A stretch of 35,882 nt of DNA from a virus: IMG/VR virus record IMGVR_UViG_3300036401_000217, positions 1 to 35,882 of that record, one strand, 5' to 3'. Under the pieces are notes generated by a model, which saw nothing but the letters and a program-made list of their open reading frames with translations, made no database searches and was not told the DNA's origin. Shown here in pieces: positions 1 through 35,882 of the stretch. The number at the start of each line of letters is the position of its first letter. Positions within the stretch are counted from its first letter, which is position 1. The position numbers and the translations under genes are program-made.

Positions 1-127
1 AATAATCCATAAATATGCCTTTTAATTATATTGTATCACTATTATGTTAGTGGTATATTCTCTATATCGTATTATATAACATTAAAAGGTTAGTAAATAT
101 ATTAATTTTTTTAAGGAGCAATAAAAT
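1..127. repeat. Terminal direct repeat, left copy (circular closure)
   Basis: Bases 1..127 are identical to 35756..35882. An exact 127-base overlap equals a common assembler k-mer length, so this is most likely the circularisation overlap of a circular or circularly permuted genome rather than a natural terminal repeat. The repeat contains the first ten bases of the leftward repressor gene (start codon complement at 8..10), the early promoter-operator, and the first two bases of the start codon of the first rightward gene. Confidence 0.95.
31..59 (+). promoter_or_regulatory. Left early promoter with operator in its spacer
   Basis: TTGTAT at 31..36 and TATATT at 54..59 are separated by exactly 17 bases, a sigma70-type arrangement. 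The spacer contains CACTATTATGTTAGTG (37..52), a perfect inverted repeat CACTA/TAGTG with a 6-base centre. The site lies between the divergent HTH repressor gene (start at 10, equivalent to 35765) and the first early gene (126). A repressor bound here would block polymerase. The same bases recur at 35786..35814 because of the terminal repeat. Promoter activity and repressor binding are inferred. Confidence 0.65.
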
Positions 128-275
128 GCTGGATGAATTTACCGAAGGATTTGATACTGCAGCAAATTTGATTATAGATACATTAGCCCAAACTGATTTT
201 ATTGATACAGACACAAAATCATTATTAATAGAAGAAATCATTGATGAAATGGAGAATTATAAAAATGTCAAATGA
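126..275 (+). CDS. Hypothetical protein, 49 aa
   Basis: First gene of the left early operon. A strong AAGGAG at 115..120 precedes the ATG. The product is small, acidic and predicted helical, beginning MLDEFTEGFDTAANLI, with no motif I recognise. Its last 11 bases overlap the next gene, which starts at 265, suggesting coupled translation. The function is unknown; as the first product under the operator-bearing promoter it should be made early. Confidence 0.7.
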   Translation: MLDEFTEGFDTAANLIIDTLAQTDFIDTDTKSLLIEEIIDEMENYKNVK

Positions 276-591
276 AATAGCAAAAGAAGTTTTGAGAAAT
301 GCAATCTGGAAAGCAGCTGATACATTGCCATTACATGAAGTACAAGGAATTTTAACAGAAACATTGCATACTTTATCAGTAGAATATGTTAATCGTGAAA
401 ATGAAATTAGGGAATTATTTAAAAAGCCTGAGAATCAACAAAAGATTAATAAGGCAGTTCAGGATTTATTGATGAATGGAAAAGTTGAGATTATGGATGA
501 TGGCGATATTGAAATTTCTCAGGAAATATCATTTGAAGAAGATGCAAAACAGATTGATGATGCACAAAGATATAGGGATCTGAAATCATGA
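265..591 (+). CDS. Hypothetical protein, 108 aa
   Basis: The start at 265 (MSNEIAKEVL) is chosen because GGAG at 251..254 is correctly placed; in-frame starts further upstream lie inside the preceding gene. The protein is mostly helical and acidic, with a charged C-terminus, and shows no signal peptide, membrane segment or zinc motif. It overlaps the previous gene by 11 bases and the next by an ATGA junction. It is an early accessory protein of unknown function. Confidence 0.75.
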   Translation: MSNEIAKEVLRNAIWKAADTLPLHEVQGILTETLHTLSVEYVNRENEIRELFKKPENQQKINKAVQDLLMNGKVEIMDDGDIEISQEISFEEDAKQIDDAQRYRDLKS

Positions 592-725
592 GAATAAGTG
601 AACTTATAGCTGTTATATTTGCACTGGCTGCAATTTTAATGTTAATTACATTGCAAGATATACAGATTAATAAACTGGATAAAAGGATTTTAATACTAGA
701 AACCAAAATGGAGATGAAGAAATGA
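588..725 (+). CDS. Small membrane protein with coiled tail, 45 aa
   Basis: Starts in the ATGA junction with the preceding gene. About residues 5-21 form one hydrophobic segment (LIAVIFALAAILMLITL), followed by a charged helix with heptad-like hydrophobics (KLDKRILILETKMEMKK). This is the look of a single-pass membrane protein with a cytoplasmic coiled tail, similar in shape to small spanin- or holin-like accessory proteins. No specific family is recognised, and it sits in the early operon rather than beside the lysin. Confidence 0.65.
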   Translation: MRISELIAVIFALAAILMLITLQDIQINKLDKRILILETKMEMKK

Positions 726-877
726 ATGAGAACATAAAAAATATTATTCATAAACTTAAAATTGAGTTAAAAGAAGATATTGAAATGGCTGATTATCATG
801 GTAGGAAATTAAAGGAATATGAGAAAAAGATTATTGATATCAAAAATGGATTGAATGAGTTGGAGAATTTAAAGTGA
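722..877 (+). CDS. Hypothetical coiled-coil protein, 51 aa
   Basis: Starts in an ATGA junction with the upstream membrane mini-gene. The sequence (MNENIKNIIHKLKIELKEDI at the N-terminus) is almost entirely charged amphipathic helix, consistent with a short coiled coil. There is no catalytic or metal-binding motif. Its stop overlaps the GTG start of the following DUF551 gene, so the 588..1545 genes are probably translated as a coupled chain. Confidence 0.65.
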   Translation: MNENIKNIIHKLKIELKEDIEMADYHGRKLKEYEKKIIDIKNGLNELENLK

Positions 878-1047
878 ACGAATGGATAAACGCCAAAGAA
901 CAGATGCCTGATAAAAATGGACGTTATCTAGTAATTGAAGATCATTCATATCATTGGATGGGAATTTCTACTTTAAGAAACGGCAGATTTGATATGCCAA
1001 TACTTTATTGGATGGATTTACCTAAAAAACCAGAGGGATTAAAATGA
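874..1047 (+). CDS. DUF551-like protein, 57 aa
   Basis: GTG start at 874, overlapping the previous stop. The protein begins VNEWINAKEQMPDKNGRYLV and ends with PILYWMDLP. The W-I-x-A-K-E-Q-M-P-x-x-x-G-R-Y-L-V and Y-W-M-x-L-P signatures are those of the DUF551 family, found widely in enterobacterial phages and often a little longer. Its molecular role is unknown. A second DUF551 gene lies at 33235..33429. GTG is accepted because no in-frame ATG precedes the conserved tryptophan. Confidence 0.8.
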   Translation: MNEWINAKEQMPDKNGRYLVIEDHSYHWMGISTLRNGRFDMPILYWMDLPKKPEGLK

Positions 1048-1217
1048 CTAATAAGGAACAACTGATAACTGATTATTCAATTTTAAGAATGATTAATGAA
1101 ATGGAGCAATTGAAAGTTCTTTATGATTTAATACAACCCATTCAACCATTCAGTGTTTGGGTTGCTGAAATCCAAAAGAAAGCGTATTTTGAATATATCA
1201 AAAAGGATAGGAAATAA
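1044..1217 (+). CDS. Hypothetical protein, 57 aa
   Basis: Begins in an ATGA overlap with the DUF551 gene and ends in a TAATG overlap with the next. The product (MTNKEQLITDYSILRMINEM...) is helical, with a central QPIQPFSVW segment and a basic C-terminus. I recognise no family. The unbroken frame and perfect junctions on both sides are the main support that it is real. Confidence 0.65.
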   Translation: MTNKEQLITDYSILRMINEMEQLKVLYDLIQPIQPFSVWVAEIQKKAYFEYIKKDRK

Positions 1218-1387
1218 TGGATGAAATATTAAAATATAATGATAATTTGAAAGATTTAAATGCCAGTGAATTTTTAACTTTATTAGATTTTTATAGCCAA
1301 TTTCCAACTGCTCATCTAGTTAGAAAAATAATCGAATTAGAAGATGAAATTGTTATTAGGGATATATTGGAGTCATATAAATGCTAA
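1217..1387 (+). CDS. Hypothetical protein, 56 aa
   Basis: TAATG junction with the upstream gene. The protein (MDEILKYNDNLKDLNASEFL...) is acidic and helical, with a pattern suggestive of a small helical bundle, and no known motif. It overlaps the next gene by 7 bases. Function unknown; supported by its position in the coupled early gene chain. Confidence 0.6.
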   Translation: MDEILKYNDNLKDLNASEFLTLLDFYSQFPTAHLVRKIIELEDEIVIRDILESYKC

Positions 1388-1545
1388 CAGAAAATAAAGA
1401 TTTTATTATTAGTGAATTATCCCTCATAGTTGGAATGCTGCGAGGTATGTTATATTTTAAAGAATTATCAAAAAATCAATCTGAATTATTGGAAAAGATT
1501 GATAAGAAACTTGATGACTTATTTTATAAAAAGGAAGTGAAATGA
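1381..1545 (+). CDS. Hypothetical protein, 54 aa
   Basis: ATG at 1381 with TTGGAG at 1368..1373 upstream. The N-terminal half has a short hydrophobic stretch (about residues 13-25, LSLIVGMLRGMLY), too polar to call a membrane segment. The C-terminal half is a charged heptad-like helix (LLEKIDKKLDDLFYK). The stop overlaps the next start (ATGA). No family recognised. Confidence 0.6.
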   Translation: MLTENKDFIISELSLIVGMLRGMLYFKELSKNQSELLEKIDKKLDDLFYKKEVK

Positions 1546-1952
1546 GTGAATTTTATTTAAAGAATATTATTAACGAAGGATTTTCAAAAGCTGGTAATAT
1601 TATTGATTGGGAATTCTTAACAGATGATGTTAAGGAAGGAAAATGGCGGTTATATTATAAACTAGAAGAATGTCATTCCAGTTGTTCGTTAAGTTGTGAT
1701 AAACAACATGGATTTTATTTTTGTTCTGTAGTTTGGGCTGGTAGTAATTGTAATGACCCAACTTGGTGTGAAGAAACGATAGTTGAAATATTATATCGAG
1801 GATGTGCTTATTTCGATGGTCTAAGACACGTATATCTTGGAAGTGAAAAAACTGATAATTATGGATATGTATATTATCCATCAGCTAAAATACATATAGA
1901 AATTTTACAACAGTTAATTTCACTTGAAGAAAAATATTGTAGGAAGGATTAA
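1542..1952 (+). CDS. Cysteine-rich phage protein of unknown function, 136 aa
   Basis: Starts in an ATGA overlap and ends 2 bases before the exonuclease gene. The protein is aromatic-rich and has clustered cysteines (CHSSCSLSC near residue 40, then FYFCSVVW, SNCNDPTWCEE), which may bind zinc. The tail reads YYPSAKIHIEILQQL and ends EEKYCRKD. Patterns such as GLRHVYLGSEKTDNYGYVYY look like a conserved phage family, but I cannot name one. Being next to Exo, it could be a recombination accessory protein; this is inference from position only. Confidence 0.75.
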   Translation: MSEFYLKNIINEGFSKAGNIIDWEFLTDDVKEGKWRLYYKLEECHSSCSLSCDKQHGFYFCSVVWAGSNCNDPTWCEETIVEILYRGCAYFDGLRHVYLGSEKTDNYGYVYYPSAKIHIEILQQLISLEEKYCRKD

Positions 1953-1954
1953 TA

Positions 1955-2767
1955 ATGCTAGGAATATTTAAAGATTTAAGCAATGAAGATTATCACGCTA
2001 ATGCAGCTATTTCACGTAGTGGTATTAAGATGTTCTGCGAAAGTCCATATAAATATTGGGCTAACTATCTCAATCCTGTTAGGCCAAAGAAGAAAACAAC
2101 TGATGCTATGGAACTAGGTAGTGCATTTCATACTTACATATTAGAAAGGGATAAATTTGATGAACATTATGCAATAGAACCAATTAAAGTATTGCTCAAA
2201 GAAGTCGGGCGAGATGCTTATGATCTCTATAAAAAAGAATGCGAAGAACTGGAAAAAACAAAAAAAATAGTTTTATCGCAAATAGATATGTCAACCATTT
2301 ACAATATGTCTCTTTCCTTAATGAAACATATAGAAGCAAGAGCATTAATTAAAGATGCTGTTTATGAGGAGTCTTATTTTTGGGGAGATGAACATTCTGG
2401 CTTAATGGTGAAAGCTCGGCCAGACATATTAAGAAAGAATTGTATTGTTGATTTAAAGACCTGTGCTAGTGCTGATTCATATACCTATCAAAAGACAATG
2501 GTTAATGATTTTCTTCATGTGCAAGGAGCAATGATAAGAGAAGGAGTAAAGCAGTTAACAGGAAATGATATTCCTACAGTAGTGAATATTTGTATAGAAA
2601 AGACTTACCCTTATGCAATAGGCATAAAAATAATATCGCAATCAGCACTTGATGCTGGACATATGAAGTTCAAAAATTCTTTGCTGGATATGAAAAATTG
2701 CATGGCAGAAAACAAATGGCAATCATACGAACCAGAAGAAGTTGATCTTCCTGTGTGGAGTAAATAA
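1955..2767 (+). CDS. RecE/exodeoxyribonuclease VIII-like PD-(D/E)XK nuclease, 270 aa
   Basis: Predicted 5'-3' double-strand exonuclease that would make 3' single-stranded tails for annealing by the RecT-like protein at 4318. Family signs: LSNEDYHANAAISRSGIKMF near the N-terminus, GSAFHTYILE (His about 59), a conserved Glu near 139, then the PD-(D/E)XK core KARPD (Asp about 157) and VDLKT (Asp about 166, Lys about 168), and a Gln in LHVQGA. The length suits the PDDEXK-like catalytic domain of putative exodeoxyribonuclease 8, without RecE's long N-terminal extension. Exo plus RecT is the standard phage recombination pair; here they are split by about 1.5 kb of small genes. Confidence 0.88.
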   Translation: MLGIFKDLSNEDYHANAAISRSGIKMFCESPYKYWANYLNPVRPKKKTTDAMELGSAFHTYILERDKFDEHYAIEPIKVLLKEVGRDAYDLYKKECEELEKTKKIVLSQIDMSTIYNMSLSLMKHIEARALIKDAVYEESYFWGDEHSGLMVKARPDILRKNCIVDLKTCASADSYTYQKTMVNDFLHVQGAMIREGVKQLTGNDIPTVVNICIEKTYPYAIGIKIISQSALDAGHMKFKNSLLDMKNCMAENKWQSYEPEEVDLPVWSK

Positions 2768-2769
2768 TT

Positions 2770-3108
2770 ATGGAATTAAAAGATTGTCCTTTTTGTGAAA
2801 CTGAAGTTCATTATATGAAAGGTAAAGGTATTTGTGAAGAATGGATTCAATGTTTAAATTGCAAGGCAATGATTGCTTATAATATCACAAAAGAAAAGTC
2901 ACCTATTACTGTTTGGAATACTCGACCTATCGAAGATTCTTATAAACCAATGGAAGAATTTATAATGCGAGTAGCTCACATAATAACGAAAGATGGAATG
3001 ACTGATAGTCAAAAATTGAATTGCATTAAGATACGATATAGAATGATGGCTTTTCCAGAACACCCAATAAATGCGATAGAAAAGCAATTAATTGAGGATG
3101 TTTATTAA
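2770..3108 (+). CDS. Lar-like zinc-ribbon protein, 112 aa
   Basis: Begins MELKDCPFCETEV and contains CLNCKAMIAY followed by ITVWNTRP. The arrangement CPFC...CxxC...W-N-T-R is typical of the Lar/restriction-alleviation zinc-ribbon family (Lar of Rac and relatives), which modulates type I restriction-modification in E. coli. After about residue 55 comes an extra helical region not in the minimal domain. It lies 2 bases after the exonuclease and overlaps the next gene by one base (TAATG). Anti-restriction activity is inferred; many members are uncharacterised. Confidence 0.7.
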   Translation: MELKDCPFCETEVHYMKGKGICEEWIQCLNCKAMIAYNITKEKSPITVWNTRPIEDSYKPMEEFIMRVAHIITKDGMTDSQKLNCIKIRYRMMAFPEHPINAIEKQLIEDVY

Positions 3109-3500
3109 TGAAATTAATAGATCAAGTTGCATCATTGAGCTTATGCCAGCAATTAAAAACATTAGGAGTTAAACAAGAAAGTTATGCGGAATGGCTTTAT
3201 CAGCCATTCGATGATTCTTGGATGGTTTTCCCAAGATTTGAAAATGCTTTAGGATATTCAGCTTTCACTTGTAGCGAATTGGGCGAGATGCTTCCTCGAA
3301 AAAAGTTCATTCAATCTGCTACTGAATCAGATAATCATTTACAGATTACAAAAAATATAGATGGATGTTTTATTGCAGGATATGTCAATCATGACAATGG
3401 GCAATTACATCACATAACTATATCTGAAAATGAAGCTAATACAAGGGCTGCTTTGTTAGTATTTTTATTGGAAAATCAATTAATGGAGTTGCCGGAATGA
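3108..3500 (+). CDS. Phage protein, YSAFTCSELGEMLP family, 130 aa (paralogue of 34510..34944)
   Basis: The middle motif YSAFTCSELGEMLP and the C-terminal ALLVFLLENQLMELPE are shared with the 144-aa product of 34510..34944, which reads YSAFSCSELGVMLP and LVYLIENGLMELK. Both begin with a short helix ending KLKELNI or QLKTLGV followed by QxSY. I recall this pattern in many phages, often as an early accessory protein, but I know of no assigned function. It overlaps neighbours at both ends (TAATG, ATGA). Confidence 0.75.
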   Translation: MKLIDQVASLSLCQQLKTLGVKQESYAEWLYQPFDDSWMVFPRFENALGYSAFTCSELGEMLPRKKFIQSATESDNHLQITKNIDGCFIAGYVNHDNGQLHHITISENEANTRAALLVFLLENQLMELPE

Positions 3501-3682
3501 GTTGGCTAGCTACTTTAAAATGTAAATTAACAAGACATTATTTTGATGTGCCAAGATACCGTATAGCGATTGAAGATTATTATGATCTTCATAAGTATTT
3601 GCATTTACCGCCAGAAGAATTTTATAAACATATTGAAAACCCACCTAACCCATATTGCAAAAGATGCAAGAAAGAAATTTAA
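3497..3682 (+). CDS. Small protein with C-terminal CxxC, 61 aa
   Basis: ATGA overlap with the preceding gene. The protein begins MSWLATLKCKLTRHYF and ends NPYCKRCKKEI. The C-terminal CKRC with an upstream Cys/His could make a one-site zinc fold. It gives the look of a truncated zinc ribbon; nothing after it is in frame. Function unknown. Confidence 0.65.
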   Translation: MSWLATLKCKLTRHYFDVPRYRIAIEDYYDLHKYLHLPPEEFYKHIENPPNPYCKRCKKEI

Positions 3683-3696
3683 TAGGAACTACCAGA

Positions 3697-3888
3697 ATGA
3701 ATGATGATGAAAAATTAAGATTAGAGAGAGTATGCATTGGCTACGGAAAAACACTTGGTCAGCTAAGTGAATTACTTAACAATATTACAATTCTTACCAA
3801 TGATCAAATATATAAGTCCTTACTGGATATTTCCATGGCAGGTGCATTACATCTTCATGAAATTTATTACAAGGATAAAAAAGAATGA
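3697..3888 (+). CDS. Hypothetical protein, 63 aa
   Basis: The start at 3697 (MNDDEKLRLERVCIGYG) is preferred over one 42 bases upstream because AGGA at 3684..3687 is correctly spaced and the longer form would overlap the previous gene. The protein is helical, with LGQLSELLNNITIL and ALHLHEIYY. No motif is recognised. Ends in an ATGA overlap. Confidence 0.65.
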   Translation: MNDDEKLRLERVCIGYGKTLGQLSELLNNITILTNDQIYKSLLDISMAGALHLHEIYYKDKKE

Positions 3889-4094
3889 ATGAGATAAAGG
3901 ATATGAATGATCCATCATTAAAAGTTGGCGATACTGTAAAAATGAAATATGCACCTAAATATAATTATGGATTATATGAAAGAATGTTAAATATAGTCCG
4001 CCGTGCTGCAAATACAAGTTGCTGCTTATGTCGTGATGAATGCTTATCATGTGATGCTAGTGATATATTAAAAGAATTTGGGATTGACAGATAA
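3885..4094 (+). CDS. Cysteine-rich small protein, 69 aa
   Basis: Starts in an ATGA overlap. An N-terminal VGDTVKMKYAPKYNYGLYE stretch looks like a small beta-barrel beginning. The end carries a dense cysteine cluster, SCCLCRDECLSCDA, which could bind zinc. It is one of several tiny Cys-rich proteins in this phage. It overlaps the next gene by one base (TAATG). Function unknown. Confidence 0.65.
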   Translation: MNEIKDMNDPSLKVGDTVKMKYAPKYNYGLYERMLNIVRRAANTSCCLCRDECLSCDASDILKEFGIDR

Positions 4095-4273
4095 TGATTT
4101 ACTATTTTTATTGCTCATATTGTAAAAAAGTTATAGAAAAACATCCTATGAAGCATAAAAATATTATTTATATTCCAGGATTTGCAACTCATGTTCATAG
4201 AAAAAATACTTATCCATTAACACAAATAGATGCTAATGAAGCTGATTTTATTAGAAATAAATATATTGATTAA
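4094..4273 (+). CDS. Small CxxC protein, 59 aa
   Basis: TAATG junction with the upstream gene. The protein begins MIYYFYCSYCKKVIEKHPMK and continues with basic and aromatic residues to FIRNKYID. One CxxC pair and several His residues could give a single zinc site. The gene ends this coupled run; a 44-base gap with a good promoter-like sequence follows before recT. Confidence 0.65.
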   Translation: MIYYFYCSYCKKVIEKHPMKHKNIIYIPGFATHVHRKNTYPLTQIDANEADFIRNKYID

Positions 4274-4294
4274 ACTCGCTAACGATTATATAAT
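4266..4294 (+). promoter_or_regulatory. Predicted promoter upstream of recT
   Basis: TTGATT at 4266..4271 and a consensus TATAAT at 4289..4294 are separated by exactly 17 bases, 23 bases before the recT start. The DNA here is AT-rich, so chance matches are possible. However, this is the first real gap after a long chain of overlapping genes, which makes an internal promoter reasonable. Confidence 0.5.
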
Positions 4295-4317
4295 AAAAAG
4301 AATTATAGGAGATTAAA

Positions 4318-5067
4318 ATGTCAAATGAATTAACTGTTACTGAAAATAAATCTTTTAATTTCGAGATTAGATCACTTGATCAAGCCTTGGAATATGCAAA
4401 ATTGATTAGTGAATCTGATCTTGCCCCAAAGGATTATAGAGGGAAACCTGGTAATGTTTTAATAGCCATTCAATTTGGTAATGAAATCGGGTTGAAACCA
4501 ATGCAAGCTATCCAGAATATAGCTGTTATTAATGGCCGTCCTTCTGTGTGGGGTGATGCCATGATTGCTATTGTTCAAAGCCATCCGGTTTGCGAATACA
4601 TCAAGGAATGGCAAAAAGACGGGATTGCTTATTGTGCCGTCAAACGTAGAGGCGATGATGAATATGTTTCCAAATTCAGCAAGGAAGATGCTAAAGCTGC
4701 TGGCTTATTGGGTAAGCCTGGCCCTTGGTCTCAATATACTGATCGTATGTTACAAATGAGGGCTAGAGGATTTGCTTTGCGTGATAAATTCTCCGATGTT
4801 TTAAAAGGTATCTCAATGCGTGAAGAAGTTGAAGACTATCATATAGTGGATATTAATGATAGAAAAAAGGCAGCGCATGACAAGATAGCTAATCTTCTTG
4901 AAGGAAAATCCATTGCAGGACGTCAGCTGGACTTAGCTGATAAGATTGCATTGGCAAGCAATGTGGATGATTTAAAATTAATCAAGAACGAAGTTACTAC
5001 AGCTCTTAAAGAAAAACATGCTGAATTAATAAAAGCTAATACAGAAACAGGTGAGGTAAGCGAATAA
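4318..5067 (+). CDS. recT: RecT-like single-strand annealing protein, 249 aa
   Basis: Predicted phage single-strand annealing protein acting with the Exo8-like nuclease at 1955. It has the RecT-family layout of N-terminal LDQALEYAKLISESDLAPKD, then GNVLIAIQFGNEIGLKPMQA, INGRPSVWGDAM, and GPWSQYTDRMLQMRARGFAL near residues 137-157, followed by a variable helical tail. The length fits the family (about 250-270 aa). A strong AGGAGATT precedes the ATG. The next gene overlaps its stop by one base. Confidence 0.87.
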   Translation: MSNELTVTENKSFNFEIRSLDQALEYAKLISESDLAPKDYRGKPGNVLIAIQFGNEIGLKPMQAIQNIAVINGRPSVWGDAMIAIVQSHPVCEYIKEWQKDGIAYCAVKRRGDDEYVSKFSKEDAKAAGLLGKPGPWSQYTDRMLQMRARGFALRDKFSDVLKGISMREEVEDYHIVDINDRKKAAHDKIANLLEGKSIAGRQLDLADKIALASNVDDLKLIKNEVTTALKEKHAELIKANTETGEVSE

Positions 5068-5381
5068 TGGAAATTAATATTAAACCGGAAGAAATAGATT
5101 TATATGTTAAAAATGCCATTATTGAATCCAGTATTGGCAAGATTCTTCATGATTCTGCTAAAAAATGGATAGATGAGTTATGTTCCAATAGATATGATTC
5201 TCCAATCAAGAATATGATTCATAATATTGTAAGAGATATGCTAAAAGAAGAAATAAATAAACCAGAGAATCTTGCTTTGATAAAAGAAGCATTCATATCT
5301 AAAATAAACGAATCAACTATCAATTCTGTTATATATAAGTTAATGGATAAAATTGGAATTGAGAGCGAACAACTTAGGTAA
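5067..5381 (+). CDS. Hypothetical protein downstream of recT, 104 aa
   Basis: TAATG junction with recT implies coupled translation. The protein is helical and charged (MEINIKPEEIDLYVKNAIIE at the start), with one Cys and no motif recognised. Proteins in this position are often recombination accessories such as SSB or Erf-like factors, but nothing in the sequence shows an OB fold. Unknown. Confidence 0.7.
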   Translation: MEINIKPEEIDLYVKNAIIESSIGKILHDSAKKWIDELCSNRYDSPIKNMIHNIVRDMLKEEINKPENLALIKEAFISKINESTINSVIYKLMDKIGIESEQLR

Positions 5382-5392
5382 GAGTAAAACAA

Positions 5393-5656
5393 ATGAGAAT
5401 ATTCAAATATAAAATTCCGATGCTTGACCAATTTGAACTGAAATTATTAAAAGGAGCTAAAATATTAGCATTTAAAATGGTAGATGCATCTCCTTATATT
5501 TGGGTTTTATCTCCAGAAACAGAAGAATATGAAAGCCGTTATTTTATTCTGGTCGGTACAGGATTTGAGATTGATATTCCTGAATGTCAATTAAATTTTA
5601 TTGATACAGTTATTGATGGTAAATTCGTATGGCATTTGTTCGAGGATATTACCTAA
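5393..5656 (+). CDS. DUF7352-like phage protein, 87 aa
   Basis: Begins MRIFKYKIPMLDQFELKLLK and reads GAKILAFKMVD, RYFILVGTGFEID, and GKFVWHLFE at the end. The I-W/F-K-Y-x-I-P, L-x-x-P/L-K-G-A-x-I-L, G-T-G and F-V-W-H-L-F-E signatures are those of a common small phage family (DUF7352). It is probably a compact beta-rich protein. No function is established. It ends in a TAATG overlap with the HTH gene. Confidence 0.75.
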   Translation: MRIFKYKIPMLDQFELKLLKGAKILAFKMVDASPYIWVLSPETEEYESRYFILVGTGFEIDIPECQLNFIDTVIDGKFVWHLFEDIT

Positions 5657-5862
5657 TGAATTCGGGTAAATTCCTGACAGGAAAACAGGCGGCTGAAAAG
5701 TTAGGATTTACTCCTGAATATATACGTCATCTTTGCAATACTGGTAAAATTGAGGCACAAAAGCTAGGCAACACATGGGTGTTAAGTCTTGATATACTCA
5801 AGAAACTCAAACGTAAGCGAAAGCGGAAGGAGTCATGTGATGCAAGCAGAAGCAACAAATGA
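5656..5862 (+). CDS. Excisionase/MerR-type helix-turn-helix protein, 68 aa
   Basis: The ATG at 5656 forms TAATG with the preceding stop and gives MNSGKFLTGKQAAEKLGFTP as the N-terminus. FLTGKQAAEKLGFTPEYIRHLCNTGKIEAQKLGNTWVLS split across residues 6-45 is a clear winged helix-turn-helix of the DNA-binding/excisionase (helix_turn_helix_17) type. A very basic tail (KKLKRKRKRKES) follows and may bind DNA backbone. Without an integrase in the genome it is more likely a transcription factor than an excisionase. It overlaps the next gene by 23 bases. Confidence 0.8.
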   Translation: MNSGKFLTGKQAAEKLGFTPEYIRHLCNTGKIEAQKLGNTWVLSLDILKKLKRKRKRKESCDASRSNK

Positions 5863-6010
5863 AGCTTTGAAGCTAATAGCAAGAGCATTGGCAGAGCTTG
5901 AAGATTGCAACCCTAAATGCCACGATGATGAACTCAAATTAGATGTACATCATTCAATCAGGAATGCAATACAATTACTGAAAGATACTATCGAAAAATT
6001 GGCAATTTGA
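5840..6010 (+). CDS. Hypothetical protein, 56 aa
   Basis: ATG at 5840 with an excellent GGAAGGAG at 5825..5832. The frame is open further upstream, but that stretch lies inside the HTH gene and lacks a ribosome site. The product (MQAEATNEALKLIARALAEL) is a helical protein with CNPKCHDDE in the middle and a C-terminal helix. This pattern is seen in other small phage proteins; function unknown. Confidence 0.65.
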   Translation: MQAEATNEALKLIARALAELEDCNPKCHDDELKLDVHHSIRNAIQLLKDTIEKLAI

Positions 6011-6054
6011 TCGTATTATAATGTTCTTCATAACATTTCTTGTGGAACATTTAT

Positions 6055-6441
6055 ATGGTAATACGAAGAAGCAGAAAAGGAATTAGAAGTAAATTATGTT
6101 CAAAATGTAATATTTTAAAAGAAAAAGCTTCGAAAAGATATTGTAATGCTTGTGCTAATGCTTATCAAAGAGAATGGCGTAAAAATCATCCTCTGAATGA
6201 ATTTCAACAAGCTAAAGCACATACTCGTTCAAAGACTAAAGTTTATGTAAAAAGAGGAAAGATTAAAAAACTTCCTTGCATTATATGTCGAACAAATGAA
6301 AATGTAGAAGCTCATCATGAAGATTATAATGATTTTAAAAATGTTACTTGGATGTGTAGATCATGCCATAGAGATCATCATATTGAACAAAGTTATGATC
6401 AATGGAAATGGAAACAATTAAATTTTTGGAGTATCAAATAA
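6055..6441 (+). CDS. HNH endonuclease, 128 aa
   Basis: ATG at 6055 is taken as the start (a TTG at 6040 is possible). The N-terminal half has a zinc pair LCSKCNIL and YCNACANAYQREWRKNHP. The C-terminal half has PCIICRTNENVEAHHEDYND and WMCRSCHRDHH, the Cys-paired HNH nuclease fold with the HH and late HH catalytic or metal residues. Such stand-alone HNH proteins are common in phages as homing endonucleases or DNA nickases. Its position just before a structured RNA is suggestive but shows no group I intron core. It lies after a 44-base gap. Confidence 0.82.
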   Translation: MVIRRSRKGIRSKLCSKCNILKEKASKRYCNACANAYQREWRKNHPLNEFQQAKAHTRSKTKVYVKRGKIKKLPCIICRTNENVEAHHEDYNDFKNVTWMCRSCHRDHHIEQSYDQWKWKQLNFWSIK

Positions 6442-6617
6442 TGAATAGTTCAACAACACCCGAAGCACCTGCTACAGCTCCAGCTTCTCACACCATTAGC
6501 GCTGGTATGGCTTTATTAGAAGCTGCCATTGTTTTTTTTGAAACAGTTGAAGGTGGTAAATATGCCACTTTAACCAAGATTCTGAATGCTGCGCTGGTTA
6601 TGGCAAAGATGATTTAA
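6441..6617 (+). CDS. Hypothetical alanine-rich protein, 58 aa
   Basis: TAATG junction with the HNH gene. The product starts MNSSTTPEAPATAPASHTIS, a flexible Pro/Ala/Thr leader, followed by GMALLEAAIVFFETVEGG and LTKILNAALVMAKMI, two amphipathic or weakly hydrophobic helices. It could associate with membranes but has no charged flanks typical of holins. Function unknown. Its stop lies 8 bases before the first helix of the structured RNA. Confidence 0.65.
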   Translation: MNSSTTPEAPATAPASHTISAGMALLEAAIVFFETVEGGKYATLTKILNAALVMAKMI

Positions 6618-6624
6618 GATTTAA

Positions 6625-6838
6625 GATGGCTGAAGCTCAGAAAGACTGAATGCCTACTAGCTTTGGGCATTTTGATCGAAGAGCCTCTGATTTTCCCTAT
6701 AGGGCAGACCTGACTTAAAACGCCAGGTTAAGCAGAGAGGTCGAAGGTGAAAAACCTTCCAGCCATCAAGTATTTATGGGCATGCAATACGAAGCTAAAC
6801 TGGAGATAAAACGGTCGTGACTCCTAACATGCCCAAAG
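6625..6838 (+). ncRNA. Candidate structured RNA with alternative long-range helices
   Basis: The 283-base gap 6618..6900 has no coding frame of note but is dense in complementary segments. GATGGCTG (6625..6632) pairs with CAGCCATC (6760..6767) and encloses AATGCC/GGCATT (6649/6666), CTCTG/CAGAG (6685/6733), CCC-TATA-GGG (6695..6704), ACCTG/CAGGT (6708/6724) and GAAGGT/ACCTTC (6743/6754), a branched, cloverleaf-like fold. A second domain is closed by TGGGCATG/CATGCCCA (6777/6828). CTTTGGGCAT (6661..6670) is also perfectly complementary to ATGCCCAAAG (6829..6838), excluding two of these helices. It does not match any riboswitch, intron or sRNA class I know. Confidence 0.6.
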
Positions 6839-6900
6839 TTTTGTATCGAAGTTAGCACAACATTATTTTGTATCAATTTAAGTACAATAGGTGATATTTA

Positions 6901-7275
6901 ATGAAAAAAATAATTGCTTTAATAGCTTCATTATTTGCGTTTAATGCGAATGCAGAAGTAATAACACTGGTTGCAGTATCTACGCCGCCAGAATGTCGTG
7001 CTGGGCATTTTTGCGATATTTACAGCTATCACGAGATTCACGTTATCAATGCCAGTAATAAGCCTGAAATCCTCAATTATTCTTATCAGCTTTGTTTGCA
7101 AGGAATTTGTGATAATGCCCAAAATACTGTGACTGTTTATCCAGGGCAGCATTGGGATAATTCAAGGCAAAATCAACTTCATGTAAAAATGATTGAAGGT
7201 AAATATATCTATGATGTGCGTACTGAATGCGGCAAGGAAAAAGCCCATAATGACTATACAATCAAGGTAAAATAA
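6901..7275 (+). CDS. Secreted small cysteine-containing protein, 124 aa
   Basis: MKKIIALIASLFAFNANA followed by EV is a clear Sec signal peptide with cleavage after Ala18. The mature part is about 106 residues, beta-rich, with five Cys (about 32, 38, 65, 70, 110) that could form disulfides in the periplasm. AGGTGA at 6889..6894 is a good ribosome site. The gene sits alone between non-coding regions, as phage morons (host-modifying genes) often do. Possible roles are superinfection exclusion or host envelope modification; this is inference. No family recognised. Confidence 0.78.
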   Translation: MKKIIALIASLFAFNANAEVITLVAVSTPPECRAGHFCDIYSYHEIHVINASNKPEILNYSYQLCLQGICDNAQNTVTVYPGQHWDNSRQNQLHVKMIEGKYIYDVRTECGKEKAHNDYTIKVK

Positions 7276-7283
7276 TACGTTCA

Positions 7284-7306
7284 AGGGTGATGAATAGAAT
7301 CACCCT
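7284..7306 (+). terminator. Hairpin after the secreted-protein gene
   Basis: AGGGTGAT (7284..7291) and ATCACCCT (7299..7306) form a perfect 8-bp stem with a 7-base loop, starting 8 bases after the stop of the secreted-protein gene. No U-tract follows on either strand, so it may be a weak or factor-dependent terminator or a 3' stabiliser rather than a strong intrinsic terminator. Confidence 0.45.
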
Positions 7307-7331
7307 ATCCCGTAACAACTACCTTTCTAAT

Positions 7332-7388
7332 TTACTTCTTTTTCTTGTTATTGTCTTTATCATCTTTTCGTCTTTCTTGATTAGCCAT
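7332..7388 (-). CDS. Possible 18-aa charged micropeptide
   Basis: On the minus strand inside the rightward early region: ATG at 7388, with GGAGAAAG about 10 bases upstream, encodes MANQERRKDDKDNNKKKK and stops at 7332. The peptide is extremely polar. The near-ideal ribosome site and isolation between palindromes make it worth noting, but such a short frame can arise by chance. Confidence 0.35.
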   Translation of the reverse strand: MANQERRKDDKDNNKKKK

Positions 7389-7401
7389 TTTCTTTCTCCG
7401 A

Positions 7402-7498
7402 TTAATGTACATTAAAAAAACAATCTATTTAACATGAGCATTTTGTCGGCGTCAACAAAATGATATGATCAATAACTGACATTCATATGACATATGAA
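7402..7498. promoter_or_regulatory. Cluster of palindromes (putative protein-binding sites)
   Basis: Three dyads lie within 100 non-coding bases. They are TTAATGTACATTAA (7402..7415, perfect 14-bp palindrome), CATTTTGT/ACAAAATG (7439..7446 and 7455..7462, 8-bp arms with an 8-base centre), and TTCATATG-A-CATATGAA (7482..7498, perfect). They differ in sequence, so they are not copies of one operator. They could bind several dimeric regulators or help form an origin with the adjoining DnaA-like boxes. Confidence 0.5.
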
Positions 7499-7508
7499 GT
7501 GATTACAA

Positions 7509-7543
7509 TTTTCCACAGACTTACCCACAGTTTCTGTGGATAT
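7509..7543. other. DnaA-box-like cluster, candidate origin element
   Basis: TTTTCCACA (7509..7517) matches the DnaA consensus TTWTNCACA. TTACCCACA (7521..7529) has one mismatch. The reverse complement of 7535..7543 (ATATCCACA) also has one. The last two lie in a perfect CCACAG-TTT-CTGTGG dyad (7525..7539). Three boxes in 35 bases just upstream of rusA, beside several palindromes, are compatible with a replication origin or DnaA-controlled promoter. No AT-rich unwinding test is possible by eye. Confidence 0.45.
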
Positions 7544-7567
7544 CTTTGATAAAGAGAAATGTAAAAT

Positions 7568-7948
7568 ATGTTTGAAATTACTTTACCATTCCCGCCAAAT
7601 GTGAATCATTATAAAAGCATTGGAAAGCTTCAAACGACAAAATCAGGCAAAATCTATCAACAGCGGTTTAACTCTGTGGAAACAAAAAGATATTTTTATG
7701 AGGTATATTTCAAACTAAGACAGGGTGCAGCATTCAAATCATTCGGTGATGCAAGATTATCAGTTTCGATTGATGTTTACCCACGAGACAAGCGTAAACG
7801 TGACCTTGACGGAATTTTGAAGGTTTTATTGGATTCATTGCAGCATGGTGGTCTTTATAACGATGATTCGCAAATTGACAGGTTACTTGTAGAAAGATGT
7901 GAGGTAGTAGAAAATGGAAAAGTAATAGTAAAGATCAAGGAATTCTAA
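7568..7948 (+). CDS. rusA: RusA-family Holliday junction resolvase, 126 aa
   Basis: Predicted dimeric endonuclease that cleaves four-way junctions made during phage recombination. It has the RusA signature: N-terminal ITLPFPPNVNHY, then DVYPRDKRKRDLDGILKVLL (acidic residues about 69, 79 and 81 with the basic stretch), LDSLQHGGLYNDDSQID with the DD pair at 99-100, and a C-terminal VKIKEF. The length is typical (about 120-130 aa). It likely cooperates with the Exo and RecT-like proteins. SD-like AAAGAG precedes the start. Confidence 0.9.
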   Translation: MFEITLPFPPNVNHYKSIGKLQTTKSGKIYQQRFNSVETKRYFYEVYFKLRQGAAFKSFGDARLSVSIDVYPRDKRKRDLDGILKVLLDSLQHGGLYNDDSQIDRLLVERCEVVENGKVIVKIKEF

Positions 7949-7951
7949 GCC

Positions 7952-8137
7952 ATGAGAAATAAAAAATCCTTAATAATACTCATAGTCATCATTGCCAAAA
8001 TCTTCCTGTGTCTACTGTATCTATATTTACGGCAGGAAAGAATGGATCAGGATTTCAGGGATTTTCTTTATGATTATGCGAGGATTCATTATTCTCAATC
8101 GGAAGATTTTCCTTATAGCCGGAATGAAGATGATTAA
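7952..8137 (+). CDS. Small single-pass membrane protein, 61 aa
   Basis: Begins MRNKKSLIILIVIIAKIFLC: three basic residues, then a hydrophobic segment (about 7-26), then a charged tail ending YSRNEDD. This is an N-in/C-out type II topology by the positive-inside rule. It is the last gene of the rightward operon and ends 4 bases inside the convergent lysozyme-like gene. A lysis role (holin or spanin-like) is possible from the neighbour alone, but they are transcribed in opposite directions. Confidence 0.65.
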   Translation: MRNKKSLIILIVIIAKIFLCLLYLYLRQERMDQDFRDFLYDYARIHYSQSEDFPYSRNEDD

Positions 8138-8616
8138 CCACAATAAGTCTTATAATCAGTAATTGCTTTTTCAACCGTTCCCTTTCCCAATTCCGTGTTA
8201 TACCAGTGCTTCCAGTAATCAGCTAGCTCATGGATATTCGAAGCATTAGGAATGGCAGGAGTGATATTGCAATAATATAGCCTTGTCATTATCGCAGCCA
8301 AGGCTAAATCCGTCATTAAACGCTGAATGGGCGGCTTACCATCATATCCGCAAAAAAGTCTTATAGCGGCTTTTAATGAGGCTGTGGGAGTGATCCTGTT
8401 TGCCCATATCCATTCATAAGCGCCTTTCTCCATCTGGAATATGCCGAAAGCACCCTTATCATCTTTCATATCAACCTGACGGATGAAATTTCCCAAATGA
8501 GTTTCGGTTGCCGCTGTCAACATCAGCAATTCCTCCGCATCAGCCGACCATAAACCGATAGCATTTATGGCCGGACGAATGACGAGAGTTCTAAGCTGTT
8601 TTGCATCAATTCCCAT
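8134..8616 (-). CDS. Lysozyme/lytic transglycosylase-like protein, 160 aa
   Basis: TAATETHLGNF (Glu about 38, candidate acid catalyst) followed by DKGAFGIFQMEKGAYEWIW (about 54-72), then LAAIMTRLYYCNITP and YWKHWYNTELGKG, resemble the goose-lysozyme/SLT fold, in which E-(S/T)-x-x-x is followed by G-x-x-G-x-x-Q. It probably cleaves peptidoglycan, either as endolysin or as a virion enzyme for entry. It is the last gene of the late leftward operon and has no signal peptide, so release would need a holin. Function is inferred from motifs. Confidence 0.72.
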   Translation of the reverse strand: MGIDAKQLRTLVIRPAINAIGLWSADAEELLMLTAATETHLGNFIRQVDMKDDKGAFGIFQMEKGAYEWIWANRITPTASLKAAIRLFCGYDGKPPIQRLMTDLALAAIMTRLYYCNITPAIPNASNIHELADYWKHWYNTELGKGTVEKAITDYKTYCG

Positions 8617-8621
8617 ATTTA

Positions 8622-10001
8622 TTAACCATAACTTCCAGCAGTAATAGCAGCAGATGCCTTGAATCCGTTTTCAAGCATTAGTATTAAATTACCTGTGCCT
8701 TTTCCGGTGTCAAGGAGAGAAATTACACAACCACCCGAAGCGCTTGAAAATGCAGCCAAGCCTTGTGTGATAGTCGTGCTTCCGGTTGGGTCTGTTACAC
8801 CTCCCGATGTAACGGAATATCCAGTTGATGCAGCCGATTGTAATGTCAAACCAGTATTGGATGTTGCCAAATACACTTTAAAAGGAATAACACGAGCCAT
8901 ATTTGTTCCGCTACCGTCTTTTAACTGAATGGTAATAGTAGAGGTATTGGCAGCACCTGCAACAGCAGTAATCGTACAGGATGCAGGATCGACCTGGGCA
9001 ACAGGGGTTGCACCATATTTTAAATTCAGCACTGACAGTACCGTGTTATTACCATCTTGCAGTACAAACTTACTGGTAGCGGCACCTGGATCAGGAATGG
9101 TAATCACACTCGATTGACCGATTACTCCATTGCTGATTGTGGTATTGAACGCACCGCCTGCATTAACAGGAGAAAGGATTAATGATCCATTTCCTGTCGT
9201 TACTGGATAAAGGGTTAATGTTCCAGCAGTACCACCTGTAGAAAGTCCAGCAAGTAACCCACCAGCATCAACCTGGAACGCGCCAGATGTGATGTGCTGT
9301 GTTCCAGCCCCTGTCAATGCACTCAGCAGGAACTTGGCTGTTGTTGCACCCGGATCAGGAATGGATATTGTGGATGTCTGTAACATCGCACTATTGCTGA
9401 TAATTGTATTAAATGCGCCACCAGCATTGATTGCCAGCAATTCAAGGAAACCATTTGCGGCAGCTGGAGGATAAGCTATGAATCCACCAACGGTTCCTGA
9501 TAATCCTGACTGGATAGTACCAGCATTAATCACCGCGCCAGCAGTATCATCAACGGTTCCAGTGACATCAACAAAATGCGCGATGTATCCAACCTGAACT
9601 GCTGAACCAGCCATGACAACCTTGGTTTTTGTAGCATCTGATGGTGCAAAACCAGCATCATGCATCAAGCCCGTTGTGCCGCTGAATACGGAAAAATTGC
9701 CTGAAACCACCGGCAATGTTACGTCTCCAGGATTACCAACTGCAGTGAGAGTAATCACGCCATTTGAGAACACAGGCTGAAAGTATGCCAGTGATCCAGT
9801 GTCTGTATATGCATTATAGGAATACAGACATTCGACCACATCGCTTGGGGCAAGTCCTACTTCTGGAAGCTGATTGCCAACGCCATTCAGATATCCTGCT
9901 GCTGTAATAGTAGCAAAATTATCTGTAGTGAGCATTTTTACGTCACCTGGACGGACTCCGACTTCACCTACACTTACACGTGTTAACTGTAAAAGTGACA
10001 T
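8622..10001 (-). CDS. Repeat-containing virion/tail fibre protein, 459 aa
   Basis: Begins MSLLQLTRVSVGEVGVRPGD. About residues 170-310 hold two copies of a module ending NAGGAFNT-x-ISN...I-x-IPDPGA-x-T-x-KF-x-L, a pattern I know from phage head-fibre and appendage proteins. The C-terminal part (from about 335) has an Ig-like beta pattern (ITAVAGAANTSTITIQLKDG) ending in a small glycine-rich tip. It is rich in Thr, Ser, Gly and Ala and nearly free of Cys, as structural fibres are. It sits 5 bases upstream of the lysozyme gene. The exact location on the virion is unknown. Confidence 0.72.
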   Translation of the reverse strand: MSLLQLTRVSVGEVGVRPGDVKMLTTDNFATITAAGYLNGVGNQLPEVGLAPSDVVECLYSYNAYTDTGSLAYFQPVFSNGVITLTAVGNPGDVTLPVVSGNFSVFSGTTGLMHDAGFAPSDATKTKVVMAGSAVQVGYIAHFVDVTGTVDDTAGAVINAGTIQSGLSGTVGGFIAYPPAAANGFLELLAINAGGAFNTIISNSAMLQTSTISIPDPGATTAKFLLSALTGAGTQHITSGAFQVDAGGLLAGLSTGGTAGTLTLYPVTTGNGSLILSPVNAGGAFNTTISNGVIGQSSVITIPDPGAATSKFVLQDGNNTVLSVLNLKYGATPVAQVDPASCTITAVAGAANTSTITIQLKDGSGTNMARVIPFKVYLATSNTGLTLQSAASTGYSVTSGGVTDPTGSTTITQGLAAFSSASGGCVISLLDTGKGTGNLILMLENGFKASAAITAGSYG

Positions 10002-10030
10002 TTGATTACTCTCCTGAATTAATTAAATTG

Positions 10031-10306
10031 CTATTCAATCTTTGGGGTTAATGATGCAATCTGTTTATCCTTTTCCTCCAGCAATGCATCTTTTTGCTTG
10101 ATGATATTATCCTTTGCAATGTTGTCTGACCTGACAATATGCAGATTTGTTCTTAATTGCATGGTTGAAGCCAGCAACTCATTAATAAATTCCTTCTGGG
10201 ATTCAAGCTGAGCCTGATTAAAACATATCATGTTCCTGGCATTCATTAATTCATTTTTTACTGTATTCAGTTCAGCCTGTAGTTGTTCAATTGTAATTTC
10301 TGACAT
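10031..10306 (-). CDS. Coiled-coil protein, 91 aa
   Basis: The whole sequence is heptad-rich: MSEITIEQLQAELNTVKNEL, a middle with QAQLESQKEFINELLAS, and an end with DALLEEKDKQIASL. It is predicted to form a long parallel coiled coil. Placed between two fibre-related genes, it may be a fibre-assembly chaperone or trimerisation factor. AGGAACCATTGC-type spacing before the start gives a usable ribosome site. No family recognised. Confidence 0.65.
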   Translation of the reverse strand: MSEITIEQLQAELNTVKNELMNARNMICFNQAQLESQKEFINELLASTMQLRTNLHIVRSDNIAKDNIIKQKDALLEEKDKQIASLTPKIE

Positions 10307-10318
10307 GCAATGGTTCCT

Positions 10319-10762
10319 TTATTTTAGACAATCTGGAATAATGGATTTAAGTTCATCTGGATCTGTTATCTTTGACAAATCCAGCGATTGGGGGAAATCC
10401 CTCAATTCTTTCAATTTTAGTTTAATTACATCATCAAGAATAGTGTTTTCAACCTGCGGATTTAATCTATTTGGAAAACCAAGATCAATAAATTTTTTAC
10501 CTCTTAATTGTCTAAGTTTATTTAAATGAAGAATGCGTGCTTTTGCAATATCAATAAATACCCCTTTATCAGGGTGATGATCATAAGCATCATGAAAATA
10601 AGCGTCATTATCATCTGGAAACCGGTCTTCATATTGATGATAGACAGAATTAGAATCGGCTGATTCATTCCATTTTCTAACTTCAATATCAATATCTTTT
10701 CCTTCAATCATATTTCCAATTGAAACACCGCCATCTTTACGTTTAATAATAAATGATTTCAT
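10319..10762 (-). CDS. Tail-fibre-associated protein, possible assembly factor, 147 aa
   Basis: The start at 10762 (MKSFIIKRKDGGVSI) forms a TAATG junction with the large fibre gene upstream. The N-terminal IIKRKDGGVSIGNM, the DIEVRKWNE region, the central DAYFHDAYDHHPDKGVFIDI and KARILHLNKLRQLR, and the end TDPDELKSIIPDCLK match a family I know from phage fibre loci. Its members often carry a C-terminal LRDxP...TPEELKxxIPE-like tail. It is possibly a chaperone or adaptor for the 1006-aa fibre. Conserved family likely, role inferred. Confidence 0.65.
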   Translation of the reverse strand: MKSFIIKRKDGGVSIGNMIEGKDIDIEVRKWNESADSNSVYHQYEDRFPDDNDAYFHDAYDHHPDKGVFIDIAKARILHLNKLRQLRGKKFIDLGFPNRLNPQVENTILDDVIKLKLKELRDFPQSLDLSKITDPDELKSIIPDCLK

Positions 10763-13700
10763 TATTGATCTCCAAACCAATGAACTGCATGTACAAGGTC
10801 AGCGGCTCCCGGTGTTGTGGCTGTATTAAATGTCTGTATCTGAACTGACCCTGTAGCTAATGAATTTGCTCCATTAAAACCTCCACCACCATTAACAGCT
10901 TGTGTAATACAGAACGAATAATTGGCGCTGGAAAATGAAGTTGTATATGAATATGTATATTTTCCTGCGCTATTTCGTACTACTGAGCTTATATTGTAAC
11001 TTGCGCTTAATGTTGGCGGAGAGCTTGCCGGACTGGTTGTATAAGTCCATGCTTTTGCAACTCCTGGATGATTCTGAACAACAGCAGGAGTAACAGCTAC
11101 TGTGGTTGAAGTAGGTGTTTCCATGTCTGATTGAACTGCCGCTGTTACTGTAATTGTTCCAGTAGTGGTAATCGTTCCACCTGTTGCCAGTCCTGCAGTT
11201 GCAACAGATGTTACTGTACCTCCTGATGCTGGCGCTGCAGAAGTCCAGTTTGTTCCATCTGATGTCATCACATGCCCAGATGTACCGGGTACTGCATAAG
11301 TCTCAGTTGAAGCAACCCAGTTTGTGCCATCGCTGACTATGATCTTTCGTGTTGTTGCAGAAGCATTGGGGAAAGTTGGAGTCGATAGTACATAGTTCGT
11401 TCCATCACTTAACAACAATTTGTTTGCAGTGGCACCAGCCGATGTTGGAATAGTAGATGTACTGTAAACATTATTTGTTCCATCAGAAATCATGAACTTC
11501 CCTGATGTTCCAGATGTACTTGGATAGGTAGGCGTACTATAGGCGAGACCTGTAGCGGCATCAGAACTAACCTGCAATATTTTTCCATCACCACTTGCAA
11601 CAGCAAGCCTTGCAGGAACCGTTGAGAAGGTAAACAAATCGCCTTTCGTGGTTAGCAACGCTATTGCAGCATTTACGGCACTTGTCCAGTTGGTTCCATC
11701 ACTTGTCATGATGTTTCCGCTGGTACCCGGCACGGCATATGTTTCAGTTGATGCTACCCAATTTGTTCCATCAGATACAATTATCTTTCTGGTAGTTGCG
11801 CTTGCATTAGGGAATGTTGGCGTGGATAAAACATAATTTGTTCCATCACTCAGCAATATCTTATTGGCTGTGGCACCTGCACTACTTGGAATAGTTGAAG
11901 TTGAGTAAACATTATTCGTGCCATCAGATATCAGAAATTTTCCTGATGTGCCAGAGGTTGATGGATAGGTAGGCGTAGACCATGCAGCAATTGCGCCACT
12001 TACAGATTGCAGAATCTTTCCAGTTGCAGAAGGATTCGCAAGAAACTGAGGCACTGAACTTGCATCGGTTACCATCACACCACCAGCAGTTGTGCTGATT
12101 CCACCTATTACATTGGCGGATGATGAATATAAAATCTGATTGATTGTCGTGGTATCTGGATAAGTCGCTGTTGACCAAGCAAGACCTGATGCAGCGGCAG
12201 ATTTAACCCGTAGTATCTGACCATCACTTACGCCAACTGCCAATCTGATATTCTGTGTTGAATATACAATCAGATCGCCTTTGGTTGTCATGGGAGAAAT
12301 ATTATTGAATGAGGTTGTGATATTCGCAACATCACTCAAGTTATTGGCCTTTAGCAAGACAGCCGTTGCTGAGAATGTGAATTGACTAAACAGGATTGGG
12401 TCAGTACCGATAACACTAACTGATGCCGTTTCAACGAATGAAGCACCACCATTAGCGGTACCATTATTAACGATGATCAAATCGCCAGGCTGAATCTCAC
12501 CAGGTTGATCGTAGTCAGTAGATCTGGTTAATATCCATGCAACTGCGCCTGAACCAACCGTAGTTAATATATAAATGCCATTCTCTAAAGTGGATGACTG
12601 ATTCTTGACAAGAATTCTGGAATTTATAGGAGGAGAAACACCATCCACCGAAAATGCCACCAAAGCGCCAGTGTTTGTTAATGTTGCACCAATTCCAGCG
12701 GCTCCATTGGCATATAGAGCAGTCAGATTCGCTGTAGTAGCGGCATAAACGGCTGGCTGAATCGTTAATCCAGCAGCGATTGAATCAGCATAAGCCTTTG
12801 TTGCTGCATCCTGGGGATTTACAGGGTCAAGCAAATTGGTAATGAAATGTGAATTCATATTAATCGCGCCTGTCATCGTACCGCCTGACAGGGCTAGATA
12901 ATTTGCCAGTTGATTGCTTACGTAATTTAAAGTTGCAGCATCCTGTGCTGATGATGGATCGGTGACATTTGTTATCTTGTGGTTTCCCATGCTTATCAGG
13001 CCAGACATCGTTCCACCTGTGAGTGGAAGATAAAGGCCTAATTGCGTATTCAAATAACTGAGGCTTACAGCATCCTGACCTGCTGATGGATCAGTTAAGT
13101 TTGTTACCTTGTGATTGTTCATGTTAATAATGCCAGACATCGTTCCACCAGCTAATGGAAGGAACGCACCACCAGCAGAATCAACATAATTCTTTGTAGC
13201 AGCATCCTGAGCTGAGACTGGATCAGTCACATTATTAATAAGATGCCCGTTCATATTCAAAGCCTGAGATTGAACGCCAAGCTTGGTTATGTTTGTCTGC
13301 ACAGCGCTTGGTAAAGTCTGGCTAAAGGATGGAACTGATGAGCCATCTGTAATTAAAGAGGCATTAGCAATAGCGGATAATACTGCATAGGTATTCGATG
13401 CTGTGGTGTAGATAAGCTGATTGGCAGAAGTTGTAAGACCTGCAATGCTGTCTAGTGCGGCACTCCATGCTTCAACCGTCACACCTATCTGTGTAGTCTT
13501 GATAAAATAACTTGTTGGAACCTGAGTTGGTAAGGCTGTTGCACCTGTTATATTTCCCCAAAAAGTATTTGCTGTCATGGGAGCAAATGAAATTGTTCCA
13601 GTAGTGAAAATCGGGCCACCTGTCAATCCAAGACCAGTATCAACTTCCTCAACCCCGCCGCCACTTCCGCCAACAAAATTAAATTTTGTATTCACGCCAG

Positions 13701-13782
13701 CACGTAATCCAACAACAATATCGCCATTAACGATATCACCACCATCTGCGAATAGAGAAAATTTGGAATCAATAACTGCCAT
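10762..13782 (-). CDS. Large tail fibre protein with tandem repeats, 1006 aa
   Basis: Likely receptor-binding or fibre-shaft protein. Residues about 172-334 carry four copies of a repeat, typically LxGGTMSGxINMNxHKITN followed by LTDPxxxQDAATKNYV, a common phage fibre shaft module. Residues about 480-880 carry a second repeat type built of LLSDGTNYVLSTPTFPN and similar units, duplicated with an offset of 147 codons. The C-terminal about 100 residues (from HPGVAKAWTYT) form a knob-like domain seen at fibre tips. It is very low in Cys. The fibre replaces the P22 tailspike, for which no homologue is seen. Confidence 0.85.
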   Translation of the reverse strand: MAVIDSKFSLFADGGDIVNGDIVVGLRAGVNTKFNFVGGSGGGVEEVDTGLGLTGGPIFTTGTISFAPMTANTFWGNITGATALPTQVPTSYFIKTTQIGVTVEAWSAALDSIAGLTTSANQLIYTTASNTYAVLSAIANASLITDGSSVPSFSQTLPSAVQTNITKLGVQSQALNMNGHLINNVTDPVSAQDAATKNYVDSAGGAFLPLAGGTMSGIINMNNHKVTNLTDPSAGQDAVSLSYLNTQLGLYLPLTGGTMSGLISMGNHKITNVTDPSSAQDAATLNYVSNQLANYLALSGGTMTGAINMNSHFITNLLDPVNPQDAATKAYADSIAAGLTIQPAVYAATTANLTALYANGAAGIGATLTNTGALVAFSVDGVSPPINSRILVKNQSSTLENGIYILTTVGSGAVAWILTRSTDYDQPGEIQPGDLIIVNNGTANGGASFVETASVSVIGTDPILFSQFTFSATAVLLKANNLSDVANITTSFNNISPMTTKGDLIVYSTQNIRLAVGVSDGQILRVKSAAASGLAWSTATYPDTTTINQILYSSSANVIGGISTTAGGVMVTDASSVPQFLANPSATGKILQSVSGAIAAWSTPTYPSTSGTSGKFLISDGTNNVYSTSTIPSSAGATANKILLSDGTNYVLSTPTFPNASATTRKIIVSDGTNWVASTETYAVPGTSGNIMTSDGTNWTSAVNAAIALLTTKGDLFTFSTVPARLAVASGDGKILQVSSDAATGLAYSTPTYPSTSGTSGKFMISDGTNNVYSTSTIPTSAGATANKLLLSDGTNYVLSTPTFPNASATTRKIIVSDGTNWVASTETYAVPGTSGHVMTSDGTNWTSAAPASGGTVTSVATAGLATGGTITTTGTITVTAAVQSDMETPTSTTVAVTPAVVQNHPGVAKAWTYTTSPASSPPTLSASYNISSVVRNSAGKYTYSYTTSFSSANYSFCITQAVNGGGGFNGANSLATGSVQIQTFNTATTPGAADLVHAVHWFGDQ
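11236..11977 (-). repeat. 441-bp-offset duplicated segment within the fibre gene
   Basis: Segments 11236..11536 and 11677..11977 encode nearly the same protein, for example SDGTNYVLSTPTFPNASATT and SDGTNWVASTETYAVPGTSG in both. Many codons differ at silent positions, for example Leu, Ser and Gly codons around 11400..11440 versus 11841..11881. The offset is exactly 441 bases (147 codons). The copies therefore diverged while the protein was conserved. Confidence 0.8.
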
Positions 13783-13798
13783 GATAAATCCTCACTTA

Positions 13799-14200
13799 TT
13801 AGCTAGGCATTGCATAGAAAGCTACGCTGACAGATTTTCCTGTTCCAGTCGTATAAAAGTTAAGAACATCTCCGACCTTGACCAACCTTGCCATTTCAAT
13901 ATCTTCAACAATGACTTCTGAGGTAGCTTTTGCAAAACTTGCCCCAGCTGGAACGCCTGCAGTTGCATTAACTGCAAACCATACCTCTGCCGCAACTGAA
14001 ACCCTGATAATTGCCATCACTTTATTGCGGGATACACTATCGCCATAGGATGTAATATTACCCATGACACCACCACCAGGAACGGTCAACTGTGTGTTGG
14101 TACTTGCTGTCAAAGTAGCATTATAAATCTGATCAGAATATAACTGCCCAAAATCATTATTGCCTTTAATTTCCTGAATCGTTCTGAATTGCGTTGTCAT
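13799..14200 (-). CDS. Small virion protein, 133 aa
   Basis: Begins MTTQFRTIQEIKGNNDFGQL and continues with beta-rich text (TLTASTNTQLTVPGGG, VMAIIRVSVAAEVWFAVNAT, VEDIEMARLVKVGDVLNFYT). A compact beta-sandwich is likely. Similar short proteins lie between fibre genes of other phages and may decorate the fibre or capsid. It sits between two fibre genes with 16- and 23-base gaps. No specific function can be assigned. Confidence 0.65.
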   Translation of the reverse strand: MTTQFRTIQEIKGNNDFGQLYSDQIYNATLTASTNTQLTVPGGGVMGNITSYGDSVSRNKVMAIIRVSVAAEVWFAVNATAGVPAGASFAKATSEVIVEDIEMARLVKVGDVLNFYTTGTGKSVSVAFYAMPS

Positions 14201-14223
14201 TTATTCATCCTCTAATCTATAGG

Positions 14224-16302
14224 TTAAGTACCTAATCTTGCATCAACAGTATAGTGAACCTGTAATCTTGCATTGGCAGATGGCACATTGGTATTCAAGC
14301 GAACCGTGAAAGCAGTATCAGATTGATTTGTTGTATCCGCACTAAGATCAGCAGTATCAGTGAAATCAAAAATCTTTCCAGCAGTTCCAGTTTGTGCTGA
14401 ATAGAAAGTAACATTATACCCATTTGACCGCATATTATTGAATCGTTCGCTATAATAAATAAATGGTGCAGTATAGGCAGCAGTTGTGATTATACTGGTT
14501 GCGCCATTTGCATCAGAAGTCCCTGGCAAAACACCTTTTGCATAAGTCTTTCTAAAATAATACTGACATTTACTTAATGCCTGTTCATATGTTTCAGCAG
14601 AACCCTTTACCGCAAAATCATTATTAACCAAAGAGACTTTATCAAAAAGAATGGCATCTGCAGTTGCAGCACTATTCAGATCATTCATCATTATTACCAT
14701 GATTCCCAATGTCATATTTGCATCACTTGATGCAGGCAGAACAAAACCATTAAATGCAAAATCCTGTTTATTGCTTGTAAGGGTATATTCAGGATCATTG
14801 ATGGCAGTTAAATATGTCCATCCTGTCAATGTTGGAATTGAATCATCAACATCAGTCCATGCTGAAACTGGGTTTGTCTGTGAAACTGTAGCTGGCAAGC
14901 CGGCGCGATACATAAGCCTGATCTTGAATTTTGGAGTGGTAGTATGTCCAGCGCCGATGATTGCTGTTGCACTTAACATGACAGATAAAGTTTTACCCCA
15001 ATAAGGGCGAATCGATGACGGATCAATATATTGCAATAATGCGAATTTATTTGTCGCAGTAACCGCAGTAACCAGATAACCATAATTCTGTGCAACAGAA
15101 CCTTGTGAAACTGCAACGTTATTTCCAGTTGCTGATGCAACATAATTTTGCTGGATTATAATTGTCTGGTCTGCAGTATATTCATTAGTTGCCACATTTC
15201 CATGAGTGACAGCATAAAATTGCCAAGGATTTAATCCAAATGTCCATCCTGCCAGAAGATTTGTTTTAGGCTGATGAACGGATGCATCTTCATAGTAATG
15301 GAAAAGATGATCTTTTTGCCTATCAGAAGATTGCTCATCAAATGGAATGTTTGTTGAAAAAGAAGTTCCAACAACCTGAATACTTGAAATTCCAATTGTT
15401 CTTGAAGTTGGAATGCTTATTTGAATATCCACATATCCAGTATCAGCAGGATCATTTATCTGTTGTGGAATGGCAGCATTTGCAAATATCTGATGATAAG
15501 CTCCATCTGTAGGGATATTCGTACTTGGAATAATTGTAGTTGGCGTTCCAGTATCAGGCGCATAAGTGAGACTCATATTTGAGCCGCCACCACTTAAAAC
15601 TGCTGCAATGAAGTTTGCGCTGACAAAATCCCCTCTGAATATTGAAGGGGAATTATTAAGCCTTTGACGTAATATTACAGAAGCACCAAAAGCAGATGAT
15701 GCATTAATGCTTAATATATAAGGTGGATTTGTTATTATATTATCAGCAGTTGGCTGCAGTCTTTGAATCGTTAATGTTCCTGAACCAGTTGAAATTATAT
15801 CCCAGCCTGGAGCAATCGGTGTAACTGTATTTGTGCCAGTCACATTCAATATAATCGTAGCTGCCGATGGAAAATTAACTTCTACAAATTGGGGATTGCA
15901 TAATATGTTTTCTGTATTTCCCTGTTCACTTGGTGGAATAGCATTGGCAGGAACATAAGGAACTGCCTGCCGCACAAACTGAGGAACTCCACCAGCGCTT
16001 TCAACTGTCACATAATAAAGATCGAGATTGCCATCAACATCATATGGGTAAGCATAAGGAACAAATGGATCTCCATTTGAATCTACAAATGTCCCAGAAA
16101 TTCCTAGTACAAGCTGATTACCAATATCAGTAAATGTATAACTTGGGCTTGTTCCAGAAATCATGAATACATCTTTCGGAACTGTACGCTGTGAATCCCT
16201 GTAAAATGTTACAACACCAGCAGCAAGTGGTAATGCACTGTCTTTATCAAGGATAACTTCCTCGATAGTAAATAGCGGAATATAGGAAGGATTAATTGCC
16301 AT
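14224..16302 (-). CDS. Tail appendage / receptor-binding protein, 692 aa
   Basis: The N-terminal FTIEEVILDKDSALPLAAG, GVVTFYRDSQRTVPKDVF and AYPYDVDGNLDLYYVTVESA form a conserved virion-anchoring region found on many podovirus appendage proteins. The middle has carbohydrate-binding-like beta domains (ILNVTGTNTVTPIAPGWDII and SSFSTNIPFDEQSSDRQKD). The C-terminal region contains ALSKCQYYFRKTYAKG and ends in a beta domain (LQVHYTVDARLGT). It lies directly after the ejection genes, where P22 gp9 would be functionally expected. Receptor binding is inferred. Confidence 0.75.
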   Translation of the reverse strand: MAINPSYIPLFTIEEVILDKDSALPLAAGVVTFYRDSQRTVPKDVFMISGTSPSYTFTDIGNQLVLGISGTFVDSNGDPFVPYAYPYDVDGNLDLYYVTVESAGGVPQFVRQAVPYVPANAIPPSEQGNTENILCNPQFVEVNFPSAATIILNVTGTNTVTPIAPGWDIISTGSGTLTIQRLQPTADNIITNPPYILSINASSAFGASVILRQRLNNSPSIFRGDFVSANFIAAVLSGGGSNMSLTYAPDTGTPTTIIPSTNIPTDGAYHQIFANAAIPQQINDPADTGYVDIQISIPTSRTIGISSIQVVGTSFSTNIPFDEQSSDRQKDHLFHYYEDASVHQPKTNLLAGWTFGLNPWQFYAVTHGNVATNEYTADQTIIIQQNYVASATGNNVAVSQGSVAQNYGYLVTAVTATNKFALLQYIDPSSIRPYWGKTLSVMLSATAIIGAGHTTTPKFKIRLMYRAGLPATVSQTNPVSAWTDVDDSIPTLTGWTYLTAINDPEYTLTSNKQDFAFNGFVLPASSDANMTLGIMVIMMNDLNSAATADAILFDKVSLVNNDFAVKGSAETYEQALSKCQYYFRKTYAKGVLPGTSDANGATSIITTAAYTAPFIYYSERFNNMRSNGYNVTFYSAQTGTAGKIFDFTDTADLSADTTNQSDTAFTVRLNTNVPSANARLQVHYTVDARLGT

Positions 16303-16304
16303 TT

Positions 16305-18152
16305 TTATTTACCCTTATCTTTTAAATATTGCATCAACAAACTCATCAAATCTGGATGAGTCATTAAATTAACTGCTGCTATATCATGTTCCTGCCCATA
16401 TCTTTCATCAAATTCTCTTTTTTTAGCTTCCAGAGCATTTCGTGCATCCGACATTCCAGTTCTTTTTAAAGCTGCTGCTGCTCTAACCGTAGGATTATTT
16501 GGAATCATGTTTCCTGAAAATAATTTGATATCTTCCAGTTGTTGTTTGGCTTCTGGAAAAGCCTCCAATTTTTGCATTATTCTATTGAAATTTTCTTTAC
16601 TCTTTAAAAACGAATCAAAATTATTAAAAGTTTTATCTTTTTTATTGAAAACATGTTCCAGTTCTTCTTTTGTGAATTTTCTTTCTGCAATATTTCTCGC
16701 AACCTTATATTGTGGTTCAATGGCATCCATTTCCTTAACCATTGATCTTCTGGTATTTCCATAAACAGATGATTCTGTATCAGCGCCCTTTCTTCCTGAT
16801 TTCTTTTCCATGTCACCTAAAACACGCTTTACCATATCCCAATACATAAAGCTGTTTTTAGCTACATTTTCAGGTTCAACACCATATTCTTCCTGCAACA
16901 TTTGTTTATATGCGGTGTTATTATCAACGGCTTTCATTGCCTTCTGGATAACAGGTCTTGCAGTTTGTTTTGCAATAAAATCTTCTGGAACAGTATTTTG
17001 CATTGTTTGTTCATAAGCAGCTTTTTTAACTGGCTCAAGTTTATCTTCATGAATTGAAGTAAGAAGTTTATTAATGGCTGCTTCTTCACTTCCTTCCCTT
17101 TCTTTTCCAAGTTTATAAAGCGCTTTCATTCCTTTTGTGGTTCTTCCAACATTCGCCTGTTTAACAGATTCAAATGGTGATTCCAGTAATTCAGAAGGTG
17201 TGGCATATGTTATACCCAATCTTTTTGCTGCTTCATTCATTTTTTCCATGACGGGAATATCAGATGATTCAATATCGCCAAAAAGATTACGTTTTGCCAA
17301 TTCTTCTGGTGGCACTGAAATATGCTTAAGATATGAAGCTAATGCTCCCATGGTAGGTTGGGCAATCGGTGATAAGGCTTTTCCAGCCATAGGAATTTCT
17401 GATACAAAATCAGCGCCAGTTTCCAATGCAGAAGCTAAAGTTTTTCCTGCAACTTCCGGAATTGCTTTTACAGTTTCTGGAATATTCTTCACTGCTTTTA
17501 CAGCACCTCTTGAAGCTCCAGGAATTGCTTTCGCTACCCTTTCTCCAAGAAGGCCGATAAGGGCAGCATGAAGTGGATCACCACCTCTACCCGTTTGTTC
17601 TGCAGTTATAGCACCAGTTCTGGATAGCATTCCAGGTAAATTCTTTAATGCGCCGCCACCGAAAAGCAATCCGCCAGCATTGCGGACACTCGATTCTTCT
17701 TCGCTTTGTGGAAGCAATCCATGCTGTTTTTCAAAGTTATTAAGTTTCTCATAAAATGTATTTTCATTAATTCCCTTGCTGCCTGGCATAGCACCACGCT
17801 GCATGGCTTCACCAAGTTTCGGGAATTTTTCAGCAAGATAACGGGTTAAAATTTGAGGTGAACTTAATAAAGCCGCGCCTGATTCAACCCCGCCAGCGCC
17901 AAGATTCCCCAATGTGCTAACAGGATTTGTTGTCATGGCATATTTGCCAACATTTTTAATTCCGCCCGGAATGGAGAAAAGCATCTCAGTTATTGCAGGA
18001 ATGGCTGTTTGCAAGGATTCAGATACATCTTTGCCTATTCCTTTAAATCCAGTGGCAGAATCTTCCTTATCTTCAACAAACTGAGAACGGGGAACTTCTA
18101 CGATTTCACCCGTTTTTTTATTTCTCAGCGTTATCATTTTGGGAGCAGCCAT
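16305..18152 (-). CDS. Large ejection protein (gp16-like by position and size), 615 aa
   Basis: The start at 18152 (MAAPKMITLRNKKTGEIVEV) forms a TAATG junction with the preceding gene and has GGGAG upstream; an ATG 15 bases earlier is inside that gene. Residues about 40-270 are Gly/Ala-rich with amphipathic helices (AIPAITEMLFSIPGGIKNVG), suiting a membrane-entering internal protein. The C-terminal half is highly charged helix. P22 gp16 is 609 aa and is the last of the gp7-gp20-gp16 ejection trio; this gene has the same place and length. Sequence homology to gp16 cannot be shown by eye. Confidence 0.65.
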   Translation of the reverse strand: MAAPKMITLRNKKTGEIVEVPRSQFVEDKEDSATGFKGIGKDVSESLQTAIPAITEMLFSIPGGIKNVGKYAMTTNPVSTLGNLGAGGVESGAALLSSPQILTRYLAEKFPKLGEAMQRGAMPGSKGINENTFYEKLNNFEKQHGLLPQSEEESSVRNAGGLLFGGGALKNLPGMLSRTGAITAEQTGRGGDPLHAALIGLLGERVAKAIPGASRGAVKAVKNIPETVKAIPEVAGKTLASALETGADFVSEIPMAGKALSPIAQPTMGALASYLKHISVPPEELAKRNLFGDIESSDIPVMEKMNEAAKRLGITYATPSELLESPFESVKQANVGRTTKGMKALYKLGKEREGSEEAAINKLLTSIHEDKLEPVKKAAYEQTMQNTVPEDFIAKQTARPVIQKAMKAVDNNTAYKQMLQEEYGVEPENVAKNSFMYWDMVKRVLGDMEKKSGRKGADTESSVYGNTRRSMVKEMDAIEPQYKVARNIAERKFTKEELEHVFNKKDKTFNNFDSFLKSKENFNRIMQKLEAFPEAKQQLEDIKLFSGNMIPNNPTVRAAAALKRTGMSDARNALEAKKREFDERYGQEHDIAAVNLMTHPDLMSLLMQYLKDKGK

Positions 18153-19375
18153 TAGATAGTCTCCCATTCGTTAGAAGAATAATTATCTTCACCTGATTTT
18201 TCATTATCACTGATGGCTTGAGCATTGATAGGCTTATTCAATTCCTTGGAAGAATATTTTTTTCTTTCTTTCAGATCATTAATTAATGCTTCAATTCTCT
18301 TTAAATAGGCTGATTTTGTTTCTGAATGCCCAATCTGTACTTGTTTCATAACAGATTCCAGACCTTCATTGGTTTTCGGCATACCGAATGCGCCAATCAA
18401 TGAATCGAGAACCTGATTAACCAATCCTTCATAAACAGATTGTTCGTTACCGCTTCCGCCAGTCCAGTTAGGAGTAGACCATCGGGGAAATGTATCAAGT
18501 TTTTTAATCTTATTCAAAACAGGAAGTGCATTATCAACAGAAGCAACAATATTCTGATTCTTTGTAATCATGGTATTGGTAAGGGGTATCCCATTCGCAC
18601 CCTTTATACCACCGATTGTTTCAAGCGTTCTTCTGCCGCTAGGATAGGTTGTTAAAACCCTTGTCATGCCGCTCTTGTTATCAAATTTGACTTCTGTTTT
18701 CTTTTCAAATCCTTTCTTTTTAAGAAATTCTCGGGAAAGGGGATTTTGTTCCCATAATGCATCAATCGATGCAAGCCGTGGAGTGCCTTCTGTAATGACT
18801 TCAACATTACTTGGAGAGGTTATAGCCTTTGCAGTTTCAGCTATGGGTGCAGCTGATGTTTCCATTGGCTGAGTGAATGAAGTAGGCATTTCTCTTGATG
18901 TTGGTGCAAATGGTGCATTAGGGGTAAATGATGGTGCAATTGGTGCAGAAGGATTGATTCCAGAAGTCTGCAATTGATTTTGCATGGCTTTTACAAGCGC
19001 CGGATTTAACATCGGTTGTTCAGCAGGAACAGACGGCATTTGCGACTGTGAAGGATTTGAAGTGGTATTTCCACCGCCGCGCAGGGCATTTGAAAAAAGT
19101 CTTTGAAGTTCTGCTTCCTGTTCCTGTTCCCGCTTATATTTGGCTATTTCCAGAAGTGCTTTCTGATTACTTAAGCTAGTTCCAACATTTCCAAGTTTCA
19201 AACTTTTTAATGATTCTTCTGCGCTTGGTCTAGCAAATTCTGCCTGTATCTGCTTTATGAGATCATTTTTTGGCATTTCCTTTCCAGCGTAAAAATTGCT
19301 GACGATATCACCCAATCCAGAATAATCTGGTTTCATTAACTGAGCTGCAAGAAAATTAGGAAACTGTATAGCCAT
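18152..19375 (-). CDS. Ejection protein (gp20-like by position), 407 aa
   Basis: The N-terminal MAIQFPNFLAAQLMKPDYSG and DIVSNFYAGKEMPKND are followed by a charged helical region, then a Pro/Ser/Ala-rich linker (about 105-190, with SAPIAPSFTPNAPFAPTS). A folded C-terminal part follows (GMTRVLTTYPSGRRTLETIG and VYEGLVNQVLDSLIGAFGMP). The Pro-rich linker suggests flexibility needed for ejection through the tail. Position between the 205- and 615-aa genes mirrors P22 gp20 (471 aa). Role inferred from synteny. Confidence 0.65.
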   Translation of the reverse strand: MAIQFPNFLAAQLMKPDYSGLGDIVSNFYAGKEMPKNDLIKQIQAEFARPSAEESLKSLKLGNVGTSLSNQKALLEIAKYKREQEQEAELQRLFSNALRGGGNTTSNPSQSQMPSVPAEQPMLNPALVKAMQNQLQTSGINPSAPIAPSFTPNAPFAPTSREMPTSFTQPMETSAAPIAETAKAITSPSNVEVITEGTPRLASIDALWEQNPLSREFLKKKGFEKKTEVKFDNKSGMTRVLTTYPSGRRTLETIGGIKGANGIPLTNTMITKNQNIVASVDNALPVLNKIKKLDTFPRWSTPNWTGGSGNEQSVYEGLVNQVLDSLIGAFGMPKTNEGLESVMKQVQIGHSETKSAYLKRIEALINDLKERKKYSSKELNKPINAQAISDNEKSGEDNYSSNEWETI

Positions 19376-19387
19376 GATTCATTCCTT

Positions 19388-20005
19388 TTATGCTGCTGCA
19401 CCAGCGAAAGATGATAATGCTTTCATGAACGCATTCATGAAGGCCTGTCTCTCAGCATTTTTCTGCGTTGCTGCCTGAAATCCAAGACCGCCCTGAGATG
19501 CAAGCGTGCCGCCCAATAAATCAGCCAAAGAACCAGATGCGCCAAAACCTTTATTGTAAATATCCTGTTCGCCGCTTATTCCGCCATCATAAACACGGAG
19601 AGCATTTTCCAGAAATTGCTGCATGTCCTTTGACATGATATCACCAGCCATTTCACCATATTCACGTTGATGTTCAGGAGTACCGGCTATTCCACCCGCA
19701 GCTGCAGTCGCGCCAATTCCTTTTCCAAGCTTTTCTTTTTCGTATTGAGCGCCTTTCGATTCATTATACTTGCTCATGATCATATCCATAAAGGATGTAG
19801 GATCAAGCATCTTTCCATATTCGCCTTTCAATAATGAACCAGCAGATTTTCCCTCATTGATATATGGATCATAAATTCCATGACCCATTCCAGGAATCTG
19901 TTCCAGATATTTATTGGCAGCCTTCTTGGGGTCGTCATGGTTTCCCATATCCAGTAAACCTGGCAAACTCCAGCTGCTGTTTTTATAACTATCCCACCAT
20001 CCCAT
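19388..20005 (-). CDS. Small ejection protein (gp7-like by position), 205 aa
   Basis: Begins MGWWDSYKNSSWSLPGLLDM. The middle is Gly/Ala-rich (LGKGIGATAAAGGIAGTPEH) and the end is a hydrophobic-alanine helix (AFMNAFMKALSSFAGAAA). This resembles internal virion proteins that insert in the host envelope. P22 gp7 is 229 aa and heads the ejection trio as this one does. It is followed at 12 bases by the gp20-like gene. Sequence-level homology is not certain. Confidence 0.65.
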   Translation of the reverse strand: MGWWDSYKNSSWSLPGLLDMGNHDDPKKAANKYLEQIPGMGHGIYDPYINEGKSAGSLLKGEYGKMLDPTSFMDMIMSKYNESKGAQYEKEKLGKGIGATAAAGGIAGTPEHQREYGEMAGDIMSKDMQQFLENALRVYDGGISGEQDIYNKGFGASGSLADLLGGTLASQGGLGFQAATQKNAERQAFMNAFMKALSSFAGAAA

Positions 20006-20023
20006 ATAGACCTCTTTAGACTG

Positions 20024-20296
20024 TTACGGATAAGCAGTCGTGGTAACTTTTCGTAGTGCGCCGTTTATCTTGAAAACGACTTCTTTGTTATCAGTTTCAT
20101 ACCAGAATGTACCATCTGGCATTGAAGGAGCGATTGCTACAATATTGGCAGCTGTAATCATTGGTGAAGTCCAGCCACTGTCACTTAACCCATTCTGCAA
20201 TGCCTGATTCAAAAGATCATTATAATCCTGCATTGCAATACTAAGGAATCCATCATCATCTACAAATTTTACATGCGTGAATACAGGAATAAACAT
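20024..20296 (-). CDS. Small virion-associated protein, 90 aa
   Basis: Occupies the place just downstream of the gp10-like hub, where P22 encodes its 233-aa tail needle gp26, but it is far too short for that trimeric coiled coil. The C-terminal half, ending with DGTFWYETDNKEVVFKINGA and LRKVTTTAYP, is a motif I associate with the start of phage appendage proteins. It is separated from the hub gene by 1 base. It may be a minor tail protein; unknown. Confidence 0.6.
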   Translation of the reverse strand: MFIPVFTHVKFVDDDGFLSIAMQDYNDLLNQALQNGLSDSGWTSPMITAANIVAIAPSMPDGTFWYETDNKEVVFKINGALRKVTTTAYP

Positions 20297-20297
20297 A

Positions 20298-21926
20298 TCA
20301 GTTTCCTATCTCCATAGTGCCATTTTTCACTACAAACCTTCCTGTTCCCCAGAATCTTAATTGATAAGTTATCTGTTGAGCATAACCAAGATTGATAAAC
20401 CTTGGCTGATTCTGGAATTTTCCTGTTGCCTTTAACTGGTAGGAAACAACATTGCTAAAACTTATCCCACCATTCTTTGAAATTGTAAGATCAACCCTTG
20501 GCTTGTTTATGTAACAATACCCGCCTTCAACCAATATAGGCAATCCATCTTCGGTATATATGATCACCTCTGTATCTTCTGTAATGATATACCCAAAACA
20601 AGTAGGCTGCTCATAAGCGCCCTGAGTTGTTCCACTCTCAATGACAAAGGTAAAAAGATTGATCTTGTATTTCTCAGGTCTTTTAAGCCGATAAGTATCT
20701 GTCAATCTCACCCGTGGAATTTCATAAATCACATCCAGACCTGCAGAACTTGCGGTTGGCAATAACTGATAGGTTGTAAGATCAATTCCTATTTCATAAA
20801 TCTTGCCATCCTTGTAACTTATGAAATAAGACTTGTTATTGAAAAATACAATCTGCCTTGCAGGAAAAGCGGTGAAATCCCAATCTGTAACATCATAAAT
20901 CTTGTTCATGGTGAAATCGTACATGATCGAAAAATTATCAGATGGATCGATGAAGCTTAGAACATAAAAATCATGGCCTGCCTGACGGAAAAGAAAAGCC
21001 GTTGATGCAGATGGAACTTTTACAGTTCCAAGAAGATTATCAAGTCCATCAGTTGATATCCTTGAAGCTGAACCGCCTTTCATTGCCATCAATGCCGGCG
21101 TGGATTGTTCATTGATTCCTAGCCATGCAACCACTTCATCATTCGCGGCAATCGTTGAAACAGATGCTGCACCGAAGTCTATATTGATGGATGAGTTTCT
21201 CTGATATACCGCTAATCCGCCTATGTTGTTCCAGATTTCTGCTACAGTCGAACCAAAAACAAGAAGGTTATTTCCTTTGCCTGGTATTCTTATGGCAGCT
21301 TCTGCAAAATCTGATTTTGTCTGTAATGCAAGAGTTTGTACCCAGTTAAGATCATAGATTCCCGTTAATGTATCCTGCTCGAACACTACCCATTGAGAAC
21401 CATTATTTGTGGTTAATCCATTGCCAAATATGAAATAGGTATTTTGGTAAGTAACATAATTCGGCTGGAATAATGTATCCACTGGAACATTATTAAATAT
21501 AGCAGCGCCGATTGCAGAAGGAGCAGAAACATAATTATATATATACGCCGTACCGCCTGCCGTGAAACAAATCTGAGAGGAAAGATTTTCTGCAAATGTA
21601 ACTTCACCTGTTGTTGATCCTATCGTGCCAATCTGTGTGGCAACATTTGAAAAACTGTTTATCCTGAAAACTGCACCAGCGGCGACCACCAGAATAAAGC
21701 CACCGCGAATTGAATGAAATATTCCCCTTCCCTCAACATTCTCGGTGAACATTTCCAGTATTCCGGCATAGCCAGGAAAATTCGTAAGCCATTCTTCTGC
21801 CCCATCACCGGATGATGAAACAAACATATTGTAAGTACGTTCAGCAGAAATTGTTGGATAAATGCCAAATACAGAACTACCGACAATCCGGACAGGAACT
21901 TCATCCACTGCAGTAGTTAAAGGCAT
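20298..21926 (-). CDS. P22 gp10-like packaged-DNA stabilisation / tail hub protein, 542 aa
   Basis: Beta-propeller-like sequence with repeated FxxxYFxxGN blocks. MPLTTAVDEVPVRIVGSSVF leads into YPTISAERTYNMFVSSSG, then WLTNFPGYAGILEM, GGFILVVAAGAVFRI, and NTYFIFGNGLTTNNGSQWVV. These are features of the Phage_stabilise family (P22 gp10, 472 aa), which sits between the gp4 adaptor and the tail needle and plugs the DNA channel. It follows the gp4-like gene exactly as in P22. The extra length may be C-terminal (LRFWGTGRFVVKNGTMEIGN). Confidence 0.78.
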   Translation of the reverse strand: MPLTTAVDEVPVRIVGSSVFGIYPTISAERTYNMFVSSSGDGAEEWLTNFPGYAGILEMFTENVEGRGIFHSIRGGFILVVAAGAVFRINSFSNVATQIGTIGSTTGEVTFAENLSSQICFTAGGTAYIYNYVSAPSAIGAAIFNNVPVDTLFQPNYVTYQNTYFIFGNGLTTNNGSQWVVFEQDTLTGIYDLNWVQTLALQTKSDFAEAAIRIPGKGNNLLVFGSTVAEIWNNIGGLAVYQRNSSINIDFGAASVSTIAANDEVVAWLGINEQSTPALMAMKGGSASRISTDGLDNLLGTVKVPSASTAFLFRQAGHDFYVLSFIDPSDNFSIMYDFTMNKIYDVTDWDFTAFPARQIVFFNNKSYFISYKDGKIYEIGIDLTTYQLLPTASSAGLDVIYEIPRVRLTDTYRLKRPEKYKINLFTFVIESGTTQGAYEQPTCFGYIITEDTEVIIYTEDGLPILVEGGYCYINKPRVDLTISKNGGISFSNVVSYQLKATGKFQNQPRFINLGYAQQITYQLRFWGTGRFVVKNGTMEIGN

Positions 21927-21955
21927 TTATTTTTATCCTGTATTAAGCCAACCGC

Positions 21956-22669
21956 CTAACGACTGATCGGCCACCATCCGCCACTGAGATTGGCAACTGC
22001 GTAATTTATCGCGCCACCACCACTAAGAGAGCTGAATTTCTGTGTTCGCAAATCCATAACATTAGTGTTATTGGTAATCCACTGATTGTATTTTTCAAGT
22101 TGCATGGTTACATCAGGTGGAACACGGAATGAATTAAACTGGCATAATCTATCTGCCAGTAAATATTTAAGATAATTGATATAGAACTGATCGAGTATAA
22201 GCGATAAATCTTCCATCAATGTAACGGATGCAAGCCTGAATTCACCCCATAATTCAAGTGGAAAATTCGTATCTGGAACAAAATACAAATAAAGGGTTGC
22301 GCCGCCCAGATTTCTTTCCACATGCCAGTTAAAAGGCAAACTGTTTATATCAACCTGACGAAATGAACCAAAGAATTGTTGGCGCTGCTGATTGAGAGTC
22401 TGGAATCTAAGTCCATTGATATAGAAAACGAAAACTTCAAGATCAATAAGATTAGGAATTGGATAAACAGACTGTCCTGAAACGGCATTCATCAAAAGTT
22501 GTTTAGTATATGGAATAGTTCCATGATCAATTGTTCTATCTGACAACACATCATTAAGTTTGGCTAGACCATCAGTAATCTGATTACCAGTTACGGTTTC
22601 AAATTCTCGGCTGACAATGCTGCTGAGGTAATATGAATCAGTAATAAGCTCAGTAGTCAAATAAGCCAT
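21956..22669 (-). CDS. P22 gp4-like head-tail adaptor (tail accessory factor), 237 aa
   Basis: Predicted to bind beneath the portal ring to start tail assembly. The helical N-terminus TTELITDSYYLSSIVSREFE with DGLAKLNDVLSDRTIDHGTI, and the C-terminal FYINYLKYLLADRLCQFNSF followed by LEKYNQWITN, resemble the gp4/gp10-bridging adaptor family. P22 gp4 is 166 aa, so this one has an insertion of about 70 residues (VFYINGLRFQTLNQ... region). It is placed directly upstream of the hub gene. Good SD AAGGGAT before the start. Confidence 0.72.
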   Translation of the reverse strand: MAYLTTELITDSYYLSSIVSREFETVTGNQITDGLAKLNDVLSDRTIDHGTIPYTKQLLMNAVSGQSVYPIPNLIDLEVFVFYINGLRFQTLNQQRQQFFGSFRQVDINSLPFNWHVERNLGGATLYLYFVPDTNFPLELWGEFRLASVTLMEDLSLILDQFYINYLKYLLADRLCQFNSFRVPPDVTMQLEKYNQWITNNTNVMDLRTQKFSSLSGGGAINYAVANLSGGWWPISR

Positions 22670-22689
22670 GATGGTCTATCCCTTTAATG

Positions 22690-23436
22690 CTAGATCGTGT
22701 ATTGATAGCCAGCAACATTCAATGCCACAGTTCCGGCAGATACCTTGTAGTTGATCTCTGGAGCTGCAACATTAAGTTGAGCCTGCACATATTCACGAAC
22801 GAGTGTATGAGCAGAAGCACCAGCGACAGCGGCAATATATTTGCAAGTATCACCAACAGCATTAAATGGTTGTAATGCCAAAGTATCGCCAGCAGCATTA
22901 GCAGTCCAATTGATTTCCATCTTTGCAAGAACATTATTAACCGCCGGAACGAATGTGGTTAAAACGACGGGTGCATATGTTGCTGATGCACCAGCAGTAA
23001 TTGCTGTAGCAATTGGAACATCATAAACAAAGGTACGTTCATTGGCCGCACCACTCCAATATCCAAGGAGAAACAGCGATGATCCATCTGTTCTGACATA
23101 ACCAATCAATCTGAACATGTCATAACCAACCGGCATCAATGGAGAAGAATTATTTAATGATAAAACTGCGCCCACAGGGTTATTCTGAGAGGAATCACCG
23201 ACAACATAAATACCATATAATTTATTTGTTGTTAATGAACCAGTATCCAGACCATTTATGCCATTTTTAGCAGCATTAATGGTTACGAGAGCAGAAAGGA
23301 TAATATCATTTACATTGGATGAATCTCTCGCCTGACCAGCCGCCATTGTCAACGTAGTAGTAGTTGCAACAGCCAACTGTAAGCCTTGTACATTTAGATA
23401 ACCAGAATTTACAACAGGTATATTAACTTGAGTCAT
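22690..23436 (-). CDS. Putative capsid decoration protein, 248 aa
   Basis: Beta-rich, Ala/Thr/Val-rich and cysteine-poor: MTQVNIPVVNSGYLNVQGLQ, then AAGQARDSSNVNDIILSALV, PLMPVGYDMFRLIGYVRTDG, and a C-terminal NYKVSAGTVALNVAGYQYTI. It lies between the coat and adaptor genes, a usual place for decoration or head-fibre proteins. Its ribosome site AGGAGCAATAAAATG is identical to that of the first early gene. The family resembles phage virion proteins of this size, but I cannot name it. Confidence 0.6.
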   Translation of the reverse strand: MTQVNIPVVNSGYLNVQGLQLAVATTTTLTMAAGQARDSSNVNDIILSALVTINAAKNGINGLDTGSLTTNKLYGIYVVGDSSQNNPVGAVLSLNNSSPLMPVGYDMFRLIGYVRTDGSSLFLLGYWSGAANERTFVYDVPIATAITAGASATYAPVVLTTFVPAVNNVLAKMEINWTANAAGDTLALQPFNAVGDTCKYIAAVAGASAHTLVREYVQAQLNVAAPEINYKVSAGTVALNVAGYQYTI

Positions 23437-23461
23437 TTTATTGCTCCTAAATTTGTCATTA

Positions 23462-23514
23462 TCTTATCAAGTTCCCCATTGATAATTTCAACAGGGAACT
23501 GACTTGCGATAAGA
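23462..23514 (-). terminator. Long hairpin immediately downstream of the coat gene
   Basis: TCTTATC (23462..23468) pairs with GATAAGA (23508..23514), and inside it AGTTCCC (23470..23476) pairs with GGGAACT (23494..23500). Together they make an interrupted 14-bp stem in the 79-base gap after the coat stop. No long U-run follows, so it may be a partial terminator or a 3' stabiliser that raises coat mRNA over the downstream genes. Confidence 0.5.
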
Positions 23515-23515
23515 A

Positions 23516-24766
23516 CTATAACGGGAAAATGATTGCCATAGCGTTATCATCAACCTGTGTTTTACCCCAGATGGAATCATGCACTGTGCCATACAAGTTC
23601 TGACCGAACTGTGCACCGGTATACATACGCAAGGATGCGCCAGTATCCATATCAGTTTTTACGGCAGTCATGAATGGGTCGCAATCTGGTAATGGTGGAA
23701 TCGCGGCATAAAACTGATTGCCTGATTGAACCATGCCAACCCTGTGAGAAGGCAGAACCTTGACTTGCATACCAGCAACAATCTGTTGGGTAATATTCTG
23801 GTTCTTTCCATTTGCAGCCTGTAAAGGTGGGTTAATGCTGACAGTAACCTGTGAACCACCCGTACTTGCAGCGCCTGCAGTTGCAGAGAACTGAACTGGA
23901 GAAGCAGAAGGTTTGTGACCGATAAAAGTACGGAAACGGATATTATTAAATCCGGCTACATTATCCTGGAACTGGAATCTGTCATATTGCACAACAGAAA
24001 GAGGATCGCTAGGGGCATTTGTACCACTGAATGTAATTGCAATGACGCCACCATCAGAATTAACAACGGTGCTTACTACGGTTAATGTAGTACCAGCCTG
24101 ACCTTCTGAACCTGAGATATGTTCTGGCAAAAGGTTTGATTCAAACCATTCGCATTTGCTGAACGCGCCAAGTTCCCAACTGTTGCGTAATTCTTCGTTA
24201 CCATTTGGAACAAACTGATTCAAGCCTGAACCAACGATATCAGGAATGATGATATCGGAGAGATAAGCTCTCGTCATATCTTTGGCAGCGCCGAAATTCC
24301 TGAAGAAGGCCAAAAGTTGGCCGAGCTGATTAAAAGAATTAATTGGAGTGACGCCATTTCCGAAGAAACGGTAAGGAGAAGATTCACAAAGACCAGCAAT
24401 ATCTGATTCAATGACCGCACCAAGTTCATCAATGGCAGCCTTACCGAATCTGTCCATGTAATCTTCAAGGTTAAAGATTAACTGTTGAGCAGAAATGTCA
24501 ATGCCGACATTCTTGGACTGGTCAACGACCAAGGTTTGAACTCTTTGTTCAACGCCCTGAAAGTTTACAACCAAGCCATCATTTGCAACAAAACGGGGTG
24601 GCTTATCAAATGTAATCGTATCGCCCAAGTTGGCAGGATTGGCTTTCTGGAAATCACGATATTTTTTATTGGCAGTTGCTATGAAACAATTTGAATTCTG
24701 TAGATATGCAAGATCAGCTTCGTTATAGGTTTGTACATTTTGAACTATATTATTTGGCAAAGCCAT
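23516..24766 (-). CDS. Major capsid (coat) protein, P22 gp5-like, 416 aa
   Basis: Main shell protein. MALPNNIVQNVQTYNEADLA is followed by LQNSNCFIATANKKYRDF, then GDTITFDKPPRFV, and QSKNVGIDISAQQLIFNLED with YMDRFGKAAIDELGAVIESD. These match the P22 coat family (HK97 fold with an extra I-domain). P22 coat is 430 aa. Middle residues about 210-330 would hold the insertion domain and beta-hinge. Strong GGAG precedes the ATG, and it lies just downstream of the scaffold gene, the usual order. Confidence 0.88.
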   Translation of the reverse strand: MALPNNIVQNVQTYNEADLAYLQNSNCFIATANKKYRDFQKANPANLGDTITFDKPPRFVANDGLVVNFQGVEQRVQTLVVDQSKNVGIDISAQQLIFNLEDYMDRFGKAAIDELGAVIESDIAGLCESSPYRFFGNGVTPINSFNQLGQLLAFFRNFGAAKDMTRAYLSDIIIPDIVGSGLNQFVPNGNEELRNSWELGAFSKCEWFESNLLPEHISGSEGQAGTTLTVVSTVVNSDGGVIAITFSGTNAPSDPLSVVQYDRFQFQDNVAGFNNIRFRTFIGHKPSASPVQFSATAGAASTGGSQVTVSINPPLQAANGKNQNITQQIVAGMQVKVLPSHRVGMVQSGNQFYAAIPPLPDCDPFMTAVKTDMDTGASLRMYTGAQFGQNLYGTVHDSIWGKTQVDDNAMAIIFPL

Positions 24767-24817
24767 GATGTTATCTCCGACAAGTTAATCATCGGGCAAA
24801 ACATGGCAAAGTAAATA

Positions 24818-25531
24818 TTATCCCCTAAACATGCGCTTGTAATCTTTCATGGTTAGTTTGCCATTATCCTGCCCCGTAGGGGAAGATGACAAACGGCCTA
24901 GAGGCGGCGCTACTTCTTTTTCCTGCGCTTTAGCCTGTTCATTGGCTTTGATGGATGCACTGATACGATTAAGCATATTCTGTGCTGCTTGCGGATCGCG
25001 TTCTGAAAGAACCGTAAGGGTTGCCCACTTAGCCGGATTCTGCATCAGTTCGTACATAACCGCAGGCGTATTATCCACCTGATTAGCCAGATAAACGAGG
25101 TTCGGGAATGCTTCGGGTCTGAAATCGGCCATGACAGTATCAAAATCCTCGAATGAATCCTTACCGGCTTTCATCTTGGAATGATATTGATTAGCTATTT
25201 CTTTCGCCTTATCCTGCAATTCTTCCTGTGCCTTGGCTTCACTGGCATCCTGAAACTGCTTTCTCAAATCAGCAAGAATCTGCTGCTTGATTTGCTCAGG
25301 GTCTATTGGTGCAGCCATGCCACCCATTGAACCCTGTTTTTTCAGCTGCTCATTTTCCGCTTTGATGGCATCCAGTTCAGATTGCAAGTTATCTCTCCCC
25401 TTGAGTTTGGCTTTCTTGATAAGTTCCTCAACGCGAGAGACAGGTATCATCTTCTCTGTTGTAGTTTCCTCAGCGGAAACATCAGCAGGAGCGGATTCAA
25501 CCTCCCGATCTAAAAATACCTCATCAGTCAT
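24818..25531 (-). CDS. Scaffolding protein, 237 aa
   Basis: Acidic N-terminus (MTDEVFLDREVESAPADVS), long helical coiled-coil region (about 28-135, with LQSELDAIKAENEQLKKQG), Gln/Ala-rich middle, and a basic C-terminus KLTMKDYKRMFRG. A short basic C-terminal coat-binding helix is the hallmark of P22-type scaffold, which is 303 aa. Location directly upstream of the coat gene supports the call. It guides procapsid assembly and should leave before packaging is complete. Confidence 0.78.
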   Translation of the reverse strand: MTDEVFLDREVESAPADVSAEETTTEKMIPVSRVEELIKKAKLKGRDNLQSELDAIKAENEQLKKQGSMGGMAAPIDPEQIKQQILADLRKQFQDASEAKAQEELQDKAKEIANQYHSKMKAGKDSFEDFDTVMADFRPEAFPNLVYLANQVDNTPAVMYELMQNPAKWATLTVLSERDPQAAQNMLNRISASIKANEQAKAQEKEVAPPLGRLSSSPTGQDNGKLTMKDYKRMFRG

Positions 25532-25691
25532 TGTCTATCTCACTTTTGCCGTTGTGAACGTGTCCGCATGGTTTAAGTTCCAAGAACTGCCATTTGTGCC
25601 GCATGGTTGCGTGTTCGCCGGATTATATGCTTTCCGTAAGCTATTACAGAATATCGTATATAGTACGTAATAACAATGCAATACTGAGATT
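25532..25691 (-). promoter_or_regulatory. Promoter and leader of the scaffold-coat operon
   Basis: On the minus strand TTGCAT (25676..25681) and TACGAT (25653..25658) are separated by 17 bases, a plausible sigma70 promoter about 120 bases before the scaffold start. The leader has a perfect AGTTC-TTG-GAACT dyad (25576..25588) and two copies of CCGCATGGTT on the plus strand (25564..25573, 25599..25608). A 26-codon leader frame (MRHKWQFLELKPCGHVHN...) ends at the scaffold start, but lacks a good ribosome site. Confidence 0.45.
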
Positions 25692-25865
25692 CTATTTTTT
25701 GCCTTTATGATGTTTGGCTTTCATTTTTGCCTTTGGCATCTTTTCATGTTTGCCTTTGGCTTCATGAGCGGCTTTTTCCATATGATGTTTTGCCTTTTCA
25801 TGATGATGGGCAGCCTTTTCCATATGCTTATGAGCTTTGGCATGATGTGCGCTTGTATGTTTCAT
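25692..25865 (-). CDS. His/Lys/Ala-rich mini-protein, 57 aa
   Basis: Begins MKHTSAHHAKAHKHMEKAAH, continues with HHEKAKHHMEKAAHEAKGKH, and ends in Lys/His repeats. GGGAG lies 8 bases before the ATG. The composition, about a third Lys and a quarter His, suggests binding to nucleic acid or metal. Similar basic mini-proteins are common beside portal genes of P22-like phages and may be internal head proteins. The family has no known function. Confidence 0.7.
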   Translation of the reverse strand: MKHTSAHHAKAHKHMEKAAHHHEKAKHHMEKAAHEAKGKHEKMPKAKMKAKHHKGKK

Positions 25866-25879
25866 TTATTTCTCCCAAA

Positions 25880-26074
25880 TTATTTATGTTTCATTTTACG
25901 GAAATTTTCCGCGAGTATAGCACGTTTTTTTAAAAGTGGATTTTTACTTTTGGCGGCTTTTGCTAATTTCTTCGCAGGAATTTTCTTGTCACCTTTTACA
26001 CCTAATTCTTTTCGAAGTGCGCCTTTTTTCAAATCCATTTTTGCAATAAACTTTTTTGGTTTTTTGGCAGTCAT
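25880..26074 (-). CDS. Lysine-rich mini-protein, 64 aa
   Basis: MTAKKPKKFIAKMDLKKGAL leads to RKELGVKGDKKIPAKKLAKA and a basic end LKKRAILAENFRKMKHK. The motif F-I-A-K-M-D-L-K-K-G-A-L-x-x-E-L-G-V-K-G-x-x-x-I-P-A-K-x-L is a phage pattern I recognise from structural loci. It is highly positively charged and may neutralise packaged DNA. It overlaps the next upstream gene by 4 bases. Function unknown. Confidence 0.75.
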   Translation of the reverse strand: MTAKKPKKFIAKMDLKKGALRKELGVKGDKKIPAKKLAKAAKSKNPLLKKRAILAENFRKMKHK

Positions 26075-26226
26075 TTCTTTTTCCTCTTTTTCTTTTTACC
26101 TGACCTTGCTTCGGAGTAAGCAATCGCTACTGCTTGCTTCTGCGGTTTTCCTGCAGCCATTTCTTTTTTCACATTCTCAGAAAAACCTTTTCTGGTCTTA
26201 GCCTTTTTGCCTTTGATGAGGGGCAT
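26071..26226 (-). CDS. DUF6496-like basic mini-protein, 51 aa
   Basis: MPLIKGKKAKTRKGFSENVK followed by KEMAAGKPQKQAVAIAYSEA is the common phage and bacterial pattern M-P-L-x-K-G-K-S-x-K-x-x-x-x-N-I-x-x-E-M-x-x-G-K-P-x-K-Q-A-V-A-I-A-L. The family is sometimes labelled DUF6496; its role is unknown. The C-terminus is almost pure Lys/Arg. It forms an ATGA overlap with the 25880..26074 gene and TAATG with the gene upstream. Confidence 0.75.
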   Translation of the reverse strand: MPLIKGKKAKTRKGFSENVKKEMAAGKPQKQAVAIAYSEARSGKKKKRKKK

Positions 26227-26345
26227 TATTTCATCCCCTTCTTTTTTTTCTTTTTCTTCAAGTTATCTGCTTTTGGCGCTTTCGATAATTTCTCACCATA
26301 TTCATTCTTTGGCTTCGGTGTTTTCTTCGGGCAAGCTTTTTTCAT
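26226..26345 (-). CDS. Lys/Pro-rich mini-protein overlapping the portal, 39 aa
   Basis: MKKACPKKTPKPKNEYGEKL, then SKAPKADNLK and a run of lysines ending GMK. The first 44 bases overlap the 3' end of the portal gene in another frame, with GGAG 8 bases before the ATG inside the portal. Its stop forms a TAATG with the next gene. The stretch of A/T homopolymers encoding the Lys run could be a slippage site. Small DNA-neutralising protein by composition only. Confidence 0.6.
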   Translation of the reverse strand: MKKACPKKTPKPKNEYGEKLSKAPKADNLKKKKKKKGMK

Positions 26346-28446
26346 TTGATTCTCCTAATTCGTTAATATGAGTGCTTAGATGTGTAGCCATTTCAACTGC
26401 AGTTCTTGCATTTTCACTATCAACTTTCTCTTGCTGTAATGCCCTGTCAAGATCAGCGCCTTGAACCTTGCTCATTACCTCAAGGAATTTTATATCAGAA
26501 TCCTTGTTCTTGACTGCCTCACTTGATGATATTTTTGCCATTTCAACTTCTGCCTTGAGCATGTTTCCTTCTTTCTCGTTTTGCACTCTCAGCGCTTCAA
26601 TATCCAGCTGGCTTTTCATTAATTGATCTGGTGTCATGGTATCTTTTTGGGCTTCCCTAGCAAGTTCAGCTTGTTCCTGCTCTTTCTTCATCCATTCTTG
26701 TGCAAGGAATCTCAACTTGTCGATACCCTTGATATCAATATTTTCGAGCAATATCTCAAGCCCTTGCTGCTCGATGAATGCCTTGAATCTCTCACTGATT
26801 CCCATGAGATGTTCTATTGTTTTCAGTGCAATCTGTTTCTGAACAGCAAAATTAACGCCAGGCTCAATGGAAACTTCAAGGGCTGAAACATCATAATCAA
26901 ACTTGATATTATTGCCTTTGTTAATTTCGTAGAAATCACGTTTGCCGTTAGGAAGCATGATTGGAATTGTTCGCGGCGTAACAAAATACTTTGGCAAAAG
27001 ATTCAGATAAATTTCGCCACATCTTGCCCAACCTTCAATAAATCCCATTGTATAAGGCATTGCTGCAGCATTGGAGTGCATAGCACCTTGCATGATAGCT
27101 ATACCAGATATGTCATTATCATTTACACCGATTGCAGCATCATATGAACCAAGAATGGTTTGAACGGTTGCATCCGCCATTGTGAAGGTATTTGTTATTT
27201 CAGGTGGGATTGGCGTTCTGGTAATTTCACGAGGTGGATTAATAGGCATTTTTGGATCGCCATTTTTCCACTGATTATAAAGAAGAACGCTAGCTTTTTG
27301 TGGTTCAATATAAGCTTTCATATAATCTTTATTAGCTGGAATACCTTCTACCGGAGCAACCCATTTATGCTGAACAAGTCCTTCAATCTCATTGCAAAGA
27401 GTCTGACCCGCAAAGTTTTTCATGCGCTGCGTATCCCTTGCCTGATAGACATAGGGTCTTACAACCTGAACAGCTGCAGAATTTTCATCATCCCTCACAA
27501 TAACGCTATTGCCATCGAAGAACACCAGCGGAAGCATGGAGAAATTTGTAGGCTTGTGATCTATGATCTTTGTACCTGTGATGATGTATTTATCAATCGT
27601 CTGTATTTCAGTCATACGGGATTTCAGAACGATTGGGGGCTGCTCCATAACACCAGCATCTTCCCATTTCTGTAAGAAAGCCTCATATTGTTTTTCAGTG
27701 ACGGAATGCCCATTGGCAAGCTTGAGGATTTTTGTTCTTACCATTTTCTTTTTGAAGTATTCGCCGAATAAAATAATATCTTCGCTCTGATTTCTATATG
27801 ACCAGTTAAAAGATGCGATATTGGAATTTCTGGTGAAATTCACATCCTTCAAAATATCTGAGCCATACATTTCTTCGGCTTCGCCCGCACTTTTTGGGAA
27901 CAGTTCACAACAGAATCTTCCATCACCTTTATGGGATTGGCGGGCTAAAGGGTCAAACACTGTCAAGGTTGGATCAAATACCCTTTCCACATAGATTTTC
28001 TGATCAAAACACATTTCATCAGCATAATCTGTAAAAATTTTTGCAACACTATAACCGCCTGAAAGAATCTGGCGGTAAATGTGATAGCTAAGTGAATTCT
28101 TGTCACCCCCAATGAATGCTGCTTTCAGATGCGCTTCAACCAGTTCAATAACACGAGGATCAATAATTTTTACGCCTTCCTTCCCGCGCACTGAAAAAGC
28201 CGGATCCATTTTTGAGAATTCACCACATAATCGGCTTACAAAAGCCTCGAGTATGTTGAACTCCATATTGGGTTTGTCGATTTCCTTGTTTACGGATGCA
28301 TCGGAAGGGGTTATGGAAGTCTTGAAAACAAATCTTGTGAAATCGTTATAGCATTTATAATTTGAGCGGAAATAATTATAACCCTTTTCCACATCACCCT
28401 TGATAGTGTCAAAATCGTTTCTCTCAACCTTCTTAACGTAGCTCAT
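26302..28446 (-). CDS. Portal protein, P22 gp1-like, 714-715 aa
   Basis: Twelve-subunit ring at the DNA-entry vertex. Length (715 aa from the chosen start) is close to P22 gp1 (725 aa). NYFRSNYKCYNDFTRFVF and PNMEFNILEAFVSRLCGEFS near the N-terminus, ILSGGYSVAKIFTDYADEM, and WVAPVEGIPANKDYMKAYIE belong to the P22-type portal family. The C-terminal helical part (barrel-like) has EQAELAREAQKDTMTPDQL and ALQQEKVDSENARTAVEM. The start at 28446 (MSYVKKVERNDFDTIKG) gives a short overlap with terL; an ATG at 28467 is possible. It is followed by a run of basic mini-genes. Confidence 0.85.
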   Translation of the reverse strand: MSYVKKVERNDFDTIKGDVEKGYNYFRSNYKCYNDFTRFVFKTSITPSDASVNKEIDKPNMEFNILEAFVSRLCGEFSKMDPAFSVRGKEGVKIIDPRVIELVEAHLKAAFIGGDKNSLSYHIYRQILSGGYSVAKIFTDYADEMCFDQKIYVERVFDPTLTVFDPLARQSHKGDGRFCCELFPKSAGEAEEMYGSDILKDVNFTRNSNIASFNWSYRNQSEDIILFGEYFKKKMVRTKILKLANGHSVTEKQYEAFLQKWEDAGVMEQPPIVLKSRMTEIQTIDKYIITGTKIIDHKPTNFSMLPLVFFDGNSVIVRDDENSAAVQVVRPYVYQARDTQRMKNFAGQTLCNEIEGLVQHKWVAPVEGIPANKDYMKAYIEPQKASVLLYNQWKNGDPKMPINPPREITRTPIPPEITNTFTMADATVQTILGSYDAAIGVNDNDISGIAIMQGAMHSNAAAMPYTMGFIEGWARCGEIYLNLLPKYFVTPRTIPIMLPNGKRDFYEINKGNNIKFDYDVSALEVSIEPGVNFAVQKQIALKTIEHLMGISERFKAFIEQQGLEILLENIDIKGIDKLRFLAQEWMKKEQEQAELAREAQKDTMTPDQLMKSQLDIEALRVQNEKEGNMLKAEVEMAKISSSEAVKNKDSDIKFLEVMSKVQGADLDRALQQEKVDSENARTAVEMATHLSTHINELGESNEKSLPEENTEAKE

Positions 28447-29995
28447 TGCGCTGCGCCCTCGCTGCATGTGTGCGGTTCATCTGATTCCCAATGATGTTCA
28501 TCACATCCTCGGCTGATTCATTCGATTTAGTGCCAGATTGACCATGAAGGGATTTATCTATCAGGGCAATCTTTATGCCATCATAAACTGTATCGCAAAT
28601 ATCATCATGGCGATGAGAATCATTCGCCGTGATCTTTTCCATATGTAATTTGCATTTTGCTACGTGTTTCGCGCCTTTGGTGAAGGTAAGGCGTTTGCTT
28701 GCAATGTAAGGCTGCATTTCAATATATCGGACAGTCTTGCTGCCAGAAGCAACCGTTCGCATTACATCCCTGATCTGTATTCCCTGTATATTATCCAGAG
28801 TGCTTATCAAAGTCACCCCTGTTGATTTTTTCTCAATTGCAGCGGTAAATGGGGGTGTAGGATGGCGGGAACATTCTGTCCAGAATCCTAAAAACAGATT
28901 TGTGAGGTCTTTAGGTTCAACCCATTCTTCCACACAATCAATCCAGTGTAGGCCTAAATCCCCAGTTTTTCTTCCGAATGCCTCTATTTCATATATGCCG
29001 AAAAAGCTTAAGGCGGTTGGGTCGTTATAAGTCTTTTCTGTTTCGCCGGTATCAGCAGTAAGGAAGGTTAAAAGGAATTTAGGTTCTTCTTCCAGTTCAA
29101 GCATCCAGTTTGGCCGGAATAAACCACCGCCTGCAGGAGAAGGATTTTGCTGAAACTGTCCAGCAAAAACATAGGGAGATTTCTCCATTAGCGCGTGAAG
29201 CTTTTCTTTTGGGTCTATTTCAGGATAAAGCGCGTTGTCGGCTTCATCCAGTGCTTTTAGAATGACTGAATGCCATTCTGTAATATCATGGCCTCCAATC
29301 AGGAAATCGGATAAATCCCCTTCATGGACGCGCTGACCGACATTGATAATCGGAACATTCAGGCCACGCGGTCGCTGGCGGATGGTTTCCACGTAATTAT
29401 CCAGTACCTTTTGCCTCATGGTATCGGAATGTGCTTCATCAACCTTGTGGGCGTCATCAATGATACAAGCCCCACTAAATCTATCCAGTCCTGGCAATCC
29501 AGCATCCTGCCCCGTGATAGCACCGCCAGAACCAAACGCTTTTATTTTTCCACCTGCCATTGTTTCAAAGGAATCACGAGCGCGGCTATCCTTTCGAAGA
29601 TGAACTTCAAAAAGAAATTTGTACATCCTGCTTTCCATGACTGTTTTAATGAAAGCGGTATGCTTTACTGCAAGATCAAATGAATAGCTTATGTAAAGAA
29701 AGTTCGAATCTGGATATTCAGAAAGACACCATGCCACCCACATGCAAAGAATTGTGCTTTTGCCGTATCCGGGCGGAACATTGATATTAAGCCGGTGATT
29801 AGGAATCTGCAGGCGTTTTGCCTCAGTCAAAGTCCTGCATAATGTAATGTGATGTGATTCCCTGCCAATGGGCTTGCTTATAATAAAATCGCGACCTGTT
29901 ATGTGTTTAAAAAAAAACTGGATAAAATAGAGGAATGAACCTTTCAGTTCAGAAGCAAGAATTTCCTTTTCCATTTTATCAAGTTGACTACGCAT
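28433..29995 (-). CDS. terL: Terminase large subunit, 520 aa
   Basis: DNA-packaging ATPase and nuclease. Walker A is VPPGYGKST (about 73-81) and Walker B is GACIIDDAHK (about 175-184). The nuclease domain has FLTADTGETE (Asp about 315) and ends with a conserved acidic pair in SHRHDDICDTVYDGI, with AIEKKSTGVTLI between. The length is typical (P22 gp2 is 499 aa). It overlaps terS by one base (TAATG) and the portal by 14 bases. Headful packaging is inferred from the P22-like module and the circular assembly. Confidence 0.92.
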   Translation of the reverse strand: MRSQLDKMEKEILASELKGSFLYFIQFFFKHITGRDFIISKPIGRESHHITLCRTLTEAKRLQIPNHRLNINVPPGYGKSTILCMWVAWCLSEYPDSNFLYISYSFDLAVKHTAFIKTVMESRMYKFLFEVHLRKDSRARDSFETMAGGKIKAFGSGGAITGQDAGLPGLDRFSGACIIDDAHKVDEAHSDTMRQKVLDNYVETIRQRPRGLNVPIINVGQRVHEGDLSDFLIGGHDITEWHSVILKALDEADNALYPEIDPKEKLHALMEKSPYVFAGQFQQNPSPAGGGLFRPNWMLELEEEPKFLLTFLTADTGETEKTYNDPTALSFFGIYEIEAFGRKTGDLGLHWIDCVEEWVEPKDLTNLFLGFWTECSRHPTPPFTAAIEKKSTGVTLISTLDNIQGIQIRDVMRTVASGSKTVRYIEMQPYIASKRLTFTKGAKHVAKCKLHMEKITANDSHRHDDICDTVYDGIKIALIDKSLHGQSGTKSNESAEDVMNIIGNQMNRTHAARAQRNELR

Positions 29996-30351
29996 TAAAA
30001 CTCTTTTTGATTTTTAATCGCCAAATCTTCACGAATCTTTTGCATTTCCTCGAGAATTTTATTTTCCGTATCTTCATCCTTGCTATTATCACGCCATCTC
30101 GCCCTGGTCTTAAGCCAGAATATTTGAGCACCAAGATCATCTTGCTCAGTTGCCTTTGCAAATAATCTTCCAGCGACCAATGCATTTGCACGAGTAACTG
30201 CAGTAGCGACTTCACGGCTGTAATGCTGATGAAGGGTAGCTTCGCAAATACCTAGATAATCGGCGACCTCGATATTGGTATGACCATAGCTTTTGAGAGC
30301 TTCAACCTGAGCGCGGGATTCTTCGGTAGGTTTATGTTTAGAGCCTTGCAT
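29995..30351 (-). CDS. terS: Terminase small subunit, 118 aa
   Basis: The start at 30351 (MQGSKHKPTEESRAQVEALK) has GAGGT 9 bases upstream; a start 21 bases earlier lacks one. NIEVADYLGICEATLHQHYS is a helix-turn-helix for pac-site recognition. It is followed by the family region EVATAVTRANALVAGRLFAK and AQIFWLKTRARWRD. A basic/acidic coiled C-terminus probably mediates ring formation. Direct upstream position to terL supports the call. P22 gp3 is longer (162 aa). Confidence 0.83.
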   Translation of the reverse strand: MQGSKHKPTEESRAQVEALKSYGHTNIEVADYLGICEATLHQHYSREVATAVTRANALVAGRLFAKATEQDDLGAQIFWLKTRARWRDNSKDEDTENKILEEMQKIREDLAIKNQKEF

Positions 30352-30480
30352 GATAATGACCTCTAATTTCATGAATTATGTTCATAATATATAAAAATAT
30401 CACAAAAATGTATTTAATAGACCTGAAACTTAATATTCATTTTTTGCACAACTGTTTTATCACTTACCGAATTTTGATCA

Positions 30481-30957
30481 TTATGACCAAACTATTCCAG
30501 TTCCCTTACAGGAATGACAATCGATTATATCAGAAGGGGATTGAGCTATTGCCAGTTTATATCTTCCTGAACCTTCACAATTAGGGCAGCGATGAGGTTT
30601 TGAAGTAATTTTGTCAACCTTATCACCGCAGATTGACAACCTTTGTTCTAATTCCTTCATGCGTGTTTCGAACTTTATGATGGTCAAATGCAGTTGAGCG
30701 CCATCATATAATATTTTTTCAAGTTGTTTTATATCAGTTAATGTTTTAAGTTTTTCAATTCTTTTTTGTAATTCATCAACCCTTCTTGATATTTTTCTGT
30801 TTTCATCAATCTGGCGATTTTTGTGTTCATGAAGAATATTGATGCGATTTAAAATAGCGGCGTAATTTTTTGCGGCTTGTTTATCGATAGCGCAATAACG
30901 ACAATCATTAAATTCTGCAATATTGCCATGTTCACATAATGCCATAATTGCATCCAT
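30481..30957 (-). CDS. Coiled-coil protein with DnaJ-type zinc motifs, 158 aa
   Basis: Layout: an N-terminal Cys/His cluster (CEHGNIAEFNDCRYCA) that may bind zinc, a coiled coil of about 70 residues (RKISRRVDELQKRIEKLKTL), and a C-terminal pair CPNCEGSGRYKL / CHSCKGTGIVWS. CxxCxGxG is the DnaJ zinc-centre repeat; phages often use one or two copies in small regulatory proteins. It is the last gene before the terS leader, so it may be a late regulator. Function unknown. Confidence 0.7.
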   Translation of the reverse strand: MDAIMALCEHGNIAEFNDCRYCAIDKQAAKNYAAILNRINILHEHKNRQIDENRKISRRVDELQKRIEKLKTLTDIKQLEKILYDGAQLHLTIIKFETRMKELEQRLSICGDKVDKITSKPHRCPNCEGSGRYKLAIAQSPSDIIDCHSCKGTGIVWS

Positions 30958-30975
30958 TTATTTTTCCTTTTAATG

Positions 30976-31037
30976 GCGCGGGGATTATGCTGCCACACCT
31001 CCCCGCAAGGGTGTAGAAAATCCTGTGCGTACAGGAT
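30976..31037 (-). terminator. Tandem hairpins between DUF3310 and the DnaJ-like gene
   Basis: ATCCTGT/ACAGGAT (31020..31026, 31031..31037) forms a perfect 7-bp stem with a 4-base loop. On the minus strand it is followed by TTTTC, an intrinsic-terminator-like end of the upstream minus-strand genes. Adjacent GCGGGG/CCCCGC (30978..30983 by 31101..., antiparallel within 30976..31005) and ACACC/GGTGT stems overlap and exclude each other, so a switch is possible in this leader. Confidence 0.5.
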
Positions 31038-31047
31038 GACAGAGTAT

Positions 31048-31293
31048 TCATTTTAAAGGTGTCGAATTCGACAGGTTTAAATTATTAATCTCATCCTGAA
31101 TATACCAGATTGCCTTTTCCAAATCCTGCACTCCATTTTTGTCTTTAAAACGCCAGAGATATTTCATGGCATTGCCAACATTAAAACTCATGTGCCTAGT
31201 AACATCGATGCATTCAATTGGCTTTTCACATTCAGAGCATTTCGCTTTGCTATTGTTATAATGTTTAGGATGATTGACTGGATCATGTTCCAT
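31048..31293 (-). CDS. DUF3310 protein, 81 aa
   Basis: The start at 31293 (MEHDPVNHPKHYNNSKAKCS) is chosen because GGGGA lies about 9 bases upstream and the HPKHY motif starts close to the N-terminus. EKPIECIDVTRHMSFNVGNA and MKYLWRFKDKNGVQDLEKAI followed by WYIQDEI are the DUF3310 core, a helical HxxHxxxx-like fold related to MazG-type all-alpha NTP pyrophosphatases in some proposals. The Cys pair (CSECEKPIEC) is an added feature. Role unknown, common in phages. Confidence 0.82.
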   Translation of the reverse strand: MEHDPVNHPKHYNNSKAKCSECEKPIECIDVTRHMSFNVGNAMKYLWRFKDKNGVQDLEKAIWYIQDEINNLNLSNSTPLK

Positions 31294-31507
31294 GAACCAA
31301 TTCCCCATATTTAGCTTTTGTGTAAGTAAGCCCACGACCTTCTGAATCAATCGATATCCAGAGATATTTTCCTTTCTTGGTTATTTCCTCACGCATTTTA
31401 AGCAAGTCCATTTTTTGCCGCCATTCCGATAATCCTTTCTTTTTTTTCTGGAAGTTGAAAGCAGTAAAAGATGGAAAGTATGATTTTGGATTAAATTTGT
31501 TCATCAT
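31283..31507 (-). CDS. Hypothetical basic protein, 74 aa
   Basis: Overlaps the upstream gene at TGAATGATGA, which offers two in-frame ATGs (31507, 31504). MMNKFNPKSYFPSFTAFNFQ is followed by a Lys stretch, SEWRQKMDLLKMREEITKKG, then KYLWISIDSEGRGLTYTKAK. No motif recognised. It overlaps DUF3310 by 11 bases. It is a small basic early protein. Confidence 0.6.
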   Translation of the reverse strand: MMNKFNPKSYFPSFTAFNFQKKKKGLSEWRQKMDLLKMREEITKKGKYLWISIDSEGRGLTYTKAKYGELVHGT

Positions 31508-31713
31508 TCATATTCCGTGAGCTGGTTAGCCATATCCAGTTGAACTTCCTTTCGGCGTGATCTTTTAATCGTTACGCTAGTGACCGCCGTTTGTTGAGGC
31601 TCAACGATCTCGGTCTTGCCAATGCCTTTGCATAGGTCGCATTTGATACGAATGCCGCCCATTCCTGACACCTTCTTTTGCCCTTGGCATTTCTTGCATG
31701 TTTCAGAAGCCAT
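31504..31713 (-). CDS. DnaJ-type zinc protein, 69 aa
   Basis: The start at 31713 (MASETCKKCQGQKKVSGMGG) is the last good ATG before the motif; the frame is open further upstream but overlaps the neighbour. CKKCQGQKK...IKCDLCKGIGK forms a CxxCxG pair of the DnaJ/zinc-hook sort. The tail (TEIVEPQQTAVTSVTIKRSR) is basic and probably unstructured. It resembles the C-terminal module of the 30481 gene. Function unknown. Confidence 0.65.
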   Translation of the reverse strand: MASETCKKCQGQKKVSGMGGIRIKCDLCKGIGKTEIVEPQQTAVTSVTIKRSRRKEVQLDMANQLTEYE

Positions 31714-31777
31714 TTGTTTCAGCCATTCAGTAGCCCAATAGTGGCAGGATGTTAACAGGTTTTTGAGTGAAATAAAA

Positions 31778-32038
31778 TCATGGAATATCCAGTAAATAAG
31801 AAAATTGTGGTAATAATTCACCTTCTCCAAATGGTTCGTCAAAATAAGCTTCAATTTTACAATCTTTTCGTGTGCATCCGGCAATAAATTTTTCGCCTAT
31901 TTGTTTTTTTTCTCCACAATGTACACATGGATTAGAATAAATACGATGTAATCCCGTTTGATACATCGTTAATCCATGAATAGGACATCTTCCTTGCGCG
32001 AGCCTTATGAGTCGATGCTTTCGATTTTGTCTTTTCAT
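31778..32038 (-). CDS. Zinc-ribbon phage protein, 86 aa
   Basis: The start at 32038 (MKRQNRKHRLIRLAQGRCPI) has AGGGGAA about 8 bases upstream. CPIHGLTMYQ, then CVHCGEKKQIG, then CTRKDCKIEAYF makes a C-P-I-H-G ... C-x-x-C ... C-x-R-x-D-C zinc fold. I recognise the pattern R-L-x-x-G-R-C-P-I-H-G from other phages. The acidic C-terminus (FDEPFGEGELLPQ) is variable. It may be a DNA- or protein-binding factor; role unknown. Confidence 0.7.
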   Translation of the reverse strand: MKRQNRKHRLIRLAQGRCPIHGLTMYQTGLHRIYSNPCVHCGEKKQIGEKFIAGCTRKDCKIEAYFDEPFGEGELLPQFSYLLDIP

Positions 32039-32120
32039 TTTCTTTTCCCCTAAAAAATCCTTAAACGACAACGATGTTGTTTTTTAATATTTCTTTATAA
32101 AGATTGATATATCTATGGTC

Positions 32121-32207
32121 GGACACTTTGTCACCCTTCCTGCCTGTTAATGAAGGACACTTTGTCACCCTTCCTGAACTGTAACGGACACTTTGTCACC
32201 CTTCCTG
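32121..32207. repeat. Three 22-bp iteron-like direct repeats
   Basis: Exact copies of a unit beginning GGACACTTTGTCACCC and ending TTCCTG lie at 32121..32142, 32155..32176 and 32186..32207 (spacings 34 and 31 bases, about three helical turns). Each contains a GACA-CTT-TGTC dyad. The third overlaps the end of the winged-helix gene, whose stop is inside it. The architecture is that of iterons at origins bound by a Rep-like protein. Confidence 0.7.
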
Positions 32208-32552
32208 CTGCTCACGAGATTTTCCTCCTGTGGATAAAATTAAGTGATAGTTCAATTGATATTCATTTGTAATACCGCGATTATATTTTGCTGGTCTTTT
32301 GATCAATAAAAATCCAAAATTTTCTAATTGATGTAGTAATCCCTGTAATCGTCTGCCGCTTATTCCTATGATATCGCCTAAATCATCGAGACTTTTGTAA
32401 TACCATTCGTTTGTGGAATTACCGATAATCGCCACAAAAGAATAAAGGATTGATTTTAATTTGATGCACAAAATAGAAGATGGGATATCGCGGATTGCCC
32501 ACAGTAAATCTAAATCTGTATATCCTTCTGGCCTTATTATTTTTAGCTCCAT
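32196..32552 (-). CDS. Winged-helix replication/regulator-like protein, 118 aa
   Basis: MELKIIRPEGYTDLDLLWAI leads to SILYSFVAIIGNSTNEWYYK and SLDDLGDIIGISGRRLQGLL followed by HQLENFGFLLIKRPAKYNRG. This is a winged helix of the type found in phage replication (O-like) and HTH_36 proteins, with a recognition helix at SGRRLQGLLHQL. The stop lies within the third iteron repeat, so it may be the iteron-binding protein or a regulator of the early leftward genes. It lacks the second domain of a typical Rep or O protein. Confidence 0.7.
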   Translation of the reverse strand: MELKIIRPEGYTDLDLLWAIRDIPSSILCIKLKSILYSFVAIIGNSTNEWYYKSLDDLGDIIGISGRRLQGLLHQLENFGFLLIKRPAKYNRGITNEYQLNYHLILSTGGKSREQQEG

Positions 32553-32607
32553 TCACCATGTTCCTTAAGCAAAATAGTTGATACGTGTGAGATATCCGCT
32601 ATAATGC

Positions 32608-32674
32608 TCTTGACGAGGGATTCAGCATTTTAGCGAATTCTTAAATCTTGGCGGAGTATCTAGCTCCGTCAAGA
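32608..32674. promoter_or_regulatory. Long dyad in the divergent promoter region
   Basis: TCTTGACG (32608..32615) and CGTCAAGA (32667..32674) are perfect inverted repeats 51 bases apart. A second, smaller one, CGGAG/CTCCG (32652..32656, 32664..32668), lies within and overlaps the right arm. Each arm reads TTGACG, a -35-like hexamer, one per strand. The 294-base gap 32553..32846 thus probably holds the divergent promoters of the winged-helix gene and of the right early block. Confidence 0.45.
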
Positions 32675-32788
32675 AACCAATCATACCTCTTACAAAATTT
32701 CCATTCCATTGAATAATAAAAGTTTACTTAAAACACTACGCGTTTATTTGTACAAATTAAATCCATTAAATCCTTAAAATAATACTAG

Positions 32789-32812
32789 CACTATTAGGTT
32801 AGATTGTGTATT
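32789..32812 (+). promoter_or_regulatory. Second copy of the repressor operator with -10-like element
   Basis: CACTATTAGGTTAGAT (32789..32804) matches the operator at 37..52 in 13 of 16 positions, and both are followed by TATTCT (32809..32814; 56..61 there). The dyad is imperfect here and no good -35 box is seen. It lies 35 bases before the first right-block gene (32847), so the same repressor could control both early blocks with different strength. Confidence 0.5.
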
Positions 32813-32846
32813 CTGCAAAGAGTTTAAAGATTTTGGGGATTTGAGA

Positions 32847-32924
32847 ATGAACAAGCTTAAAGCATACTGGCGCTGTATCAATTGCGGGTTATTAAAAAAG
32901 CCTTGCAAATGCTTTATGAGATAA
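32847..32924 (+). CDS. 25-aa cysteine micropeptide (CxxC...CxC)
   Basis: MNKLKAYWRCINCGLLKKPC followed by KCFMR, with GGGGAT 6 bases before the ATG. Four Cys (10, 13, 20, 22) could bind one zinc ion. The start of the right early block is thus a miniature zinc knuckle. The strong ribosome site and Cys spacing support it, but it is short enough to need proof. Confidence 0.5.
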   Translation: MNKLKAYWRCINCGLLKKPCKCFMR

Positions 32925-32930
32925 TTTTTT

Positions 32931-33140
32931 ATGGGAAATAAAAACAAAGAGGCTCGCAAAAAGGCACAGAAAGCCCGTAATGATTATTTGCGAGAAATTA
33001 TTGATTTTACATTGGGAATAGGAAAAAGAAGCGTAAAATTGCATATTTCTCGCGGGAAAGCGGATAATTATTTAAAAATGTATGTAAAAGACCCTACAAA
33101 AGAAACGATTAAGGAAATCTATAGGAAGGAAACAAAATGA
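32931..33140 (+). CDS. Basic hypothetical protein, 69 aa
   Basis: Six bases after the micropeptide. MGNKNKEARKKAQKARNDYL is a basic helix, followed by REIIDFTLGIGKRSVKLHIS and KADNYLKMYVKDPTKETIKE. The second half could fold as a helical DNA-binding domain of the type with GxGKRxVKxxISxGKA. No family recognised. It overlaps the next gene by 4 bases (ATGA). Confidence 0.6.
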   Translation: MGNKNKEARKKAQKARNDYLREIIDFTLGIGKRSVKLHISRGKADNYLKMYVKDPTKETIKEIYRKETK

Positions 33141-33238
33141 TTAAGTTTTTATTAATTTTATTTTTTAGCTGGTTAGTAATATCAGGTATAGCGGCATTTT
33201 CATTGTATTATTTTTATAAAGGGATTTGCGACGAATGA
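33137..33238 (+). CDS. Small membrane protein, 33 aa
   Basis: ATGA junction and AGGAAGGAAAC ribosome site. MIKFLLILFFSWLVISGIAA continues as a hydrophobic single-pass segment to about residue 26, then YYFYKGICDE. It is one of several small membrane proteins in the early blocks. The tight coupling on both sides (ATGA, ATGA) supports it. Function unknown. Confidence 0.6.
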   Translation: MIKFLLILFFSWLVISGIAAFSLYYFYKGICDE

Positions 33239-33429
33239 GAAATAATAACTGGATAAAATGCTCTGATAGATTGCCTGAAAGTGAATGCTGGTATCTTTGT
33301 TACAAAAATACATGGAAAAAATACGTTATTATGCAGTTTGATATGAAAAGAAACGGTTTTTTCTATTCAGCTTGTAGCCAGCCTACACACTGGATGCGAC
33401 TTCCTGCGCTACCAGAGGTAGCAGAATGA
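33235..33429 (+). CDS. DUF551-like protein, 64 aa (paralogue of 874..1047)
   Basis: MRNNNWIKCSDRLPESECWY is followed by FDMKRNGFFYSACSQPTHWM and RLPALPEVAE. W-I-x-C/V-S-D-R-L-P and T-H-W-M-x-L-P are the DUF551 signatures, closer to the textbook form than the copy at 874. The start at 33235 (ATGA overlap) is preferred to one 9 bases upstream. Function unknown. Having two copies on opposite sides of the repressor suggests duplication. Confidence 0.78.
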   Translation: MRNNNWIKCSDRLPESECWYLCYKNTWKKYVIMQFDMKRNGFFYSACSQPTHWMRLPALPEVAE

Positions 33430-33908
33430 AAATAAATGATATGCCTATAAAATTACAATTATTAACACAAATGTTTACTGCATATATAGCAAATGAACTT
33501 TATACCTCAAATTTTGATGATGGATATGATGAACTTGACAGTAGAAAAATAAAGGACGGAATGAAACTTGAAGTAATTACTGATAATCTTTATTTAAGTT
33601 TCCCAATATTATTTAATCCAACTGATAAATTGTTAAGCGAAAGAATAAGCTTACATACTTTTTTTGAAGAAAAATGTCTTCCCATTATAAAAGAATCAGA
33701 AAACTGGAGTGTAATAAAACGAATTAAAGCCGATAAATCCTTGAAAATTAAATTCATTAAATTACCTGATTATGATCCATTTCTTTTCATTCATATTATA
33801 GATGTTGAATCGAATACAAAAATACGCGGAATATATGGATCGATGTTTGGTGAAAAAGATCAATGTCTTATGTTTGATATGCAAATATACTTAGCGAAGG
33901 AGATATAA
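33426..33908 (+). CDS. Hypothetical protein, 160 aa
   Basis: ATGA overlap with the DUF551 gene. The protein begins MKINDMPIKLQLLTQMFTAY and continues with ELYTSNFDDGYDELDSRKIK, then a C-terminal part rich in Phe/Ile and Lys (FHIIDVESNTKIRGIYGS). It is a full-length soluble protein without Cys clusters or known motifs. It is the largest unknown of the right block. AAGGAG lies at its very end for the next gene. Confidence 0.65.
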   Translation: MKINDMPIKLQLLTQMFTAYIANELYTSNFDDGYDELDSRKIKDGMKLEVITDNLYLSFPILFNPTDKLLSERISLHTFFEEKCLPIIKESENWSVIKRIKADKSLKIKFIKLPDYDPFLFIHIIDVESNTKIRGIYGSMFGEKDQCLMFDMQIYLAKEI

Positions 33909-33910
33909 AA

Positions 33911-34021
33911 ATGTTAGAAATAATACTTACTATAATTATAGGATTCTATTCAATAGTGCTAGCTTTTTGTGGTTTGGGAATGCTAGCTTTTTTTTATTTG
34001 AGATTGAAAGGGAAGCTTTAA
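33911..34021 (+). CDS. Small membrane protein, 36 aa
   Basis: AAGGAGATATAAAAATG is a strong ribosome site. MLEIILTIIIGFYSIVLAFC followed by GLGMLAFFYL is one long or two short hydrophobic stretches, ending RLKGKL, a positively charged inside tail. It may be a small inner-membrane accessory or holin-like protein. No family recognised. Confidence 0.6.
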   Translation: MLEIILTIIIGFYSIVLAFCGLGMLAFFYLRLKGKL

Positions 34022-34022
34022 T

Positions 34023-34160
34023 ATGACAGATCAAGAATTGATTCTATATTATGAAAAATATAAAAATTATCAAGCTGGTGTGATTGAAATGTCTCTTAAT
34101 CTGCGAGATTTGATGAGACTTTTTTATCTTGTGAAGAATGATATTTTAGAAATTATATAA
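34023..34160 (+). CDS. Hypothetical protein, 45 aa
   Basis: Starts 1 base after the previous stop with AAGGGAAG upstream. MTDQELILYYEKYKNYQAGV and IEMSLNLRDLMRLFYLVKND form two amphipathic helices, a pattern of small helical hairpins. No motif recognised; supported by spacing and ribosome site. Confidence 0.55.
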   Translation: MTDQELILYYEKYKNYQAGVIEMSLNLRDLMRLFYLVKNDILEII

Positions 34161-34173
34161 GGAAATTAATTAA

Positions 34174-34497
34174 ATGAATTACCCAAAAAAATATTGCATA
34201 CAAGGTTGTGGTGAAAATGATGATGGTGGTGCTTTTAGGATTCCATTCAAAAATTATCAAATTTTTGTAATTGCAAGTCATGGCGGTGATTGGAATCATG
34301 TTTCTGTAAGTCTTGCTGATAGATGCCCTTCATGGGAAGAAATGTGCTATGTGAAGGATTTATTCTTTAATCCAGAAGATTGTGTGATTCAGTATCATCC
34401 ACCCAAATCTAATTATGTAAATAATAATCCCTATGTTTTGCATCTATGGCAACCACAGAATGAAAAAATTCCAATGCCCCCCGTTATTTTTGTTTAA
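34174..34497 (+). CDS. DUF7694-like phage protein, 107 aa
   Basis: MNYPKKYCIQGCGENDDGGA is followed by the family motif GDWNHVSVSLADRCPSWEEM, CYVKDLFFNPEDCVIQYHPP and NPYVLHLWQPQNEKIPMPPV. W-x-H-V-S-V-S-L, R-C-P-(T/S)-W-x-E-M, and Q-Y-H-P-P ... LHLWxP are the signatures of DUF7694 proteins of phages and some bacteria. No function is established. AAGGAAATTAATTAAATG is the start region. Confidence 0.78.
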   Translation: MNYPKKYCIQGCGENDDGGAFRIPFKNYQIFVIASHGGDWNHVSVSLADRCPSWEEMCYVKDLFFNPEDCVIQYHPPKSNYVNNNPYVLHLWQPQNEKIPMPPVIFV

Positions 34498-34509
34498 GGA
34501 TAATGAAAA

Positions 34510-34944
34510 ATGAATATGAATGAACAAGTAATAAGTTTGGAACTTGCAAAGAAATTAAAAGAACTTAATATTGAACAAGATAGTTATTTCTTTTGGTGTA
34601 AAACTGCTCCGATTTTAACTTCTTCTGGTACAGATAAAGCACCTGAATGGAAAGAATTACATTTATTTGATGAATGGACAAGAAAGAAAATTGATTATTA
34701 TGAATCATATTCAGCATTTTCCTGTTCTGAATTAGGCGTAATGCTTCCAAAATATATTAAAAAAAATGATTTTGAATATTATTATTCTCAAGTGCCGTCC
34801 AAACATTGTAATGAATGGGTAATATTTTATGGAAATTCTTTTACTTTCTTGGAAAATTGTGAGGTAGAAGATGTAAGCGAAGCTGAATGCAAAGCAAAAA
34901 TGTTAGTTTATTTAATCGAGAATGGTTTGATGGAGTTAAAATAA
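34510..34944 (+). CDS. Phage protein, YSAFTCSELGEMLP family, 144 aa (paralogue of 3108..3500)
   Basis: MNMNEQVISLELAKKLKELN starts a helical head, then QDSYFFWCKTAPILTSSGTD, YSAFSCSELGVMLPKYIKKN, and the end KAKMLVYLIENGLMELK. AAGGATAATGAAAAATG gives a usable ribosome site. Relative to the left-block copy this one has an insertion in the FFWCKTAP...EWTRKKID region. Function unknown. The next gene overlaps its stop by one base. Confidence 0.78.
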   Translation: MNMNEQVISLELAKKLKELNIEQDSYFFWCKTAPILTSSGTDKAPEWKELHLFDEWTRKKIDYYESYSAFSCSELGVMLPKYIKKNDFEYYYSQVPSKHCNEWVIFYGNSFTFLENCEVEDVSEAECKAKMLVYLIENGLMELK

Positions 34945-35171
34945 TGCCTAAAACCATAAAAATTATCTGTGATCAATGCAAACGTGATATTACTTATACT
35001 GGAAATTGTGAGGATTATAAACTTGTATTATCAAATGAATCCATCCCTCATAATCCAGAATGTAGCGCTGTAACCTGTATGGCTTCATATCCTCATATTG
35101 ATCATGATGTTTATTTCTGTAATGCAAGATGTTTGAAGGATTGGGTTATAAATAATATTTATAAGGAATGA
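34944..35171 (+). CDS. Zinc-finger-like small protein, 75 aa
   Basis: TAATG junction. MPKTIKIICDQCKRDITYTG, then ECSAVTCMASYPHIDHDVYF followed by CNARCLKDWVINNIYKE. Three or four Cys pairs (CDQC, EC..TC, CNARC) plus His residues point to a zinc-binding fold similar to treble-clef proteins of phages. Role unknown; it is conserved-looking and part of the right block chain. Confidence 0.7.
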   Translation: MPKTIKIICDQCKRDITYTGNCEDYKLVLSNESIPHNPECSAVTCMASYPHIDHDVYFCNARCLKDWVINNIYKE

Positions 35172-35175
35172 AATA

Positions 35176-35325
35176 ATGATTAATGATTGGTTGCAAATAA
35201 TAATTATGGTTATATGTCTAATATTAATTTTAATTTCAATATTCTGGATAATGCCTTATATGTATAATGATTGCATTAAAGTAGGCCATACAAATTTATA
35301 CTGTATTTTACATATTTTTAAATAG
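35176..35325 (+). CDS. Small membrane protein, 49 aa
   Basis: AAGGAATGAAATAATG ribosome site. MINDWLQIIIMVICLILILI followed by SIFWIMPYMYNDCIKVGH: one hydrophobic segment (about 7-26) and a Cys/His-containing tail ending CILHIFK. It may be an inner-membrane accessory protein. No family recognised. Confidence 0.6.
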   Translation: MINDWLQIIIMVICLILILISIFWIMPYMYNDCIKVGHTNLYCILHIFK

Positions 35326-35357
35326 ATTAACTTTATTAATGGAAAAGGAGAAACATG

Positions 35358-35528
35358 ATGTTGATTTTAACGAGAATGCCAGGGGAAACTATTATCATAG
35401 GTGATGATATAGTTATAACGTATATAAGAAGAAATGGGAATCAGGCCATACTTGGCTTTGATGCTCCAAAAGAGATAAACATAAGACGTTCTGAACTGCC
35501 AGAATATAAACGACCAGATAAAAAATAA
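35358..35528 (+). CDS. csrA: CsrA/RsmA-like translational regulator, 56 aa
   Basis: The protein MLILTRMPGETIIIGDDIVI followed by TYIRRNGNQAILGFDAPKEI and NIRRSELPEYKRPDKK aligns without gaps to E. coli CsrA (61 aa). Shared features are MLILTR, GET at 9-11, IGD at 14-16, GNQ at 27-29, APKE at 36-39 and R44. The RNA-binding residues L4, R6 and R44 are kept and V42 is Ile, but R7 is Met. AGGAG lies 5-10 bases before the start (two ATGs at 35355/35358; the second gives the canonical N-terminus). CsrA dimers bind GGA motifs in mRNA leaders. It lies last in the right early block, convergent with the repressor gene (3-base gap). Confidence 0.9.
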   Translation: MLILTRMPGETIIIGDDIVITYIRRNGNQAILGFDAPKEINIRRSELPEYKRPDKK

Positions 35529-35531
35529 TAT

Positions 35532-35765
35532 TTAGAATTGGTCGGGGCGAAGGTATTTGTAAGTAATATCCACTCCCTTTGTCTTGACCAGTTCAATATA
35601 ACGGTTACATATCCGGATTCCTGGCTTTATAGTGCCTCGCTCAAACTTGCTTACTGTTGCCCCTTTACCGAGTTTTAATAAATCGCTCAGTTCAGTCTGA
35701 GTTACTTTAAGAACATCAATCCGCAAATGTCTTAATCTTGAAGCAATCTTTTCTGAATAATCCAT
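35532..35765 (-). CDS. XRE-family HTH repressor (Cro/CI-like), 77 aa
   Basis: Predicted DNA-binding regulator of the early promoters. MDYSEKIASRLRHLRIDVLK is followed by VTQTELSDLLKLGKGATVSK and FERGTIKPGIRICNRYIELV, a clear XRE helix-turn-helix (recognition helix about 33-43). The small size lacks a CI dimerisation/cleavage domain, so it resembles Cro or a short repressor. Its start is just 27 bases from the CACTA/TAGTG operator (37..52, circular coordinates) that also overlaps the divergent early promoter. Autoregulation and repression of the first block are inferred from this layout. Confidence 0.82.
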   Translation of the reverse strand: MDYSEKIASRLRHLRIDVLKVTQTELSDLLKLGKGATVSKFERGTIKPGIRICNRYIELVKTKGVDITYKYLRPDQF

Positions 35766-35882
35766 AAATATGCCTTTTAATTATATTGTATCACTATTAT
35801 GTTAGTGGTATATTCTCTATATCGTATTATATAACATTAAAAGGTTAGTAAATATATTAATTTTTTTAAGGAGCAATAAAAT
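35756..35882. repeat. Terminal direct repeat, right copy
   Basis: Exact copy of bases 1..127. Remove one copy to obtain the 35,755-bp unique circle. P22-like phages package by headful and give permuted molecules that assemble as circles, which fits this pattern. Confidence 0.95.

Follow-up and report, generated by a model that had tools for sequence, protein, structure and literature searches.

Introduction

CsrA is an RNA-binding regulator with which bacteria control translation, and CsrA-type proteins carried by phages are already established. A survey from 2020 found csrA in 30 of 2517 phages (PMC7366521), and a study from 2021 reported many phage RsmA/CsrA proteins in GenBank and IMG/VR, with an occurrence that correlates with hosts having CsrA (PMC8450108). 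RsmA represses cas mRNAs, and an anti-CRISPR effect of the phage RsmA/CsrA proteins has been proposed (PMC8450108). In the Pseudomonas phage AUS531phi, deletion of bci, a gene with a csrA domain, altered the expression of quorum-sensing genes as well as biofilm, motility, pyocyanin and infection (PMC7546807). The plasmid-encoded RsmQ has a global effect on the proteome of its host (PMC9928087). In our searches, E. coli CsrA matches were obtained in 91 of 50,697 phage records, a few of which may be host-derived, and 481 IMG/VR contigs match the CsrA family by one pattern or profile. In view of the two surveys, these counts and the bci knockout, any rarity of phage CsrA that the initial annotation of the present locus may have suggested is not borne out.

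The csrA gene considered here lies in a stretch of 35,882 nucleotides from an uncultured bacterial virus, positions 1 to 35,882 of the IMG/VR virus record IMGVR_UViG_3300036401_000217, called the window below. What it newly adds is a divergent member with a few unusual residues. It shares a gap-free alignment and the core strands with bacterial CsrA/RsmA/RsmE (E. coli CsrA, PDB 1Y00; RsmE, 2JPP) and likewise has L2, L4, R6, Q29, A36, P37 and R44, but it is 43% identical to E. coli CsrA, carries R31I, R7M, H43R and Y48P, and has no predicted C-terminal helix. Bci/RsmM of the Pseudomonas phages AUS531phi and F116 is likewise a CsrA domain encoded by phages and close to early nuclease or repressor genes; however, it has 123 amino acids with a long C-terminal extension, compared to 56 amino acids here. 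The CsrA-like regulators of Vibrio phages (1.232.O, D65, D279 and 219E41) are similarly short (57 aa), have a non-basic position 7 (T) and are 51-53% identical over 47-48 aa, but they come from other phages and keep R31 and a helix-type C-terminus (EIYDRIA). RsmQ (plasmid pQBR103) and CsrT (Legionella ICEs) are, like the present gene, mobile-element copies of CsrA that are proposed to act on host mRNAs, although in a plasmid or ICE setting rather than a phage, and RsmQ has been experimentally characterised.

The csrA gene and the predicted fold of its product

The gene and the site in front of it are:

35345..35350, + strand: Shine-Dalgarno-like AAGGAG region (from sequence), ca 7 nt ahead of the 35358 start codon
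35358..35528, + strand: csrA-like gene, 56 aa (Pfam CsrA, phrog_9500, Foldseek to CsrA/RsmA/RsmE chains)

The csrA gene is real. Its open reading frame consists of 56 codons plus a stop and translates to MLILTRMPGETIIIGDDIVITYIRRNGNQAILGFDAPKEINIRRSELPEYKRPDKK. A second in-frame ATG is present one codon upstream, at 35355; with the start at 35358, the N-terminus is MLILTR, as is typical of the family, and the spacing to GGAG is 7 nt. The GC3 is 0.25, compared to 0.21 for the neighbours and 0.30 for the genome. 

The protein matches the Pfam CsrA family (PF02599) with 65.6 bits and an E-value of 3.8e-18 (3.8e-19 in a second search), which is so far over the curated cut-off of 27 bits that the match is not due to chance. 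The PHROG search returned CsrA-like families, with phrog_9500, a CsrA-like regulator, at 1.1e-17, and nine distinct CsrA/RsmA/RsmE sequences were matched in a sequence search of the PDB. The AlphaFold2 monomer has a pLDDT of 79, and its first 15 Foldseek matches are without exception CsrA, RsmA or RsmE chains, with a probability of 1.00 and query TM-scores of 0.54-0.71. Membership of the CsrA family is supported by the sequence and by this predicted fold. The initial annotation had described the frame as a 56-codon CsrA and named a profile search and a structure prediction as checks; the Pfam match, the gap-free alignment with E. coli CsrA and the agreement of the predicted monomer with CsrA chains all confirm it.

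A C-terminal helix is common in CsrA, yet the C-terminus is variable and dispensable for the Pfam match. In the model, which has P48, no helix follows strand 5, and the local pLDDT is only ca 60.

Residues kept and changed

The alignment with E. coli CsrA reproduces exactly what had been noted before, namely that L4, R6 and R44 are kept, while R7 is replaced by M and V42 by I. Both L4 and R44, which read the RNA in this family, are therefore present. All residues that are invariant in a 15-protein alignment are also retained (M1, L2, L4, R6, G27, G33, A36, P37, R44 and E46). In a larger survey of 92 aligned rows, representing 91 distinct proteins, there is hardly any variation at L2, L4, R6, A36, P37 and R44, and every one of these residues is found in the phage CsrA. 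The weight that the initial annotation placed on R7 does not hold up, since this position varies among homologues (R/K in 79 of the 92 rows, and also T, N, H and Q) and R31I had been overlooked, together with H43R, the change of V22/G24/V25 to Y/R/R, and Y48P. At position 31, R/K occurs in 89 of the 92 rows and isoleucine solely in the phage protein. Judged from these alignments, R7M is unusual but not unique in its loss of charge, and R31I is the more unusual change.

In the complex of RsmE with RNA, the hotspots are L2, L4, R31 and R44 and the warm spots K7, Q29 and H43; L2, L4 and R44 touch the bases and the remaining ones the backbone, and alanine replacement of L2, L4 or R44 lowers the affinity 62-150 fold (PMC6191724). 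Position 31 is thereby predicted to be an RNA-backbone hotspot. The phage protein would thus keep the base reading by L2, L4 and R44 and lose two backbone contacts through R31I and R7M, a loss that the new arginines at 24, 25 and 43 might offset. Y48P is predicted to break the usual C-terminal helix. The surface of this helix is where CesT binds CsrA (PMC5864733), and P48 and the putative absence of the helix would remove it. The loss of R31 and of a basic position 7 and the predicted loss of the usual helix together suggest that the affinity is altered and that antagonists which bind the helix, such as CesT and FliW, would no longer act.

We have also considered the scenario in which the phage protein is a competitor of host CsrA, disturbing rather than replacing the host regulation by forming hypothetical mixed dimers with it or by titrating sRNAs of the CsrB/RsmZ type. 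The putative loss of backbone contacts by R31I and R7M, with the fold kept, fits a partly defective subunit. However, the three residues with the large alanine effects are intact and the extra arginines may compensate, and we find this scenario unlikely. A more specific version, with an interfering subunit that retains base reading, lacks the R31 backbone contact and the C-terminal helix, enters mixed host dimers and escapes the host antagonists, is in our view very unlikely.

Genome context and relatives

The features of the window that are relevant for the setting of csrA are:

35756..35882, no strand: direct repeat of window positions 1-127, exact match, circular closure
35532..35765, − strand: HTH transcriptional regulator, Cro/CI-like (phrog_8 transcriptional regulator at 1.1e-6; Pfam HTH_31 weak, below cut-off)
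33226..35326, + strand: run of small genes upstream of csrA, forming the variable early region; for most of them the relatives have no homologue (profile matches, synteny)
34174-34497, + strand: DUF7694 gene within this run (profile match)
1955..5067, + strand: early recombination genes past the circular junction, RecE-type exonuclease, Lar-like protein and RecT (profile matches)
13799..30372, − strand: virion and packaging module with tail proteins, head closure, major head protein, scaffold, portal, TerL and TerS (profile matches), common to csrA-less relatives

Because of the identical 127-bp ends, the contig closes to a circle of ca 35,755 bp and the genome is complete. In two relatives, G151 and G157, the circle is likewise closed by 127 bp, and since the length is shared, the overlap seems to stem from an assembler k-mer and not from a biological repeat. 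The gene content includes TerL, TerS, a portal related to the P22 type, a head protein, a scaffold, the head closure Hc3 and a T7-type tail-fibre N-terminus, as well as RecE, RecT, RusA, a Lar-like protein and Q-like genes. The genome is that of a complete, circularly closed podovirus-like phage, and the terminase, the portal, the head protein and the circular closure place csrA in a genuine phage setting. No tyrosine integrase was found in the phage genome or in nine relatives, which leaves a temperate life without support. The tRNA and Rfam scans gave nothing, and the sites in the promoter scan are no more numerous than in shuffles.

The csrA gene and the Cro/CI-like HTH gene are convergent (tail-to-tail) and 3 bp apart. 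Within the DUF7694 gene, 34291-34434 matches the DNA of the Yersinia phage YerA41 at 70.8%; the phage collection gave no other DNA match to the csrA region. The family phrog_31971 (function unknown) is matched twice, by the genes at 3108-3500 and 34510-34944; the latter is located a few genes upstream of csrA, and homologues are present in csrA-less relatives. The Lar-like restriction alleviation protein, at 2770-3108, adjoins the RecE-type exonuclease. A second IMG/VR contig (L002; 5,490 bases) is 100% identical to 26048-31537, in the packaging module, and stops short of csrA.

A capsid-protein scan yielded 24 related viral contigs. Seven near-complete relatives (30-37 kb, capsid identity 78-87%), of which two close to a circle, are all without csrA, and the only related contig that has it is a distant one (G158, 40% capsid identity), where the protein is 59% identical over 46 aa and the setting is different. 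The virion module is common to the relatives, while the csrA neighbourhood is not. The absence from near relatives and the unshared neighbourhood identify csrA as an accessory early-region gene, which in the wider group would have been gained more than once or lost often. In G158, csrA (L167:5353-5628) has an N-terminal extension and is followed by a small, seemingly antitoxin-like gene.

The absence from close relatives, along with the several odd substitutions, could also be taken to mean that csrA is a transient or decaying insert of little consequence. Against this, the frame is open and has a good ribosome-binding site, all family-invariant residues are intact, and the base composition is like that of the neighbours. 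This is the least probable of the explanations considered.

GGA motifs and phage mRNAs

For the initial annotation, the GGA of phage leaders hinted at targets among the phage mRNAs. Among 57 window genes, 56% have GGA in the Shine-Dalgarno zone of the leader, but outside this zone it is near background, with a mean of 0.51 per leader compared to the 0.43 expected from the genome average. At 12 shared gene starts, A-N-GGA amounts to 0.42 here and to 0.72 in the csrA-less relatives (p 0.125), and is thus not enriched. As read from the leader sequences, GGA near the starts reflects Shine-Dalgarno sites.

These counts bear on the possibility that the phage CsrA chiefly regulates phage mRNAs, acting for instance on its own leader or on the switch from early to late genes. 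The csrA leader does have two GGA motifs, one of them in the Shine-Dalgarno site, but it is less structured than shuffles, and no CsrB-like GGA cluster or GGA-rich decoy RNA beyond shuffles, and no Rfam match, was found. Together with the near-background GGA and the lower A-N-GGA value, this makes such a role distinctly unlikely. By GGA counts, the phage's own mRNAs are unsupported as main targets, in a weak test that leaves room for a single target.

Proposed function

We now turn to the reading that we prefer, to which we assign a probability of roughly 55%: the accessory csrA would encode an early translational regulator of CsrA type, possibly with altered affinity, that acts on host mRNAs in favour of the phage. 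The gene, which lies in the variable early region, would be expressed early in infection, and its product would fold as a CsrA-type dimer and bind GGA-containing RNA by the kept L2, L4 and R44 contacts. Host mRNAs bound in this way, whether for metabolism, for motility or for defence (cas genes, for example), would then be translated differently, to the benefit of the phage.

This reading is supported by the Pfam, PHROG and PDB matches, by the agreement of the fold with CsrA chains and by the retention of the family-invariant and base-contacting residues. It is further supported by the lack of GGA enrichment in the phage's own leaders, by the effects of the bci deletion on host quorum-sensing gene expression and infection (PMC7546807), by the repression of cas mRNAs by RsmA and the tracking of CsrA-bearing hosts by phage CsrA (PMC8450108), and by the global action of RsmQ (PMC9928087). 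The accessory early-region position argues in the same direction, as does the location of csrA near exonuclease, SSB or repressor genes in other phages (VvAW1, F116, AUS531phi and G158). Counting against it, R31I and R7M, by removing two backbone contacts, could weaken the binding. Of the initial annotation, the CsrA homology and host reprogramming as the leading idea stand, while any suggestion of rarity, the emphasis on R7 and the GGA leaders do not.

By acting on translation, phage CsrA proteins may switch the metabolism, motility and CRISPR defence of their hosts. To these proteins, the present one adds a divergent, minimal CsrA (56 aa, R31 lost) in a phage group whose close relatives are without csrA, a natural setting for comparing phages with and without it.

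Origin of the gene

A tree of 91 CsrA proteins did not resolve; the phage CsrA is on a long branch, and the tree points to no origin. No plasmid CsrA was matched by tblastn with the phage protein as query, and an IMG/VR search with the single phage CsrA sequence gave no close relatives. TerL and the capsid protein of the phage gave no host assignment, as even their best matches in 146, 369 and 399 sampled genomes are distant (38% and 31%). The nearest CsrA proteins come from gammaproteobacterial MAGs. One gammaproteobacterial MAG, GL140_2_metabinner_81 (G001; L003-L010, L020-L030), contains csrA matches on nine separate contigs, and one of these matches is divergent (57.6 bits).
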